Source: an uncultured Eubacteriales bacterium
Lineage (GTDB): Bacteria; Bacillota; Clostridia; Christensenellales; CAG-138
Length of the DNA stretch: 64,000 nt
Direction: 5' to 3'
Assembly: GCA_902765005.1 (NCBI GenBank)
Contig: CACWYB010000005.1
Location: forward strand, 39,844-103,843
The notes below the pieces were generated by a model. It had not been told where the DNA came from. It ran no database searches and saw only the letters and a list, made by a program, of their open reading frames with translations. Shown piece by piece: positions 1 to 64,000 of the stretch (position 1 is the first letter of the stretch; each line of letters opens with the position of its first letter). Position numbers and translations under genes: made by a program.

Positions 1-735
1 ATGGCCATTTTGATCAACCACTTTCTGCCCTTTTTGCCCATCGGCTCTTTGACCATCCTGATCAATGTGCCCGTGGTCATTTTGTGCTACGCCTATCTGG
101 GCAAAAAATATCTGCTCAAGTCCGCCATCTCCATGGGCATCATTGCCTTCATGCTGGACATCGTTTTCCCCCGCCTCCCCTCCTATTCCGGGGATCCCCT
201 GCTGGCGGCCCTGTTCGCCGGCCTCCTCTCCGGCGTGGGCCTGGCCCTTATCTACTCCCGGGGCTACTGCACCGGCGGGTCTGACTTCATCATCATGGCC
301 ATCCGTAAAAAGTTTCCCCACCTGTCCGTGGGCTCCATCACGCTGCTCATCGACGGGGCCATCATCCTGGCCGGCGGGTTCGTGTTCGGCCGGGTGGACG
401 CGGTTTTGCAGGGCATCGTCATGACCGCGGCCAGCACCGTGATGATCGACAAGATCCTCTACGGCACCGGTTCCGGCAAGCGCATCACCATCATTACCGA
501 CAAGGGCCAGACCGTGGCCGACGCCATCGGCAAGCAGATCGGCCGGGGCGTGACCATGATGAACGTCACGGGCGCCTACTCCGGCCTCCCCCACACGCTG
601 CTCCTGGTGGCCTGCTCCAATCAGGAGGGCTATCGGGTGAAGAAGCTGGTGTACTCCATCGATGAGAAGGCCCTCATCATGATCTCCCCCAACGACGAGG
701 TCTTCGGCGAGGGGTTCAAGAGCCCGGAGGATTGA
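1..735 (+). CDS. YitT/DUF2179 family membrane protein (5' truncated by window)
   Basis: Integral membrane protein of the YitT family (function unproven in the family). The visible 244 residues show about five hydrophobic segments in the first 150 residues (for example near 11-30, 39-56, 66-85, 107-127, 133-150), including the family-typical stretch SRGYCTGGSDFI around 85-97. A soluble C-terminal DUF2179 domain follows at about 155-235 and ends in MISPNDEVFGEGF. Family members usually have about 280-290 residues, so the window edge probably removes the first membrane segment and the ATG at position 1 is likely internal. The stop is at 733-735, 61 bases before the next gene on the same strand. 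Confidence 0.85.
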   Translation: MAILINHFLPFLPIGSLTILINVPVVILCYAYLGKKYLLKSAISMGIIAFMLDIVFPRLPSYSGDPLLAALFAGLLSGVGLALIYSRGYCTGGSDFIIMAIRKKFPHLSVGSITLLIDGAIILAGGFVFGRVDAVLQGIVMTAASTVMIDKILYGTGSGKRITIITDKGQTVADAIGKQIGRGVTMMNVTGAYSGLPHTLLLVACSNQEGYRVKKLVYSIDEKALIMISPNDEVFGEGFKSPED

Positions 736-796
736 CCTTGACGGCCGCCCCTTCCGGGGATAAGATGAAGATACCACCAAACAGGAGGATAGACCC

Positions 797-1105
797 ATGC
801 CCCACAGCGAAGCCTTTTACAAAAAGCCCGAGGAGTGTAATTACTCCTTCTTCCAGCACACGGCGTGCGAGTTCTTCCCCTGCCACAAGACGGAGCACCC
901 GGAGGACTTCAACTGTCTGTTTTGCTACTGTCCCCTGTACGCCCTGGGCGACAAATGCAAGGGCAACTTCAAATACACGGAAAACGGCGTGAAGGATTGC
1001 TCCAATTGCCTCATTCCCCACAACCGCAAGAGCTACAGCTATATCATCTCCCGCTATCCGGAGCTGATGGAGCTGGCCAAGCGGAAGGAGGAAGGCCATG
1101 AATGA
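797..1105 (+). CDS. Cysteine-rich small domain protein
   Basis: A 102-residue soluble protein with nine cysteines packed into residues 14-74 (ECN, TAC, FPC, FNCLFCYC, DKC, DCSNC), the pattern of the 'cysteine-rich small domain' family, presumably binding zinc or an iron-sulfur cluster. The start is supported by the AGGAGG ribosome site 9 bases upstream. Its stop overlaps the start of the nitroreductase gene by 8 bases, so the two are translationally coupled. Family members are often linked to metabolic or cobamide genes; I see no such partner here beyond the nitroreductase. Function unknown. Confidence 0.8.
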   Translation: MPHSEAFYKKPEECNYSFFQHTACEFFPCHKTEHPEDFNCLFCYCPLYALGDKCKGNFKYTENGVKDCSNCLIPHNRKSYSYIISRYPELMELAKRKEEGHE

Positions 1106-1829
1106 GACCATCCGCCTGCTGAACGAGCGCAAATCCGTTCGGGTGTATGCGCCCGGCCCCCTGGCGCCCGAGGTGAAATCGGCCATCCTGAACGCCGCCC
1201 TCCAGGCCCCCACCGCCGGAAACATGACCCTGTACACCATCTTGGACATCACGGACCAGGCGCTGAAGGAGCGGCTCAGCGAGACCTGCGACCACCAGCC
1301 CTTCATCGCCACAGCGCCCCTGGTCCTCATCTTCTGCGCGGACTACCACCGCTGGTTCACCCTCTTCGAGCAGGATGACCCCGCCACCCGCCGCCCGGGG
1401 GAAGGGGATCTGCTGCTGGCCGTGTCGGACGCCCTCATCGCCGCCCAGAACGCGGTGACGGCGGCGGAGGCCCTGGGGGTGGGCTCCTGTTATATCGGGG
1501 ACATTTTGGAGAACTTTGAAATCCATAAGGAGCTTTTGAAGCTCCCCGCCTATGTTCTTCCCGCGGCCATGGTGGTCTTCGGCGTGCCCACGGAGGGCCA
1601 GAAAGCCAGGCCCAAGCCGCCCCGGTTCAAGGTGGAGGACGTGGTCTGCGAAAACGCCTACGCCGAGCGGGACTTTGCCGCCATGCTCAGGGAGCGGCAG
1701 GGCCGGAGCCCGGAGGAGTTTGAGAAGTGGATCAGCGGATTTAGGTCCTTTAAATGGGATTGCGAGTTCTCGAAGGAGATGACCCGCTCCGTGCAGGCCA
1801 TGCTGAAAGCCTGGCAAGAGGGCAACTGA
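1098..1829 (+). CDS. Nitroreductase family protein (FMN flavoenzyme)
   Basis: 243 residues. The N-terminus carries the nitroreductase FMN-binding signature NERKSVRVYAPGPL followed by LQAPTAGNMT, and the middle has the conserved region DALIAAQNAVTAAEALGVGSCYIGDI (shown in two halves: DALIAAQNAVTAAEALG then VGSCYIGDI). These enzymes transfer electrons from NAD(P)H to nitro-compounds, quinones or flavins; the natural substrate cannot be told from sequence. The ATG lies inside the preceding cysteine-rich gene with AAGGAGGAAGG directly upstream. The C-terminal 45 residues are an extension after the core fold. No clear terminator separates it from the tRNA promoter. Confidence 0.85.
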   Translation: MNETIRLLNERKSVRVYAPGPLAPEVKSAILNAALQAPTAGNMTLYTILDITDQALKERLSETCDHQPFIATAPLVLIFCADYHRWFTLFEQDDPATRRPGEGDLLLAVSDALIAAQNAVTAAEALGVGSCYIGDILENFEIHKELLKLPAYVLPAAMVVFGVPTEGQKARPKPPRFKVEDVVCENAYAERDFAAMLRERQGRSPEEFEKWISGFRSFKWDCEFSKEMTRSVQAMLKAWQEGN

Positions 1830-1854
1830 GCAAAAAGGTTTTTTGAAAAAACAC

Positions 1855-1883
1855 TTGCATTCTAAAATGAAATAGTGTATTAT
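1855..1883 (+). promoter_or_regulatory. Promoter of tRNA-Ser
   Basis: TTGCAT (1855-1860), a 17-base A/T-rich spacer and TATTAT (1878-1883) lie 15 bases before the mature tRNA 5' end. It matches the housekeeping sigma consensus. Confidence 0.7.
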
Positions 1884-1897
1884 ACCCATCGGACCTT

Positions 1898-1988
1898 GCA
1901 GAGATGGCTGAGCTGGTCTAAGGCGCACGACTGGAAATCGTGTATACGGGGAACCGTATCAAGGGTTCGAATCCCTTTCTCTGCGCCA
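1898..1988 (+). tRNA. tRNA-Ser (anticodon GGA)
   Basis: Acceptor strands GCAGAGA (1898-1904) and TCTCTGC (1978-1984) pair fully; discriminator G1985 and an encoded CCA (1986-1988) follow. The anticodon stem CACGA/TCGTG encloses the loop CTGGAAA with anticodon GGA at 1933-1935. A long variable arm built on TATACGGGGAACCGTATC marks a class II (Ser) tRNA, and the T arm is GGGTTCGAATCCC. It reads UCC and UCU codons. Confidence 0.97.
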
Positions 1989-2024
1989 ACAAAAGAAGCA
2001 CCCAATTTGGGTGCTTCTTTTGTT
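1988..2024 (+). terminator. Rho-independent terminator of tRNA-Ser
   Basis: A perfect inverted repeat of 18 bases per arm is centred on position 2006 (AACAAAAGAAGCACCC and its complement), the right arm ending in CTTCTTTTGTT. Confidence 0.85.
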
Positions 2025-2035
2025 ACATAAGAGTT

Positions 2036-2140
2036 AAAGGGATTCGAACGGGCAGGTAGTGAATGAGGCTCCAGTGGAGCCTCAGAGCCTGCCCTGACCG
2101 AGCGCGTCGAGCGCGAGAGCGAATCCCTTTCTCTGCGCCA
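2036..2140. repeat. Nested-hairpin element ending in a copy of the tRNA-Ser 3' end
   Basis: Outer arms AAAGGGATTCG (2036-2046) and CGAATCCCTTT (2120-2130) are perfect complements. Inside lie GGGCAGG/CCTGCCC (2050-2056 / 2088-2094) and GAGGCTCC/GGAGCCTC (2065-2072 / 2076-2083). Positions 2120-2140 repeat, base for base, the last 21 bases of tRNA-Ser including CCA (1968-1988), and the left arm is the reverse complement of the tRNA T-arm 3' side. No gene is visible in the 330-base stretch 1830-2159 other than the tRNA. Confidence 0.8.
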
Positions 2141-2159
2141 CCCTGAGTTCCAGGCGTGC

Positions 2160-2699
2160 TCAATCCCGGTCAAAGATCGGGTGGCCGGTATCGTCCTCCC
2201 GGGGAAGCCGATCAAACACCCGCCCCTCCACATAGGTCATCATCCGGTTGCGCAGGGTCAGGTATTGGACGATGGCCACAAGGGAACACAGGATATATGC
2301 CTCTGTGGGCCGTCCGCGCAAGGCAAAAGCGATCACGAGCAGGGCGATGACGCACACAATGAATACAGGCCAATGCTCCTTTATCCACTTCCTTTTGAAA
2401 AATGCCATCCGCTCCTGCACCGAAAAGGCGCTTTGATGCAGGGCAGACTTGATGTTCTCCTCCGCCTTTTCCCGGTAGTCTTCCGCTGTGAGCCGCTCTC
2501 CGCTCAATATCTCATTGATGGAGACGCCGTATCGTTCGCTCATGCGCTGCAGCATCTCCACCGGGGGCAGATAGGTGCCCGTCTCCCAGCGGGATACGGT
2601 CTTGTTGGAGACTCCCAACGCCTCCCCCAGCTCCTCCTGAGTGAGGCCGTCTTCCTTCCGCAGCTTTGCTAAAAAGGCGCCGATCCGCATCATGTCCAT
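2160..2699 (-). CDS. XRE-family helix-turn-helix regulator with membrane anchor
   Basis: About 179 residues from the ATG at 2699, chosen because GGGAGGAAC lies directly upstream; an earlier in-frame start would add 21 residues without a ribosome site. Residues about 5-60 form a Cro/CI-type HTH (LRKEDGLTQEELGEALGVSN then KTVSRWETGTYLPP). A middle linker follows, then one or two hydrophobic segments near 110-130 and 137-155 (VFIVCVIALLVIAFALRG, YILCSLVAIVQYLTL). Such membrane-tethered XRE proteins are common in Firmicutes and may sense membrane or envelope state; targets are unknown. It is on the minus strand, alone, downstream of the rlmL terminator. Confidence 0.85.
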   Translation of the reverse strand: MDMMRIGAFLAKLRKEDGLTQEELGEALGVSNKTVSRWETGTYLPPVEMLQRMSERYGVSINEILSGERLTAEDYREKAEENIKSALHQSAFSVQERMAFFKRKWIKEHWPVFIVCVIALLVIAFALRGRPTEAYILCSLVAIVQYLTLRNRMMTYVEGRVFDRLPREDDTGHPIFDRD

Positions 2700-2773
2700 G
2701 GTCTGTTCCTCCCGATCCGATGGGTAAAGCATATCACAGAATGTGCAAAAAATCTTCCCCATAAACAGCGAAT

Positions 2774-2798
2774 CAAAAAAATGCGCCTTGAAGGGCGC
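2774..2798 (-). terminator. Terminator after the rlmL-type gene
   Basis: Read on the minus strand, GCGCC-CTTCAA-GGCGC (2783-2798) is followed by ATTTTTTTG. It lies 7 bases past the stop codon of the RlmL-like gene and closes the long minus-strand operon. Confidence 0.75.
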
Positions 2799-2804
2799 TG
2801 TATG

Positions 2805-3920
2805 CTATCGCTCTATCCGCTCCGGGAAATACTGATAGAAGGTGCAGGGCAGGCCCCCGTTGCTGAGCTTGCGGCGCTTGTCGGCCCGCTTGCCGTAGAC
2901 CTTCTCGAAGCTATCCATGCCGGAGATGATGCCGATGTTCCAGCCGGGCAGGCCGTCGAAGACCCGGCGCATGTCCCGATAGAGGTCGGCGGCTTCCTTG
3001 CCCGTGAGCATCCGCTCCCCGTAGGGCGGGTTGCAGAGCAGGAGCCCCTTGTCGAAGTCCGTCTTCAGCTTTTGGACCGGGCGGACCTCCCAATGGACCT
3101 CCACCCCCGCCTTCTCCGCGTGGCGGCGGGCCACGGCCACGGACCGCTCGTCGATATCGTAACCGAAGATGGGGAGCCTGTCATGGCGCTCCTCGTCCCG
3201 GGCCCGCTCCCGAGCCTGGATGAACACCGCTGCGTCCAGGAAGGGCCACGCCTCCGCGGCAAAGCGCCGGTTCAGGGAGGGGGCCTTGTTGTTGCCGATC
3301 ATGGCCGCCTCGATGGGCATGGTGCCGCTGCCGCACATGGGGTCGATGAAGGGGGTATCCGGCCAGTAGCGGGAAAGCAGGATGAGCCCCGCCCCCAGGG
3401 TTTCGCTCAGCGGCGCCGCCACGTTGTAGGTCCTGTACCCCCGGCGGGAAAGCCCCGCCCCGCAGCAGTCCAGGGCCACCGTCACCTTATCACGAAGCAA
3501 GCCCACCTCCACGATGACCTCCGCCCCGTCCTCCGGGACGCGGTCCGTGCGGTAGGCCGCCTTCAGGCTCTCCACGATGGCCTTCTTGGCGATGCTCTGG
3601 CAGTCGGACACGGAAAAGAGGGTGCTTTTGGCGCTCTTGCCGTTCACATGGATGCGGCTGTGGGGAGAAAGGTAGGGCTTCCAGTTCAGGGTCTTGATCC
3701 CCTCAAAGAGGGCCTCGAAGGTGGCGGCTTCAAAGCTGCCCACCTCCAGCAGCAGCCGCTCCGCCGTGCGCAGGTAGAGCAGGGCCCGGGCCATGTCCTC
3801 GTAGGCGCCGGTGAAGCTCACGTTGGCGTCGGCGCTCTGCACGTTCTCCAGGCCCAGCTTCTTGAGCTGGAAGGCTGTAACCGACTCCAGCCCCAGCTTG
3901 GTGGTGGCGATAAATTTCAT
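2805..3920 (-). CDS. rlmL: THUMP-domain class I rRNA methyltransferase, RlmL/YpsC type
   Basis: About 371 residues from ATG 3920, which overlaps the stop of the TPR gene (ATGA). The N-terminal 160 residues match the ferredoxin-like plus THUMP RNA-binding module (starts MKFIATTKLGLESVTAFQLK). The catalytic half has the SAM motif I FIDPMCGSGTMPIEAAMIGN and the N6/N2-methyltransferase motif NPPYGERM. Members methylate 23S rRNA guanine (m2G2445 in E. coli RlmL) using SAM. The product is cytosolic. Exact target base in this organism is inferred, not shown. It is the last gene of the minus-strand run before a terminator. Confidence 0.88.
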   Translation of the reverse strand: MKFIATTKLGLESVTAFQLKKLGLENVQSADANVSFTGAYEDMARALLYLRTAERLLLEVGSFEAATFEALFEGIKTLNWKPYLSPHSRIHVNGKSAKSTLFSVSDCQSIAKKAIVESLKAAYRTDRVPEDGAEVIVEVGLLRDKVTVALDCCGAGLSRRGYRTYNVAAPLSETLGAGLILLSRYWPDTPFIDPMCGSGTMPIEAAMIGNNKAPSLNRRFAAEAWPFLDAAVFIQARERARDEERHDRLPIFGYDIDERSVAVARRHAEKAGVEVHWEVRPVQKLKTDFDKGLLLCNPPYGERMLTGKEAADLYRDMRRVFDGLPGWNIGIISGMDSFEKVYGKRADKRRKLSNGGLPCTFYQYFPERIER

Positions 3921-5629
3921 TCCCGGCTCCCTTTCTCCAAGGCGGCAAAGATCATTTTCAGGGCGTTGTTCAGCCGGCGGGTGCTGATAGCATAGGCTTC
4001 GCACAGCTCCTCCTCGCCGATCTGCTGCTTTTGGGCGTGAACCGCCATGAACACGAAGGCGGCCGTGAAGGCATCCACCTGCTGGGGTGAGATGCGCCGA
4101 TAGGTCCCCTTCTGGGCCAGGGCAAAGTAGTAGAAGGCCCGCTGGGCAAACTCGGAGGTCTTCTCCGGGCAATCCACCTGCTCCCGGCACCGGGTCAGCC
4201 GATGGAATACCTCCAGGTAGGTCTTGGGCAGATCCTCCGGCAAGGTGGCCTGCCGGATCTCCCCATACTGCCAGAGGCCGTTGTAGAACAGGGCGTAGGG
4301 CTCCCCGTCCTCAAACATGTGCAGCGCTCCGAAGGCCAGCTGCTTGTTGTCGTCAGACTGGTCGGTCCGCAGCAGATACTCCCGGAGCATCCGCTCCGCC
4401 TCCCGATCCCCGGCGGCGGTCAGCATGGTGAGCACCCCCTGCTTGGAGGGCGCAAAGGGAGAATAGAGGGCCCATTCCACCAGATCGCGCAGGCCGGCAT
4501 CCTCTTTCCAGCGCTGGGCCAGGGCGTCCGGACCCTTGGCGAAGGCTTCGCCCAGCTTCCGGACCCGCTCCACCGCCACCCGGTAGGGCACGTCATACTG
4601 GATGGTCCAGCCCTTGCCCCCCTCCTTGGGGTCGGGCTCCGCCTGGGCCGCGGCCAGATACCAGGCGGCCACGGTGTCATGGGCGTCCATCTCCAGGATC
4701 TGCCGGTAGAGGTCGGCCGCCTCCTCCGCCTTGCCCAGCATGTATTTGGCATAGGCAAGCTCGTGGAGCACCAGCGGATCGTAGGGCATGATCTTGGCCA
4801 TGGCCTCGCCGCAGGTCTCCGCCCGCTCGTAGTCCTCCAGCTCCAGGAGCATCACGTTCAGGTTCCCCATCTCCTCCGTGGTGCCGTCCAGGGGAATGGG
4901 GATGGAATCCAGCATCTCCCGGGCTTCCAGCTTCTTCCCCTCTCCCCGGCGCAGCAGGGCCAGGAGGCACTTGGCGCGCACGTAGTGGCTGTCCTCCTTG
5001 AGAATGTTGAAGAGCCGCTGTTCGCAGAGGGTGTATTCCTCCACGCAGTATTCCGCCAGGGCGATCTCCATCTGCAGCCAGAGGGACTTGGGATACCGCT
5101 CCTCCAGCTGCGTAAGATGCCGCAGGGATTCCTTGTCCCGGCCGGACACATGGAGGACCTTGGCGTAGTGGATGTGGGCGATCAGCTCCGTGTCCTCCCC
5201 CTCATCCAGGCCCAGCTGCCAGTCCATTTCCGGCTCGTCGTCCATAAGGCTCAGATACTCCTCCGCGTCCGGGGCGTAGGTGCCGTCCGGATCCGCGTGG
5301 AGGTAGTATTCAAGGTACATCCTGGCCGGGCCGAACTCCTCCAACGCGATGAAGTTGCTGGCCAGGCCAAAGAGCCCGTCCGGGGGCAGGGCCTCCAGAC
5401 GACCCATGCTCAGCAGCACCCGGATGCTCTCCTCAAAGCGCTGCATGCGGTTGAGTACCTCCGCCAGAGCGATGGTGATCTCCGGATTGTCCCTGTCCTT
5501 CTCATGGGCCGTGCGCAGGTGCGACAGGGCCCGCACCAGGTTCCCCGCCTCCGCCTGCCGGCGGCCCGTGCGCAGATAGAACCCGGCTCCCTGCTCAAAG
5601 GACAGGATGTTGTCCCGCTCCCGGTTCAC
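3917..5629 (-). CDS. Tetratricopeptide repeat protein
   Basis: 570 residues, no signal peptide, so probably cytosolic. Helical TPR-like repeats run through residues about 15-350 (for example AGNLVRALSHLRTAHEKDRD, LLELEDYERAETCGEAMAKI, YMLGKAEEAADLYRQILEMD). The C-terminal 150 residues form a separate helical region rich in aromatic residues (FAQRAFYYFALAQKG) with no family I recognise. It overlaps hslO upstream and the rRNA methyltransferase downstream by 4 bases each, so it is tightly co-translated with a chaperone and an RNA-modifying enzyme. A scaffold or partner role is an inference; no enzyme motif is seen. Confidence 0.85.
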   Translation of the reverse strand: MNRERDNILSFEQGAGFYLRTGRRQAEAGNLVRALSHLRTAHEKDRDNPEITIALAEVLNRMQRFEESIRVLLSMGRLEALPPDGLFGLASNFIALEEFGPARMYLEYYLHADPDGTYAPDAEEYLSLMDDEPEMDWQLGLDEGEDTELIAHIHYAKVLHVSGRDKESLRHLTQLEERYPKSLWLQMEIALAEYCVEEYTLCEQRLFNILKEDSHYVRAKCLLALLRRGEGKKLEAREMLDSIPIPLDGTTEEMGNLNVMLLELEDYERAETCGEAMAKIMPYDPLVLHELAYAKYMLGKAEEAADLYRQILEMDAHDTVAAWYLAAAQAEPDPKEGGKGWTIQYDVPYRVAVERVRKLGEAFAKGPDALAQRWKEDAGLRDLVEWALYSPFAPSKQGVLTMLTAAGDREAERMLREYLLRTDQSDDNKQLAFGALHMFEDGEPYALFYNGLWQYGEIRQATLPEDLPKTYLEVFHRLTRCREQVDCPEKTSEFAQRAFYYFALAQKGTYRRISPQQVDAFTAAFVFMAVHAQKQQIGEEELCEAYAISTRRLNNALKMIFAALEKGSRE

Positions 5630-6516
5630 GCCTGCGCTCCTTCCTGCAGCAGATGCGTGAGCTCCGCCTTGGTGAAGGTGTAGCGGCTGTTGCAGAAATG
5701 ACAGCTGAGCTCCGCCTGACCGTCCTCCTCGATGATCTTATTCAATTCCTGCCTGCCCAGGCTCAGCAGCGCCCGCTCCATGCGCGCCCGGCTGCAGTCG
5801 CACCGATAGGCGGGGGTTAGGGTGTCCGTGAAGGCCACGCCCCCCTCCGGGAACAGGGAAAGGACGATGTCCCGCAAGCTCTCCCCTTGGCTCAATCGCT
5901 CCGTGAGATGGGGAATGGCGTCGGCCTTGCCCATCACATAGTCGATATTCTCCTCCGGGCAGGCGGGCAGGGGCTGGATCAGGATACCGCCGGCACCCAA
6001 AACGGCGCCGGAAAGGGGCTCCAGGCGCACGCCCAGGTACACCAGGCTGGGCTGCTGCTCGGAGGCGGTGAAGTATTCCGCGAAATCCTCCGCCACCTCG
6101 CCGGAAATCAGGTGACACATGCCCACATAGGGCTCCTTCAGCGACAGGTCGCGAACCACTGTGAGCTTGCCGTTTTTGCCCACGTAGCCGCCCACGTCCA
6201 GCTTGCCGTTGGCCTTGGGGGGCAGCTCGCAGGCCGGGTCCCCGGCGCAGCCCTTCACGAAGGGCCCTTTGCGCCCCACGCACACCAGGTTTCCCCCGGG
6301 GCCGCCGCCGGAGAGGATGGCAGAGACGGAGTCCGTGTCGTTCTTGAGCTGGCCGGCCATCATGGCCACCATAAGCAGCTCCCGCCCCAAAGCGGCGGTG
6401 GCCGTGCGGCTCAGGCTGTGGATGCGCTGTGCTTCCGCCACCAGCTCCTTGCCGGTGATGGCCGCAAAGCGGATGGTGCTGTTTTGGATCAGTCCCTGCA
6501 GGATCTCGTCGTTCAT
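5626..6516 (-). CDS. hslO: Redox-regulated molecular chaperone Hsp33
   Basis: 296 residues from the ATG at 6516, preferred over the ATG at 6522 because AAGGA then sits at a proper distance. Hsp33 is a holdase activated by oxidation: four cysteines release zinc and form disulfides. All four are present: CDC near residue 237-239 (RCDCSRARME) and CHFC near 270-273 (ELSCHFCNSRYTF). The N-terminal core contains the typical GGGPGGNL and VGGYVGKNGKL. In an anaerobe it would protect against oxygen exposure. It follows the methyltransferase gene by about 2 bases and overlaps the TPR gene by 4. Confidence 0.95.
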   Translation of the reverse strand: MNDEILQGLIQNSTIRFAAITGKELVAEAQRIHSLSRTATAALGRELLMVAMMAGQLKNDTDSVSAILSGGGPGGNLVCVGRKGPFVKGCAGDPACELPPKANGKLDVGGYVGKNGKLTVVRDLSLKEPYVGMCHLISGEVAEDFAEYFTASEQQPSLVYLGVRLEPLSGAVLGAGGILIQPLPACPEENIDYVMGKADAIPHLTERLSQGESLRDIVLSLFPEGGVAFTDTLTPAYRCDCSRARMERALLSLGRQELNKIIEEDGQAELSCHFCNSRYTFTKAELTHLLQEGAQA

Positions 6517-6518
6517 GT

Positions 6519-7256
6519 TCATTCCTTTCGTGCCGAAAATTGAAGTCGTTCCGCCTTGGCGCCGGGGGCCTGCCGGGTGAAGGCCTCATAGACCTGCACG
6601 CCGGTAAAGCCGCACGCCGCCAGGGATGCGGTCAGCTCCGCCTGGTCGTAGGCCCGCTGCGCATGCCGCTCCTCGAAGCGGGCGTAATTGGGCCCCTGCT
6701 TGAGAAAGCCGGTCAGCAGCATGTCCGTCTGCCTTAGCCGGGGATGATACTGGTTCTCCCAGATATAGGCCCAGTCCGGCCCGGTGGCGGCGAAGGTATT
6801 GTCCCCCAGGATATGCTGGAGCTTGTAGGCGGAGGACACGTCGAAGAGGAGCAGCCCCCCGGGCTTCAAGGCCCCGTAGGCGCTGCGGAAGAAATCCTCC
6901 ACTCCGTCCAGAAGATAGTTCACCCCGTCGCAGGCGCACACGACCGCGTCCACGGGCTTGTGCAGGCTGAGGCGGCGCATGTCCTGGCAGACGAAGGGCA
7001 GCATCCGCAGCCCGGCGTCCAGAGCCTTGGTCCGGGCCACCATGAGCATGTCCTCGGAAAGGTCCGCCCCGGTGACGGCATACCCCATGCGCCCCAGGCG
7101 CACGGTCAGGCTCCCGGTGCCGCAGGCGCATTCAAGCAGAGTCCTTGCCCCCGCCTCCCGCAGAAAGCCATCCAAATATTTCGCCCAGCCGTCGTAATCC
7201 ACGTCTCCCATCATCCGGTCGTAACCGGCGGCAAAGGCGGTGTACGCTTCGCTCAT
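6519..7256 (-). CDS. Class I SAM-dependent methyltransferase
   Basis: 245 residues. SAM motif I is LLECACGTGSLTVRLGR (about residues 40-56), with the acidic ribose-binding segment VTGADLSEDML and a post-motif DAVVCACDGVNYLL. The fold is that of small-molecule or protein methyltransferases of the methyltransf_25 type; the substrate cannot be deduced. It sits between whiA (4-base overlap) and hslO in the operon. Confidence 0.85.
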   Translation of the reverse strand: MSEAYTAFAAGYDRMMGDVDYDGWAKYLDGFLREAGARTLLECACGTGSLTVRLGRMGYAVTGADLSEDMLMVARTKALDAGLRMLPFVCQDMRRLSLHKPVDAVVCACDGVNYLLDGVEDFFRSAYGALKPGGLLLFDVSSAYKLQHILGDNTFAATGPDWAYIWENQYHPRLRQTDMLLTGFLKQGPNYARFEERHAQRAYDQAELTASLAACGFTGVQVYEAFTRQAPGAKAERLQFSARKE

Positions 7257-8188
7257 AGCATGCCGTTCTCCAGGTCCTGGGCATATTCGATCAGCCGGGT
7301 GAGCCGGTGGTTCATGCCCGATTTTTTGATGTCCGCCATGTCGGCCAGCTCCTGCAGGCTGGCGTCCGGATAGTTGAGCCGCAGCTCCGCCGCCTCCTTC
7401 AGAGCCTGAGGGAGCCGCTGAAAGTGGCCGTGCTGCAGGATGGTGTTCACCGCCTGCTGCTGCTTCACGGAGGCCGCCACCAGCTTATCCAGGTTGGCGT
7501 ACTCGCAGTTGGTGGTCCGGTTCACATAGTTCCGGGTCTCCTTCTCCGCCCGCACGTTCTCCACGTCCAGGGCGGCGGTGTTGGAGCCGATGAGGGCCAG
7601 AAAGCCCGTGACGCTGTCCCCGTCCTTCAGGTACACCACATATCGGTTCCGGCGCAGGGCGTAGCGGGCCGAGAGGCCATATTCGTTGAGCAGGTCGGAA
7701 AGCCCCGCGGCGAAGCTCTCCGCCCGGCAGAGGATCTCCAGGTTATACTCCCCCTTGGGGTCCGAGCAGCTGCCCGCCCCCAGAAAGCACCCCCGCACGA
7801 AGGCCCGGCGGGCCTCCTCCTCCCGGACCAGGGCTTCCGGCAGCTTGGAGAGAAGGTGCACGCCCTCCTCGTCCGAAACCATCACCCCCGTGTCCGACAG
7901 CATTTCCCCGGCCCGGGCCCCGCTCATGTTCACCACGTAGAGGGGGGTGCGCCGATGCTCCCGCACCCGCTCCTCCATCTCCACCTCCAGGCCGTAGAGG
8001 GACGAACCCAGGGCGGCGATGTGTTTGCCCACCTCCCGGTTCTCCGTTCGGTAGCTGACGGCCTTTTTCCGGCCCAGCTTCAGATTGCCGCAGGCGAAGG
8101 TGAGGGCGGACAGCTCGGCCAGCTTCACCGCTCCCTCCTTGACCCGCACGCGGACCACTTCATCCTTGATGTCCGAGGCAAAACTCAT
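7253..8188 (-). CDS. whiA: Sporulation/cell-division regulator WhiA
   Basis: 311 residues, the usual WhiA length. It begins MSFASDIKDEVVRV, has a central LAGLIDADG-homing-endonuclease-like fold (ARRAFVRGCFLGAGSCSDP, GYLEIL-type strand as KGEYNLEILC) that lacks catalytic use in this family, and ends in the WhiA HTH (ALKEAAELRLNYPDASLQEL then ADMADIKKSGMNHRLTRL). WhiA is a nucleoid-associated protein affecting division and, in Streptomyces, sporulation septation. It starts one base after the stop of rapZ, where many Firmicutes carry yvcK in between. Confidence 0.95.
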   Translation of the reverse strand: MSFASDIKDEVVRVRVKEGAVKLAELSALTFACGNLKLGRKKAVSYRTENREVGKHIAALGSSLYGLEVEMEERVREHRRTPLYVVNMSGARAGEMLSDTGVMVSDEEGVHLLSKLPEALVREEEARRAFVRGCFLGAGSCSDPKGEYNLEILCRAESFAAGLSDLLNEYGLSARYALRRNRYVVYLKDGDSVTGFLALIGSNTAALDVENVRAEKETRNYVNRTTNCEYANLDKLVAASVKQQQAVNTILQHGHFQRLPQALKEAAELRLNYPDASLQELADMADIKKSGMNHRLTRLIEYAQDLENGML

Positions 8189-9073
8189 TTAATGCATCAT
8201 CCTGCTTTCGATATCCGCCGCTTCCAGCATCAGATCCCGATGATATACCCGCACGGGAATGCCCTCCTCCCGCAGCCGCTTCGCCACGGCCTCCGCGGCA
8301 TAGACGGACCTGTGCCGGCCGCCGGTGCAGCCGAAGCACAGCCTGAGCAGGTTTTTACCCTGCTGCTCATAGTACGGCAGGGCTTTTTTCACCAGGTTCA
8401 CCGCCCAGTTGAGCACGTCCTGCATGAGGGGCTTGTCCTTCAGGAAGTTGATGACCGGCTCGTCAAGGCCGGAGAGCTTCCTCAGCTCCGGCACATAGTA
8501 GGGGTTCTCCGCAAAGCGGGTGTCCAGCACGATATCCGCATCCACGGGCACGCCCCGCTTGTAGCCGAAGCTGCAGATGACCAGGTTCATGTGTGGGCTG
8601 CCGATCTCCGGCAGGACCTTCCCCATGAGCTTGGGCACGTCCCTGGCCGCCACGTCGGAGGTGTCCAAAACATAGTCCGCGTGAGCCAGCATGTTGCCCA
8701 GGTACGCCCGCTCCAGCCGGACGCCGGAGGCCGCGTCGCCTCCCTCCCCCAGCGGATGGCGCCGCCGGACCTCGTTGTACCGCTCCATGAGCACCTCGTC
8801 CCGGGCGTCCAGGAACAGAATCTCATACCGGCAGGACAGCTTTTTCAGCGTTCGCTGCACCTCCTCCGGGTCAGCGGAAAGCAGGCTCTCCCGGCCGTCC
8901 ACCGTCACCGCCGCCCGCTCGATGGGGGGATTGGCCTTGGCGCACATCTGCACGAAGGCCGGCAGCATGGGGGACGGCAGGTTGTCCACGCAGTAATACC
9001 CCAGCTCCTCCAGGGCATCCAGGGCGGTGCTCTTGCCTGCGCCGCTCATGCCCGTCACGATCAAAAGATACAT
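8189..9073 (-). CDS. rapZ: RNase adapter / nucleotide-binding protein RapZ (YvcJ)
   Basis: 294 residues. Walker A is GMSGAGKST at residues 8-16 (MYLLIVTGMSGAGKSTALD); the C-terminal domain carries the signature CFGCTGGRHRSVY that binds the regulatory ligand in E. coli RapZ. In enterobacteria RapZ guides RNase E to GlmZ RNA; in Bacillus YvcJ binds nucleotides and influences competence. Its overlap of 13 bases with the upstream murB and direct abutment with whiA places it in a cell-envelope control operon. Confidence 0.95.
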   Translation of the reverse strand: MYLLIVTGMSGAGKSTALDALEELGYYCVDNLPSPMLPAFVQMCAKANPPIERAAVTVDGRESLLSADPEEVQRTLKKLSCRYEILFLDARDEVLMERYNEVRRRHPLGEGGDAASGVRLERAYLGNMLAHADYVLDTSDVAARDVPKLMGKVLPEIGSPHMNLVICSFGYKRGVPVDADIVLDTRFAENPYYVPELRKLSGLDEPVINFLKDKPLMQDVLNWAVNLVKKALPYYEQQGKNLLRLCFGCTGGRHRSVYAAEAVAKRLREEGIPVRVYHRDLMLEAADIESRMMH

Positions 9074-9975
9074 GTCAACGCCTCCAGTCCCTTTACCTCA
9101 GGTTCCAGCAGCACGCCGGTCTCGCTCATAACCTGCGCCTGTACATGGTTCATTAATGCGCGGATGTCCCCCGCCGTGGCCCCGCCCCGGTTCACGATGA
9201 ACCCGGCGTGGAGCTCCGAAACCTGGGCCCCTCCCATAGCAAACCCCTTCAGGCCGCAGCCCTCGATGAGGGCCCCGGCAAAGTGGCCTTCGGGCCGCTT
9301 GAAGGTGCTGCCCGCGGAGGGCAGGTTCAGGGGCTGCTTCTCCCGGCGCTTCTGCATGCATTCGGCCATGGTGGCCGCCGCCGTGCCGTCGTCGGGCAAG
9401 AGCTGCAGCTCCACCGCCGCAACGATGGTGCTCGGCCAGGCATAGGGGCTCTTTCGATAGCCCATCTGCTCAAGGCGGGCGTCCTCCCAAACAAAGGCGC
9501 CGTCCCGGAAGCAGCGCACCCGGCGCAGGACGGACTTGATCTCCCCGCCGTAGGCGCCGGCGTTCATGGCCACGGCGCCCCCCAGGGTGCCGGGGATGCC
9601 GCAGAGCCGCTCCAGGCCCATGAAGCCCCGCTGGACGCTCTCCTTGGCGAGGGCGGTCAGGGAATAGCCGGCCCCCGCCACGACCCGGTCCCCCTGAAAG
9701 ACGGGGGCCGCGCCGTCGCCGGACAGCTGCAGGATCAACCCTCGGAAGCCCTCGTCCGCCGGTAGAACGTTGGTGCCGTTGCCCAGGAGCACGACGGGAA
9801 GATGCTCTGCTTGGCAGATACCCAAAGCGGCACAAAGCTCCGCTTCCCCCTTTGGCTGCAGCACGAAGGCGGCCGGGCCGCCCACCCGGAAGCTGACCAG
9901 CTCCGAAAGGGGCACATTCACTTTGGCGCCAAGCTCCACAAGGGCCCGGCCTACAAATTCACTATTGTATACCAT
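9061..9975 (-). CDS. murB: UDP-N-acetylenolpyruvoylglucosamine reductase MurB
   Basis: About 304 residues from ATG 9975. It catalyses the NADPH- and FAD-dependent reduction giving UDP-MurNAc in peptidoglycan synthesis, in the cytosol. FAD-binding motifs: SFRVGGPAAFVLQ, GAVAMNAGAYGGEI; the active-site serine motif is NLPSAGSTFKRPEG and the end of the protein has the expected EPEVKGLE. An in-frame TTG at 10005 would add 10 residues, but it lies upstream of the -10 box described separately, so ATG 9975 is preferred. Note that this ATG would be at or next to the transcription start (see findings). Confidence 0.93.
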   Translation of the reverse strand: MVYNSEFVGRALVELGAKVNVPLSELVSFRVGGPAAFVLQPKGEAELCAALGICQAEHLPVVLLGNGTNVLPADEGFRGLILQLSGDGAAPVFQGDRVVAGAGYSLTALAKESVQRGFMGLERLCGIPGTLGGAVAMNAGAYGGEIKSVLRRVRCFRDGAFVWEDARLEQMGYRKSPYAWPSTIVAAVELQLLPDDGTAAATMAECMQKRREKQPLNLPSAGSTFKRPEGHFAGALIEGCGLKGFAMGGAQVSELHAGFIVNRGGATAGDIRALMNHVQAQVMSETGVLLEPEVKGLEALTCIF

Positions 9976-9982
9976 GGCATTA

Positions 9983-10011
9983 AGTATACCAAGTTCAGCC
10001 TTCAATTACAA
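9983..10011 (-). promoter_or_regulatory. Promoter before murB, inside the end of the upstream gene
   Basis: On the minus strand TTGTAA (10006-10011), 17 bases, TATACT (9983-9988), 7 bases, then the murB ATG. It overlaps the last codons of the SBP-like gene. Confidence 0.65.
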
Positions 10012-10915
10012 TGGCAAGCCGCTGAAAAAAGTTGTTTTTTGCCGCCTCGTCCCCGCGCAGCGCCGCCGTCGCCTCCGCAAGCAGCTGCTGCCGATGCTGA
10101 GCATAGGCGAAGGGGTCCGGGGCCCGCACCGTTTCATAGGCCCTGTCCAGCCGCACCAACAGGGAGTCCCCGTAGGGATAGGCCACATCCGCCCGGACGG
10201 AGAAGGCGCCCAGGGCCGGGAGCATACGCTGGGTCGGCTCCGAAAGCAGATAGGAATAGAACTGCATGCACCACCTTGCCTTCTCCGCCGCCGTATCCTT
10301 ATCCACCCCCAGATAGCACACCTGGTCCGTGAAGGGGCCGGCAAAGGCAGCCTCCCCGCCTGATTCCCCGTTTCGCTGCCGGTCGCCCCAGGCCCTCAGG
10401 TCCAGCACCGGCCAGGGCGCTCCGTTAGCGAGGGCGGCCACCGGGTTGCCCTCCCCCTGCGCCGCCGCCACATAGCCGGAGAAGAGCCAGGGCAGGGCGC
10501 AGGGAACCGCAACAAGGCCCGGGCGAAGGCTGATCCCTTCCTCCGGCTCCACGGGCTGCAGAAGCGTTTCAGGGAGGGCACCGGAGAAGAAGGAGTACAT
10601 GTCCGCCCGACGGCCATAGGACAGGCGCTCCTGAAAGTCCGCCTCCCCCATGCCCTCCACGGCGATCCGCACGCCGAAGTGCCGCTCGTTGAAGCGATCC
10701 GCCCGCTCCTGTAAGAAAGCGGTCACGCTCCCCTGGTAGGTCTTGGCGCTGACCACGTGGCAAAGGGTGATGGTCCCCACGTATTCCGGGGCGGGCAGCT
10801 GCCGGTTTTGCACATAGAAGCTCTCCCCCCGGCCGGCTACCCTCGGCCCGGCATAGGCTAAAAACGCCAGGATCCCCAGGGCCGCCGCGGCCCGCAACAG
10901 AAGCTGTTTTCTCAT
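9995..10915 (-). CDS. Membrane-anchored solute-binding-protein-like protein
   Basis: 306 residues. Residues 1-25 form a signal or anchor segment (RKQLLLRAAAALGILAFLAY) with no lipobox cysteine, so it is probably exported and tethered or released. The mature part resembles extracellular solute-binding proteins of family 1: strand TITLCHVVSAKTYQG, then FLQERADRFNERHFGVRIAV, and ADMYSFFSGALPE, where the family usually has the 'DV..' ligand-site segment. No permease or ATPase gene is next to it, so a transport role is doubtful; a receptor or orphan binding function is possible. It is the first gene of the minus-strand murB run. Confidence 0.65.
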   Translation of the reverse strand: MRKQLLLRAAAALGILAFLAYAGPRVAGRGESFYVQNRQLPAPEYVGTITLCHVVSAKTYQGSVTAFLQERADRFNERHFGVRIAVEGMGEADFQERLSYGRRADMYSFFSGALPETLLQPVEPEEGISLRPGLVAVPCALPWLFSGYVAAAQGEGNPVAALANGAPWPVLDLRAWGDRQRNGESGGEAAFAGPFTDQVCYLGVDKDTAAEKARWCMQFYSYLLSEPTQRMLPALGAFSVRADVAYPYGDSLLVRLDRAYETVRAPDPFAYAQHRQQLLAEATAALRGDEAAKNNFFQRLAIVIEG

Positions 10916-10921
10916 GGTTCA

Positions 10922-10951
10922 GCCTATTCCCCAAACGGCGTGCCTATTCCC
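10922..10951. repeat. Two GCCTATTCCC direct repeats 20 bp apart
   Basis: GCCTATTCCC occurs at 10922-10931 and again at 10942-10951, exactly 20 bases (about two helical turns) apart, in the divergent region between the SBP-like gene (start 10915) and spoIIAA (start 11036). This geometry suits an operator for a dimeric or tandem regulator; the regulator is unknown. No convincing promoter for the spoIIA operon could be picked in 10952-11035. Confidence 0.5.
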
Positions 10952-11035
10952 GAAAGCTCGTCCTCTTTCGAGGCAGGACGCGGCGATTCTGCCGCCGTAT
11001 CTATTTTGGACACCCAAAAGAAAAGGAGCATACCC

Positions 11036-11341
11036 ATGGAAATAAACGCAAGCAAGCGAGGGCCCCGACTCCATGTGAAGCTGAGCGGGGAGCTGGACCA
11101 CCACAGCGCTGAACAGACCCGGAACATGCTGGACGCGCTATTGAAGGACGTCACGGTGCGGGACCTGACAGTGGACCTGTCCGGCGTCAGCTTTATGGAC
11201 AGTGCGGGCCTGGGGGTCATCCTGGGCCGATACCGCATATTGAGCATGCGGGGCGGGCATCTGACGGTGACGGGCATGTCCGGCGCCATCGACAAGATCT
11301 TTCGCATGTCCGGCATCTACGCCATCGTGGACAGGCAGTAA
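11036..11341 (+). CDS. spoIIAA: Anti-sigma-F factor antagonist SpoIIAA
   Basis: 101 residues, a single STAS domain. The start MEINASKRGPRL follows AAAAGGAGCATACCC. The phosphorylatable serine lies in SFMDSAGLGVILGRY (about residue 57), the site SpoIIAB kinase modifies in Bacillus. Dephosphorylated SpoIIAA sequesters SpoIIAB and frees sigma-F in the forespore. First gene of the sigma-F operon, 10 bases before spoIIAB. Confidence 0.93.
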   Translation: MEINASKRGPRLHVKLSGELDHHSAEQTRNMLDALLKDVTVRDLTVDLSGVSFMDSAGLGVILGRYRILSMRGGHLTVTGMSGAIDKIFRMSGIYAIVDRQ

Positions 11342-11351
11342 GGAGGCGGCC

Positions 11352-11786
11352 ATGGATAACTGGATGGAACTTTCCTTCCCCTCTCTCTCCGTGAACGAGG
11401 GATTCGCCCGGGCGGCCACAGCCGCCTTCGCGGCGCTGCTGAACCCCACCATCGACGAGCTTTCGGATTTGAGGACCGCCGTGTCCGAGGCGGTGACCAA
11501 CGCCATCATCCACGCCTACGGCAATGATCGAAACGCCATGATCACCCTGCGCTGCGAGGCGGAGGGCAAGAAGCTGCGTGTTACGGTAAAGGACACGGGC
11601 TGCGGCATCGAGGACATAGAGCTGGCCCGGCGGCCCTTCTACACCAGCAAGCCCGAGCTGGAGCGGTCCGGCATGGGGTTCGCGGTGATGGAGGCGTTTA
11701 TGGACCGGGTGGAGATCCAGTCCGCCCCCGGGGAGGGGACCGCCGTGATCATGGAAAAGGAGATGGGCAGGGCCTGTGGAAGCTGA
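11352..11786 (+). CDS. spoIIAB: Anti-sigma-F factor / serine kinase SpoIIAB
   Basis: 144 residues, a GHKL ATPase domain. N box: SEAVTNAIIHAYGN; G1 box: DTGCGIEDI; G2 box: ERSGMGFAVMEAF. It binds and inhibits sigma-F and phosphorylates SpoIIAA with ATP. The ATG is preceded by AGGAGGCGGCC. The 3' end overlaps the sigF start by 11 bases, which couples synthesis of anti-sigma and sigma. Confidence 0.95.
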   Translation: MDNWMELSFPSLSVNEGFARAATAAFAALLNPTIDELSDLRTAVSEAVTNAIIHAYGNDRNAMITLRCEAEGKKLRVTVKDTGCGIEDIELARRPFYTSKPELERSGMGFAVMEAFMDRVEIQSAPGEGTAVIMEKEMGRACGS

Positions 11787-12489
11787 CGCCTTCAAGGAGG
11801 CGCTCCTGCGGCTGCAGGCCGGAGACAGGCAGGCGGAGGCGGAGCTGGTGCAGCGGAATCTGCCACTGGTGGCCGCCATTGCCCGCCGGTATCGGAACTG
11901 CGGCCTTGGCCTGGAGGATATGATCCAGCTAGGCAGCATCGGGCTGCTGCAGGCCCTGCGACGGTTCGATCCGGAAAGAGGGCTGTGCTTCTCTACCTAC
12001 GCCGTGCCGCTGATCGCCGGGGAGATACGCCGGTTCCTCCGGGACGACGGCATGGTGAAGTTCTCCCGGGAGGCAAAGTCCCTGGCCCTGAAGATCGAGC
12101 GTATCCGCCGGGAGCAGGGGGATTTGACCGTGGAGGAGCTGGCCCGGCAGCTGCATGTGTCGCCGGAGGACGTGGCGGCGGCCCTGGCTTCCCGGGAGGG
12201 GGCGCTGTCCCTGGACGCGCCCACGGAGGAGGACGGGGCCGACCTTCAATCCTTTCTGGGCAGCGCCGACGCGAATACGGAAAAAGACGCTCTTAGGCGA
12301 ATGGAGCTTCGAGAACTGTTCGCCGTCCTGTCGGAACGGGAACGGCAGGTGCTGTTCCTGCGCTACTTTCGGGACCGGACCCAAAGCGAGGTCGGCAAGC
12401 GCCTGGGGCTCTCCCAGGTGCAGATATCCCGGATAGAAAAGAAAGCCCTGCTGCGCATGCGGCAGCAGGGGAACGATAGATCGTTTTGA
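11776..12489 (+). CDS. sigF: RNA polymerase sigma-F factor (SpoIIAC)
   Basis: 237 residues starting at GTG 11776 inside spoIIAB. Region 2 is clear (RNLPLVAAIARRY, GLGLEDMIQLGSIGLLQAL, RFDPERGLCFSTYAVPLIAG), as are region 3 and the region 4 HTH (RTQSEVGKRLGLSQVQISRI). It directs early forespore transcription in endospore formers. Operon position after spoIIAA-spoIIAB separates it from sigma-G or sigma-B. Its presence is the main evidence that the organism can sporulate. Confidence 0.94.
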   Translation: MEADAFKEALLRLQAGDRQAEAELVQRNLPLVAAIARRYRNCGLGLEDMIQLGSIGLLQALRRFDPERGLCFSTYAVPLIAGEIRRFLRDDGMVKFSREAKSLALKIERIRREQGDLTVEELARQLHVSPEDVAAALASREGALSLDAPTEEDGADLQSFLGSADANTEKDALRRMELRELFAVLSERERQVLFLRYFRDRTQSEVGKRLGLSQVQISRIEKKALLRMRQQGNDRSF

Positions 12490-12493
12490 TTTT

Positions 12494-12553
12494 CGCACCT
12501 TTTTCTTTTCGGTGAAAAGAAAAAGGTGCGCGAAAAAGAAAAGCTCAGGAAGA
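12494..12553. repeat. Dispersed hairpin repeat, copy 1
   Basis: A 17-bp perfect stem (12494-12510 / 12514-12530, loop GGT) built on CACCTTTTTCTTTTC is followed by a shared tail AAAAAGAAAAGCTCAGGAAGA (21 bases, ending 12553; key part GCTCAGGAAGA). A second copy lies at 60327-60384 with compensatory stem changes. It begins just after the sigF stop and may also act as a terminator. Confidence 0.85.
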
Positions 12554-12587
12554 AAAAGAAGGATACGGAAGCTGAGTATTGTTCACG

Positions 12588-12618
12588 GAAGCCAACTATA
12601 CGGTTGGCTTCTCTTTTT
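12588..12618 (+). terminator. Terminator downstream of the sigma-F operon
   Basis: GAAGCCAAC (12588-12596), a six-base loop, GTTGGCTTC (12603-12611), then TCTTTTTT. A GC-containing 9-bp stem and U-tract fit a Rho-independent terminator on the plus strand. Confidence 0.7.
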
Positions 12619-12621
12619 TCG

Positions 12622-12659
12622 GTTCCTTTTTTCTCTTCTCCTGAAGAGAAAAAAGGAAC
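12622..12659. repeat. Long A/T-rich hairpin between convergent genes
   Basis: A 17-bp perfect stem (12622-12638 / 12643-12659, loop TCCT) based on GTTCCTTTTTTCTCTTC. It lies 13 bases past the GNAT stop on the minus strand and could terminate that operon. It resembles the 12494 element in its pyrimidine-rich left arm. Confidence 0.7.
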
Positions 12660-12672
12660 AAATATACCCCCT

Positions 12673-13149
12673 CTACCGCTCCATCACCATCTTGAGCCCT
12701 TCGGCCGAGATGGAAGAAACCAGCTTCTCCTCGCCATTCAGGCGAAAGCCGCATTTCTCATAGAAGCGGATAGCCCGGCTGTTCCCCTTCACGAGCCACA
12801 GACAGATCTTCCGGTAGTCTGCCAGCTCCTCCAGGGCCGCATCCATCAGCATCTGCCCCACGCCCTTTCCGTGGAATTCCGGCAAAACATACAGGGCGAA
12901 CACCTCTCCGGTGCCCTCCTCATCGCTCTGCCCATAGCCCACGAAGCCCACGACCCGGTCTGCGTCCTTGGCCACAAGAATGTTGTCCCGCCATCGAAAG
13001 GCCTTCTCCTCCACCTTTTCCAGGGTGAGCGCATCCAAATACGTCTGGCTCACCAGGCCGGGGTACACCTCATGCCAGCATTTCCAGTGGACGAACGCTT
13101 TGCCTCTGATCTCGGCGTCGGTCTCCATGGGTTTGATACCGATAGCCAT
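12673..13149 (-). CDS. GNAT-family N-acetyltransferase
   Basis: 158 residues. The acetyl-CoA loop is in ALYVLPEFHGKGVGQMLMDA (Q/RxxGxG/A as HGKGVG), preceded by GFVGYGQSDEEGTGEVFALY and followed by the C-terminal RAIRFYEKCGFRLNGEEKL typical of GNAT proteins of the PaiA type. It would acetylate a small amine or protein; the substrate is unknown. GAGGAAACACC precedes the ATG. Last gene of the DUF512-der-plsY run. Confidence 0.87.
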   Translation of the reverse strand: MAIGIKPMETDAEIRGKAFVHWKCWHEVYPGLVSQTYLDALTLEKVEEKAFRWRDNILVAKDADRVVGFVGYGQSDEEGTGEVFALYVLPEFHGKGVGQMLMDAALEELADYRKICLWLVKGNSRAIRFYEKCGFRLNGEEKLVSSISAEGLKMVMER

Positions 13150-13158
13150 GGTGTTTCC

Positions 13159-13803
13159 TCAATAGTTGATGGTGCCCTCGGTGCCGGCGATGATCCGCTG
13201 GATGTTGGACCGATGGCGCACGATGATGATCAGGGTGCAAAGAAGGGCAAAGATCCAGAGCCAGGGCCGCTGGGCGTGATTCACAAGGCACAGGATGGTG
13301 AACAGCACGGAGCTGGTCATGGACACCAGGGACATCATGTGGCAGAACAGGAACACGACCACGGCGAACACCGCCGTGACGGCCCCGCCCAGGGGAAAGC
13401 TCAGGAACATGAACGCAAAGAAGCAGGCCACGCCCTTGCCCCCCTTGAAGCGGCTGAGCACGGGCCAGCAGTGCCCCAGCACCACGCCCAGGCCCCCGAT
13501 GTACCCGCCCAGGGCAAAGTCCAGGGCGCTCTTCTGCACGGCGATGCCCCAGAGCCGGCCCAAATATGCTCCAAGAGCCACCCCCAGGAAGCACTTGAAA
13601 GCATCCCCCAGGAAGGTGACGATGCCCCACTTGGCGCCGTAGACCCGGGTCATGTTGGACGCCCCCGGGTTCCCGCTGCCGTGCTTGCGCACGTCGTCAT
13701 GCAAAAAACGCTTGGAAAACAGCACCGCCGTCTGGAAATTGCCGATGAAGTAGCTGAGGATCAGCACGATGGCCACGGTCTGTATCTGGACTACGTTCAG
13801 CAT
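13159..13803 (-). CDS. plsY: Acyl-phosphate:glycerol-3-phosphate acyltransferase PlsY
   Basis: 214 residues, multi-pass membrane protein (five predicted hydrophobic segments). It makes lysophosphatidate from glycerol-3-phosphate and acyl-phosphate, the first step of phospholipid synthesis. Family motifs: GSGNPGASNMTRVYG near residues 42-56, and RFKGGKGVACFFAFM near 118-132. The der-plsY adjacency is a common Clostridia arrangement. It lies 3 bases after der. Confidence 0.94.
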   Translation of the reverse strand: MLNVVQIQTVAIVLILSYFIGNFQTAVLFSKRFLHDDVRKHGSGNPGASNMTRVYGAKWGIVTFLGDAFKCFLGVALGAYLGRLWGIAVQKSALDFALGGYIGGLGVVLGHCWPVLSRFKGGKGVACFFAFMFLSFPLGGAVTAVFAVVVFLFCHMMSLVSMTSSVLFTILCLVNHAQRPWLWIFALLCTLIIIVRHRSNIQRIIAGTEGTINY

Positions 13804-13806
13804 AGG

Positions 13807-15129
13807 CTATTCATCCTTTCCCCGGTTCCGGAAGATGATCTTGATGGGCGTGCCGGCAAAGCCGAAGGTTTTTCTGAAATAGTTCTCCATATACCGCTTA
13901 TAGGAGAAATGGACCAGCGCCTCATCGTTGACGAAGATAACGAAGGTGGGCGGCTGGACGGATACCTCCGTGGCGTAGTAGATCTTCAGCCGCTTCCCTG
14001 ACATGGCCGGAGGCTCCGTCATGGAGATGGCCTCGTTGACGATGTCGTTGAGAGTGCCGGTGGTGATCCGGCGGACGGACTGAGCATAGCTCTCCTTGGC
14101 GGCAGCGAGGAGCTTGTTCACCCGCTGGCCGGTCTTGGCGGAGATGAACAGGAAGGGCACATAGTCCATGAAGGCCAGGTCCACCTGCATATCCTTTTTT
14201 AAGGTGTTCATGGTGTTGGTGTCCTTCTCGATCAGATCCCACTTGTTGACCACCAGCACCGAGGGCTTTCCCTCCTCGTGAACATAGCCCGCGATCTTCA
14301 CATCCTGTTCGGACAGGCCCTGCTCCGCGTCCACCACGATGAGCACCACATCCGCCCGACGCACGGCGGCCAGGGAGCGGATCACGCTGTAGCGCTCGAT
14401 GGTCTCGTCCTCCACGGAGCGCTTTCTGCGGATGCCGGCGGTGTCCACCAACACAAAGGGCTCTCCATCCACGGTAAAGGGGGTGTCCACGGCGTCCCGG
14501 GTGGTGCCGGGGATGTTGGACACGATGCACCGCTCCTCCCCCAGGATGGCGTTTACCAGGCTGCTTTTTCCCACGTTGGGCTTGCCCACCACGGCGATGT
14601 TCAGAGGGTGCTCCCCCTCCTCCTCGGCGGCCGCCGGGAAGTGGGCGCAGACCTCGTCCAGCATGTCGCCCAGGCCCAGCCCCTGGCCGGCGGAGATGAT
14701 GATGGGGTCCCCCAGGCCCAGGGAATAAAACTCATAGATGGCGTCGTTGAACTTGGGCGCGTCCAGCTTGTTCACCGCCAGGACCACGGGTTTATTTGAC
14801 TTGCGCAGCATGGCGGCCACCTCCTCGTCGGCGGCGGTCATGCCCTCCCGGCCGTCCACCAAAAACAGGATCACGTCCGCCGTCTCGATGGCCAGCTCCG
14901 CCTGCCGCCGCATCTGCACGGCGATGATGTCCTCGCTGGCGGGCTCGATGCCGCCGGTGTCGATGAGGGTGAAGCTGTGGGTGAGCCACTCCGCGTCCGC
15001 ATAGATGCGGTCCCGGGTGACGCCGGGGGTGTCCTCCACGATGGACAGCCGCCGGCCGATCAGCTTGTTGAAGAGGGTGGATTTGCCCACGTTGGGCCGC
15101 CCCACGATGGCTACCAAAGGCTTGCTCAT
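13807..15129 (-). CDS. der: Ribosome biogenesis GTPase Der (EngA)
   Basis: 440 residues with two GTPase domains and a KH-like C-terminus. G1 motifs [12 protein letters not shown] (residues 10-21) and [12 protein letters not shown] (about 183-194); G3 DTGG and DTAG ([18 protein letters not shown]); G4 NKLD and NKWD. Der assists 50S subunit maturation. Overlaps the DUF512 gene by 4 bases. Confidence 0.97.
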
Positions 15130-16436
15130 AGTTCGTCTCCAAATACCGTTTCAATGAATTCTCTGCCGCCGTTGAAGGGGATGATCCGGCGGCCCAGCTT
15201 CCCTTCCAGCTCCGAAAGGGTGATGCCGTCCAGGAACACGTTCTCCTTCTCCCGCAGCATGTTGCGGGGGATCAGAATGGGCTCTCCGCCCCGCTCCGGA
15301 AAGGCGGCCATAAGATCGCTGGCCGTCACCAGACCCGCCACATGGACGTTGCCGCCGAAGAAGCGGTTCTCCACCGGCACGGTCAGCGCGTCGATATTGT
15401 ATTTCCCCAGCTCCCGATACAGGGCCCGGAAGAAGGGGTTGGCCGCCGTGCCCCCGGCCACGGTGATGTGCCGGGGCGCGGGCAGGGGGGCTTTCTCTCC
15501 CAGGGCCTCCTGAAAATCCAGCTCAAAGAGCCGCAGCAGGCCCACGCCGTTTTCGATCTGGGGGAAGTCCCCATAGCTCTCGGCCGGCGGCAGGGGCAGG
15601 CCAGCCGTGAGATACCATTCGTCGGAAAGATAGAAGAAGGTGTCCGCCCACCTCTCTCTATATGCCGCCTGCTTCCCCTCCCCGTAGGCGATGAGGGCGC
15701 GGGCCTCCTCCGGCGTGTAGCCCCTGAGAGGGTAGAGCCCCTCCCGGTACCTTGTCAGGCCCACGGGCACCGCCGCGATGGAGGCGCAATAGGGATACAG
15801 GCCGGCTAAATCGCTGAGCGTTCGCGCCAACACCTCTCTGTCGTTCAGGCCGGGGCAAAGGACGATCTGGGTATGGAAGGTGATTCCCGCCTCCCGAAGG
15901 GCCGAAAGGCGCTCCATGATCCGTCCCGCCGTGGGATTGCTCATCAGCTTCACCCGAACATCGGGGTCCGTGGCATGGACGGACACATACAGGGGGCTCA
16001 CCCGGCGCTTGAGGATGCGCTGGAACTCCTCCTCGGATACGTTGGTCAGCGTCACATAGTTGCCCATGATGAAGGAGAGCCGCCAGTCATCGTCCTTCAC
16101 GTTCAGGGAGCTGCGGATGCCCTTAGGCATCTGGTCCACGAAGCAGAAGAGGCACCGATTTTTGCAGGTCTGCATCCGGTCCATGAGGGTGGTTTCAAAG
16201 CACAGTCCCAGGGGCTCCCCCACCTTCTTGCGAACCAGATAGCGAAGCTTCTCCCCCGTTCGCTCCACCTCCACGATCAGGCGGCCGCGGACGGTCAGGG
16301 CCTCATAGTCGATGAGGTCCTTCACCCCTTCCCCGTTGATGGACAGCAGCCGATCCCCCGCCTGCAGCCCTTCTCTGGCCGCCGGGGACCCTGCCTCCAC
16401 TCGGGTGATCACTTTTCCCTGCATATACCTATCCAT
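15126..16436 (-). CDS. DUF512 radical-SAM/PDZ protein
   Basis: 436 residues (432 if the ATG at 16424, [13 protein letters not shown], is used; that start looks closer to family members). A PDZ-like domain occupies residues about 5-70 ([20 protein letters not shown]), then a radical-SAM-type cysteine cluster [16 protein letters not shown] near 92-107, and the C-terminal DUF512 domain with [10 protein letters not shown] and [16 protein letters not shown]. The family is conserved beside der in Clostridia; its reaction is unknown. Iron-sulfur cluster binding is inferred from CxxxCxFC. Confidence 0.9.
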
Positions 16437-16445
16437 TATACGTTT

Positions 16446-16474
16446 AGGATATCACATCCCGCCTTCCTTTTCAA
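16446..16474 (-). promoter_or_regulatory. Promoter of the DUF512-der-plsY operon
   Basis: Minus strand: TTGAAA (16469-16474), 17-base spacer, TATCCT (16446-16451), located 9 bases before the first possible start codon at 16436 and 21 before the ATG at 16424. The -10 box is only a partial match. Confidence 0.5.
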
Positions 16475-16477
16475 CCG

Positions 16478-16499
16478 AAAAAAGGAGCCTGGCGGCTCC
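16478..16499 (-). terminator. Terminator after the patatin gene
   Basis: On the minus strand GGAGCC-GCCA-GGCTCC (16484-16499) is followed by TTTTTTC. It separates the patatin gene from the DUF512 promoter. Confidence 0.8.
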
Positions 16500-16517
16500 C
16501 ATTCTTTTGGAATGGCC

Positions 16518-17525
16518 CTATCTGCGCAAATAGTTCCGGAGCCTGGGCAGCTCCGTCAGGCAATCGTTATAGCCCAGGGCATACAGGTCCAGAAGCTTGG
16601 AGATGTCCCCCTCGATGGTCCCCACCTCAATGGGGCGGGAGGGAGTCATGTGCAGCAGGCGGCCCTCATTTCCCAGCCTTTCCAGCGCGTCGCACTGCTC
16701 ATTGTAGCGGGCAGGGCCGGCTTCCAGAGCCGCCATGAGGGCTGGGTATTCCCGGTAAAAACGGCGCATGGCCCCCTGCTCCCGGCGGGCGATCCGCTGA
16801 TCAAGAAGCGGATAGGCCCGATAGATCCGCTTGGCTACGGGAAAGCCCCGCTTGGCCAGGCGCTTCATCAGCTTTGGCGGCTCTCGGCGCTTTCTGCCCG
16901 GATCCCGAAAGGCAGCGTCTCGGGTACGGATGACAACGATCTTTTCATATCCCTGCTGAATTGCCCATTCAAAGGGGATCTTGCAGGCGCACCCCCCATC
17001 CAGATAGGGTGCCCCGTCCAGCATGACCATGGGTGAAATGAAGGGCATGGTGGCGGAAGCCCGCGCCGCGGTCATGATGTCCTGGCAGATGCCCTTTTCA
17101 AAAAAGACCGTCTCCCCCGTCCGGCAGTTTGTCGCCACGGCCACGTACCGCTGCTGTGGGCGAAAAAACCGCCCCATATCCAAGGGCTCCAGGATGCCCC
17201 GGTCCTCCGTGAGAAACCCCACGTCCAGGATGCTGTGGCTGTGGAGAAAGGATCTGGCCCCCACATAGCGGCTGTCATGGCGAAATGTCAGGTTGGTCCG
17301 GGCGGAGCGGCCGATCTGCCCGGAAACATAGTTAATCCCCGCCAGCGCCCCAGCGGACACGCCGATGACGCAGGAAAGATTCAGCCCGTTCTCCATCATG
17401 GCGTCTAAAAAGCCCTGAGTGTACAAGCCCCGAAAGGCCCCGCCTTCCAGCACCAGACAGCCCTCGATAAGCTCCTTCTCGGCCTGCCCCCGGGGGATAT
17501 CCTCAATGCGTAAAAACTCCTTCAT
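16518..17525 (-). CDS. Patatin-like phospholipase
   Basis: 335 residues from ATG 17525, preceded by AAGGAGTGAG at good spacing; longer in-frame starts would overlap the promoter. The oxyanion glycine loop is LEGGAFRGLYTQGFLD, the nucleophile is in IGVSAGALAG (GxSxG) and the dyad Asp in LDGGCACKIP (DGG). Catalyses ester hydrolysis of lipids; the group resembles the YjjU/RssA-type bacterial patatins. No signal peptide, so cytosolic. Monocistronic, with its own promoter and terminator. Confidence 0.9.
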   Translation of the reverse strand: MKEFLRIEDIPRGQAEKELIEGCLVLEGGAFRGLYTQGFLDAMMENGLNLSCVIGVSAGALAGINYVSGQIGRSARTNLTFRHDSRYVGARSFLHSHSILDVGFLTEDRGILEPLDMGRFFRPQQRYVAVATNCRTGETVFFEKGICQDIMTAARASATMPFISPMVMLDGAPYLDGGCACKIPFEWAIQQGYEKIVVIRTRDAAFRDPGRKRREPPKLMKRLAKRGFPVAKRIYRAYPLLDQRIARREQGAMRRFYREYPALMAALEAGPARYNEQCDALERLGNEGRLLHMTPSRPIEVGTIEGDISKLLDLYALGYNDCLTELPRLRNYLRR

Positions 17526-17556
17526 GCGGCTCACTCCTTCATTTGTGACGGGCCAT

Positions 17557-17585
17557 AGTATACCAGATGAGACCACACGATTCAA
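17557..17585 (-). promoter_or_regulatory. Patatin gene promoter
   Basis: Minus strand TTGAAT (17580-17585), 17-base spacer, TATACT (17557-17562). It is back to back with the GNAT promoter; the two -35 boxes are 10 bases apart. Confidence 0.75.
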
Positions 17586-17595
17586 CCTTTAGATA

Positions 17596-17624
17596 TTGCA
17601 AAGCAACGTGCTGTATTGTATACT
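17596..17624 (+). promoter_or_regulatory. GNAT gene promoter
   Basis: TTGCAA (17596-17601), 17-base spacer, TATACT (17619-17624), 23 bases before the start codon at 17648. Confidence 0.75.
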
Positions 17625-17647
17625 GATTTGGTTTGGAGGTGAAGGAC

Positions 17648-18172
17648 ATGAAACCCATCCATATCGAAACCGAACGGCTGACGATCCGCCCCCACGAGGA
17701 GACGGACTTTGACGCCTACTTTGCCTATATCATGGACAAGGAGCTGCAGGACAGCCTGGGATTAAACGGCGTCACGGACCGGACATCTTGCCGGGAAACC
17801 TTTCAATGGCTTCGGGAAAACACAACCTTTTTGGCCCTTATTCCTAAGGACAGCGGCCGGACCATGGGCCACATCGCCCTGCACCCGCCCTATGAGCGCC
17901 TGACCAAGGACCCGGCATTTCAGGGGAAAACCGGCTATTCCCTGTCCTTTGCCATCGCCCGATCCGAACGGCGAAAGGGGCTGATGTTCGAAGCCCTCTG
18001 CGCCCTTATCGAGGAGCTGTTTGCCCACCGAAACGTGGACTTTCTGGACTGCGAAACGGAGCATGGAAACATCGCCTGCTGCACCTTGCAGGAAAAGCTT
18101 GGATTCACCTTCTGGGGCACAGACCGATTTGACGACACGGAGCTGATCATCCAGGTGCTGAAAAACAAATGA
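17648..18172 (+). CDS. RimJ/RimL-type GNAT acetyltransferase
   Basis: 174 residues. Start ATG 17648 chosen for the GGAGGTG site six bases upstream; a TTG at 17633 would overlap that site. The N-terminus IETERLTIRPHEETDFDAY is typical of acetyltransf_3 proteins; the acetyl-CoA motif region is YSLSFAIARSERRKGLMFEA and the end has CCTLQEKLGFTFWGT. Substrate unknown. Single gene between its own promoter and a shared terminator. Confidence 0.87.
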   Translation: MKPIHIETERLTIRPHEETDFDAYFAYIMDKELQDSLGLNGVTDRTSCRETFQWLRENTTFLALIPKDSGRTMGHIALHPPYERLTKDPAFQGKTGYSLSFAIARSERRKGLMFEALCALIEELFAHRNVDFLDCETEHGNIACCTLQEKLGFTFWGTDRFDDTELIIQVLKNK

Positions 18173-18181
18173 ATGCCCATC

Positions 18182-18208
18182 AAAAAGGAGGAGCCGCCGG
18201 GCTCCTCC
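18182..18208. terminator. Bidirectional terminator between GNAT and groEL
   Basis: GGAGGAGCC (18187-18195), GCCG, GGCTCCTCC (18200-18208). On the minus strand, for groEL, the stem is followed by TTTTTG; the plus-strand tail TTCGCTTT is weaker. Confidence 0.75.
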
Positions 18209-18227
18209 TTCGCTTTGGTTGAGTAGA

Positions 18228-19859
<1,632 letters not shown>

Positions 19860-19875
19860 TTACAAACTCCTCCTA

Positions 19876-20160
19876 TTATTTCACGATGGCCAGAATGTCG
19901 TTCTGCTTGAGGATGACGTATTCTTCGTTATCCAGCTTCACTTCCGTGCCGGCGTACTTGCTGTATACCACTTTATCGCCGGCCTTGACCTGCATGGCGA
20001 CTTCCTTGCCGTCCACCACGCCGCCGGGGCCCACCGCGATCACTTCCGCAAACTGGGGCTTTTCCTTCGCCGCGCTGGTGAGGATAAGGCCGCCCTTGGT
20101 GACCTCCTCCGTCTCCACCTGCTTCACGACCACACGATCCATCAAAGGTAAAAGTTGCAT
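19876..20160 (-). CDS. groES: Co-chaperonin GroES
   Basis: 94 residues with the mobile loop region EEVTKGGLILTSAAKEKPQ and VVDGKEVAMQVKAGDKVVYS. Caps GroEL. First gene of the groES-groEL operon behind a perfect CIRCE. Confidence 0.99.
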   Translation of the reverse strand: MQLLPLMDRVVVKQVETEEVTKGGLILTSAAKEKPQFAEVIAVGPGGVVDGKEVAMQVKAGDKVVYSKYAGTEVKLDNEEYVILKQNDILAIVK

Positions 20161-20186
20161 GATCTAACCTGCCTCCTGTTGATTAT

Positions 20187-20213
20187 TTAGCACTCAATCG
20201 TCCTGAGTGCTAA
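20187..20213 (-). promoter_or_regulatory. CIRCE operator (HrcA binding site)
   Basis: TTAGCACTC (20187-20195), nine bases, GAGTGCTAA (20205-20213): a perfect match to the CIRCE inverted repeat. It sits between the -10 box and groES, so heat-stress repression by HrcA is expected. hrcA itself is not in the window. Confidence 0.97.
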
Positions 20214-20225
20214 TTTCTGAACCCT

Positions 20226-20253
20226 ATTATAACACCGATTCTATCCCTGTCAA
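20226..20253 (-). promoter_or_regulatory. groES-groEL promoter
   Basis: Minus strand TTGACA (20248-20253), 16-base spacer, TATAAT (20226-20231): both boxes match the consensus exactly. Confidence 0.92.
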
Positions 20254-20292
20254 GCAATCCATATGCCGGAAAATGCAACGAAGTTGTGAAAT

Positions 20293-20327
20293 CAAGGGGC
20301 AGGAAACAAAATGTTTCCTGCCCCTTG
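20293..20327. repeat. 16-bp perfect hairpin (terminator-like)
   Basis: CAAGGGGCAGGAAACA (20293-20308), loop AAA, and its exact complement (20312-20327). It has no clear T-run on either side (it is followed by GAAACG). It lies upstream of the gro promoter within the gene-free stretch 20254-20507. Confidence 0.7.
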
Positions 20328-20367
20328 GAAACGCCTGCGGGCGAGTGCTCCGCGTTCGCTCCGCTTA

Positions 20368-20445
20368 CGGCTCTGCCTATGACACAGTCACCGGGCGGCA
20401 GAGCCGCAAGGAGTCAAATCCACCGCACATGTCGCTGGATTTGAC
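20368..20445. repeat. Double-hairpin intergenic element
   Basis: CGGCTCTGCC (20368-20377) pairs with GGCAGAGCCG (20397-20406), and GTCAAATCCA (20413-20422) pairs with TGGATTTGAC (20436-20445). With the hairpin at 20293 it fills most of the 250-base gap between the gro promoter and the kinase gene. No coding sequence is convincing in this gap. Base content and architecture resemble the elements at 2036 and 63908. Confidence 0.6.
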
Positions 20446-20507
20446 ATATTAGAAGCCAACCGTTCTTCTTTAAGCGTTTACGTTCGCGCGGCTACACCGC
20501 GCTTATG

Positions 20508-21032
20508 TTACCCGTTGAGTGGAATATTCGTTGATGTATGGTAGTTTTCCTCTGTCCAGATGACTTGCTCCCCCGCCGCCTGGAATCCCTCGGCATACTT
20601 GCGGTTCTCCGCCTTTAGATATGAGGGCGTGAGGCTGGAATCGTCCAGGCGACATTCGATATCAGAGGCGTGGGCCTTGATCTGGTCGAAGTGGGCGTCG
20701 ATGTAATCGTCGGACATGGCCAGGCACAGGAAGCGGATGGACGCAAGATAGTCTGGGGTGAAGTCCTTACGCCAGTCGAAGGGCACGTAACAGCCCTCCA
20801 CGATCAGGTTCTGCCGGTTCTCGATGGCGGTTTTGATCATCTCCCGCACGATGGGCCAAAGGTAATCCGTCAAAGCGTCGTCGTCCTCCGGTGTCAAGGC
20901 CGTGTTCCCGCTGCGGATCAGGCCCATCTTCAGATGGTCGATGGAAAGGTATGGGTAGGCATACCTCTCCATCATCTTCTGAGCCAGAAGGGTCTTTCCC
21001 GTGTGGGTGGCCCCGGTGATGAGAATGACCAT
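20508..21032 (-). CDS. P-loop small-molecule kinase-like protein
   Basis: 174 residues. Walker A GATHTGKTLLAQKM at the N-terminus, followed by YLSIDHLKMGLIRSGN as in adenylate/2-phosphoglycerate kinase-like and AAA_33 proteins, and LIVEGCYVPFDW in the middle. Substrate unknown. Starts 3 bases after the S9 peptidase stop, so probably cotranscribed with it. Confidence 0.75.
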   Translation of the reverse strand: MVILITGATHTGKTLLAQKMMERYAYPYLSIDHLKMGLIRSGNTALTPEDDDALTDYLWPIVREMIKTAIENRQNLIVEGCYVPFDWRKDFTPDYLASIRFLCLAMSDDYIDAHFDQIKAHASDIECRLDDSSLTPSYLKAENRKYAEGFQAAGEQVIWTEENYHTSTNIPLNG

Positions 21033-21035
21033 GGG

Positions 21036-23033
21036 CTACGCCCTTTCCCCGCTGTATTTGTCGAACCAGTCGGTGATCTCCTGCAGGCGGCGGAGGCGGT
21101 GCAGGGGCTTTCCGGAGCGGGAAAGCTCATGGTTTTCCCCATGAAAGAGGCACAGCCGGGCGGGCACGCCCCGGTCCACCAGGGCCGAATACATCTGCAG
21201 CCCCTGCTCCAATGGGCAGCGGTAGTCCTCATCTGAGTGGATGAACAGGGTGGGCGTCTTCACGTTCTTAGCGTATTTGAGAGGGGACTGGGCCCACATC
21301 TTTTCCGGGCTGTCGTAGAGGCTGGCGGCGGTCTGGTCCGCCGCGAAGTAGCCGCCGATGTCGGACACGCCGCAGAAGCTTAGCCAGTTGGAGATGGACC
21401 GTTGGGAAGCGCAGCAGCAGAACCGGTCCGTGTGGCCGATGATCCAGTTGGTCATGAAGCCGCCGTAGCTGCCGCCGGTCTCGCAGACCCTTTGGGGGTC
21501 GATGGCGGGATAGGCGGCCAGAACGGCATCCGCAAAGTCCATGAGATTCCGATAATCCGTGGCCCCGTAGCCGCCCCGAATGTCCGCAAAGGCGTTGTCG
21601 CCCCCGTCGCTGCCCTTGGGGTTGCAGAAGAAGACGAAGTAGCCCTTCCCCGCCCAATACTGCATCTCGTGGTAGAACACGGGTCCATAGACGGTCTTGG
21701 GGCCGCCGTGGATGTCGAAGACGGCGGGGTATTTCTTTTCGGGGTCGTAGCCGAAGGGCTTGAGGACCCAGCCCTCTATGGTCAATCCCTCGCTCTCCAC
21801 GCTGAGGGGCTCCGGCTGGGCCACGTATTTTTCCTGCAGGGCGGGGCCGTTGAAATCCGTCAGGCGCTTGGCTGCCCCGCTTTCCAGGTCGCAGAGATAC
21901 AGCTCCTGGGGCCGCATGTCGTAGAGCCCCACGCAGAGGGCGGTGGTGCCGGCGATATCGAAGCAGTCCATGGCGCCTGGCTTGGTGAACACAGGGGTGT
22001 CCGTGCCGTCTTTATCCAGGCAATAGAGGACGGCGTTCCCGCCCCGGGTGGTCAGATGATAGAGGCTGTCCCCCACGGCCACCGCCTGCCGGCCCCCGCC
22101 CATGCGGCAGTCGCTGCCCACGCTGTTGTAGAGGCTGAATTCCGCCGGGAACAGGACCCGCAGGGCCCCGGCGGCCTCGTCCAGTTCATAGACATAGTCG
22201 TTTTCGTTCAGGCCGTAGCGCCGGCCCTCTCCGCCCAGGACCCAGATCCTGTCCCCTACCGTTTCCAGGCGGGAGAGCATGAAGGAATCGGTGTGCAGGA
22301 TATCCCTCACATCGCCGGTGGAAAGGTTGTAGACCCGCAGGGTGAAGGTCTTCAGCTCCAGCCGGGGCCCCTTCTCCTGGGCGGCGAAGAACACCTCGTC
22401 CCCCCTGACGGTAAAGCCGCCCATGTCCTCCCCCGGCCCGGTGATGGGCGTGATGGTCAGGGGGTCCAGGGTGACCAGGAACAGCCGCCGGCGCTGGCCG
22501 TTGGTGACGCCGGCGCCGTTGAACCAGAAGGGCGCCTCGTCGAAGACCTCATAGTCCCGATTATCCTCGGCCTCCTTCCGGGCGGCCTTTCGGGCGGCCT
22601 CGTCCGCGGCGTAGAGGTCGGGATGGCGCTTGTCCACGGAGGCGGTCACCAAAAAGCGCTTGTCTCCCGCGGCCCGGATCTCCCGGACGGCGAAGGGCAG
22701 GGTGAAACAGGGCATGGCTTCCCCGCCGGAAAGGTTCAAAACATAATAGGAAGTGAAGGCTTCCTTTTCCTCCGCCCGCTTCTTTTCGGCGGCGGAGCGC
22801 ACCGCGGGGAACAGGAGCCGATCGTCGTCCAGCCACAGGAAGCTGCTCTCCTTGCCCAGGTCCGTGAGCTGCCGCACCTGTTCGTTTTCATAGAGGTAGA
22901 GCCGGGATTCATAGCCGTTCTCCTCCTCGTTGGCCGAGCTCACCACGAAGGCCGCCCTCTTTTTGGCCGGATTGAACCGAAGCGCGGACAAAAACCGATA
23001 CGACAGGATATCCTTTTGTGCAATGGGTCTCAT
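21036..23033 (-). CDS. S9-family acylaminoacyl/prolyl-oligopeptidase-like serine peptidase
   Basis: About 665 residues from ATG 23033 (AAAGGGTGAAAAGC upstream; a GTG 9 bases earlier is a less likely start). The first ~380 residues are a beta-propeller-type region; the C-terminal alpha/beta hydrolase begins near FGYDPEKKYPAVFDIHGGPK. Nucleophile Ser in ETGGSYGGFMTNW, Asp in IHSDEDYRCPLEQGLQMYSA, His in FHGENHELSRSG. No signal peptide, so a cytosolic enzyme trimming peptides. Confidence 0.92.
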   Translation of the reverse strand: MRPIAQKDILSYRFLSALRFNPAKKRAAFVVSSANEEENGYESRLYLYENEQVRQLTDLGKESSFLWLDDDRLLFPAVRSAAEKKRAEEKEAFTSYYVLNLSGGEAMPCFTLPFAVREIRAAGDKRFLVTASVDKRHPDLYAADEAARKAARKEAEDNRDYEVFDEAPFWFNGAGVTNGQRRRLFLVTLDPLTITPITGPGEDMGGFTVRGDEVFFAAQEKGPRLELKTFTLRVYNLSTGDVRDILHTDSFMLSRLETVGDRIWVLGGEGRRYGLNENDYVYELDEAAGALRVLFPAEFSLYNSVGSDCRMGGGRQAVAVGDSLYHLTTRGGNAVLYCLDKDGTDTPVFTKPGAMDCFDIAGTTALCVGLYDMRPQELYLCDLESGAAKRLTDFNGPALQEKYVAQPEPLSVESEGLTIEGWVLKPFGYDPEKKYPAVFDIHGGPKTVYGPVFYHEMQYWAGKGYFVFFCNPKGSDGGDNAFADIRGGYGATDYRNLMDFADAVLAAYPAIDPQRVCETGGSYGGFMTNWIIGHTDRFCCCASQRSISNWLSFCGVSDIGGYFAADQTAASLYDSPEKMWAQSPLKYAKNVKTPTLFIHSDEDYRCPLEQGLQMYSALVDRGVPARLCLFHGENHELSRSGKPLHRLRRLQEITDWFDKYSGERA

Positions 23034-23076
23034 GCTTTTCACCCTTTCTTTCGCCGCCGGCGAAGGCTTTTCTTAC

Positions 23077-23105
23077 ACTATACAGCGGCCCGCCGGAGAA
23101 CACAA
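23077..23105 (-). promoter_or_regulatory. Promoter of the S9 peptidase-kinase pair
   Basis: Minus strand TTGTGT (23100-23105), 17-base spacer, TATAGT (23077-23082), 44 bases before the ATG. Confidence 0.5.
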
Positions 23106-23141
23106 GCGCAAAAATTCGCCGCAAAATGATAAAAATAGGGC

Positions 23142-23170
23142 TTGCATTTTTGAAAATCATTTAGTATAAT
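23142..23170 (+). promoter_or_regulatory. rpsT promoter
   Basis: TTGCAT (23142-23147), 17-base A/T-rich spacer, perfect TATAAT (23165-23170), 45 bases before rpsT. Confidence 0.85.
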
Positions 23171-23214
23171 AGCGTAGTTCGTGTAAAGGACAATATCTAT
23201 AGGGGGTAAATGCT

Positions 23215-23478
23215 GTGGCAAACATCAAATCTGCTCTGAAGCGTGCAGGCACCAACAAAAAGGAGAATCTTCGCAATCGCGAGGATAAGTCCGCTTTGAA
23301 GACTGCTCTGCGTCGCTATGACGAAGCTCTCCAGGGTGAGGATAAGGAAGCCGCTGAGGCCGCTTATCTCAAAGCCGTGAGCACCGTCGATAAGGCAGCT
23401 GCCAAGGGCGTCATCCATAAGAATGCCGCCAACCACAAGAAGGCGCAGCTGGCCGGCAAGCGCGCGTCCGCCAATTGA
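23215..23478 (+). CDS. rpsT: Ribosomal protein bS20
   Basis: 87 residues from GTG 23215 with AGGGGG upstream. Sequence MANIKSALKRAGTNKKENLR is the bS20 N-terminus. Lysine/alanine-rich helical protein that binds the 16S rRNA 5' domain. Own promoter and terminator. Codon use is more biased (AAG, CGC, GCT) than in neighbours, as expected for a ribosomal gene. Confidence 0.98.
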   Translation: MANIKSALKRAGTNKKENLRNREDKSALKTALRRYDEALQGEDKEAAEAAYLKAVSTVDKAAAKGVIHKNAANHKKAQLAGKRASAN

Positions 23479-23500
23479 CCCCGAAAGTATAGATTCTGAT

Positions 23501-23535
23501 CGGCCCCCTTTCCGTATGAAAGAGGGCCGTTTTTT
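23501..23535 (+). terminator. rpsT terminator
   Basis: CGGCCCCCTTTC, loop CGTAT, GAAAGAGGGCCG (one mismatch), then TTTTTT. Confidence 0.85.
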
Positions 23536-23556
23536 GTAGGCACAGGAGGTCGTTTT

Positions 23557-25245
23557 ATGGCCATGGACGGACTTTCCCTCCACGCCATGCTGTGGGAGAT
23601 GCGGGATCTTATGGGCTCCCGAGTGGATAAGGTGCAGCAGCCCGACAAGGATACCCTGCTCCTTTCCTGCCACGGCACGGCCTGCGGGCGGGTGAAGCTC
23701 CTCATCAACATCCATAACGAAAACGGGCGGTTGGCCCTGACCCGGGACACGGCGGAAAACCCCGTCGCGGCGCCGGCTTTTTGCATGCTGCTCAGAAAGC
23801 GGCTCATGGGCAGCCGGATCACGGCCATGGAGCAGACGGGCCTTGACAGGTTGGTCCGCTTCCGCTTCTCCGGCCGGGACGAGCTCATGGACGAAAGCGT
23901 CTGCTCCCTGGTGGTGGAGCTCATGGGCAAGCACGGCAACGCCTTTTTGCTGGACGGGAACGACACCATTCTGGACTGCCTGCGCCATATCGGCGTGGGA
24001 GCCGAAGCCCTGCGGGTGTGCCTGCCCAACGTGAAGTATGAGGCCCTCCCCCTCCAGGAGAAGAAGGACCCTCTGGCGGCGACGGCGGAGGAGCTGGCCG
24101 GTTTGGATTCCCCCCGGGCGCTGATGAACGGCTACATGGGCATCTCCCGGCAGATCGCCGCCCTTCTCTTCGTGGAGGAGCAGAGCCCCGAAAGCCGGGG
24201 ACGATACCTCTTTGAAGCCTTCCAGTCCCTGAAGGAAGGCGCCCTCTCCCCCTGCCTGGTGCCGGGCCTTGGCCCCTCTCCTATTCGGCCCATCCACCGG
24301 GCCGACGCCGTCCCCTACCCCACCCTGTCCGCCGCCTACGACGCCTGGTACCGGGAGCGGGACGTGCGCATCCGCATGCTCCGGGAGACCGGGTCCCTGC
24401 GCGCCACATTGGAGCATGCCCTCAAGCGCTGCGAAAACAAGATCAGCGCCTTTTCCAGCGACCTGATGAGCCAGGAGGAAGAAGCTCGGCTGCGCCTTTG
24501 CGGGGAGCTGCTCTTGAGCTACCACGGGGAGCGGCCCAAGGGAGCCGACAGCCTGACCGTTGAAAACTATTATGAATACCCGCCCACCTCCATCTCCGTT
24601 CGGCTGGACCCCGCCCTGTCCGTGCCGGAGAACGCGGCCCGCTACTTCAAGCGCTATCAGAAGCTCAAGGCCGCCCGGGCCTACGCCGAGGGCGAAATGG
24701 GCAAGCTTCGGGAGGAGCAGCTGTATCTGCAGAGCCAGCTGGTCTGCCTCAACAACTGCGAAAACAGCGACGACGTGGCGGCGATCCGCCAGGAGCTGAT
24801 TCGGGAGCGGTACATCCGCCCCGCCGCGGCCAAAGAAGCCGCCCGGCCCAAGGCAACAAAGTCCCAGCCTATGCACTTTCTTTCCTCCGCGGGGGTGTCT
24901 ATCTATGTGGGCAAGAACAACGAGCAGAACGACCGCCTCACCCGCAGCGCCCCGCCGGACGCTCTCTGGCTCCACGTGAAGGACGCTGCCGGCTCCCATG
25001 TGATCGTGGACTGTAAGGGCATGCCGGACAAGCAGACCCTGCTGGAAGCGGCCATGCTGGCGGTGCATTTCAGCAGCCAGCGGGGCGGCGCCTCCGTGCC
25101 CGTGGACTATGTGCCCCGGCGCTACGTGAAGAAGCCCTCCGGCTCAAAACCCGGCTTCGTCATTTTCACCAACCAACGCACCCTTTTCATCACCCCCGAC
25201 CCCAACGTCATCAGCACCCTGAAGAAAGGTTTACAGGAAAATTAA
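23557..25245 (+). CDS. rqcH: Rqc2-homologue RqcH (NFACT protein)
   Basis: 562 residues. NFACT-N domain starts MAMDGLSLHAMLWEMRDLM (first ~170 residues); then helix-hairpin-helix and coiled-coil regions (about 270-420), and the NFACT-R/DUF814 domain with ISIYVGKNNEQNDRLT-type sequence (SIYVGKNNEQNDRL), DALWLHVKDAAGSHVI and PRRYVKKPSGSKPG. It rescues stalled 50S subunits by C-terminal alanine tailing. AGGAGG 6 bases before ATG. Confidence 0.95.
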   Translation: MAMDGLSLHAMLWEMRDLMGSRVDKVQQPDKDTLLLSCHGTACGRVKLLINIHNENGRLALTRDTAENPVAAPAFCMLLRKRLMGSRITAMEQTGLDRLVRFRFSGRDELMDESVCSLVVELMGKHGNAFLLDGNDTILDCLRHIGVGAEALRVCLPNVKYEALPLQEKKDPLAATAEELAGLDSPRALMNGYMGISRQIAALLFVEEQSPESRGRYLFEAFQSLKEGALSPCLVPGLGPSPIRPIHRADAVPYPTLSAAYDAWYRERDVRIRMLRETGSLRATLEHALKRCENKISAFSSDLMSQEEEARLRLCGELLLSYHGERPKGADSLTVENYYEYPPTSISVRLDPALSVPENAARYFKRYQKLKAARAYAEGEMGKLREEQLYLQSQLVCLNNCENSDDVAAIRQELIRERYIRPAAAKEAARPKATKSQPMHFLSSAGVSIYVGKNNEQNDRLTRSAPPDALWLHVKDAAGSHVIVDCKGMPDKQTLLEAAMLAVHFSSQRGGASVPVDYVPRRYVKKPSGSKPGFVIFTNQRTLFITPDPNVISTLKKGLQEN

Positions 25246-25246
25246 C

Positions 25247-25849
25247 ATGAAGCTCTTGATCGCATCCAACAACGCCCATAAGGTCCGGGAGATCCGGGAG
25301 ATCCTGTCCGGCTACTTCGACGAGATGGTCACCATGCGGGAAGCGGGCCTTGCCATCGACGTGGTGGAGGACGGGGCCACCTTCCAGGACAACGCCGTGA
25401 AAAAGGCCACCGAGATCCTGGAAAAAAGCGGCTTTGACGCCGCCCTGGCCGACGACTCCGGCCTTTGCGTGGACGCCCTGGGCGGCGCTCCCGGGGTCTA
25501 CTCCGCCCGCTACGCCGGGGAAGGCCACGACGACGCGGCCAACAACGCCAAGCTCATGGCGGACATGCGGGACGTGCCCGACGGGGAGCGGACCTGCCGG
25601 TTCGTAAGCTGCGTGGCCCTGGCCCGCAAGGGCATGCCGGTGCTGGTGGCCCAGGGCACGGCGGAGGGCACCCTGCTTCGGAGCGCCGCCGGGGAGAACG
25701 GCTTCGGCTACGACCCCTATTTCTTCTATCCCCCGCTGCAAAAATCCTTTGCCCAGCTCACGGCTCAGGAGAAGAACAGCGTGAGCCACCGCCGCGCCTC
25801 CCTGGACGCCCTGCGGCAGGCCCTGGACGCGGAACAGGGAGAAAGATGA
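25247..25849 (+). CDS. rdgB: XTP/dITP diphosphatase (RdgB/HAM1)
   Basis: 200 residues. Substrate loop MKLLIASNNAHKVREIREIL at the start, metal/base motif LADDSGLCVDALGGAPGVYS, and C-terminal SHRRASLDAL. Hydrolyses non-canonical purine NTPs to NMPs, cleaning the nucleotide pool. Follows rqcH with one base between; overlaps the next gene by 4 bases. Confidence 0.97.
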   Translation: MKLLIASNNAHKVREIREILSGYFDEMVTMREAGLAIDVVEDGATFQDNAVKKATEILEKSGFDAALADDSGLCVDALGGAPGVYSARYAGEGHDDAANNAKLMADMRDVPDGERTCRFVSCVALARKGMPVLVAQGTAEGTLLRSAAGENGFGYDPYFFYPPLQKSFAQLTAQEKNSVSHRRASLDALRQALDAEQGER

Positions 25850-26331
25850 GGATCGGCGTCTTCTCCGACAGCCACGGCGACATCTCCCCCGCCAAAGTCT
25901 TTTTCGACAGTCTGGCGCCCCTGGACTGTCTCTTTCACCTGGGGGACTACGCCGCCGACGGGGAGAAGCTCTCCCGGCTCTTCTCCTGCCCGGTGTATGC
26001 CGTGAAGGGCAACTGCGACTTTCGGTCCGATGCGCCGCCGGAGCAGATCGTGGACCTGGGCGGCAAGCGGTTTTTGCTGACCCACGGCCATCAGTTCTAT
26101 TCCGCCTTGGCCCTTAGCTATCGAGGGGCGGAGGTCCGGGCGGACATGATCCTCTACGGTCACACCCATGTGCCGGACCTGTCTGCCGATGGGCCCCGGC
26201 TCATCCTGAACCCCGGTTCCCTCTCCCGCCCCCGAGGCGGCTCTCTGGAAAGTTGCGCCCTTATCACCCTGGAGGGAGAGGATTTGCGCGTCAGGTTCAT
26301 CAATGAGGACACAGCAGCCCGCCGCCGGTAA
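25846..26331 (+). CDS. YfcE/MJ0936-type metallophosphoesterase
   Basis: 161 residues from ATG 25846 (overlap ATGA with rdgB). All calcineurin-fold metal motifs are present: FSDSHGD, HLGDYAADG, VKGNCDF, THGHQF, GHTHVP, plus NPGSLSRPRG. Cyclic or small phosphodiester hydrolase; physiological substrate unknown. The rdgB-yfcE-like pair is widely conserved in Firmicutes. Confidence 0.93.
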   Translation: MRIGVFSDSHGDISPAKVFFDSLAPLDCLFHLGDYAADGEKLSRLFSCPVYAVKGNCDFRSDAPPEQIVDLGGKRFLLTHGHQFYSALALSYRGAEVRADMILYGHTHVPDLSADGPRLILNPGSLSRPRGGSLESCALITLEGEDLRVRFINEDTAARRR

Positions 26332-26375
26332 TAAAATGTTCATCTTTACGGCACAAAAGTTCTGCGTTTGTGCCA

Positions 26376-26404
26376 TTGACAGGGGCCTTGTACGGGGGTA
26401 AACT
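26376..26404 (+). promoter_or_regulatory. Promoter of the carboxypeptidase pair
   Basis: TTGACA (26376-26381), 17 bases, TAAACT (26399-26404), 30 bases before the ATG. Confidence 0.65.
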
Positions 26405-26434
26405 TATCTCACGTCCCTATTCTGAGGTATAAAT

Positions 26435-28027
26435 ATGCGCAAGAAGGCGATAGCTGTTCTTTTAACATTTGTATTTTTGTTCACCCTTCTGCCCGGCGCC
26501 TCCGCTCAGGCGGAGGGATTTGACGTGAGCACCCTTCGGGAGCGGTATGCCATTTTGGTCAACGCAGACGACCCCACCACCGCCCTCTACGGCATCGAGA
26601 AGAACGCGGACGAGCATTGCTCCACGGGCAGCACCATCAAGATCCTCACCTGCATGCTGGCCATCGAGTCCGGCCGGCTGGACGAGGAGGCCACGGTGTC
26701 CGATAACGCCGTCAATTTCAACAAAAAGTACAACTCTCTCATGGGCCTGGAGGCCGGCCAGAAGTGGACCATCCGGGACCTGCTCTATGGCCTTATGCTC
26801 CCCAGCGGCAACGACGCCGCCATCGCCATCGCCGAGCAGCTGGCGGGCTCCACCCGCGCCTTTGCCAACCAGATGAACGAGAAGGCCAAGGAGCTGGGTA
26901 TGAACAACAGCTACTTTACCACCGTGCATGGCAAGGACGACAGCGGCAAGAACTATTCCACCGCCCGGGACATGGCCCTGCTCACCGCCTGGGCCCTGCA
27001 GAACGAGACCTTCCGGCAGATCGTGAGCACCACCACCTACACCTGCTCCGATGTGAGCGGCCACACCACCATCACCCTGCAGAACACCAACCGGCTCCTG
27101 ATCGACGCCCAGTCCGACGGCACCTATACCCCCATTTCCTGCCTCTATCCCGACGCCATCGGTGTGAAGACCGGCGACACCAACCTGGCGGGCAAGTGCT
27201 TCATTGCGGCGGCCGCCCGGGGCGGCGTCACGCTGATCGCCGTGCTCTTGGGCGGCACCCTGGATGACCAGGATTATTTGGACCGGTCCCTCAACATGAA
27301 CGCCAAGACCAAGGACCCCTACAACGCCCAGCGGTTCGAGGACGCCATCGCCCTGTTCAACTACGGCTTCAAGCAGATGACCCAGCTGGTCACCGTGCAG
27401 GACCTGATCGACATGGGCATGCCCGTGTCCTTTCCCGTGCAGGTGCAGAACGCCGCCAAGAACGACCCGGAGAACGGCCAGCTCACCGTCTCTCCCCGGC
27501 TGGACGCCAATCGGGAGATCCAGCTCATGACCCCCTTTATGGAGCAGCTGACCAGCAACATCTCCTCCATGGCCGAGACCAAGATCGGCACCCTGGTGGC
27601 CCCCATCAACAGTGGGGACGTGGTGGGCACCGTGGAGTATAAGCTGGGCAACTCCGTCCTCTTCACCTCCAACCTCTACGCGGATCGGGACGTGCGGGAG
27701 GGCATCCTGGGCGGCGAACCCACCGCCAACAGCGAGAATCCCCAGCCCCAAGTTTCCACCGGCGCCGTCACCTCCTTGATGGGCACCGCCTCCACCCTCA
27801 CCGGGGAACCGGTGAAAGAGAGCAATACCCGGCAGATCGTCCTGACCATCCTCATCATCCTGCTCGTGCTGGTGGTGGTGGCCTTCGTCGTGTTCATGGT
27901 CATCGTGCGCATCCGCCGGGAGCGCCGCCGCAAGGCCCGGGCCGCCGCCCGCCGCCGCCGGCGCATGCAGCAGGAGCGCATCGCCCGGCAGCGCGCCGTC
28001 GAGGAGCGGGAATACATCCGCCGATGA
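26435..28027 (+). CDS. D-alanyl-D-alanine carboxypeptidase with basic cytosolic tail (first paralogue)
   Basis: 530 residues. Signal peptide 1-25 (AIAVLLTFVFLFTLLPGASA). S11 peptidase motifs: STIK (TGSTIKILTC, residues 68-71), SGN (LPSGNDAAIA), KTG (IGVKTGDTNLAG). A C-terminal beta domain (about 320-410) follows, then a long hydrophobic helix IVLTILIILLVLVVVAFVVF near 469-492 and a tail of about 40 residues with some 20 arginines. Unlike most DacF-type enzymes, which end in an amphipathic helix, it has a true membrane anchor plus a polybasic end. Trims the stem pentapeptide of peptidoglycan. Confidence 0.9.
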   Translation: MRKKAIAVLLTFVFLFTLLPGASAQAEGFDVSTLRERYAILVNADDPTTALYGIEKNADEHCSTGSTIKILTCMLAIESGRLDEEATVSDNAVNFNKKYNSLMGLEAGQKWTIRDLLYGLMLPSGNDAAIAIAEQLAGSTRAFANQMNEKAKELGMNNSYFTTVHGKDDSGKNYSTARDMALLTAWALQNETFRQIVSTTTYTCSDVSGHTTITLQNTNRLLIDAQSDGTYTPISCLYPDAIGVKTGDTNLAGKCFIAAAARGGVTLIAVLLGGTLDDQDYLDRSLNMNAKTKDPYNAQRFEDAIALFNYGFKQMTQLVTVQDLIDMGMPVSFPVQVQNAAKNDPENGQLTVSPRLDANREIQLMTPFMEQLTSNISSMAETKIGTLVAPINSGDVVGTVEYKLGNSVLFTSNLYADRDVREGILGGEPTANSENPQPQVSTGAVTSLMGTASTLTGEPVKESNTRQIVLTILIILLVLVVVAFVVFMVIVRIRRERRRKARAAARRRRRMQQERIARQRAVEEREYIRR

Positions 28028-29481
28028 AGCGTTTCCCTATGAAAACCCATGTGCGCCGTCTGGCGGCTTTGCTGGCCGTTCTGACGGCGTTTGTCGTTCT
28101 CTGCCCCGAATCCCGGGCGGAGGACAATAAGCCGGACCTGTCGACATTCCCCGAACGAAACGTGATCCTTTCCACCGGGGACGCCCCCCAGGTGAGCCTG
28201 AACGGTCTGGAAAAGAACGCGGATGAGAAGGCCTACCCGGCCAGCATCGTGAAGATGATGACCGGTCTGGTGGCCCTGGAGAAGGGGAATTTGGAGGATT
28301 TGGTGACCATCTCCGCCCACGACGTGAAGCTGGCCACCGCCAACACAAAGATCGGCCTCAAGGAGGGCGAGGTCTATCGCCTGGGGGACCTGCTCTACGG
28401 CATGCTTCTCCCTTCGGGCAACGACGCCGCTCGGGCCGTGGCCGAGCAGGTGGGCGGCTCCGAGGAGGGCTTTGCGGAGCTCATGAACCAGAAGGCTCAG
28501 GAGCTGGGCATGCTGAGCAGCCACTTTACCAACGCTTCCGGCCTCCACGACGAGAACATGTACACCACCGCCCGGGACCTTGCCATCATGGGCGCCGCCG
28601 CCGCGGAAAACGAGGCCCTCTGCCAGATTTTGACCACCCCCACCTACACCCTGACGGAGCAGACCACCGGGCGCACCATCTCGGTCCGCAATATCGATCG
28701 GCTGGTCAACGAGCCCAAATCCGGAGACTATGAAAAGGTCCACGCCCTGTATACCTGGTGCATCGGCGGCAAGACCGGCAGCACCAACGCCGCCGGCCGC
28801 ACCTACATGGCCATGGCCCGGTACAGCGGCGTGACCTTGGTGTGCGTGCTGCTGGGGGACAAGGTCCCCACCACCAGCACCAAGGGCACCGCCTACGACA
28901 AGATCATCGCCAACCGGTTCCTGGAAGCCAAATCCCTCTTTGAATACGGCTACGCCCACCTGTTCCCCGTCATGAGCATCCGCATGCTCCAGACGGAGGG
29001 CCTGCAGACGGAGTTCACCGCCACGGTGCAGAAAGGCGAGACCTCCTGCGCCATTCCTGCGGTGGTGGCGGATCTGGACGCCGCCGTGACCGTGTATCTG
29101 CCCGCCCGGCTGGCCCTGCAGGACAAGGAAGCTATCCGCTGCGACGCCGCCCTGACCCCGGCGGAGGTGCCCATCCAGGCCGGCGACCCGGCGGGCCAGG
29201 TTTCCTACTACTATCAGGACCGGCTCCTGTTCACCCTGCCCCTGGTGTTCGCCTACGGCTTGGAGCCGGACCCCACGCCCTCCCCCGTTCCCGTGCTGAC
29301 CATGGAGAAGCGGCCCCTGCCCTCTCCCGGGGAGACGGCGGCCCCGGTGCAGCAGATCGAACAAGCGGAAGAGGACGCCCCGGCCTCCCGGCAGACAAGC
29401 CCGCTGCTCTTCATCCTGCCCTCCCTCGCCCTGCTGCTGGGCGTGTTCGTCTACTGTCTGCTGCGCCGCAGAAAGAAATGA
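28024..29481 (+). CDS. D-alanyl-D-alanine carboxypeptidase (second paralogue)
   Basis: 485 residues, overlapping the first paralogue by 4 bases. Signal segment near 8-30 (RRLAALLAVLTAFVVLCPES). Motifs: SIVK (PASIVKMMTGL), SGN (LPSGNDAARA), KTG (GGKTGSTNAAG). C-terminal beta domain, a Pro/Glu-rich linker (PDPTPSPVPVLTMEKRP) and a C-terminal membrane helix LLFILPSLALLLGVFVYCLL with a short RRRKK end. Tandem duplication is evident from the same domain order. Confidence 0.9.
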   Translation: MKRFPMKTHVRRLAALLAVLTAFVVLCPESRAEDNKPDLSTFPERNVILSTGDAPQVSLNGLEKNADEKAYPASIVKMMTGLVALEKGNLEDLVTISAHDVKLATANTKIGLKEGEVYRLGDLLYGMLLPSGNDAARAVAEQVGGSEEGFAELMNQKAQELGMLSSHFTNASGLHDENMYTTARDLAIMGAAAAENEALCQILTTPTYTLTEQTTGRTISVRNIDRLVNEPKSGDYEKVHALYTWCIGGKTGSTNAAGRTYMAMARYSGVTLVCVLLGDKVPTTSTKGTAYDKIIANRFLEAKSLFEYGYAHLFPVMSIRMLQTEGLQTEFTATVQKGETSCAIPAVVADLDAAVTVYLPARLALQDKEAIRCDAALTPAEVPIQAGDPAGQVSYYYQDRLLFTLPLVFAYGLEPDPTPSPVPVLTMEKRPLPSPGETAAPVQQIEQAEEDAPASRQTSPLLFILPSLALLLGVFVYCLLRRRKK

Positions 29482-29500
29482 GAAAAGGTTTTTTACACAC

Positions 29501-29529
29501 AAAAAGAGACCGGCTGCCCGGTCTCTTTT
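29501..29529. terminator. Bidirectional terminator between carboxypeptidase pair and serA
   Basis: AAAAA-GAGACCGG (29506-29513), CTGC, CCGGTCTC (29518-29525), TTTT. Works for both converging operons. Confidence 0.88.
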
Positions 29530-29540
29530 GCGTTGGTCTT

Positions 29541-30461
29541 TTACAGGTTGAACTGCTTGGTGATGATGTCCACGATCTCCTGGCCGATCCGCTTCTGGGC
29601 CTCCACAGTGGAAGCGCCGATGTGCGGCGTGCAGGACACCATGGGGTGGCTGTAGAGAGCCTTGTTCTGGGCGGGCTCGGAGGCGTACACGTCCAGGCCC
29701 GCGGCCCGGACCTTGCCGGACTCCAGGGCGGCCAAGAGGGCGTTCTCGTCCAGGTTGGCGCCGCGGCTGGTGTTGATGATGCACACGCCGTCCTTCATCT
29801 TGGCGATGGTGTCCGCGTTGATGATGGCGCCGCCATCCACAGCGGGGGCATGGACGCTGATGAAGTCGGATTCCTTGAGCAGCTCATCCATCTCCACATA
29901 GGGGATGCCCAGCTGATCCTCGATGCCGTCGATGTGGTAGATATCGAAGGCAATGACCTTCATGCCGATGGCCTTGGCCATGACGCCCAGGTGCTGGCCG
30001 ATGCGGCCGAAGCCGATGATGCCCAGGGTCTTGCCCTGCAGCTCGATACCCTTGGCGTAGGCTTTCTTCTCCCACTTGTCCTCCCGCATGGTGTGACCGG
30101 CGATAGAGAGGAAGCGGGCGCAGGCGAACATATGGCCCATGGCGAGCTCGGCCACGGACTGGGAGCTGGCCCGGGGGGTGTTGCGGACGGTGATGCCGTT
30201 CTCCTCGGCGTACTTCACGTCGATGTTGTCCACGCCCACGCCGCCGCGGATGACCAGCTTCAGCTTGCCGGCTTCCTTGGCCGCGTCAATATGGGGCACC
30301 CGCACCTTGGTGGCGGAGCGGACCACGAGCACGTCGTAGTTCTTCACCGCATCCTTCAGGGCTTCGGGATCATAAAACTGCTGATCAACCTGGCAGCCCT
30401 TGGCTTCCAGCGCGGCCACCGCGCCCTTTTCCATACCGTCAGACGCAAGAATCTTGATCAT
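29541..30461 (-). CDS. serA: D-3-phosphoglycerate dehydrogenase, short form
   Basis: 306 residues from ATG 30461 (AAGGAGGTTTGGAC upstream). NAD-binding motif TLGIIGFGRIGQHLGVMAKA, catalytic region GGVGVDNIDV and the Arg/Glu/His set in NTSRGANLDENALL and HPMVSCTPHIGAST. It lacks the C-terminal ACT domain, so serine feedback through ACT is not expected. Oxidises 3-phosphoglycerate to 3-phosphohydroxypyruvate. Follows serC by 12 bases on the minus strand. Confidence 0.93.
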   Translation of the reverse strand: MIKILASDGMEKGAVAALEAKGCQVDQQFYDPEALKDAVKNYDVLVVRSATKVRVPHIDAAKEAGKLKLVIRGGVGVDNIDVKYAEENGITVRNTPRASSQSVAELAMGHMFACARFLSIAGHTMREDKWEKKAYAKGIELQGKTLGIIGFGRIGQHLGVMAKAIGMKVIAFDIYHIDGIEDQLGIPYVEMDELLKESDFISVHAPAVDGGAIINADTIAKMKDGVCIINTSRGANLDENALLAALESGKVRAAGLDVYASEPAQNKALYSHPMVSCTPHIGASTVEAQKRIGQEIVDIITKQFNL

Positions 30462-30473
30462 GTCCAAACCTCC

Positions 30474-31562
30474 TTATGCGTTTTCCGCTTCGTACTTCTT
30501 GAGGAATTCCACCAGAGCCTCCACGCCTTCGATGGGCATAGCGTTGTAGATGGAGGCGCGCAGACCGCCCACGCTCTTGTGGCCCTTCAGGTTCTCAAAG
30601 CCGGCCGCCTTGGTGGCCGCCACCACAGCAGCGTCCTTGTCCTTGTCGCCGGTGATGAAGGGCACGTTCATGAGGGAGCGATCCTTCTTCTCCACGGTGC
30701 CGTAGAACAGCTTGGAAGAATCCAGGAAGTCGTACATGACCTTGGCCTTGGCTTCGTTCTTCTTGGCCATGGCCTCGAGACCGCCGTTGGCGAGCAGGTA
30801 CTTGAAGACCTTGCCGCAGACGTAGATGGCCCAGCAGTTGGGGGTGTTGTACATGCTGCCGTTCTTGGAATGGGTGTCGTACCGGAGATAGATGGGGGTC
30901 TTGGGATCGATATCCTCGCGGATCAGATCCTCGCGGATGATCACGATCGCCAGGCCCGCGGGACCCACGTTCTTCTGCACGCCGCCGTAGATGAGGCCGT
31001 AGTCCGCCACATTGCAGGGCTTGGAAAGGAACATGGAGCTCTGGTCGGACACCAGGATCTTGCCCTTGGTGTTGGGCAGCTGCTGATAGGTGGTGCCGTA
31101 GATGGTCTCGTTCTCGCAGATGTAGACGTAATCCGCGTCGTCGTCGATGGGCAGATCGGACACATCGGGGATGTAGGAGAAGTTCTTGTCCTCGCTGGAG
31201 GCGATCACGTTCACCTTGCCGTACTTCTTGGCTTCGGCGGCGGCCTTCTTGGACCAGGAACCGGTGACGATGTAATCGAACACGCCGTTCTTGCACAGGT
31301 TCAGGGGGATAGCGGAGAACTGCAGCGTGGCGCCGCCCTGGATGAAGAGCACCTTGTAGTTGTCGGGAATGTTCATCAGCGTGCGAAGATCGGCCTCCGC
31401 CTCGTCGATGATCTGCTGATAGACCTTGGACCTGTGGGACATCTCCATGACGCACATGCCGCTGCCGCGGTAGTTCATCATCTCATCCCGGATCTCCTCC
31501 AAAACAGGCTCCGGCATGATGGCAGGACCGGCGGAAAAGTTGTACACACGACCGTATTTCAT
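30474..31562 (-). CDS. serC: Phosphoserine aminotransferase
   Basis: 362 residues, start MKYGRVYNFSAGPAIMPEPV. The PLP lysine is in YGGVQKNVGPAGLAIVIIRE and substrate-phosphate residues in GSWSKKAAAEAKKYG. Converts 3-phosphohydroxypyruvate to O-phosphoserine with glutamate. The ribosome site is CAGGAGG. It lies 27 bases after the threonine-synthase-like gene, and no serB phosphatase is nearby. Confidence 0.96.
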   Translation of the reverse strand: MKYGRVYNFSAGPAIMPEPVLEEIRDEMMNYRGSGMCVMEMSHRSKVYQQIIDEAEADLRTLMNIPDNYKVLFIQGGATLQFSAIPLNLCKNGVFDYIVTGSWSKKAAAEAKKYGKVNVIASSEDKNFSYIPDVSDLPIDDDADYVYICENETIYGTTYQQLPNTKGKILVSDQSSMFLSKPCNVADYGLIYGGVQKNVGPAGLAIVIIREDLIREDIDPKTPIYLRYDTHSKNGSMYNTPNCWAIYVCGKVFKYLLANGGLEAMAKKNEAKAKVMYDFLDSSKLFYGTVEKKDRSLMNVPFITGDKDKDAAVVAATKAAGFENLKGHKSVGGLRASIYNAMPIEGVEALVEFLKKYEAENA

Positions 31563-31589
31563 GAAAAAACCTCCTGTTGAATTAGATTC

Positions 31590-32831
31590 CTAATGTAGTA
31601 TACCACTTTTTTCCAACGCGTCTATACTTGGCGCACAAATATATGGTTTTCCGGCGGCCTTCAGGGCGTTGGCCGTGTCCTTGAGGCCGCTGCCCGTGCT
31701 GATGACGGTGACGGTCTCGTTGGAACGGATGATCCCCTGCTCCACCGCCGCCTTCACGCCGGCTGTGGCCGTGGCCCCGGCGGGCTCGGAGAACACGCCT
31801 TCGTTCCGGCCCAACAGCCGCATGGCGTTCAGGATATCGTCGTCGGAAACGGCGATCCAGCGGCCGTCGGAGGCGTAGACCGCCCGCTGAGCCTTCTTCG
31901 GGTTCCGGGGCACGCCCACGGAGATGGAGTCTGCCAGGGTCTCCTCGGGGGTGGGCACCAGCTCATGGCCGGGGACCTTATCTGCGTTGACGAAGGGGCA
32001 GCAGCCCGTGGACTGGACCCCCAGGATCCGGGGAATCCGGTCGATGAGGCCCAGCTCATAGAGATCCTTGAAGCCGGTGTAGACCCCGCCGATGGTGCAG
32101 CCGTCGCCTACGGAGCAGGCCACCCAGTCGGTGACCCGGAAGTTCAGCTGCTCGGCGATCTCCATGGCCACGGTCTTCTTGCCCTCGCTCATGACCGGGT
32201 TGATGCCCGCGTTCCGGTTGTACCAGCCGTACTTCTCGATGGCGGCCCGGCTCAGCTCGAAGGTCTGCTCGTAGTCCCCATCCACCACCACCAGCTTGGC
32301 GCCGAAGATCATCAGCTGGGCCACCTTCCCCTGGGGCGCCCGCTTGGGCACGAAGATGACGGCCTTCAGGCCCATCCGGGCGGCGCTCCCCGCGCAGGAG
32401 GAGGCCGCGTTGCCCGTGGAGGAGCAGGAGATGGTGTCGTAGCCCAGCTCAATGGCCTTGGCCACCGCCACCCCGGACGCCCGGTCCTTCAGGGAGGCGG
32501 TGGGGTTGATGCCGTCGTCCTTGATGAACAGGGCCTTCACGCCCAGCTCATCCCGCAATTTCTTGGATTCGTAGAGAGGAGACCAGCCGATGCGCAGGAA
32601 CCGGCTCACGTCCGTGGTGTCCGCCACGGGCATGAGGGCCCGGTACCGCCACATGCTGTTGTCCCGGTTCGCCGCCAGAGCCTCCCGGGTCAGGACCTTT
32701 TTCACCTCGCCGTAGTCATAGACGATGTCCAGGATACCCTTCTCCCCGCAGTGGGGGCAGGTGTACAGCTCGGGTCCAAAGGGGAACTCCTTCCCGCAGA
32801 TGGTGCAGCGATAGCCTAATACCCGCTTCAT
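31590..32831 (-). CDS. Threonine-synthase-like PLP enzyme in purine-catabolic cluster
   Basis: 413 residues. N-terminal zinc ribbon CTIC...CPHC (residues about 9-33), then a fold-type-II PLP core: lysine in NPTASLKDRAS, PLP-phosphate and Asn loop SSTGNAASSCAG, and C-terminal GSGLKDTANALK. This is the ThrC family, whose members make threonine from O-phosphohomoserine or related products from O-phosphoserine. No homoserine kinase or dehydrogenase is near; the gene lies between ygeW-side genes and serC-serA. A role in the purine/diaminopropionate branch is therefore inferred rather than threonine synthesis. Starts 5 bases after the next PLP gene. Confidence 0.75.
   Translation of the reverse strand: MKRVLGYRCTICGKEFPFGPELYTCPHCGEKGILDIVYDYGEVKKVLTREALAANRDNSMWRYRALMPVADTTDVSRFLRIGWSPLYESKKLRDELGVKALFIKDDGINPTASLKDRASGVAVAKAIELGYDTISCSSTGNAASSCAGSAARMGLKAVIFVPKRAPQGKVAQLMIFGAKLVVVDGDYEQTFELSRAAIEKYGWYNRNAGINPVMSEGKKTVAMEIAEQLNFRVTDWVACSVGDGCTIGGVYTGFKDLYELGLIDRIPRILGVQSTGCCPFVNADKVPGHELVPTPEETLADSISVGVPRNPKKAQRAVYASDGRWIAVSDDDILNAMRLLGRNEGVFSEPAGATATAGVKAAVEQGIIRSNETVTVISTGSGLKDTANALKAAGKPYICAPSIDALEKSGILH
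31597..31624 (-). promoter_or_regulatory. Possible serC-serA promoter inside the upstream coding end
   Basis: Minus strand TAGACG (31619-31624), 16 bases, TATACT (31597-31602). The -35 box matches weakly, so serC-serA may be partly cotranscribed with the genes upstream. Confidence 0.35.
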
Positions 32832-32836
32832 GGCCC

Positions 32837-34309
32837 TTACAGCTCGGCCAGTACGCCGGTCTTCTCGTTGAAGGCGTTGATGAGCTTGTCCAGATCCGCA
32901 GCCTGCTCGTGCATGTCGGTCCAGTAATGCTCATCATACCACTGCTGGTTGATCTCCTCGTAGGTCTTGCCCTGCTGCTCCACCCAGGTGTAGTACTTCA
33001 GGTTGTGGATGCGCTTGCGATCCTGATAGGAGAGCTCCAGCATGGCGTCGGTGCGCACGCCCTGCAGATGGCGGGCAAAGTCGTAGGCCGCGGCCATTTC
33101 GGAGTAGGCGCCCTGCTGCTCGTCCAGTTCTTTGATGCGGCTCTCGTACATGATGGCGGAGTCGGTGCACACGGTGGCCACCACGTCATGCTCGGTGAGC
33201 TCGTAGTATTTGGCCATCTTGATGCAGCAGAGCATGTTGGCGATGCCGGAGATGCCCATGAGGGACAGCTTCTCCACGGTCTCGGCGGGCACGCCCGCTT
33301 CCTCGATGAGGTACTTCTTGCCTTCGGGGCTGTTGAAGAGCCTGAGCAGGTTCTGGGAATCGTCGTCGTCGATGTCGATGACCATGTCGGTGTTCTTCAC
33401 GTTGTGGATCCAGGGCACATGCTTGTCGCCGATGCCTTCGATCCGGTGGCCGCCGAAGCCGTTCTCCAGCAGCGTGGGGCACTGGAGGGCCTCGCCCACA
33501 GCCAGCTTCAGGTGGGGGTACTTCTCCTTCAGAAGGTCGCCCGCGCTCATGGTGCCGGCGGAACCGCTGGTGAAGCAGGCGCCCGCCAGACGGTCGCCCT
33601 CGCCCTTGATGCTCTCGAAGGCTTCGGCGATGGCGTTGCCGGTGACCTGATAATGCCACACGCAGTTGCCCATCTCCTCGAACTGATTGAAGATGACCAC
33701 GTCGTCACGGGTGCGGCGAAGCTCCCAGGTCTTGTCGAAGATCTCCTTCACGTTGCTCTCGCACCCGGGGGTGGCGATGACTTCGCCGGCGATCTTGGAG
33801 AGCCAGTCGAAGCGCTCCTTGCTCATCTCGGCGGGCAGGATGGCCACGCTCTGGCAGGCCAGGAGCTTGCTGTTGAAAGCGCCGCCCCGGCAGTAGTTGC
33901 CGGTGGAGGGCCAAACGGCCTTGTTGTAGGTGGCGTCGAACTGGCCGGTGACCAGGCGGGGCACCAGGCACCCGTAGGAGGCGCCCACCTTGTGGCAGCC
34001 CGTGGGGAACCACTTGCCGATGAGGCAGATGATCCGGGCCTTCACGCCGGTGAGAGAGCTGGGCAGCTCGATGAAGTTCACGGGGCCGTACTGGCCGCCG
34101 TCCATGACGGGCTCATTGTGCCAGGTGATGCGGAACAGGTTCAGGGGGTTCACATCCCACAGGCCCACGTTCTTCAGGGCTTCCTTCACCTTCTCGGGGA
34201 CCAGTTCGGGGTGCTTCATCTGCTCGAAGGTGGGCAGGATGATGTGGTTCTTGCGAGCCACCTCGATGTTTCTTTCCAGAGCTTCCGGATGGATGGTAAG
34301 ATCGATCAT
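32837..34309 (-). CDS. Fold-type-II PLP-dependent enzyme of unassigned reaction
   Basis: 490 residues, longer than cysteine synthase (~310) or YgeX (~400). The likely PLP lysine is in PTGCHKVGASYG, the Asn loop in WPSTGNYCRGGAFN, and the phosphate loop in SGSAGTMSAGDLL. The N-terminal 90 residues and a C-terminal helical extension of ~130 residues (LTEHDVVATVCTDSAIMYES, then HNLKYYTWVEQQGKTYEEIN) are outside the minimal fold. I cannot assign a substrate. It is encoded between ygeW and the ThrC-like gene on the minus strand. It may stand in for YgeX (2,3-diaminopropionate ammonia-lyase) but does not look like it in length or motif. Confidence 0.7.
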   Translation of the reverse strand: MIDLTIHPEALERNIEVARKNHIILPTFEQMKHPELVPEKVKEALKNVGLWDVNPLNLFRITWHNEPVMDGGQYGPVNFIELPSSLTGVKARIICLIGKWFPTGCHKVGASYGCLVPRLVTGQFDATYNKAVWPSTGNYCRGGAFNSKLLACQSVAILPAEMSKERFDWLSKIAGEVIATPGCESNVKEIFDKTWELRRTRDDVVIFNQFEEMGNCVWHYQVTGNAIAEAFESIKGEGDRLAGACFTSGSAGTMSAGDLLKEKYPHLKLAVGEALQCPTLLENGFGGHRIEGIGDKHVPWIHNVKNTDMVIDIDDDDSQNLLRLFNSPEGKKYLIEEAGVPAETVEKLSLMGISGIANMLCCIKMAKYYELTEHDVVATVCTDSAIMYESRIKELDEQQGAYSEMAAAYDFARHLQGVRTDAMLELSYQDRKRIHNLKYYTWVEQQGKTYEEINQQWYDEHYWTDMHEQAADLDKLINAFNEKTGVLAEL

Positions 34310-34333
34310 ATTTGTATTCCTTTCAAAAATGTA

Positions 34334-35548
34334 TTAGGCGTTCCAGCGCTTGGTGTTCTTCTCTTCCAGCTCCAGGAGCTTCTTGGCGGGGTCCTTCACC
34401 TTGGCCAGGAAGATCATGGCCGCGATGATGTAGGGCTTGAAGGAGGCCTGCTTGTAGAGGGGATCCCGATAGCGGTCGAAGACGGAGGCGGCCACCTCGC
34501 CGGCTTCGCAGGACACATCCGTGATGTCCGCGGGCAGGCAATGCAGATACAGGGCCTTGCCGTCCTTCGTGAGCTTCATCATCTCCTCGGTGCACTCCCA
34601 GTCCTTGTGCTCCGCGTTCTGGGCAAGGAGCCGCTTTTCGAGCGCCTTGATGCCCTCGATGTCGCCCTTGCCGTAGAGCTCGGTCCGCTCCTCCATGGCC
34701 TTGAAGGGGGCCCAGGACTTGGGATAGACGATGTCCGCGTCCTTGAAGGCTTCCTTCATGTCGTGGGTGATGGTGAACTTGGCGCCGGACTTCTTGCAGT
34801 TCTCCTCCGCCACCTTCACCACGTCGTCCATGATCTCGTAGCCCTCGGGATAGGCGAGGGTCACGTCCATGCCGAAGCGGGTGAACAGGCCCGCCACGCC
34901 CTGGGGCACGGACAGTGGCTTGCCGTAGGAGGGGCTGTAGGCCCAGGTCATGGCCACCTTCTTGCCCTTGAGGTTTTGGATGGCTTCATCCAGGTCGTCG
35001 CTTTCACCCAGGGTGTGGATGCAGTGGAGCATGTCCGCCATGCACTGGGTGGGATGGTCGATGTCGCACTGGAGGTTGACCAGCGTGGGCTTCTGCTCCA
35101 GCACGCCCGCCTTGTTGCCCTCGGTGACGGCGTTCACCACGTTGTGCATGTAGGTATTGCCCTTGCCGATGTACATGTCGTCCCGGATGCCGATGACGTC
35201 CGCCATGAAGGAGATCATGTTGGCGGTCTCCCGCACGGTTTCGCCATGGGCGATCTGGCTCTTGCCCTCGTCCAGATCCTGGACCTCGATGCCCAGCAGG
35301 TTGCAGGCGGAGGCGAAGGAGAACCGGGTGCGGGTGGAGTTGTCGCGGAACAGGGAGATGCCCAGGCCGGAGTCGAAGATCTTGGTGGAGATGTTGTTCT
35401 CCCGGAGGTGACGGAGGGCGTCGGCCACCGTGAACACCGCCGCGATCTCATCGTCGGTCTTTTCCCAGGTCAGGAAAAAGTCGCCATTGTACATGTTGTC
35501 GAACTTCAGCTGGTTCAGTTTGTCGGTGTACTTCTTAACGTTGCTCAT
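34334..35548 (-). CDS. ygeW: Knotted carbamoyltransferase YgeW
   Basis: 404 residues. Carbamoyl-phosphate motif STRTRFSFASACNLLG (about 75-90), HGETVRETANMISF, DIDHPTQCMADML and YLHCLPADITDVSC. Belongs to the aspartate/ornithine carbamoyltransferase fold; YgeW is tied to anaerobic purine catabolism in E. coli and gut Firmicutes, though its natural acceptor is not settled. A carbamoyltransferase run in reverse would yield carbamoyl phosphate for ATP formation by a carbamate kinase, which is not in this window. Confidence 0.92.
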   Translation of the reverse strand: MSNVKKYTDKLNQLKFDNMYNGDFFLTWEKTDDEIAAVFTVADALRHLRENNISTKIFDSGLGISLFRDNSTRTRFSFASACNLLGIEVQDLDEGKSQIAHGETVRETANMISFMADVIGIRDDMYIGKGNTYMHNVVNAVTEGNKAGVLEQKPTLVNLQCDIDHPTQCMADMLHCIHTLGESDDLDEAIQNLKGKKVAMTWAYSPSYGKPLSVPQGVAGLFTRFGMDVTLAYPEGYEIMDDVVKVAEENCKKSGAKFTITHDMKEAFKDADIVYPKSWAPFKAMEERTELYGKGDIEGIKALEKRLLAQNAEHKDWECTEEMMKLTKDGKALYLHCLPADITDVSCEAGEVAASVFDRYRDPLYKQASFKPYIIAAMIFLAKVKDPAKKLLELEEKNTKRWNA

Positions 35549-35582
35549 AGGACCTCCTGTAAAAAATGTATTGGTGGGTTGC

Positions 35583-36959
35583 TCAGTCGTTGGCGTACTT
35601 GGTGTCGGTCTTCCCCGCCCGGTACACGGTCACGTCCCCGGAGGCGTTCTCGGGATGGTAGTTCATGGGCACGGCGGCGTAGAGGGCCGCGCAGGTGACC
35701 AGGTCCTGCTTCCAGGTGATCTCGTTGGGCGCATGGGCCTGAGACTCGGCGCCGGGGCCGAAGCCCACGCAGGGGATGCCATAGCGGCCCTGGATGGACA
35801 CGCCGTTGGTGGAGAAGGTCCACTTGTCGATGAGGGGCCGATGGCGCTTGTCCATGGCGGTGGGGCTGCCGATGCGCTCCTCACCGAAGAGGGCCTTATG
35901 GGCGTCGGCCAGGGCCTGCACATGGGCCGCGGTTTCCTTGTTGATCCAGGTGGGGAAATAGCATTCGGTCTCGTAGGTGAGGCCGGTCCAGGCGGGCCGG
36001 TCGTACATGTACATGGAGACCTTCACATCCTTGGCGTACTTCTTGCAGGCGGGCAGGTTGCGGATCTCCTCCAGGCAGGAATCCCAGGTTTCGCCGGCGG
36101 TCATGCGGCGGTCCAGGGACACGGCGCAGGAATCGGCCACGGCGCAGCGGGAAGGCGAGGTGTAGAAGATCTGGGAGGCGGTGATGGTGCCCCGGCCCAG
36201 GAAGCGGGCGTCCTCATAGTGCTCGGGATTGTACTTGGGGTCCAGCATCTTCACCAGGCCCTTGATCTCGTCCGCATCGGTGGCGGAGTTCTCGTTGAGG
36301 GCACGGACATCCTGGAGGATATCGGCCATCTTGTAGATGGCGTTGTCGCCCCGCTCGGGCGCGGAGCCGTGGCAGGACACGCCGTGGACGTCCACCCGGA
36401 TCTCCATCCGGCCCCGATGGCCCCGATAGATGCCGCCGTCCGTGGGCTCCGTGGAGACCACGAACTCGGGGGTGATGCCGTCTTCCTTATGGATATACTG
36501 CCAGCAAAGGCCGTCGCAGTCCTCCTCCTGCACGGAGGCCACCACCAGGATCTTATAGCCATCGGGGATGAGGTCAAGGTCCTTCATGATCTTGGCGCCG
36601 TAGACCGCGGACACCACGCCGCCCTCCTGGTCGGAGCCGCCGCGGCCGTAGATGATGTCGTCCGTCTCATAGCCCTGGTAGGGGTCATGCTCCCAGTTGG
36701 CGAGGTTGCCGATGCCAACGGTGTCGATGTGGCCGTCGAAGGCGATGATCTTCTCCCCCGTGCCCATCCAGCCCAGGGCGTTGCCCTCGGGGTCGATCTC
36801 GGCTTTGTCGAAACCCAGCGCTTCCATCTCCTGGATGGTGCGCTTCACCACGCCCTCCTCCTCGCAGCTCTCGCTGGGGATGGCGATGAGGTCCCGGAGA
36901 AACTTGGTCATGGCCGGCAGATAACCTTGGGCCGCTTCTTTGATCTTTGTATAGTCCAT
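35583..36959 (-). CDS. ygeY: YgeY-family M20 hydrolase
   Basis: 458 residues. Zinc ligands of the M20 family: [20 protein letters not shown], catalytic Glu pair in [12 protein letters not shown], and HAPNEI near the end. Annotated elsewhere as a selenium-metabolism-linked hydrolase, a C-N bond hydrolase in the purine-degradation pathway. First gene of the minus-strand arm, with its promoter 30 bases upstream. Confidence 0.92.
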
Positions 36960-36990
36960 AGCATCCTCCTACCTGTATATTTTCACTTGC

Positions 36991-37018
36991 AGTATATCAC
37001 ACCTGCGGCGAAATGCAA
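36991..37018 (-). promoter_or_regulatory. Promoter of the ygeY arm
   Basis: Minus strand TTGCAT (37013-37018), 16-base spacer, TATACT (36991-36996), 31 bases before ygeY. Confidence 0.7.
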
Positions 37019-37029
37019 TGCGAAAATCC

Positions 37030-37060
37030 AATTATTTTTAGGTAAACCAAAATTATTTTT
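37030..37060. repeat. Direct AATTATTTTT repeats in the divergent control region
   Basis: AATTATTTTT at 37030-37039 and 37051-37060, 21 bases apart (two helical turns), each preceded by CCA or CCAA. It lies between the two divergent promoters of the purine cluster, a natural place for a common operator. Confidence 0.5.
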
Positions 37061-37076
37061 GTTTTCCCCGTCCATC

Positions 37077-37105
37077 TTGAATTCAGGCCTTGCATGTGAT
37101 AAACT
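37077..37105 (+). promoter_or_regulatory. Promoter of the ssnA-ygfK-xdhD arm
   Basis: TTGAAT (37077-37082), 17 bases, TAAACT (37100-37105). The transcript would have a leader of about 107 bases before ssnA; a short purine-rich run and the ribosome site are the only elements I can identify in it. Confidence 0.6.
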
Positions 37106-37219
37106 ATGCACATAAAATGAATACTCTTCCGGCTGTAAGGGAGTGCTTCGCGCGCGGGCTGTCAAACCATGTGTTTGCTGCCGCGCTGTTTTTTCAGAAC
37201 CATCAAAAAGGAGGCTGCC

Positions 37220-38560
37220 ATGATTCTTATCACAAACGGAACAGTCATCACCCGCGACCAGGAACGGCCCTTTTTCCCGGACGGCGCCGTGCTGGTGGAC
37301 GGCCGGCTCATAAAGGTCATCGGCCCCCGGCAGGAGCTGGAAGCGGCCTATCCGGAGGCGGAGCGGGTGGACGCCCACAGGGGCGTGATCATGCCCGCGT
37401 TCATCAACGTCCATTCCCATATCTACAGCGCCCTTGCGAGGGGCCTTTCCATCAAGGGCTTCAACCCCACCAACTTCTATGAGATCCTGGACGGCCAGTG
37501 GTGGGCCATGGATCGGAACCTGACGCTGGAGGGCACCCGGGCCAGCGCCTACACCACCATCATCGACGGCATCAAGACCGGCTGCACCACCATCTTCGAC
37601 CACCACGCCAGCTACAAGGCCATCACCGGCTCCCTCTTTGAGATCGAGAAGGTGGCCCGCGAGCTGGGCATCCGGGCGTGCCTGTGCTACGAGGTATCCG
37701 AGCGGGACGGAGAAAGGAAGTGCGACGAGGCTATCGAGGAAAACGCCAGCTTCATCACCCACTGCGAGAAGGATCCCGATCCCATGATCGCCGCCATGTT
37801 CGGCGGCCACGCCCTGTTCACCATCTCCGATAAAACATTTGAGAAGATGCAGAAGGCCAACAACGGCCGCACGGGCTACCACATCCACGTGTCCGAGGGC
37901 CTGAACGACGTGTACGACTCGGCCCTGAACTACGGCACCCGGCCCGTGAATCGGCTCCTCAACAACGGCATCCTGGGCGAAAAGACCATGCTGGGCCACT
38001 GCATCCATGTGAACAGCGGGGAGATGGACATCATCCGGGACACGGGCACCATGGTCTGCAACAACGCGGAGAGCAACATGGGCAACGCCGTGGGCTGCTC
38101 CCCCATCCGCCAGATGATGGAAAAGGGCATCCTGGTGGGCATGGGCACGGACAGCTACACCTTTGACATGCTGGAAGCCTTGAAGGTGAGCCTGATCATC
38201 CAGCGGCACAACGCCTGCATGCCCAATGTGGCCTGGAGCGAGGTGACGAAGATGCTCTTTGAAAACAACGCCAGGATCGCCGCCAAATACTTCCCCGACC
38301 GGCTGGGCAAGCTGAAGGAGGGCTACGCCGCGGACATCATCGTCATGGACTACAAGCCCTTCTCCCCCTTCTCGGACAAGAACATCGACGGCCATATGAT
38401 CTTCGGCATGACCGGGCGGCAGTGCGAGTTCACCATGTGCGCCGGCCGCATCCTCATGCAGGATCGGAAGCTGGTGGGCATCGACGAGGAGGCCATCAAC
38501 GCCCGCACCATGGAGGAGAGCATCAAGCTTTGGAAGGCTCTCGACAGCTACAACGGATGA
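37220..38560 (+). CDS. ssnA: Putative aminohydrolase SsnA
   Basis: 446 residues from ATG 37220 (AAAAGGAGGCTGCC upstream). Amidohydrolase/cytosine-deaminase-type metal enzyme: NVHSHIYSALARG metal motif near residue 67, GHCIHVNSGEMD, and the late Asp in VGMGTDSYTFDM. In purine-catabolic clusters SsnA is thought to deaminate or hydrolyse a ring intermediate such as guanine-like compounds. First gene of the plus-strand arm, followed after 18 bases by ygfK. Confidence 0.92.
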   Translation: MILITNGTVITRDQERPFFPDGAVLVDGRLIKVIGPRQELEAAYPEAERVDAHRGVIMPAFINVHSHIYSALARGLSIKGFNPTNFYEILDGQWWAMDRNLTLEGTRASAYTTIIDGIKTGCTTIFDHHASYKAITGSLFEIEKVARELGIRACLCYEVSERDGERKCDEAIEENASFITHCEKDPDPMIAAMFGGHALFTISDKTFEKMQKANNGRTGYHIHVSEGLNDVYDSALNYGTRPVNRLLNNGILGEKTMLGHCIHVNSGEMDIIRDTGTMVCNNAESNMGNAVGCSPIRQMMEKGILVGMGTDSYTFDMLEALKVSLIIQRHNACMPNVAWSEVTKMLFENNARIAAKYFPDRLGKLKEGYAADIIVMDYKPFSPFSDKNIDGHMIFGMTGRQCEFTMCAGRILMQDRKLVGIDEEAINARTMEESIKLWKALDSYNG

Positions 38561-38578
38561 CCCAGGAGGAAAATGACC

Positions 38579-41527
38579 ATGAGTGAAAGAATGAATCCCA
38601 TCTCCTTCGACAAGCTCCTTGCCCGGGTCCTGGCGGAATACGCCCAGCAGGGCACCGTTTTCGGCGCGCATGCCCGGTTTGAGGCGGAACGGCCCGGCCT
38701 CCCCCTCTTCGGCGGGCGGATCGAGACCCCCTTCGGCCCCGCCGCCGGCCCCAACACCCAGCTGTCGGAGAACATCATCGCCGGCTACTTTACCGGCGCC
38801 CGGTTCTTTGAGCTCAAGACCGTGCAGAAGATGGACGGCGAGGATCTGGCCAAGTGCATCAACCGGCCCTGCATCAAGGCGGACGACGAGGGCTACAACT
38901 GCGAATGGTCCACTGAGCTCACCGTGCCCCAGGCCTTCACGGAGTATGTGAACGCCTATGTGATCATCAAGATCATCGCCCGGCTCTGGCACCTGGGGGA
39001 CCCCAACGGGTTCATGTTCAACATGTCCGTGGGCTACGACCTGGCCGGGATACAGACGGAAAAGATCGACACCTTCATCGAGGGCATGAAGGACGCCTCC
39101 CCCACCCCCGCCTTCCAAAACGCCATCGCCGAAGCCAAGAAGCAGCTGCCGGAGCTGGCCGATTATATCGACGCCATCGACCCCCATATCTGCACCAGCG
39201 TGACCATCTCCACCCTCCACGGCTGCCCGCCTCAGGAGATCGAGAGCATCGCCAGCTATCTTATCACCCAAAAGAAGCTCCACACCCTGGTCAAGTGCAA
39301 CCCCACCATCCTAGGCTACGATTTTGCCAGGCAGCGCCTGGATGAGGCCGGGTTCGACTACGTCGCCTTCGACGACCACCATTTCAGGGAGGACTTGCAG
39401 TATACGGACGCGGTGCCCATGTTCCGCCGGCTGTTGAAGCTGGCGGCGGAAAACGGCGTTTCCTTCGGGCTCAAGCTCAGCAACACCTGCCCTGTGGACG
39501 TGAAGGCCGGGGAGCTGCCCAGCGAGGAGATGTACATGAGCGGCAAGTCGCTGTACCTGCTCACCATCGAGATGGCCGCCCGCCTGGCGGAGGCGTTCGA
39601 CGGGAAGCTGCGGCTGTCCTTCTCCGGCGGCGCCGACGCCTTCAACATCAAGGCCCTCTTCCGCGCCGGCATTTGGCCCATCACCGTGGCCACCACCATT
39701 CTCAAGCCCGGTGGCTACGACCGGTTCTACGAGCTGGCCAAGGAGATCTCCCGCTGCGCCTACAAGCCCTTCACCGCCGTGAACCCGGCGGCGGTCCGCG
39801 CCCTGTCCGACAAGGCGGCCCGGGATCCCCACCACAGAAAACCCATCAAGCCCCTGCCCAGCCGGAAGAACGGAGAGCAGGTGCCCCTGCTGAGCTGCTT
39901 TATCGCCCCCTGCCAGGGCGGCTGCCCCATCCATCAGGACATTCCCGGATACCTGGCTCTGAACGAGAAGGGCAAGTTCCCGGAATCCCTGAAGCTCATC
40001 ACCGAGAAGAACGCCCTGCCCTTCATCACCGGCACCATCTGCGCCCATCCCTGCATGGGCCGCTGCACCCGGAACTTCTATGAGCAGAGCGTCAACATCC
40101 GCAAGGCCAAGCTCACCGCCGCCCGGAAGGGCTTCGGCGCCCTCATGGCCCGGGGCGTGCAGAAGGAGCAGCTGACAGAAGCCAAGGTGGCCATCATCGG
40201 CGGCGGCCCCGCGGGCATGGCGGCGGCCTTCTACCTCACCCGCGCCGGGGCAAAGGTCACGGTGTTCGAGAAGGAGCAGACCCTGGGCGGCACGGTCCGC
40301 CATGTGATCCCCTCCTTCCGCATCCCCGCCGCGGCCATCGACCGGGACGTGAAGCTGATCTCCTCCCTGGGGGCCACCTTCGTGCTGGGCCAGCCCGCCC
40401 CCTCTTTGGAGGAGCTGAAGAAGGACTTTGACTTCATCCTGCTGGCCGTGGGCGCCCAGAAGGCGAACCGGCTGAACATCGGCGGGAAGGAATACAACGC
40501 CATCGCCTTTTTGAAGGCCCTGAAGGCCGGGGAGCCGGTGGATCTGGGCGAGCACGTGGCCGTCATCGGCGCCGGCAACACGGCCATGGACTGCGCGCGG
40601 GCGGCCCTGCGGGTGCCGGGGGTGAAGGACGTGTCCATCGTCTATCGGCGTACCAAGAAGTATATGCCCGCCGACGAGGAGGAGATGCTCCTGGCCCTGA
40701 AGGAGGGCGTCCAGTTTAAGGAACTGCTGGCCCCGGTGAAGGCGGACGGCAAGAGCCTGCTCTGCCACAGGATGGTTCTGGGCGAGCCGGACGCCTCCGG
40801 CCGCCGCAGCCCGGTGGACACGGGTGAGGAAGTCTTGCTCCCCTGCTCCGCCCTCATTGCCTCCCTGGGCGAGAAGGTGGACACGGACCTGCTCCTCTCC
40901 TACGGCGCGGCAGTCAACGAGAAGGGCCGCCCCGCCCTGCAGAACGGGAACGTCTTCGTATTGGGCGACGCCCGGCGTGGCCCCGCCACCGTGGTGGAAG
41001 CCATGGCGGACGCCCTGGCCGCCACGGAAGCCATCGTGGGCGCGGCCCGGGCCTACGAGCTGCCCCGTGGCGCGGAGCTGGGCGAAGGGAAGCTCATGGA
41101 TCGCAAGAGCCGGCTGAAGCTCCCCTGCGAGCCGGAGGAGCAGTGCATGCACTGCAACGAGATCTGCGAGAACTGCGTGTCCGTGTGCCCCAATCGGGCC
41201 AACGTGGCCCTGCGGGTCCCCGGCAAAAAGGAGCCCCAGATCCTGCACCTGGATTACCTGTGCAACGAGTGCGGCAACTGCGCCTCCTTCTGCCCCTATG
41301 CCTCCGCCCCCTACAAGGACAAGTTCACCCTGTTTGAGAACGAGGCGGATTTCGCGGACAGCGAAAACCAGGGCTTCTGCGTGCTGAACGAAAAGAAAAA
41401 GCAGGTGAAGGTCCGCCTGGCCGGCACGGAAAAGAAGTATGACCTGTCCAAGGCAAACGATCTGGATGCGGACATCGAGCTGCTCATACTGACGGTACTG
41501 AAGGACTACCCGTATCTGCTGGTATAA
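38579..41527 (+). CDS. ygfK: YgfK: flavin and iron-sulfur oxidoreductase of the purine cluster
   Basis: 982 residues from ATG 38579 (an ATG 6 bases earlier sits too close to AGGAGGA). Three modules: a dihydroorotate-dehydrogenase-like domain (1-~430; GPAAGPNTQLSENI, PGGYDRFYELAKE); a glutamate-synthase-small-subunit-like module with an iron-sulfur N-end (CQGGCPIHQDIPGYL, CAHPCMGRCTRNF), FAD motif IIGGGPAGMAAAFYLTRAG and NADPH motif IGAGNTAMDCARAA; and a C-terminal ferredoxin (CEICVSVCPNRANV-type, CNECGNCASFCPY). It resembles E. coli YgfK closely. Named 'putative selenate reductase' in databases; here it more likely moves electrons between the hydroxylase and NADPH or ring reduction. Confidence 0.95.
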   Translation: MSERMNPISFDKLLARVLAEYAQQGTVFGAHARFEAERPGLPLFGGRIETPFGPAAGPNTQLSENIIAGYFTGARFFELKTVQKMDGEDLAKCINRPCIKADDEGYNCEWSTELTVPQAFTEYVNAYVIIKIIARLWHLGDPNGFMFNMSVGYDLAGIQTEKIDTFIEGMKDASPTPAFQNAIAEAKKQLPELADYIDAIDPHICTSVTISTLHGCPPQEIESIASYLITQKKLHTLVKCNPTILGYDFARQRLDEAGFDYVAFDDHHFREDLQYTDAVPMFRRLLKLAAENGVSFGLKLSNTCPVDVKAGELPSEEMYMSGKSLYLLTIEMAARLAEAFDGKLRLSFSGGADAFNIKALFRAGIWPITVATTILKPGGYDRFYELAKEISRCAYKPFTAVNPAAVRALSDKAARDPHHRKPIKPLPSRKNGEQVPLLSCFIAPCQGGCPIHQDIPGYLALNEKGKFPESLKLITEKNALPFITGTICAHPCMGRCTRNFYEQSVNIRKAKLTAARKGFGALMARGVQKEQLTEAKVAIIGGGPAGMAAAFYLTRAGAKVTVFEKEQTLGGTVRHVIPSFRIPAAAIDRDVKLISSLGATFVLGQPAPSLEELKKDFDFILLAVGAQKANRLNIGGKEYNAIAFLKALKAGEPVDLGEHVAVIGAGNTAMDCARAALRVPGVKDVSIVYRRTKKYMPADEEEMLLALKEGVQFKELLAPVKADGKSLLCHRMVLGEPDASGRRSPVDTGEEVLLPCSALIASLGEKVDTDLLLSYGAAVNEKGRPALQNGNVFVLGDARRGPATVVEAMADALAATEAIVGAARAYELPRGAELGEGKLMDRKSRLKLPCEPEEQCMHCNEICENCVSVCPNRANVALRVPGKKEPQILHLDYLCNECGNCASFCPYASAPYKDKFTLFENEADFADSENQGFCVLNEKKKQVKVRLAGTEKKYDLSKANDLDADIELLILTVLKDYPYLLV

Positions 41528-41536
41528 AGGAGGAGT

Positions 41537-44116
<2,580 letters not shown>

Positions 44117-44117
44117 C

Positions 44118-44591
44118 ATGGCGGATCTGCTCTTCCCAAAGGCGGCTTTGGTGGCCTGCAACGGCGGGTGCCGAAATGAAAGCTGCCCCTATGGCTGCAT
44201 CGGCTGCGGCATGTGCGTCGCCATCTGCCCCTTTGATGCCATCGCTATCAACAAAAACGGCGTGGCGGAAGTGAATGAATCGAAGTGCCAGGGCTGCGGG
44301 GCCTGTGTCACGGAATGCCCCCAGGGGATCATCCGCCTGCATGAGGCGGGCAGCCCCATTGTGGTGAAGTGCGCCAATCGGGATTCGGGCAAGGCAGCCC
44401 GGGCGGCCTGCCAGGTGTCCTGCATCGGCTGCGGCATCTGCGAAAAAGCCTGCCCCTCCGGCGCGGCCAGGGTCGAGGACAACCTGTCCTCCATCGACGA
44501 GGCGCTATGCCTCGCCTGCGGCATGTGCGCGGTGAAGTGCCCCCGGCACGCCATCTATGATCTGAGGGGCGTGCTGACGAAAATAAACTAA
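44118..44591 (+). CDS. Four-cluster [4Fe-4S] ferredoxin
   Basis: 157 residues with four CxxCxxCxxxC motifs: CIGCGMCVAICP, CQGCGACVTECP, CIGCGICEKACP, CLACGMCAVKCP, so up to four [4Fe-4S] clusters, plus an N-terminal cysteine group (CNGGCRNESC). The arrangement recalls RnfB-like ferredoxins. Starts 1 base after xdhD with AAGGAGG. Likely electron carrier for XdhD and YgfK. Confidence 0.88.
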   Translation: MADLLFPKAALVACNGGCRNESCPYGCIGCGMCVAICPFDAIAINKNGVAEVNESKCQGCGACVTECPQGIIRLHEAGSPIVVKCANRDSGKAARAACQVSCIGCGICEKACPSGAARVEDNLSSIDEALCLACGMCAVKCPRHAIYDLRGVLTKIN

Positions 44592-44711
44592 CGATAAACT
44601 GAAAAAAATATATCCATCTTTAAGGATGATTTCAGGTTTTCGGGGTATACTCTTTGAAGATAGAGCGATCAAAACTTTTTTACTCTTCTATCCCAATACC
44701 CTCTCTCCCAC

Positions 44712-44742
44712 GCAAAAGGAGCGGAAATTCCGCTCCTTTTGC
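44712..44742. terminator. Bidirectional terminator after the purine cluster
   Basis: GCAAAAGGAGCGGAA (44712-44726), one base, and its exact complement (44728-44742), flanked by A- and T-runs. The stretch 44592-44711 contains nothing I can name. Confidence 0.85.
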
Positions 44743-44765
44743 CATTTTATATTTCAATTCTCTTC

Positions 44766-46085
44766 TTATTTTTCCAGCAGACGAGCTTCCAGATAGTAGC
44801 GCTTCTCGGCGGCCTCGCCCATGGAGAAGGTCTTGCGGGGCAGTGCGCCGTCGAAGACCACGGTGGAGAACAGCTCGCCCTTCTGCATGGTGGGGAGCAG
44901 GAAGCCCACGGCCTTGGGCTTTTTGGACAGGTCCTTCACCACGTCGTCCCCGTGGATGTAGTCCACCTCGCCGCCCAGGTCCTTGAGGACCGCATCGATG
45001 GCGTTCTGCAGAGTGCCCACCGCCAGCTGGGCCGCAGGACCGCTGACGACGAAGGTGCCCTCCACGTCCCCATAGAAGAAGGGGATGACGTGGGTTTCGC
45101 CGCCCTCGGCCGCCTTCGCTTCGGGCAGGATCTCCACGGAACCATTCTGCTCGGAGAGTTTCTTTTGCAGGGCGTCGATGAGGGTCTTCCCCTCCACTCC
45201 GAAGACCACCCGATGGATGGGCTCGAAGATGATGCCCTCGTCATGGACGTTGTTGAGCTCGATGAGGGCGTAGCGGGCGGGATGATCGGCCCGCTCCGCC
45301 TCGGGCAGGGTTGCCTTGATCTTCTCCCAGTTGGCCTTGGCCGTGGCCAGGCTGTGGTTGCCGTCGCCCATGGCGAAGAGGAGCACGGGGTGATCGCCGT
45401 ATTTCTTCTCGAAGGCGGCCTTGTCCGCCAGCTTGGTGAGGCCCGCGATGACGGCGTTCACGTCGCCTTCCTCCGCCACCAGGCGCCCTGAGATGTGGCC
45501 GCCGCCCAGCATGAGGTCCGTGTCATAAAGGCAGGGAAGCGTCGCCGCCTTCCTGACCAGGGGCTCGATGACGGTCCGGTCCGGATCGTCGATGAGGACC
45601 AGAATGTGAGGCAGCTCCACAGCGGCCCCCTCCCGGATCTTCAGCCGGGGCGGGATGCGGGAGACGATGGTCCCCTCAGTGGCCCGGATCAGGGTGCCGG
45701 AACCCTTGGAGTAGTCGTACTCCTCCAGATCCAGGGCCATAACCAGGCCGTGGCGAGTGTTGCCGTTGGCGGTGCGCTCCACCAGCACGAAGCCCTGGGG
45801 CTGCTTCTGGAGGATGCCCTTTTTGAGGTATTCCTTCATGTTGGCCTTGATGGCGGCGATGCGCTCCGGCTCATCGGGGCTGCCCAGATACGCCTCCGGC
45901 AGAATGAGGTCCAGCGTGGAGGGGGCGTCGCCGATGATGGCGCGAGCCTGCTCCCAATACTCCTTCTGGGAGGTGAACTGATCGCAGGCCACCACGGCCC
46001 ACTTGCTCATGTCCGTCCCTTTGGGGGGAAGCATCACTTCCGGGACCAGGACGCCGATGGAATTGGTATACTTCTTTTCTTTCAT
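44766..46085 (-). CDS. DUF1015 family protein
   Basis: 439 residues from ATG 46085, chosen since the promoter lies just upstream. Typical DUF1015 features: IGVLVPEVMLPPKGTDMSKW at the N-terminus, MGDGNHSLATAKANWEKIK and HPARYALIELNNVHDEGIIF in the middle. The family is tied by context in other genomes to amino-acid and serine metabolism; its biochemical role is unproven. Monocistronic with promoter and shared terminator. Confidence 0.88.
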   Translation of the reverse strand: MKEKKYTNSIGVLVPEVMLPPKGTDMSKWAVVACDQFTSQKEYWEQARAIIGDAPSTLDLILPEAYLGSPDEPERIAAIKANMKEYLKKGILQKQPQGFVLVERTANGNTRHGLVMALDLEEYDYSKGSGTLIRATEGTIVSRIPPRLKIREGAAVELPHILVLIDDPDRTVIEPLVRKAATLPCLYDTDLMLGGGHISGRLVAEEGDVNAVIAGLTKLADKAAFEKKYGDHPVLLFAMGDGNHSLATAKANWEKIKATLPEAERADHPARYALIELNNVHDEGIIFEPIHRVVFGVEGKTLIDALQKKLSEQNGSVEILPEAKAAEGGETHVIPFFYGDVEGTFVVSGPAAQLAVGTLQNAIDAVLKDLGGEVDYIHGDDVVKDLSKKPKAVGFLLPTMQKGELFSTVVFDGALPRKTFSMGEAAEKRYYLEARLLEK

Positions 46086-46137
46086 GATTGCTGACCTCAC
46101 TTCATTTTGATAAAATGCAGGTGTAGACCTTACGGGT

Positions 46138-46166
46138 ATTGTACAATCCTCACATTCTTTTTGCAA
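46138..46166 (-). promoter_or_regulatory. DUF1015 gene promoter
   Basis: Minus strand TTGCAA (46161-46166), 17 bases, TACAAT (46138-46143). Confidence 0.72.
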
Positions 46167-46215
46167 CCTTTTCTTGCCCTGGCCGGTATTATATACGAAA
46201 GGAAGGAGGCGTCCC

Positions 46216-47211
46216 ATGAAGAAGCTGTCGCTGCTGAGCATTGCCCACTTTTTGGTGGACCTATGCTGCGCCGCCCTGTTCTTCGGATGGCTCAACGGGG
46301 GACAAAGCTGGTGGCTCTGCATGGTGGTCTACAACGGCTGCGCCTTCGCTCTGCAGCTCCAGCTGGGGCTCCTGGCCGACGGAGCGAACCGGAACCTACT
46401 GTTTGCGGCGGGCGGCTGCGCCCTGGTGGGGGCGGGCTTCCTGCTTGCCGCCTCTCCCCTCTTGGCCGCCACGACGGCGGGGATCGGCAACGGACTCTTT
46501 CACGTGGGCGGCGGCCTGGAGGTGCTGAACGACAGCGAACGGGCGGCGCCTCTGGGGGTGTTCGTGTCCCCCGGGGCGGTGGGGCTGTACCTGGGCACGG
46601 CCTACGCGGCGGTCTTCGCCCGGCATGTGTGGTTGGCCCCTCTCCTGCTGATCCTTTTAGGGACGGCGCTGCTGCTCTTTGGACGCCGGACCCAGGCCTT
46701 GGTTTCCCGCAACGCGCCCCTGTCCCTCACCCTTCCGAAGGGGGGCGGGGTGGCTCTACTCTGCCTGTTTCTGGTGGTGGCCCTGCGCTCCCTGCTGGGA
46801 GGCGCTTTCTCAACCGGGATACCCACGCTGCCCGGCCTGGTGCCCGTGCTGTGCCTGGCCTTTGGCAAGGCGGCGGGCGGCTTCTGCGCCGATCGGCTGG
46901 GGCTGAAGCGAACGGCCCTCCTCTCCCTGGGGCTCTCCTGCCTGCTGTTGCTGCTGCCCCGAGGGTATGTCACCCTTGCGGCCCTGTTCCTCTTCAACAT
47001 GACCATGCCCCTGACTTTGTTCGGGGCGGCGAGGCTCCTAAATGGCGCTAAGGGCACGGCCTTCGGGCTTTTGACCTGCGCCCTGTTCCTGGGGATGGTC
47101 CCCCGGTTCCTGGGGCTCCCGCTGGACCTGCCGGGCTTTGGCTGGGCGGGGCTGGCGCTCCTTTCTTTGGGACTGCTGCTGATGGGCCTTAGGCGGGAGG
47201 CGGAAGGATGA
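46216..47211 (+). CDS. Major-facilitator-like membrane permease
   Basis: 331 residues with roughly ten hydrophobic segments, starting MKKLSLLSIAHFLVDLCCAA, a common MFS N-terminus. GGRCADRLG-like loop (GGFCADRLGLKRTA) near residue 230 matches the MFS cytoplasmic-loop signature. Substrate unknown. AAGGAGGCGTCCC precedes ATG. Overlaps the next gene by 4 bases. Confidence 0.75.
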   Translation: MKKLSLLSIAHFLVDLCCAALFFGWLNGGQSWWLCMVVYNGCAFALQLQLGLLADGANRNLLFAAGGCALVGAGFLLAASPLLAATTAGIGNGLFHVGGGLEVLNDSERAAPLGVFVSPGAVGLYLGTAYAAVFARHVWLAPLLLILLGTALLLFGRRTQALVSRNAPLSLTLPKGGGVALLCLFLVVALRSLLGGAFSTGIPTLPGLVPVLCLAFGKAAGGFCADRLGLKRTALLSLGLSCLLLLLPRGYVTLAALFLFNMTMPLTLFGAARLLNGAKGTAFGLLTCALFLGMVPRFLGLPLDLPGFGWAGLALLSLGLLLMGLRREAEG

Positions 47212-47531
47212 GAAATCTGATCCTCTCCCTCGCCCTGTCCCTGGGGCTGACGGAGCTCTTCGAGTGCGGGTTCGCCCTGTGTGCGGGCAAGCGAAAAAAG
47301 GCCCTGCTGCTGTGCGTTTTGGTGAACCTGGTGACCAATCCACCGGTGGTGCTGCTCCATTACCTGCTTGGGGGCGGATGGGCGCTGGTGGTCGGGCTGG
47401 AAGCAGGCGCAGTGCTGACGGAGGGCTGGCTCTACCGCTGCAGCGGCCTGTATAACCGGCCCTTCCTGTTCTCCCTGGCCGCCAACGGCCTATCCTTCTC
47501 CCTGGGCTTAGTGATCCGATTCTTGCTGTAA
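47208..47531 (+). CDS. Small integral membrane protein, unknown function
   Basis: 107 residues, hydrophobic, with three or four likely membrane segments (LILSLALSLGLTELFECGFAL, LLLCVLVNLVTNPPVVLLHY split at 20, ALVVGLEAGAVLTEGWLY, FSLAANGLSFSLGLVIRFLL). It has no family I recognise. It is encoded between a permease and a secreted protein in one operon. Confidence 0.65.
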   Translation: MRNLILSLALSLGLTELFECGFALCAGKRKKALLLCVLVNLVTNPPVVLLHYLLGGGWALVVGLEAGAVLTEGWLYRCSGLYNRPFLFSLAANGLSFSLGLVIRFLL

Positions 47532-47545
47532 AGGAGGCTGTTTTT

Positions 47546-48289
47546 ATGAAAAAGATGCTGACGCTGCTCCTTGCCCTTCTGCTGCTTGTCCCTGCCCTGA
47601 CCTATGCCGACGTGATCCTGGAGCCGGACAACGGCTTCTTTCGGGCCCATGAATCCGAGTGCCGGGCCCTGGAGGGGCGGACCTACATCGCCGACGGTCC
47701 CGAGGGAACGCTGCCTCTCTACTCCGCCCCCGGCGGCACCCTGCGCAAGAGTATACCCAACGGGGAAGCCTTCTTCTGCCGCTGGGCCTATTGGGACAAG
47801 AAGGGGGACGTGTGGGGCTACTCGGAGAGCCACGAACTATGGGCGCCTCTTGGCTATACCTTGGTCCAGTATGACCATATCGCCTTTGAGGCGGACCACG
47901 GAGACGACTTCCTGCCCGGTGACGGGCGGGCGCTGGATGAGGAACTGACCGCCTTCGTTTTCTACGCCTACCCCGGCTCCCCTGACCACTACCCCATGGA
48001 CCAGATCGGCCCCCTGACGGCGGATGAGCTGTATGTGGACGAAGCGGGCCGGACCTGGGGCTTCGTGTCCTACTATTACGGCTGGCGGAACATGTGGGTG
48101 TGCCTGGACGACCCCGAAAACGAGGACCTGACCGGAGAAGCCAAGGCGCCCCTGCCCTCCGGGTACGCGGCACCGGCTACCCTGTCCAATAGGACCCAGG
48201 TGGGCGTGATCGTGGGGATCGTGGGGGCCGTGGTCCTCCTCTCCCTGGGCGCGGTGCTGCTTTTGTTCAGGAAGAAGCGCATTGCGTAA
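47546..48289 (+). CDS. Secreted SH3-like, C-terminally membrane-anchored protein
   Basis: 247 residues. Signal peptide 1-22 (KKMLTLLLALLLLVPALTYA), an extracellular region with an SH3b-like pattern (PLYSAPGGTLRKSIPNGE, YWDKKGDVWGYSES; then WGFVSYYYGWRNMWVCLDD), and a C-terminal helix VGVIVGIVGAVVLLSLGAVL with FRKKR. Possibly a wall-facing sensor or adhesin. Start has AAAGGAGG upstream. Confidence 0.72.
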   Translation: MKKMLTLLLALLLLVPALTYADVILEPDNGFFRAHESECRALEGRTYIADGPEGTLPLYSAPGGTLRKSIPNGEAFFCRWAYWDKKGDVWGYSESHELWAPLGYTLVQYDHIAFEADHGDDFLPGDGRALDEELTAFVFYAYPGSPDHYPMDQIGPLTADELYVDEAGRTWGFVSYYYGWRNMWVCLDDPENEDLTGEAKAPLPSGYAAPATLSNRTQVGVIVGIVGAVVLLSLGAVLLLFRKKRIA

Positions 48290-48301
48290 ACATGCGAACG
48301 A

Positions 48302-48328
48302 AAAAAGACGCCGTCGGGGCGTCTTTTT
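48302..48328. terminator. Bidirectional terminator
   Basis: AAAAA-GACGCC (48307-48312), GTCGG, GGCGTC (48318-48323), TTTTTGA, between convergent genes. Confidence 0.82.
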
Positions 48329-48342
48329 GATTGCGTTCTTTC

Positions 48343-51252
48343 TCAGGGCTTGGGGGTGTATTTTTCCACCAGCTCGTCGATATAGCTTTGGTCCAGGTTG
48401 AAGTACTTGCGCAGGTTCTCCAGGGCGTAGGCCGGGCGGGCCTTCATCCACTGGCGGATCACGTCCACATATTCCTCCCATTTGGCGTAGGAGGAGGGGC
48501 GGCTCCAGCGGGCGATGTGCCGGGGCATCTCGGAGGCCATCTCCTGCTGCAGCTCATCCAGGATGGCCACAGCCCGCTCCGGGGCGAAGGTGGTCACCGT
48601 CAGCTCCACGTACCGCTCGATGAACCGATCCCGCCAGCCCCTGTTTTTCACCAGAGCCGCGGGGATGTAGGTGTAGAGGGTGTCCGTGGCGGTGGGGGTG
48701 CCGGATTTGGTGAAGAAGTTCCGCAGGATGCTCCGCTTGGGGGAACCGCCGTCATAGCCCATGGCCAGGTCGAAGTCGTAGAAGATGGCCCGCCAACGGA
48801 TGGTGTTGTCCCGGGTGTGCCAATACTTTTGGTTGGCCATGTCGGAGTTGCAGAGGTAGGTGGAGCAGACCAGATAGTCGATGAAATAATCCGGGTCCAC
48901 CCACTGGATGAAGGTCTCATAGACGCTGTCTTTGGCGAAATTCTGGTTCTTGGCGTATTTGATGACCCTGACCCAGTCCGTCTTGCTGCCCTTCACCAGG
49001 CGCTCATTGTAGCGGATGATGTCCACCAGATCCTTGTCGATGCCGTAGTGGCTCTCCAGGAAGTCGTCGTTCTGATCCTCGTTCAGGTCATAGAGGCCGT
49101 AATACTTGCCGTTGATGTACACCGCCACGGGCCGGGTGGCCGCCACGTCGATGTTCAGCCCCAGGCACAGGCGGGAGGCGTAGGAATCCCGGATGCGGCC
49201 CTGGGAAAGATCCTGGCCGGCGTTGCGGATGCACAGGGAGGTGTACTCCCGCCAGCCGTACTCGCTGAAGAATGGATAGGTGACGCTGCTGCGGCCGTAT
49301 TTGCCCCGCAGGTGGATGGTGAGGGCGATCTGCTTATAGCCCAGGGTGCCGGCGCCTTTGGTCTTCAGGTCCGCGGGGAAATCCGTGGCCAGCTTGCTGC
49401 CTTCATAGTAGCTGATGAAGCCCTTGCGCTGCTGCTTGCTGGAGGAGACCTTGGACCGGGCCGAAGCAAGAGCGCTCAGATCCTTGGGGGCCAGGGACAG
49501 GCACACCACGGGGATCTGATGGGGGTCCTCGAAAAGGAAGGTGTAGGTGACGATCTCGCTGTTGAGAAGCCCATCCTCCTGGGCAAAGGCCCGGATCACC
49601 GTGTTCTTGGAAATGGGGATGGGGCCGGTGTACACCGTGGAGGAGCCCGTGGGTTCGCTGCCGTTGGTGGTGTAGCGGATGGTGGCGCCGCTGCCGGAGG
49701 TCAATGTGAGCTCGAAGGCTTCCTTCTGGTAGAGGCCGGTTTCGGAAAAAACGGGGGCTTTGGCGTAGCAAAGGGCGTAATCGTCGCTGTTTTTCTCCCC
49801 CCGGGTGGTGTTACGGAAGAAGACCCGGGCCACGCTGCCGTTGCCTTCCAGGCGACCGGAGCTCAGGTTGGGCCGGAGCACGCCGGTGGCATACTCATCC
49901 CTGAGCAGGCCCTGATCGTCCAGCAGATACAGGGTATCGCCACCCATGGACAAGCCTAAGGAACCCACCCGGCTCCCCTGCCGTTCCTCATGGGAGGTGG
50001 TTTCAAAGACGGCGTACCCTTTTGCATGGAGGGTGCCGTAGAGGGCGATGGCTCCGGCGCCGCTGCGGTCCTTGCCCAGAGTCCAGCCCTCCAGGGAAAC
50101 ATCCTCATCGGTGGCGTTGTAAAGCTCGATCCAGTCGTTGTTGCCCGCCCCGGCGTAGGCGCAGACCTCGCTGATGAACACGCCCCGGTAGTCGTAGCAG
50201 CCGGCGTCGGCGGAGGTGTAAGCCGCGGGGCCGTTCTCCCGGCCCGGAGTGGGGGTCAGATAATAGGCGCCCTGGGGGCCGACGGACACGTCGGGCCGGA
50301 TGTTTTGGGGCAGGGTGAACCGGGAATAGGTCAGGCTGTTGCCGTCGAACAAAAACAGGCTCTCCTCCCGATTCAAAGAGAAATCCGCCTGTAAAAGGCC
50401 GTCCTGACGGGCTTCCCCGCTGCCGCCCAGGAGCACCAGCAGATACCCGCCGGCGGGCAGCTTCTGGTCCGGGAAGGCCCATTTTTCCAGGTTGTCCTCC
50501 CGATCCGACAGATACCAGCGGCGCAGGGAGATGGGCTCGTCGGTGTCGTTGTAGATCTCCACAAAGTCGCAATAGGCCCCGTCCGGGGTGACCTGGGTGT
50601 ACTTTCCCTCCACAAGCAGCTCCGTGACCGTGAGAGCCAGGGCATCGGAAGGAACCGGGGCCAGGGAGGCGAAGACCTGCCGATTCTCCCCGCCGGGGGT
50701 GGGCACGGTGCTGTAGCCCCAGGCGCCGTTTTGCTGGGCCCAGGTGATGTCGCTTTCCAGCGGCGGCACGCTCACATGGAACATCTCTTTGCGGCCGCCG
50801 GTGAACAGATACAGCTCCTCCCCGCTCCGGGAAATGCCCATGGGTACGGAGGGATGGTCCTGCTTCTCGCAGCAGCAGACGGCCAGATACCCGCCGGGAG
50901 CCAAGGCGATCGGGGGCAGGCGGTATTTATCCGGCTTCTCCGGGTCGTCGGTGATGAAGAACCGACCCACGTTCACCTCATTGGTGCCGGGGTTATAGAG
51001 CTCGAACCAGTCCTCCCCCTCGCAGCCCGGGTAGGCCCCCAGGTCGTTTCCGGAGGAGCGTACCTCGGTGATATACAGGAGGGCTTCCTCCTCATCCGCC
51101 TCCGGAAGCAACAGCGCACTCCCCTCCGTGAGGGCGGAGGTGGGCGAAGGCACCCGCTCCTGGGCAGGGGCCGTCTCGGGCACGGCGCAGCCGCCCGCCA
51201 CCGTCAGCAGCAGGAGGAGCCAGGCTATGGACTTTTTCAGGAAGCTGTTCAC
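48343..51252 (-). CDS. CotH-kinase / lamin-tail-domain lipoprotein
   Basis: About 969 residues from GTG 51252 (MNSFLKK...; a GTG at 51273 adds 7 residues). Signal segment SIAWLLLLLTVAGG then Cys (VAGGC), a probable lipoprotein with an imperfect lipobox. Three lamin-tail-domain (LTD) modules follow (each with FELYNPG, FVEIYND or WIELYNA plus a GYL strand), then a CHB_HEX_C_1-type domain (TIRYTTNGSEPTGSSTVYTG), then a C-terminal CotH protein-kinase-like region (IHLRGKYGRSSVTYPFF, PVAVYINGKYYGLYDLNEDQ). CotH members are spore-coat or surface protein kinases. No sporulation coat partner adjacent. Confidence 0.85.
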   Translation of the reverse strand: MNSFLKKSIAWLLLLLTVAGGCAVPETAPAQERVPSPTSALTEGSALLLPEADEEEALLYITEVRSSGNDLGAYPGCEGEDWFELYNPGTNEVNVGRFFITDDPEKPDKYRLPPIALAPGGYLAVCCCEKQDHPSVPMGISRSGEELYLFTGGRKEMFHVSVPPLESDITWAQQNGAWGYSTVPTPGGENRQVFASLAPVPSDALALTVTELLVEGKYTQVTPDGAYCDFVEIYNDTDEPISLRRWYLSDREDNLEKWAFPDQKLPAGGYLLVLLGGSGEARQDGLLQADFSLNREESLFLFDGNSLTYSRFTLPQNIRPDVSVGPQGAYYLTPTPGRENGPAAYTSADAGCYDYRGVFISEVCAYAGAGNNDWIELYNATDEDVSLEGWTLGKDRSGAGAIALYGTLHAKGYAVFETTSHEERQGSRVGSLGLSMGGDTLYLLDDQGLLRDEYATGVLRPNLSSGRLEGNGSVARVFFRNTTRGEKNSDDYALCYAKAPVFSETGLYQKEAFELTLTSGSGATIRYTTNGSEPTGSSTVYTGPIPISKNTVIRAFAQEDGLLNSEIVTYTFLFEDPHQIPVVCLSLAPKDLSALASARSKVSSSKQQRKGFISYYEGSKLATDFPADLKTKGAGTLGYKQIALTIHLRGKYGRSSVTYPFFSEYGWREYTSLCIRNAGQDLSQGRIRDSYASRLCLGLNIDVAATRPVAVYINGKYYGLYDLNEDQNDDFLESHYGIDKDLVDIIRYNERLVKGSKTDWVRVIKYAKNQNFAKDSVYETFIQWVDPDYFIDYLVCSTYLCNSDMANQKYWHTRDNTIRWRAIFYDFDLAMGYDGGSPKRSILRNFFTKSGTPTATDTLYTYIPAALVKNRGWRDRFIERYVELTVTTFAPERAVAILDELQQEMASEMPRHIARWSRPSSYAKWEEYVDVIRQWMKARPAYALENLRKYFNLDQSYIDELVEKYTPKP

Positions 51253-51256
51253 TGGT

Positions 51257-51709
51257 TTATCTGTCGTCCTCACGTATTGTACGGTTATTCCCGCCCTGGG
51301 AAGCGATGCGCCTGAGCGCCAAAAAGACCTCGTCCCGCTGGGCATAGGGATGCAGGGTGAAGGCCCCGTCCCCCGCCAGCATGGCAGAAAGGCGGCCCCG
51401 GGTCAGGTCGTAGAAGATATGGACGGGCTTGCCCATATCCCGGGCCCGGGCCAACTCATAGCCCACGCCGTGGGAGGGGGTGGTGCACTCGGCCACCACC
51501 ACGTCGCAGGCGGAAAGCCAGGCCATGTCCCGTTGGAAGATCTCCTCCTCGGTCATGGTCTGCTCGCCGTTGGACAGCAGGGATTCCAGCCCCACGTGCT
51601 CCGTGAGCACCCGGCAGCCCTGCTCTTCCAGATAGGCGATCATGTCCCCGTAGAGGGCCGCGTCCTGACGGCCGCCCCGAATGGAGCCGGCAAAATACAC
51701 CTGCAGCAT
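51257..51709 (-). CDS. DNPH1/Rcl-like 2'-deoxynucleoside 5'-phosphate N-hydrolase
   Basis: 150 residues, start MLQVYFAGSIRGGRQDAALY, close to the diagnostic IYFCGSIRGGR motif of human DNPH1; also VLTEHVGLE, DMAWLSACDVVVAECTTPSH and GVGYELARA with the general-acid/Glu region. Cleaves the glycosidic bond of deoxynucleotides (5-hydroxymethyl-dUMP in humans). Ends 4 bases before the CotH start and starts 1 base past the SprT-like gene's stop. Confidence 0.85.
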   Translation of the reverse strand: MLQVYFAGSIRGGRQDAALYGDMIAYLEEQGCRVLTEHVGLESLLSNGEQTMTEEEIFQRDMAWLSACDVVVAECTTPSHGVGYELARARDMGKPVHIFYDLTRGRLSAMLAGDGAFTLHPYAQRDEVFLALRRIASQGGNNRTIREDDR

Positions 51710-51710
51710 C

Positions 51711-52244
51711 CTATGCCTCCTGTCGTCCTTGCAGAATGCGGATCCGTTCCTTATAGTCGGGCAGCACGCTCTCGATGAAGGCGTAGAAGGCCCGGCTGTG
51801 GTCCTTGTAGCGGATGTGGGCCAGCTCGTGGACCACAACATAGTCGATGGCCGCCTCCGGATAGGCCATGAGCCGCCAGGAGAAGGAGAGCCGGTTTTGC
51901 CCGGAGCAGCTGCCAAAGCGGGTCCTGGCCGAGGTGACGGTAAGGCCCGCGGGCTCCACGCCCATACAGGCGGCGTAGCGGCGGATCTTGCCGGGAAGAA
52001 CGGCCTTGGCCTGCTTCACATAGTATGGCTTATCCTCCTCCCGGATGTCCGGGAGATTTTGGAGGCGCTTGGCCTGGCGCTCCCTGGCCCTGTTGATCCA
52101 CTCCGCCCGCTCCTTCACGAAGGCTTCGATCTGCCACCGGGGCGCGAACCGGGGCGCCCGGACCAGGACGCCGCCGTTGGTATCCACTTCAACGCTCATG
52201 GTCCTGCGGGGGGACCGGATGAGCTCATACTCTATTCTTTCCAT
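51711..52244 (-). CDS. YgjP/DUF45-type zinc metallopeptidase
   Basis: 177 residues. Zinc motif HELAHIRYKDHSRAFYAF (HExxH near residue 132), preceded by RFGSCSGQNRLSFSWRLM, typical of M48-like YgjP proteins. Start ATG 52244 has no Shine-Dalgarno and sits directly at the promoter, see findings. Proteolytic targets unknown. Confidence 0.88.
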   Translation of the reverse strand: MERIEYELIRSPRRTMSVEVDTNGGVLVRAPRFAPRWQIEAFVKERAEWINRARERQAKRLQNLPDIREEDKPYYVKQAKAVLPGKIRRYAACMGVEPAGLTVTSARTRFGSCSGQNRLSFSWRLMAYPEAAIDYVVVHELAHIRYKDHSRAFYAFIESVLPDYKERIRILQGRQEA

Positions 52245-52254
52245 ATGTATGAAT

Positions 52255-52283
52255 AGTATAGCACACTTTCCGCCCTTCGGCAA
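52255..52283 (-). promoter_or_regulatory. Promoter of the metallopeptidase gene
   Basis: Minus strand TTGCCG (52278-52283), 17 bases, TATACT (52255-52260), only 10 bases from the ATG at 52244. Confidence 0.7.
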
Positions 52284-52285
52284 TC

Positions 52286-52314
52286 TGGACAAGCAAAGCA
52301 TATCCGGGTACAAT
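52286..52314 (+). promoter_or_regulatory. Promoter of the HAD hydrolase gene
   Basis: TGGACA (52286-52291), 17 bases, TACAAT (52309-52314). Its -35 box is 2 bases from the -35 box of the opposite promoter, so polymerases cannot bind both at once. Confidence 0.65.
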
Positions 52315-52338
52315 AGGGCTCATAAAGGGGGTACGGCC

Positions 52339-52992
52339 ATGCAAACGGAAAAAGCGGTTCTCTTTGACCTGGACGGGACGCTGTGGGACAGCTCCCGGGA
52401 GGTTTTGCTCTGCTGGAACAGGGTCCTCTCCCCTCTCGGGCGAAAAATCTCCCCGGAGGAGCTTGCAAGGCTTATGGGCCTGACCCCCAAAGAGATCGGG
52501 GACAGGGAGTTCCCGGACCTGCCGCCCCAGGAACGGCAGGCGTTGACCAAGCGGTGCCTGGACGCGGAAGCGCCCTACCTCCATACGCGAGGGGCCCGGC
52601 TCTATCCCGGGGTGCGGCAGACCCTGCGAGAGCTGAAGAAGCGCTACTTCATCGGCCTGGTCAGCAACTGCACGGAGGACTACGCCGAAGCCTTTCTCCA
52701 CGCCCATGGGCTGAGGGCGCTCTTTGACGATGTGGAGACCGCCGGGCGCACGGGCCTGGGCAAGGGGGAGAACATCGCCCTGGTTCTGAAGCGGAACCAA
52801 ATAAAAAAGGCGGTATACGCAGGCGATACCGTCATGGACCTGGCCGCCGCCCGGGCAGCGGGCATCCCCTTCCTCTTTGCCAGCTGGGGCTTCGGGCAGG
52901 CGGAGGGACCTTACCCTGCGGTGGATTCGTTCACGATGCTGCCGGAGGCGGTGTCCACTGTCTTGGACACGGATTCCTTCTGGGCGGGTTGA
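52339..52992 (+). CDS. HAD-superfamily hydrolase (phosphoglycolate-phosphatase-like)
   Basis: 217 residues from ATG 52339 (AAAGGGGGTACGGCC). HAD motifs: VLFDLDGTLWDSS (I), GLVSNCTED (II), KGENIALVLKRN with GDTVMDLAAARAAG (III/IV). Substrate uncertain. Its last 82 bases overlap the 3' end of the opposite-strand secreted protein gene. Confidence 0.86.
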   Translation: MQTEKAVLFDLDGTLWDSSREVLLCWNRVLSPLGRKISPEELARLMGLTPKEIGDREFPDLPPQERQALTKRCLDAEAPYLHTRGARLYPGVRQTLRELKKRYFIGLVSNCTEDYAEAFLHAHGLRALFDDVETAGRTGLGKGENIALVLKRNQIKKAVYAGDTVMDLAAARAAGIPFLFASWGFGQAEGPYPAVDSFTMLPEAVSTVLDTDSFWAG

Positions 52993-53687
52993 TCCTTTTC
53001 TTCCGCTTTCTTCTCAAAGTGGATGACCCCATCCAGCTTATATTTCGCATATTGGGCCACAAAGGAGGACAGGGAGCAGACGATGGGCTCCCCCTCCTTA
53101 TATTTCACGTCGTCTACGGTGCGGGCGGAGCTGTCGGAAAAATAGACCTTGTTGCCCTGGATGCCGTGGATGAAGAGCACGTGGCCGTACTTTTTGCCGG
53201 CGGAGCTGGTGCCCTTTTGGAAGCCCACCAGGATGTTGCGGGGGCTGCTGTCCTTCTTCAGGATGGTCGAGAGGGCCTGCTCCAGGGAGTAGTGCTTGGC
53301 TCCGTAGGCGGTGACATGGTAGCCGCCGGTGGTGTATTCCAGCTTGCAGTAGGCGTCGTAGGTGTTCTTGCCGTTGGCGCTCAAATAGGTGGTGTTGATG
53401 CCCAGGATGAGCAGCTGGTTGGCCACGTACGCCCCGCAGTAGCCCTTGAAGGAGCGCCGGCGGGCCCGTTTCTTGGCGGCGGCGTAGGTGTCCCGGATCT
53501 GCCGGATGAGGGTCTCGTTTCCCTGGGCGAGACGGGCGGCGGATTCCTTCCCCTCCGACGCCTCCGCCACGGCCTGCTCCGGAGGCAGGGCGTCCCCCTG
53601 GTCCTCGTCGGCAAAGGAAGCCCGGCCGGGGGGCAGCAGCAGGCACAGCAAAAGGAGGAAGGCCAGCGCGCGTTTCATGGGCTGCAT
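52911..53687 (-). CDS. Secreted CHAP/amidase-like protein
   Basis: 258 residues from ATG 53687 (GGAGGAATACCC upstream). Signal peptide MKRALAFLLLLCLLLPPGRASFA. Core resembles cysteine CHAP-type amidases: Cys in KGYCGAYVANQLLILG and His in KYGHVLFIHGIQGNKVYF. Lower-confidence family assignment: the fold call rests on the Cys/His spacing only. C-terminal ~50 residues are charged and low-complexity. The gap 53688-53941 holds the argF promoter and A/T-rich DNA. Confidence 0.7.
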   Translation of the reverse strand: MQPMKRALAFLLLLCLLLPPGRASFADEDQGDALPPEQAVAEASEGKESAARLAQGNETLIRQIRDTYAAAKKRARRRSFKGYCGAYVANQLLILGINTTYLSANGKNTYDAYCKLEYTTGGYHVTAYGAKHYSLEQALSTILKKDSSPRNILVGFQKGTSSAGKKYGHVLFIHGIQGNKVYFSDSSARTVDDVKYKEGEPIVCSLSSFVAQYAKYKLDGVIHFEKKAEEKDQPAQKESVSKTVDTASGSIVNESTAG

Positions 53688-53856
53688 GGGTATTCCTCCT
53701 TTCCCGTTTTTATGCATCCTACCATACTCGGTTTAACTTTTTCAGCGTTTTCAAGGTTTGTTTAAAATCTATTTAAAGAATTTCCGATTGTTCATGCTTT
53801 GGCAATAAAATGTCCGGTTTTTCGTCATTTTTGGCCCAGGCATTGGGGCGGCACCC

Positions 53857-53885
53857 TTGTCAGCGAAGGGAAAAGATGATATGAT
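53857..53885 (+). promoter_or_regulatory. Promoter of the ornithine operon
   Basis: TTGTCA (53857-53862), 17 bases, TATGAT (53880-53885), 56 bases before argF, whose ribosome site is AAAGGAG. Confidence 0.7.
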
Positions 53886-53941
53886 GAATCGGACCCCCGG
53901 TTACAAAAACGAATCGCAATATTAAAGGAGAAAAAAGCATC

Positions 53942-54934
53942 ATGGCAGTTGATCTGAAAGGTCGTTCCTTCTTAACCATCATGGACTTCACCCCCGAAGA
54001 AATCCGGTATATGCTGGATCTGGCAAAGCAGCTCAAGGCCCAGAAAAAGGCAGGCATCAAGGGCTCCTCCTTGGTGGGCAAAAACATCGTGCTTTTGTTT
54101 GAAAAGACCTCCACCCGTACCCGCTGCGCCTTTGAGGTGGCCGCCATGGACGAGGGAGCCGGCGTCACGTTCCTGGATTCCAAGTCCTCCCAGATGGGCA
54201 AGAAGGAGTCCCTGGCCGACACCGCCAAGGTTTTGGGCCGGATGTTCGACGGCATCGAGTACCGGGGCTTCGACCAGAAGGTGGTGGAAGATCTGATGAA
54301 ATACTCCGGCGTGCCCGTGTACAACGGCCTCACGGACGTGGATCACCCCACCCAGGCCCTGGCGGACATCCTTACGTTGGAGGAGAACGTGAATAAGCCC
54401 CTGAACCAGTGCAAGCTGGTGTTCTGCGGCGACACGAGGAACAACGTGGCCTACTGCCTCATGTATATCTGCTCCAAGCTGGGCATCCACTACTGCGGCT
54501 ACGGCCCCAAGGCCCTTGCCCCCGCCCCCGAGGTCATGGCTCGCTGCCAGGCGGCCGCCAAGGAGAGCGGCGCCATCATCGAAGTGAGCGACGATCCCGC
54601 CATCGTGGAGGGCGCCGACGCCCTGTACACCGACATCTGGGCCTCCATGGGCGAGGAGGCGCTGATCCCGGAGCGGGTGAAGCTGCTGACCCCCTTCAAG
54701 GTCACCAAGGAGCTCATGGAGCGGACCGGGAACGACAAGTGCATCTTCCTCCACTGCCTCCCCAGCTTCCACGATTTCAACACCACCATGGCCAGCGAGC
54801 AGATGAAGCTGGGCTACGATATCCGGGAGGTCACGGACGACGTGTTCCTGTCCGAGAACAGCAAGGTCTTCGATGAGGCCGAGAACCGGCTCCACACCAT
54901 CAAGGCCGTGCTGGTGGCCACCCTGGGCAAATAA
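53942..54934 (+). CDS. argF: Ornithine carbamoyltransferase
   Basis: 330 residues. Carbamoyl-phosphate motif KTSTRTRCAFEVAAM, DHPTQALADILT, active-site FLHCLPSFHD and WASMGEE. Makes citrulline from ornithine in synthesis, or ornithine plus carbamoyl phosphate when run from citrulline. Sitting first in an ornithine-degradation operon, it probably works in the catabolic direction (arcB role); sequence alone cannot decide. Confidence 0.95.
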   Translation: MAVDLKGRSFLTIMDFTPEEIRYMLDLAKQLKAQKKAGIKGSSLVGKNIVLLFEKTSTRTRCAFEVAAMDEGAGVTFLDSKSSQMGKKESLADTAKVLGRMFDGIEYRGFDQKVVEDLMKYSGVPVYNGLTDVDHPTQALADILTLEENVNKPLNQCKLVFCGDTRNNVAYCLMYICSKLGIHYCGYGPKALAPAPEVMARCQAAAKESGAIIEVSDDPAIVEGADALYTDIWASMGEEALIPERVKLLTPFKVTKELMERTGNDKCIFLHCLPSFHDFNTTMASEQMKLGYDIREVTDDVFLSENSKVFDEAENRLHTIKAVLVATLGK

Positions 54935-54955
54935 CCAACGAATAAGGAGAACGGT

Positions 54956-56008
54956 ATGCGGAACGTGAATGTGGCCCTGTGGGGCTTTGGCGCCATGGCC
55001 AGCGGCATCGCCAAGGTGCTGCTGGAGAAGGACGGCGTGAACGTGATCGGCGCCTGCGACATCGACCCTAAGAAGGTGGGCAAGAGCATCTATGAGCTGT
55101 TGGGCGTGGAGCAGGGCGAGCGGCCCGACGCCTTCGTCACCGACGACATCTCCACCCTGATCGACAAGGACAAGTGCGACATCTGCGTCATCGCCACGGA
55201 TTCCTTCACCAAGAAGGTGTACCCCAAGGTCTGCTACGTGGTGGAGCGGGGGGTGAACGTGATCACCACCGCCGAGGAGATGAGCTACCCCATGGCGGAG
55301 GATCCGGACCTTTCCGAGGCCATGGACATCCTGGCCAAGACCCACGGCGTGTCCATCCTGGGCACGGGCATCAATCCGGGGCTTATGATGGATCTTTTGG
55401 CCGTGTGCCTGTCCGGCTGCATGACGCACCTGGATAAAGTGACCTGCAAGCGGGTCAACTCCCTCTCCCCCTTCGGAAAGCTTGTCATGGAGGAGCAGGG
55501 CATCGGCCTTACCGTGGACGAATTCAACAAGCGGGTGGAGAACGGCACCATGGCCGGCCACGTGGGCTTTGCCCAGTCCGTGGGCATGATCGCCGAGGCC
55601 GTGGGCTGGAAGGTGGACAAGTTCGAGCAGCAGATGCGCCCCATCGTCACCAACGTGGACCGGCAGGCCCCCCACGGGTTCGCCAAGGCCGGCGACGTGG
55701 CCGGCGTGAACATGACCGGCCAGGGGTATGTGAACGGCGAAGTGAAGATCGACATGATCCATCCCCAGCAGATCGAGCCCCAGCTGGGCGGCGTTTCCAC
55801 CGGGGACTACATCGTACTGGAGGGCTCCCCCGCCGTGCACATGGCCAACACCCCCGAGGTGGACGGCGGCATCGGCACCATCGGCATGACCGTGAACATG
55901 CTGCCCTTTGTGGTGGCGGCTAAGCCCGGCCTGCACACCATGCTCACCATGCCCGTGCCCCGGTGCGTTATGGGCAACTTTGCAAAGATTGCTTTTGGAG
56001 AAGAATGA
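54956..56008 (+). CDS. ord: 2,4-diaminopentanoate dehydrogenase Ord
   Basis: 350 residues. Rossmann start VNVALWGFGAMASGIAKVLL, then family regions GTGINPGLMMDLLAVCLSG and MTGQGYVNGEVKIDM. Oxidatively deaminates 2,4-diaminopentanoate to 2-amino-4-oxopentanoate with NAD(P)+. Ends 1 base before ortA. Confidence 0.95.
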   Translation: MRNVNVALWGFGAMASGIAKVLLEKDGVNVIGACDIDPKKVGKSIYELLGVEQGERPDAFVTDDISTLIDKDKCDICVIATDSFTKKVYPKVCYVVERGVNVITTAEEMSYPMAEDPDLSEAMDILAKTHGVSILGTGINPGLMMDLLAVCLSGCMTHLDKVTCKRVNSLSPFGKLVMEEQGIGLTVDEFNKRVENGTMAGHVGFAQSVGMIAEAVGWKVDKFEQQMRPIVTNVDRQAPHGFAKAGDVAGVNMTGQGYVNGEVKIDMIHPQQIEPQLGGVSTGDYIVLEGSPAVHMANTPEVDGGIGTIGMTVNMLPFVVAAKPGLHTMLTMPVPRCVMGNFAKIAFGEE

Positions 56009-56009
56009 T

Positions 56010-56312
56010 ATGGCGAAAAAAGGCGATTGGGTACGCATTCATCGGGTGATCCTTCAAGCCGACGAACGGACGGCGAACCTGCCGGAGGACACCCAAAAGG
56101 TGCCCTTCGAGATGTGGGTGAAGGGCCATCTGCTTTCTGACGGAGAGATCGGAGACGAGGTGGAGATCAAAACCGTTTCCGGGCGGAAGGAGCACGGGAC
56201 GCTGATCGAGGTGAACCCCCAGTTCGACGTGAACTTCGGCAGCTTTGTGCCGGAGATTTTGGAGATGGATGTGCGGCAGCGGACCGCCCTCTTCGGAAAG
56301 GAGGCGGAATGA
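56010..56312 (+). CDS. ortA: 2-amino-4-oxopentanoate thiolase subunit OrtA
   Basis: 100 residues from ATG 56010. Short subunit with KGDWVRIHRVILQADERT and VNPQFDVNFGSFVPEIL, as in clostridial OrtA. Pairs with OrtB. Overlaps ortB by 4 bases. Confidence 0.93.
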   Translation: MAKKGDWVRIHRVILQADERTANLPEDTQKVPFEMWVKGHLLSDGEIGDEVEIKTVSGRKEHGTLIEVNPQFDVNFGSFVPEILEMDVRQRTALFGKEAE

Positions 56313-57709
56313 CCATGAAGGATCTTAGCTATTCCGCCGTCATGGGCCGCAAGAACGACATCATCAAGGACGCCATGGGCGTGGACTACCGCCGCTATGA
56401 GCGGGAGGGCATCATCTTCGATTACGAAGCCATGATGGCCGACTGCGGCTACACCCTGGAGGACCATATCCGGGTGCAGCGGTCCGTGAACGTGGGCAAC
56501 ACGCCGGTGTTCGAGCTGCACAACCTGACGGCCTTGGCCCGGAAGCTGGCCGGCCCCGGCAAGGGCGCCCGCATCTTCATTAAAGACGAGGCCAGCAACC
56601 CCGCCGGCTCCTTCAAGGAGCGCCGGGCGGCGGCCAGCGTGTATCACGCCAAGAAGCTGGGCTACAAGGGTGTCATCGCCGCCACCAGCGGCAACTACGG
56701 CGCGGCGGTGGCCTCCCAGGCCGCCATGCAGGGTCTCAAGTGCATCATCGTCCAGGAGTGCTACGACAGCCACGCCAAGGGCCAGCCGGAGATCATCGAA
56801 AAGGCCCGCAAATGTGAGGCGTTGGGTGCCGAGGTGCTGCAGCTGTCCGTGGGACCGGAGCTGTTCTATGAGGTGCTGCTCCTGTTGGAGGAGACGGGCT
56901 ACTTCAACGCCTCCCTCTACTCCGCCTTCGGCGTCAGCGGCATCGAGACCCTGGGCTGGGAGCTGGGGCACCAGTTCCTGGAGAAGTACGGCCGGCATCC
57001 GGACGCGGTGGTCTGCGCCAATGCCGGCGGCGGGAACCTGACCGGCACGGCCCGGGGCCTGATTAAGGCGGGCTGCCCGGCCAAGGTCATCGGCGCGGCG
57101 GTGGACTTGTCCGGCCTCCACATGGCCTCGGACGACGCCTTCAACCGCAAGAGCTTCACCACCGCCCACACGGGCTTCGGCGTGCCCTACGCCACCAACC
57201 CGGACCACAGCGACGTGCCACGGAGCGCGGCCCGGCCCCTGAGGTATATGGATCGGTTCGTCACCGTGAAGCAGGGCGAGGTGTTCTACATCACGGAGGC
57301 CCTGGCCACCCTGGAGGGCATGGAGAAGGGCCCGGCCGGCAACACCAGCCTGACGGCGGCCTTTGCCCTGGCCCAGCAGATGGGCGAGGACGAGATCATC
57401 GTGGCCCAGGAGACGGAGTACACCGGCGCCGGCAAGGGCATCAATCCCCAGCTGAGCTTCGCCCGGCAGAACGGGATTGAGCTAAAATTCGGGAACCCGG
57501 ACGAGGAGATCGCCGGCAAGAACATCATCTTCCCCGCGGAGCCGGGGCTGCTGAAGGCAAGGGATCTGGATATGGATGAGCTCAGGCGCAAGTTTATCCG
57601 CCGGGCCACCAAGGGCCTTGATCGGGCCCTGTCCCCTGAGGAGATCGCCTTTTTGGCGGAAGAGACCCGGAGCACGGCCGACTTTGTGGCCAAGTGCCTG
57701 GAAAAGTAA
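56309..57709 (+). CDS. ortB: 2-amino-4-oxopentanoate thiolase subunit OrtB
   Basis: 466 residues. Fold-type-II PLP enzyme: lysine in NPAGSFKERRAAAS, Asn loop AATSGNYGAAVASQAA, glycine loop NAGGGNLTG. With OrtA and CoA it cleaves 2-amino-4-oxopentanoate to acetyl-CoA and D-alanine. AAGGAGG precedes the start. Confidence 0.94.
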   Translation: MTMKDLSYSAVMGRKNDIIKDAMGVDYRRYEREGIIFDYEAMMADCGYTLEDHIRVQRSVNVGNTPVFELHNLTALARKLAGPGKGARIFIKDEASNPAGSFKERRAAASVYHAKKLGYKGVIAATSGNYGAAVASQAAMQGLKCIIVQECYDSHAKGQPEIIEKARKCEALGAEVLQLSVGPELFYEVLLLLEETGYFNASLYSAFGVSGIETLGWELGHQFLEKYGRHPDAVVCANAGGGNLTGTARGLIKAGCPAKVIGAAVDLSGLHMASDDAFNRKSFTTAHTGFGVPYATNPDHSDVPRSAARPLRYMDRFVTVKQGEVFYITEALATLEGMEKGPAGNTSLTAAFALAQQMGEDEIIVAQETEYTGAGKGINPQLSFARQNGIELKFGNPDEEIAGKNIIFPAEPGLLKARDLDMDELRRKFIRRATKGLDRALSPEEIAFLAEETRSTADFVAKCLEK

Positions 57710-57718
57710 AGGAGCGGT

Positions 57719-58084
57719 ATGAAGCGAGAAGACGATTTTGAAGTCCGTCGGACCCACCTGAAGGACCTGACCGACCAGCAGCTCTACGACCGTTTCTGGG
57801 ACCTGTGCGCCCAGCTGGTGGACCCCCTGCTCAGCATGGGCCGGGAGTACACCAGCCCCGCCATCGAGCGGAGCGTGCTGCTTCGGATGGGGTTCTCCTC
57901 TTTGGAGGTGAAGGCCATCGTGAACGGGTGCATGGAGCGGAATCTCCTGCAGCACGGGGCCGGGAACGTGGTCTATAAGCTGAGCCAATCCAAGGGGCTG
58001 CCCCTGCGGGAGGCAGGCGTGAAGCTGGCAAACGGGGAGCTGTGGGAGGACGCGGCGGCCCTCTTCGAAGGAGGTGCCCAATGA
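57719..58084 (+). CDS. oraS: D-ornithine 4,5-aminomutase subunit OraS
   Basis: 121 residues, the usual length, with the start KREDDFEVRRTHLKDLTD. Small subunit of the B12/PLP aminomutase; stabilises OraE. Overlaps oraE by 4 bases. Confidence 0.93.
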   Translation: MKREDDFEVRRTHLKDLTDQQLYDRFWDLCAQLVDPLLSMGREYTSPAIERSVLLRMGFSSLEVKAIVNGCMERNLLQHGAGNVVYKLSQSKGLPLREAGVKLANGELWEDAAALFEGGAQ

Positions 58085-60309
58085 GCAACTACTGGCTTGA
58101 CCCCAACGACAATATCGACGTTCGGGAAATTTTGAAGGACCTGGACAAATACCGACCCCGCCGCCGGGGCTGGACCTGGCGCACCCCGGAGCCGGGCCTC
58201 ACCATGGGCAAGTTCACCTATCAGGACTGCTCCACGCCCCTCAAGCGGGGCGTGCCCCTGCCCCCCGCCCGGTTCATGGACGATGTGGACCCCCAGCCGG
58301 TCCAGTCCATCACCACGGAGATCGCCTCCGGCCGGTTTGAGGACGATATCCGGCGCATGCGCATGGCGGCCCACCACGGGGCGGACCACATCATGGTCAT
58401 CCGCACCGCGGGCCAGAGCCACTTCGACGGGCTCATCGAAGGCACCCCCCAGGGCATGGGCGGCGTGCCCATCTCCCGCAAGCAGGTCCGGGCCCAGCGC
58501 AAGGCCCTGGATATGATCGAGGACGAGGTGGGCCGGCCCATCAACTACCACTCCTACGTGTCCGGCGTGGCGGGCCCCGACGTGGCGGTCATGCTGGCGG
58601 AGGAGGGCGTGAACGGCTGCCACCAGGACCCCCAGTACAACGTGATCTACCGGAACATCAACATGCTCCGGTCCTTTGTGGACGCCTGCGAATCCAAGAA
58701 GCTCATCGCCTGGGCGGACATGGCTCAGATCGACGGCGCTCACAACGCCAACGCCACCGCCCGGGACGCCTGGAAGGTGATGCCGGAGCTCATGGTCCAG
58801 CACGCCATCAACGCCCTGTTCTCCTATAAGGCCGGCGTGCCCAAGGAGAACATCTGCCTGTCCACCGTGCCGCCTACGGCCACCCCGGCCCCCTGCGTGC
58901 ACATGGATTTGCCCTATGCCGTGGCCCTGCGTGACTTGTTCAAGGGGTATCGGATGCGGGCGCAGATGAACACCAAGTATATCGAGTCCAGCACCCGGGA
59001 GGCCACGGTGACCCATGTGCTGAACATGCTCATCTCCAAGCTGACCAGCGCGGACATCCAGTCCACCATCACCCCGGACGAGGGGCGCAACGTGCCCTGG
59101 CACATCTACAACATCGAGGCCTGCGACACCGCCAAACAGGCGCTGGTGGGCATGGACGGGCTCATGGACATGGTGGAGCTGAAGCAGGACGGGTACCTGC
59201 GCCAGAAGGCCCGGGAGCTGAAGGAGCGGGCCGTGCTCTTCATGGAGGAGATGCTCGACATGGGCGGGTACTTCCACGCCGTGGAGGAGGGCATGTTCGT
59301 GGATTCGGGCATGTACCCCGAGCGCAACGGCGACGGCATCGCCCGGAAGATCGACGCCGGCGTGGGCGTGGGCACCATCATAGAGCGGGCGCCCGACTAC
59401 ATGGCCCCCGTCACCGCCCACTATGGCCGGAACAATGTGGAGCAGTACGGCGGGGATCCTGAGAACCCCTCCGCTCTCATTGGCGGCTGCACCCTGGAGG
59501 ACCCGGACAAGATCGTCTACATCGACGAGCTGGACGAGGAGGACAACGTGAACGTGCGCATGGCCGAGACGGAGGAGCTTCGCCGGCCCGGCGCCAAGAA
59601 GATCAAGCCCGAGATGGAATGGCTGGGGGACGGGGTGGTCATGACCACCATGTTCTTCCCCTGCGAAAAGAAGCTGGCGGAGGCCGCCGCTCTGGAGGTG
59701 GGCCGCCGGATGGGGCTCCAGGACGTGGAGGTCATCTCCCGGGAGATCATGCACCCCACGGAGGGCACCCGCATCGAGATCAAGGGGCGGGTGGACTTCA
59801 GCCTGGATGTGGATTCCCTGGTGATTCCCAAGGAGCCGGACATCATGAGCGACGACGAGATCCGGGCGGACATCGAGCGCCGGCCCATGACCGTGGTGGC
59901 TGCCACCGTGGGCGACGACGAACACAGCGTGGGCCTTCGGGAGATCATCGACATCAAGCACGGCGGCATCGAGAAGTACGGCATCACCGTCCACTATCTG
60001 GGCACCTCCGTGTCCCCGGAGAAGCTGGTGAACGCGGCCATCGAACTGAACGCGGACGCCATATTGGCTTCCACCATCATCAGCCATGACGACATCCACT
60101 ACAAGAACATCGCCGTGATCCATCAGCTGATGATCGAGGCGGGCATCCGGGATCGGGTCATGTTCATCGCGGGCGGCACCCAGGTGACGCCGGAGCTGGC
60201 CCGGGAGGCGGGCGCCGACGAGGGCTTCGGCCGGGGCACCCACGGGGTCCACGACGCCACGTTCCTGGTGAAGCGGCGCCGGGAGCTGGAAGCGCAGGGG
60301 ATCATTTGA
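58081..60309 (+). CDS. oraE: D-ornithine 4,5-aminomutase subunit OraE
   Basis: 742 residues from ATG 58081 (GAAGGAGGTGCCC). The C-terminal Rossmann domain has the cobalamin motif DEHSVG with His615 as probable cobalt ligand, and the PLP lysine K626 in IIDIKHGGIEKYG. The 11-residue spacing equals that of Clostridium sticklandii OraE (His618/Lys629, from memory). Moves the terminal amino group of D-ornithine to C4, giving 2,4-diaminopentanoate, by an adenosylcobalamin radical mechanism. Confidence 0.95.
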   Translation: MSNYWLDPNDNIDVREILKDLDKYRPRRRGWTWRTPEPGLTMGKFTYQDCSTPLKRGVPLPPARFMDDVDPQPVQSITTEIASGRFEDDIRRMRMAAHHGADHIMVIRTAGQSHFDGLIEGTPQGMGGVPISRKQVRAQRKALDMIEDEVGRPINYHSYVSGVAGPDVAVMLAEEGVNGCHQDPQYNVIYRNINMLRSFVDACESKKLIAWADMAQIDGAHNANATARDAWKVMPELMVQHAINALFSYKAGVPKENICLSTVPPTATPAPCVHMDLPYAVALRDLFKGYRMRAQMNTKYIESSTREATVTHVLNMLISKLTSADIQSTITPDEGRNVPWHIYNIEACDTAKQALVGMDGLMDMVELKQDGYLRQKARELKERAVLFMEEMLDMGGYFHAVEEGMFVDSGMYPERNGDGIARKIDAGVGVGTIIERAPDYMAPVTAHYGRNNVEQYGGDPENPSALIGGCTLEDPDKIVYIDELDEEDNVNVRMAETEELRRPGAKKIKPEMEWLGDGVVMTTMFFPCEKKLAEAAALEVGRRMGLQDVEVISREIMHPTEGTRIEIKGRVDFSLDVDSLVIPKEPDIMSDDEIRADIERRPMTVVAATVGDDEHSVGLREIIDIKHGGIEKYGITVHYLGTSVSPEKLVNAAIELNADAILASTIISHDDIHYKNIAVIHQLMIEAGIRDRVMFIAGGTQVTPELAREAGADEGFGRGTHGVHDATFLVKRRRELEAQGII

Positions 60310-60326
60310 CGAACATGGGTTCTTTT

Positions 60327-60384
60327 GCCGCTTTTTCTTTTCAGTGAAAAGAAAAAGCGGCGCAAAAAGAAAAGCTCAGGAAGA
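60327..60384. repeat. Dispersed hairpin repeat, copy 2
   Basis: A 16-bp perfect stem (60327-60342 / 60346-60361, loop AGT) of GCCGCTTTTTCTTTTC, with the same tail GCTCAGGAAGA ending at 60384. Stem ends differ from copy 1 (GCCG/CGGC against CACC/GGTG) but stay paired. Confidence 0.85.
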
Positions 60385-60432
60385 TACGCCTGTATTCGCT
60401 GCCAGCCCAATTCCATTCCTAAAGTTCTTTTG

Positions 60433-60460
60433 TGCACCTTTTCTTTCAAGAAAAGGTGCA
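60433..60460. repeat. A/T-rich hairpin before the reactivase gene
   Basis: TGCACCTTTTCTT (60433-60445), TC, and the exact complement (60448-60460). The arm core CACCTTTT recalls copy 1 at 12494, so this may be a further degenerate member. It precedes the reactivase ATG by 28 bases and could attenuate or protect mRNA between oraE and the next gene. Confidence 0.65.
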
Positions 60461-60488
60461 AGCTTTCATCCTACCTTTGGAGAAATCT

Positions 60489-61844
60489 ATGCACGCTGAC
60501 GTATTGATCGCGGAGATAGGGTCCACCACCACGCTGATGAACGCCTTCATCCTTGGCGATGCGCCCCGATACATCGGCCAGGGCATGGCCCCCACCACGG
60601 TGCTGGAGGGGGACGTGCGGGTGGGCCTGTCCCGCGCCCTGGCGGACCTGGAAGCGAAGCTGGGCGGTCCCCTCGCCTATGACAAAATGCTGGCCACCTC
60701 CAGCGCCGCGGGGGGGCTTCGCATGAGCGTCCACGGCCTGGTCTACGACATGACCGTCCGGGCGGCGGAGGCGGCGGCTCTGGGCGCCGGCGGCGTCATC
60801 CGCCAGGTGACCGGCGGCAAGATGAGCCGCTACGACCTGCTGGACCTTAAAGCCCTGCACCCCAACCTCATCCTCATCGCCGGCGGCACGGACTACGGGG
60901 AGCGGGAGACGGCCCTGTATAACAGCGAGCAGATCGCCGCCCTGGGCATGCGCGACGTGCCCGTGCTCTACGCCGGGAACGTGCAGAACCAGAACACGGT
61001 CAAGGCCATCTTCCATGAGGCGGGCATCCCCCTGTTCCTCACGGAAAACGTGTACCCCCGGCTGGACGAACTGAACATCGAGCCCTGCCGGCGAATGATC
61101 CAGAAGATCTTTGAGGAACACATCGTGAAGGCCCCCGGCATGGAGGGCATCCGGGATCTGGTCACCGGCCCCATCCTCCCCACCCCCGGGGCGGTCATGG
61201 AGGCGGCCCGGCTCCTCTACGAGGACATGGGCGATCTGGTGGTGCTGGACATCGGCGGCGCCACCACGGACGTCCACTCCGTCAGTGAGGGCAGCCCGGA
61301 GATCGCGGCCCTGGCCACCCGGCCGGAGCCCTTCAGCAAGCGTACCGTGGAGGGGGACTTGGGCCTGTTCGTCAACGCCCGGCATCTGGTGGATAGGATC
61401 GGCGCCGAAGCGTTGGATCGGGAGCTCTCCATCGACACGGAGGCGGTCATGGCCGCCTATACCCCCATCCCCCAAAGCGAAGATCAGTTCAAGCTCACGG
61501 AGCGGCTGTGCCTGGAAGCGGGCAAAACCGCCATCCAACGCCACGCCGGAACCTATCGCTACATCTACCTGCCCGAAGGCCGCAAGACCCTGACGGAGGG
61601 CAAGGACCTGAGCCAGGTGAAATACATCATCGGCACCGGCGGCGCCCTGACCCGGCTCCCCCACCGGCGGGAGCTGCTGCGGGCCATGGCGGACATGAAC
61701 ACAAACGGCGCCATGCTCTACCCCAAGCCCGGGGAAGCGCGGCTGCTGTTTGACAACGACTACATCATGGCCTCCCTGGGGGTCCTGTCCAAGGCCTTCC
61801 CGAAGGAGGCGCTGACGCTGATGAAAAGGAGCATGGGCCTATGA
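60489..61844 (+). CDS. GlmL/MutL-type ATPase, reactivating factor for ornithine aminomutase
   Basis: 451 residues from ATG 60489 (TTTGGAGAAATCT). ASKHA ATPase folds: phosphate-1 motif LIAEIGSTTTLMNAF, second domain LVVLDIGGATTDVHSV. Family members (MutL/GlmL) release damaged cobalamin from B12 mutases with ATP. In this operon the target is OraSE. Overlaps orr by 4 bases. Confidence 0.92.
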   Translation: MHADVLIAEIGSTTTLMNAFILGDAPRYIGQGMAPTTVLEGDVRVGLSRALADLEAKLGGPLAYDKMLATSSAAGGLRMSVHGLVYDMTVRAAEAAALGAGGVIRQVTGGKMSRYDLLDLKALHPNLILIAGGTDYGERETALYNSEQIAALGMRDVPVLYAGNVQNQNTVKAIFHEAGIPLFLTENVYPRLDELNIEPCRRMIQKIFEEHIVKAPGMEGIRDLVTGPILPTPGAVMEAARLLYEDMGDLVVLDIGGATTDVHSVSEGSPEIAALATRPEPFSKRTVEGDLGLFVNARHLVDRIGAEALDRELSIDTEAVMAAYTPIPQSEDQFKLTERLCLEAGKTAIQRHAGTYRYIYLPEGRKTLTEGKDLSQVKYIIGTGGALTRLPHRRELLRAMADMNTNGAMLYPKPGEARLLFDNDYIMASLGVLSKAFPKEALTLMKRSMGL

Positions 61845-62911
61845 GCTTTCGTGATCTTGTGGTGGACGTGGCCAAATTCCGGGAAAATGTGCGCACCGTG
61901 GCCGGCTGGTGCCGAAAGAGGGGCATCGGCATCGCCTATGTGACCAAGTGCACCCTGGCTGACCCGGTGCTGAGCCAAGCGGCCATGGCGGAAGGGGCGG
62001 CGCTGTTTGCGGACTCTCGGCTGCTGAACATGGAACGCCTGCCCCAGGGCCTCCCCCGGCTGATGCTGCGGATCGGCTGCCCGGAGGAGGCGGAGGACAT
62101 CGTGCGCCAGGCGGACATCAGCCTGCAGAGCGAGATCGCCACCATCCGGGCCATGGGCCAGGCCGCCCGATCCCAGGGGCGGCGGCACAAGGTGGTGCTC
62201 ATGATCGACCTGGGGGATCTGCGGGAAGGGATCTTCTTTGAAAACACCCAGGGCATCCTGGACGCGGCGGAGGCCGTGGTCCGGGAGGAAGGGCTGGAGC
62301 TCTACGGCGTGGGCACCAATCTGACCTGCTTCGGAGGCATCATGCCCTCCCGGGAGAATCTGGGGGTGCTGACGGACATAGCCGACGATCTCCGGCGCCG
62401 GTTCACCCTGCCCCTCCCCTTCGTTTCCGGCGGCAACTCCAGCTCGCTGCCCCTGCTGCTGTCCGGCGGGATGCCGGAGGGGATCACCAACCTGCGGATC
62501 GGGGAAAGCATCCTCCTTGGCACGGACACGGCCCACGGCGGGCCCTTGGCCGGGCTGCGGCAGGACGTGTTCACCCTGCAGGTGAAGCTGGTGGAGGTAC
62601 AGCATAAGCCCTCCCGGCCCGTGGGAGAAAGCTCCCTGAACGCCTTCGGGGAGAAGGTGACCTTCGAAGATAAGGGGCCCATGCTCCGGGGTATCTGCGC
62701 CATCGGGCGGCAGGACGTGGACATCGACGGGCTGCGACCCCTGGATGAGGGCGTCCAGATCCTGGGCGGCAGCTCGGACCACCTACTGGTGGACCTGACC
62801 CAGCGTCCAAATTTGCAGGTGGGCGACACCCTTTCCTTCGCGCCGTCCTACGGGGCGCTGCTGCGGCTGTACACCTCCCCCTTCGTGTGCAAGGTGCATT
62901 TTTCCGAATGA
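61841..62911 (+). CDS. orr: Ornithine racemase Orr
   Basis: 356 residues, fold-type-III (alanine-racemase-like) PLP enzyme: lysine in IAYVTKCTLADPV and MIDLGDLREGIFF. Interconverts L- and D-ornithine, the entry step of the pathway. Last gene of the operon; no clear terminator before the next gene. Confidence 0.93.
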   Translation: MSFRDLVVDVAKFRENVRTVAGWCRKRGIGIAYVTKCTLADPVLSQAAMAEGAALFADSRLLNMERLPQGLPRLMLRIGCPEEAEDIVRQADISLQSEIATIRAMGQAARSQGRRHKVVLMIDLGDLREGIFFENTQGILDAAEAVVREEGLELYGVGTNLTCFGGIMPSRENLGVLTDIADDLRRRFTLPLPFVSGGNSSSLPLLLSGGMPEGITNLRIGESILLGTDTAHGGPLAGLRQDVFTLQVKLVEVQHKPSRPVGESSLNAFGEKVTFEDKGPMLRGICAIGRQDVDIDGLRPLDEGVQILGGSSDHLLVDLTQRPNLQVGDTLSFAPSYGALLRLYTSPFVCKVHFSE

Positions 62912-62975
62912 ATTGTAAATAATTAGCAAAATCCTCCATTTTTGAGTGTTTGTTAATATTTTGTTCATACTTTTA

Positions 62976-63003
62976 TTGAAAAATGTATACGTAGATGTAT
63001 ACA
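62976..63003 (+). promoter_or_regulatory. Promoter of the peptidoglycan-binding protein gene
   Basis: TTGAAA (62976-62981), 16 bases, TATACA (62998-63003); TACAAT at 63000-63005 is an alternative -10 with an 18-base spacer. ATGTATAC occurs twice with 12-base spacing, overlapping the -10. Confidence 0.55.
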
Positions 63004-63052
63004 ATATGAATTGTACCGATCAAGTATCCGCACAGAAAGGGAGGGATTTATT

Positions 63053-63835
63053 ATGAACGAAGATAACGAGCAAACTTCCTTGATGGACAAATACATCAAG
63101 GTGCGCCTGGGCGGCGCCACCTACCGGGTGCGGCTGATGACGCTGCTGCTGTTTGCGGCGGCGGCCATCATCCTGATCGCGGCCATTTTGATCCTGGCCT
63201 TCTCCGGCTCCTGCAGCGGCAACAAGAACAAAGAGGCGAAGGCCCCCGAAACCACCGCTGAGGCAACGGTAGAAGCGACCCAGGCCCCAACGGATGCGCC
63301 CGTCGTCACGGAGACCCCGGAGACCACCGCCACCGATGTGCCGGAGACCACGGAGCCTGCCGCCACCCCGGACACCACCGACTTTAAGACCCTGAAGGTT
63401 GGGGGCACCAACGACGCAGATACTGTGAAAACGGTACAGCAGCGACTGGTGGATCTGCACTACCTCCCCTACCCCGAGACGGACGCGGAGGGCAAGGGCG
63501 TGGTCACCACCACCTACGGCTCCATGTGCGCCAAGGCCATCACCAAATTCCAGGAGCGCAACGGTCTGAAGCAGACCGGCGAATGTGACAAGACCACCTA
63601 CGACAAGCTCATGGCCGACGGCGCCACCGCCTACACCATGAAGGAAAAGGACAAGCTGGACATCGTCCGCACCATCCAGGAGGTCCTGATCAAGAAGGGA
63701 TACCTAAAGGGCAAGGCCACCGGCTACTGCGGCACAGACACTGTGGCCGCCGTGAAAGCCTTCCAGAAGGCCAACAACCTGACCGTGGACGGCCAGGCCG
63801 GCACCAAGACCCTGGAGCTGCTGCTGGGATACTGA
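63053..63835 (+). CDS. Membrane-anchored protein with two peptidoglycan-binding repeats
   Basis: 260 residues from ATG 63053 (GGGAGGGATTTATT). One helix near residues 29-52 (LMTLLLFAAAAIILIAAILI), a Thr/Pro/Glu/Ala-rich linker (about 55-110), then two PG_binding_1 repeats (VKTVQQRLVDLHYL; CAKAITKFQERNGLKQTGE; and IVRTIQEVLIKKGYLKG; TVAAVKAFQKANNLTVDGQA). Type II membrane topology, repeats facing the wall. Function unknown; it may position an enzyme or anchor the membrane to the cell wall. Confidence 0.87.
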   Translation: MNEDNEQTSLMDKYIKVRLGGATYRVRLMTLLLFAAAAIILIAAILILAFSGSCSGNKNKEAKAPETTAEATVEATQAPTDAPVVTETPETTATDVPETTEPAATPDTTDFKTLKVGGTNDADTVKTVQQRLVDLHYLPYPETDAEGKGVVTTTYGSMCAKAITKFQERNGLKQTGECDKTTYDKLMADGATAYTMKEKDKLDIVRTIQEVLIKKGYLKGKATGYCGTDTVAAVKAFQKANNLTVDGQAGTKTLELLLGY

Positions 63836-63852
63836 GCCTCTTTGAACCAGGA

Positions 63853-63880
63853 AAGCCGCCGAGAGATCGGCGGCTTATTT
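63853..63880 (+). terminator. Terminator after the peptidoglycan-binding gene
   Basis: AAGCCGCCGA (63853-63862), GAGA, TCGGCGGCTT (63867-63876), then ATTT. Confidence 0.78.
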
Positions 63881-63907
63881 GTGGGGGATACTAAAACAAA
63901 GGGGGCG

Positions 63908-63978
63908 ACGGGATTTGCGGCCCTTGCCGCTAAAAAAGCCGCACTGCGGCTTTTTCTATACGCGGCTTCAAATCCCGT
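63908..63978. repeat. Nested-hairpin intergenic element at the window end
   Basis: Outer arms ACGGGATTTG (63908-63917) and CAAATCCCGT (63969-63978) enclose an inner hairpin AAAAAGCCGCA / TGCGGCTTTTT near 63932-63955. The design (GGGATTYG outer arms around inner stems) is the same as at 2036-2130. No gene follows in 63881-64000. Confidence 0.65.
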
Positions 63979-64000
63979 TCTTTCTTTCCCTTTACAGCAA

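Follow-up and report, generated by a model that had tools for sequence, protein, structure and literature searches.

The window, that is, the whole stretch of 64,000 nucleotides analysed, contains a minus-strand run of six genes, ygeY-ygeW-plp490-thrCL-serC-serA, at positions 29541–36959. The names plp490 and thrCL are used here for a 490-residue fold-II PLP protein and a ThrC-like PLP protein. A first reading made from the sequence only had described these genes as co-oriented and tightly spaced, as they are; the intergenic gaps are 34, 24, 5, 27 and 6 bases. ygeY (35583..36959) encodes an M20 hydrolase of the reductive uric-acid pathway, above the cut-off of both TIGR03526 (619 vs. 321.5 bits) and NF009555 (620 bits), and ygeW (34334..35548) a knotted carbamoyltransferase (TIGR03316, 762 vs. 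500 bits). They are followed by plp490 (32837..34309), of the cysteine synthase (CysK)/cystathionine beta-synthase (CBS) lineage, and by thrCL (31590..32831), a ThrC-derived fold-II enzyme with N-terminal zinc-ribbon-like cysteines. The run ends with two facultative neighbours. One is serC (30474..31562), for phosphoserine aminotransferase (TIGR01364, 490 vs. 443.6 bits). The other is a serA-like gene (29541..30467) with a TTG start, encoding a short 3-phosphoglycerate dehydrogenase of 308 amino acids that matches only positions 1–299 of the PGDH model TIGR01327, below its cut-off (317 vs. 454 bits).

A divergent plus-strand arm begins with ssnA (37169..38560), for an aminohydrolase of the reductive uric-acid pathway (TIGR03314, 545 vs. 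455 bits), and ygfK (38573..41527), the yanthine reductase of the published pathway (TIGR03315, 1248 vs. 835 bits). These are followed by a Se-dependent xanthine dehydrogenase (XDH) homologue (41537..44116; TIGR03311, 1204 vs. 830 bits), which would fill the XdhAC/XdhD role, and a 4Fe-4S ferredoxin-like protein with Pfam Fer4 family matches (44118..44591). With SsnA, YgfK, the XDH homologue, YgeW and YgeY all above curated cut-offs, these five members of the reductive uric-acid cluster stand together within 29541–44591.

According to the published account, the reductive uric-acid pathway runs degradatively, from urate to 2,3-diaminopropionate (DAP) and then to pyruvate (PMC12507026). YgeW forms carbamoyl phosphate from a ureido group, ureido-group cleavage by YgeY yields DAP, and with the E. 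coli and C. difficile enzymes the two strip both ureido groups, which bears out the earlier suggestion that YgeW and YgeY act on carbamoylated DAP (PMC12507026). The sequence of these cleavages is under debate (PMC12990295). YgeX is the final enzyme and cleaves DAP, the last intermediate; it acts equally on both DAP isomers, and the E. coli hydantoinase is termed D-stereospecific (PMC12507026). Of the E. coli and C. difficile set, namely XdhD, YgfK or UacX, SsnA, HyuA, YgeW or UacY, YgeY and YgeX, the window has YgeW, YgeY, SsnA, YgfK and the XDH homologue, divergently arranged. It differs in that searches of the 64 kb (E 1e-5) with E. coli HyuA and the L042 hydantoinase, and for carbamate kinase, gave no relatives. 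It differs further in having thrCL and plp490 in the place of YgeX, for which the best TIGR03528 score in the window genome (assembly 77% complete) is 32.6 bits against a cut-off of 532. The observation in the sequence-only reading that two PLP enzymes occupy the usual YgeX slot beside ygeW and ygeY thus holds.

In curated profile searches thrCL passes Pfam PF00291 and the thrC model TIGR00260 (202 vs. 167 bits). It falls below PRK08197 (274 vs. 303 bits), which a relative in locus L215 does pass, and below the YgeX model (32.6 bits). The best fold match of its AlphaFold2 model (pLDDT 90) is ThrC, also among solved structures. Its identity to threonine synthases of the short and the zinc-ribbon types (TIGR00260, PRK08197) is about 35%, with TGN and GLKD as common motifs. 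These likenesses would be accounted for if both proteins were ordinary members of their families that stand here by chance, thrCL a zinc-ribbon threonine synthase and plp490, whose closest solved structures are given below, a cysteine-synthase relative. Such a coincidence is decidedly unlikely. The window genome already encodes another, long ThrC (L251) and a CysK. In a tree that contains no proven PRK08197-type ThrC, and whose between-group joins are weak or long-branched, thrCL does not cluster with the sampled ThrC proteins; it is placed in a single 23-row clade (support 96/97), and the ThrC, YgeX and CysK rows all fall outside it. The Arg of the NP[YF]R motif and the Arg/Lys of AI[KR]IG are lost in 23/23 of these rows, and Asp243 and Asp301 are invariant in all of them. 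In contrast, the four ThrC sequences compared, all of the short type, retain both basic residues. With its distribution, described below, tied to ygeW, its own clade, the residue replacements and the second ThrC make a housekeeping role for thrCL the less likely one.

The two lost basic residues align with what we take to be phosphate-binding positions of ThrC. Their loss argues against O-phosphoserine as the thrCL substrate, which the earlier reading had implied and which is now disfavoured; together with the invariant Asp243 and Asp301, it is consistent with a cationic leaving group in place of a phosphate.

plp490 passes no curated model. Its best score is with cysK (79 bits, cut-off 351); it also stays below the CBS model (58 bits, cut-off 510) and Pfam PALP (25.5 bits, threshold 35), and it is not among the matches listed for TIGR03528. 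By profile and by fold it is of the cysteine synthase/CBS lineage. Its core, about residues 80–390, aligns with CBS; alignment points to K107 as the Schiff-base lysine; relatives share the invariant motifs; and HRIEGIGDK is similar to the HKIQGIGAG of CysK. Unlike these enzymes it is 490 residues long, with added N- and C-terminal parts. The best solved-structure matches of its AlphaFold2 model (pLDDT 88) are beta-cyanoalanine synthase, CBS and CysK; SbnA stands at ranks 37 and 45 and O-ureidoserine synthase at rank 38. Both thrCL and plp490 resemble YgeX in fold type and pathway slot, but motif and alignment comparison shows that neither has its TDGN motif, the aspartate of which is presumably catalytic in YgeX.

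SbnA, which serves DAP biosynthesis, and cysteate synthase are also fold-II enzymes, and both use O-phosphoserine. The sequence-only reading had SerA and SerC supply O-phosphoserine; in a biosynthetic branch of this kind the ThrC-like or the 490-residue enzyme would make DAP from it in the fashion of SbnA. The SbnA matches of plp490 and the position of serC-serA directly downstream of thrCL (gaps of 27 and 6 bases) agree with such a branch, which is nevertheless most improbable. plp490 scores 29.4 bits with the SbnA model (cut-off 350) and 28.7 with CapA cysteate synthase (cut-off 600), and thrCL reaches 89.5 of the 324.9 bits for cysteate synthase. Within the family the pair tracks ygeW, and of the regions read only those from the window's genus have serC/serA next to plp490. 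YgeW, YgeY, SsnA, YgfK and XDH belong to a pathway described as degradative (PMC12507026). Of the earlier statement that the ThrC-like enzyme makes or consumes a DAP-type compound, consumption is therefore the more likely part, and the making of DAP is disfavoured.

The association of the pair with urate genes is not unique to this genome. The order ygeY-ygeW-plp490-thrCL-serC-serA is repeated in a same-genus genome (L080) at 96–98% identity. Eight of ten regions read from at least two other families (L041–L043 and L045–L049; the exceptions are L044 and L050) place ygeY, ygeW or further urate genes together with the pair, as do loci from other phyla. The pair itself is found from Clostridia to Chloroflexota. 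thrCL shares the locus of plp490 in 59 of 80 named loci, and in 37 the two are on the same strand no more than 300 bases apart; ygeY is present in 32, and 52 contain one or more purine or nucleoside-transport genes. The tested purine and transport genes were not found in 28 of the 80, nine of which are shorter than 10 kb and eight longer than 20 kb. Cultured bacteria with plp490 relatives include Oscillibacter ruminantium GH1, Flavonifractor spp. and Diplocloster modestus; YgeX is also present in the Diplocloster locus and in both Flavonifractor genomes tested (L189, L207).

In the family of the window genome, 59 of 103 genomes have the complete trio of ygeW, plp490 and thrCL, 31 have none of the three and 13 have part of it. 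This joint distribution and the conservation of the pairing across phyla are further points against chance placement. YgeX was found in two of the 103 genomes, in one of them above the cut-off. Beyond the window's genus, however, only G420 and G444 carry plp490 and ygeW on the same contig, at distances of about 13 kb and about 70 kb, respectively. Among 391 genomes of the class Clostridia, 21 bear ygeW, and of these 13 have YgeX only, six plp490 only, two neither and none both (Fisher p 5e-4). In this and the other counts, related genomes are non-independent events. This count left out four distant plp490 homologues (G040, G095, G167 and G267; 33–41% identity); none of the four genomes is among the 21, and G040 has YgeX.

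A strict one-for-one replacement of YgeX was considered and rejected. Of 50 genomes with plp490, 44 also have thrCL, a 34%-identical match in G539 not being counted as thrCL, and YgeX is present in four of the six that do not (p 0.03). YgeX is kept in 13 of the 50, nine with thrCL and four without, and 5 of the 80 named loci contain both YgeX and plp490, three of them with thrCL as well. This coexistence indicates that the pair is not a plain YgeX substitute everywhere.

Taken with the gene content, these distributions make it somewhat probable, at little better than even, that thrCL and plp490 together make up an alternative module that ends the reductive uric-acid pathway, often in the absence of YgeX. 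The separate long ThrC of the genome, the loss of the basic residues, the new aspartates and the co-distribution with ygeW count for this module; the passing of TIGR00260 by thrCL and of PRK08197 by its L215 relative count against it. So do the coexistence of YgeX with plp490, the lack of the TDGN aspartate in both proteins, the 28 loci in which no tested purine or transport gene was found, and the failure to find HyuA or carbamate kinase relatives within the 64 kb. The 13 YgeX-type Clostridia that do without plp490 also count against it, as they leave the need for plp490 unexplained. In the proposed mechanism, XDH, YgfK, SsnA and a hydantoinase would open the purine, YgeW and YgeY would remove both ureido groups to give DAP, and the pair would then consume it. 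Most likely thrCL would catalyse beta-amino elimination from L-DAP to aminoacrylate, and hence pyruvate and ammonia, in place of YgeX. More speculatively, plp490 might carry out an accessory DAP step, either handling the D isomer or exchanging the beta-amine for water to form serine.

It is very unlikely that the pair works upstream of DAP, with a ureido amino acid such as albizziin or 3-amino-2-ureidopropionate as its substrate, for instance by epimerisation or by a lyase reaction that releases urea. The O-ureidoserine synthase match of plp490 and the debated order of ureido cleavage (PMC12990295) are in keeping with such a step, but with ygeY in the plp490 locus in 32/80 cases DAP should still form there.

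The neighbouring serine genes raise the question of a different product. serC lies near plp490 in seven of the 80 loci (L153, L167, L179, L180, L188, L197 and L199), compared with about 0.5 expected, and the gene order varies; serA lies near it in four, and is absent from the locus in the serC-bearing L180 and L199. In L215 and L221 a gene for SHMT separates thrCL from plp490, and in L085 and L087 it adjoins plp490. The recurrence of serC and the adjacency of SHMT make a serine or O-phosphoserine branch possible. In such a salvage, the pair would convert DAP and water to serine, or DAP and phosphate to O-phosphoserine. SHMT or SerC/SerA would take these products further, yielding glycine plus one-carbon units or 3-phosphoglycerate, at a lower energy cost than direct deamination. 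The serine-handling lineage to which plp490 belongs would suit this scheme, which we consider unlikely. The other 73 of the 80 loci gave no serC, and thrCL is without the basic residues that align with the presumed phosphate site. Six of the seven serC loci are titled Lachnospiraceae, so that independent events may be few. The SHMT excess over chance is weak (2/80, P 0.09), and L085 and L087 come from the same genus. Among 20 family regions read, serC and serA occur together only in the same-genus region, and other same-genus loci have a partial serC after the pair. SerA and SerC, which the earlier reading took as suppliers, are thus not a fixed part of the arrangement. A possible role of DUF1015 as serine kinase or phosphatase was also considered; comparison with solved structures gave no match, and no PMC literature joining DUF1015 and serine was found. 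The broader proposition is likewise doubtful: that the pair, drawn from the threonine-synthase and cysteine-synthase/CBS lineages, is a second, widespread anaerobic ending for urate leading from DAP to serine or O-phosphoserine and not simply to pyruvate, so that SHMT, or SerC/SerA running backwards, would connect purine fermentation with lower glycolysis and with serine and one-carbon metabolism.

Two uncharacterised vitamin-B6 enzymes accompany urate-breakdown genes in many anaerobes and may perform the last carbon step, often where YgeX is not found. A PLP pair that replaces YgeX was not found in the titles and abstracts of the PMC literature searched; the primary Clostridium paper PMC12666987, PMC10421625 and PMC10311284 may mention one. 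Reports on the enzymes of the reductive uric-acid pathway date from 2025, and these enzymes are relevant to gout and to uric-acid-lowering probiotics. The gene-neighbourhood survey in PMC12507026 flags YgeX by the broad Pfam family PF00291; since thrCL passes PF00291, this test cannot separate the two endings. A screen for YgeX proper would overlook bacteria carrying only the pair. If the terminal module is real, two enzyme families now unnamed or annotated as threonine synthase gain a testable role, and whether urate carbon ends up as pyruvate or as serine can be put directly to experiment.

Several recurrent ORF families near plp490 without a Pfam match were assumed to be antisense ORFs and dropped. 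A PAS_6/HTH_22 regulator (F6) is present in 28 of the 80 plp490 loci, and the protein encoded between thrCL and plp490 in Chloroflexota (F95) is a glycosyltransferase.

In the reductive uric-acid pathway as published in PMC12507026, urate is reduced to yanthine, a second reduction and ring opening are carried out by YgfK and SsnA, and HyuA then opens the product to 2,3-diureidopropionate. The ureido groups are taken off by YgeW and YgeY to give 2,3-diaminopropionate (DAP), which is cleaved to pyruvate and ammonia by YgeX (PMC12507026). The suggestion of the sequence-only reading that YgeW and YgeY act on a carbamoylated form of DAP agrees with the published pathway, although the direction there is degradative (PMC12507026; commentary, PMC12990295).

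The run of six minus-strand genes described in that reading is real. The order ygeY (35583-36959), ygeW (34334-35548), plp490 (a 490-residue fold-II PLP enzyme, 32837-34309), thrCL (a ThrC-like fold-II PLP enzyme, 31590-32831), serC (30474-31562) and a serA-like gene (29541-30467) was confirmed, with spacing of 34, 24, 5, 27 and 6 bases, the two PLP enzymes sitting between ygeW and serC. The opposite arm carries ssnA, ygfK, a selenium-dependent xanthine dehydrogenase gene and a ferredoxin-like gene; with ygeW and ygeY added, most of the reductive uric-acid cluster is present. Neither a HyuA relative nor a carbamate kinase relative was found within the 64-kb window at E 1e-5, and YgeX above the cut-off was not found in the organism's own genome, which is 77% complete (best 32.6 bits against a cut-off of 532). 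The arrangement of thrCL and plp490 is a real, conserved variant of this recently solved pathway; no published report of it was found in the literature searched.

Among 103 genomes of the organism's own family, plp490 is present in 69 (E to 1e-40), ygeW in 67 (E to 1e-60) and thrCL in 66 (E to 1e-85). The full set of three is present in 59 genomes and none of the three in 31; of the 13 genomes with a partial set, 12 are less than 90% complete. Since these genomes are related, Fisher values overstate the count of independent events. YgeX was seen in two of the 103 (E 1e-60), one of them above the cut-off. Of 20 family regions inspected around plp490, some under 20 kb because a contig ends, only the one from the same genus has ygeW and ygeY next to plp490; thrCL is present in seven, and one more (L086) carries ssnA, ygfK and xdh. 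Outside the genus, G420 and G444 are the only ones of the 103 genomes in which plp490 and ygeW are on one contig, so the association holds with the genes far apart. In six regions from several genera of the family (L081-L083, L089, L091, L092), plp490 and/or thrCL adjoin transport-like genes, by eye a BMP-type binding protein and a nucleoside ABC transporter.

In the class Clostridia, ygeW was found in 21 of 391 genomes: 13 have YgeX without plp490, six have plp490 without YgeX, none has both, and the two with neither are 80-82% complete. Ten plp490 regions were read from three other families of the class. In eight of these (L041-L043, L045-L049; families f26 and f45), thrCL and plp490 are accompanied by urate genes such as ygeY or ygeW. 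The f45 loci have a divergent carbamoyltransferase (about 32% identical) and, among the neighbours, a carbamate kinase recognised by eye. In the other two regions, L044 and L050, thrCL was not found. The L050 locus, from a genome with YgeX, holds a divergent plp490 homologue (9323-10702, about 32% identical).

A scan of named genomes gave at least 593 stretches, at least 584 of them plp490 relatives; the best 80 were kept, so the sample leans to close relatives. It includes Oscillibacter, Flavonifractor, Diplocloster, Treponema, Anaerolineae, Synergistaceae, Halanaerobiales and Bipolaricaulota, and overlaps the family set (L144 appears to be G482:C5, and L200 G393:C2). Counted by BLAST over 150 bits, thrCL is present in 59 of these best 80 loci, ygeY in 32, carbamate kinase in 28, ygeW in 26, hydantoinase in 14, XDH in 12, ssnA and ygfK in nine each, the divergent carbamoyltransferase in seven and YgeX in five. 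The two PLP genes lie within 300 bases on the same strand in 37 of the 59 thrCL-bearing loci. One or more genes for purine metabolism or nucleoside transport accompany plp490 in 52 of the 80; of the 28 loci with none of those tested, nine are under 10 kb and eight over 20 kb. Within the same 80, the ORF cluster of a regulator with YheO-like PAS_6 and HTH_22 domains (L168:7339-7992) recurs in 28 loci. In three Chloroflexota loci (L213, L218, L222) a gene of one family separates thrCL and plp490; in L213 (9039-9971) it is a glycosyltransferase-2.

The exclusion of YgeX and plp490 seen in the class is not strict elsewhere. In 50 named genomes from the best 80 loci (L173-L222; one, G520, appears to be family genome G393), 13 carry YgeX, 11 of them above the cut-off. 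thrCL (at least 44% identity) is present in 44 and absent or merely ThrC-like in six; YgeX was found in 4/6 genomes lacking thrCL vs 9/44 having it (p 0.03). Of the two genomes lacking both thrCL and YgeX, that of Exilispira carries a thrCL-like gene, 36% identical, inside its plp490 locus. To some extent, then, thrCL and YgeX seem able to stand in for each other, whereas plp490 is kept, and from this distribution in few genomes we infer that thrCL is the predicted lyase on DAP and that plp490 would have an accessory role. Most likely DAP is consumed by the pair, the individual reactions being hypothetical.

thrCL passes TIGR00260 (202 over 167), and its structural model (pLDDT 90) best matches ThrC. 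Relatives of thrCL score above threonine-synthase cut-offs (TIGR00260; PRK08197 in the case of L215) and would probably bear the NCBIfam label "threonine synthase". In a tree that holds no proven zinc-ribbon threonine synthases, 23 thrCL rows group in a single clade (96/97), separate from ThrC of both the short and the long type, from YgeX and from CysK/CysM; a separate long ThrC from the window organism's genome was also placed. All 23 have an uncharged residue in place of the arginine of the short ThrC motif NP[YF]R and of the basic residue of AI[KR]IG, both kept in the four short ThrC sequences compared (two solved), and all have aspartates at positions 243 and 301 of the window protein. 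The two replaced residues presumably bind the substrate phosphate. Their loss would suit a substrate that releases an amino group instead of phosphate, such as DAP, and speaks against O-phosphoserine or O-phosphohomoserine as the thrCL substrate. For plp490, no curated model gives a score above its cut-off. Alignment places the core of the protein with cysteine synthases and cystathionine beta-synthases, the group to which structural comparison of the AlphaFold2 model (mean pLDDT 88) also points; SbnA and O-ureidoserine synthase come in at ranks 37-45 of the structural matches.

The proposed link to serC and serA is above chance but not general. Among the best 80 of at least 584 loci, serC lies near plp490 in seven vs about 0.5 expected (a rough Poisson estimate from one serC per 2.4-Mb genome, ignoring kinship) and serA in four. 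Six of the seven are from Lachnospiraceae; gene order varies, and serA or DUF1015 is also there in some. In two Synergistaceae loci an SHMT gene separates thrCL from plp490 (L215:8719-9978, L221:4201-5451), and in the window's family SHMT adjoins plp490 in two genomes, both from one genus. Given the serC excess and the SHMT genes, a serine-family substrate or product of the pair is a live rival reading. Within the window serC and serA are each single-copy. The window also encodes a DUF1015 protein (44766-46322, minus strand), and in L188 and L197 relatives of it (50-55% identical) come directly after serC-serA, giving the order plp490-serC-serA-DUF1015; that it might stand in for a missing serB is a guess.

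An ornithine-fermentation cluster is also found in the window (53942-62911, plus strand), with an OTC-like protein (TIGR00658, 371 over 281), Ord (486.7 bits over 400), OrtB (779.7 over 550), an ornithine-racemase-like protein (399.8, under the cut-off of 480) and, identified by eye, an OraE-like aminomutase and a MutL-like protein.
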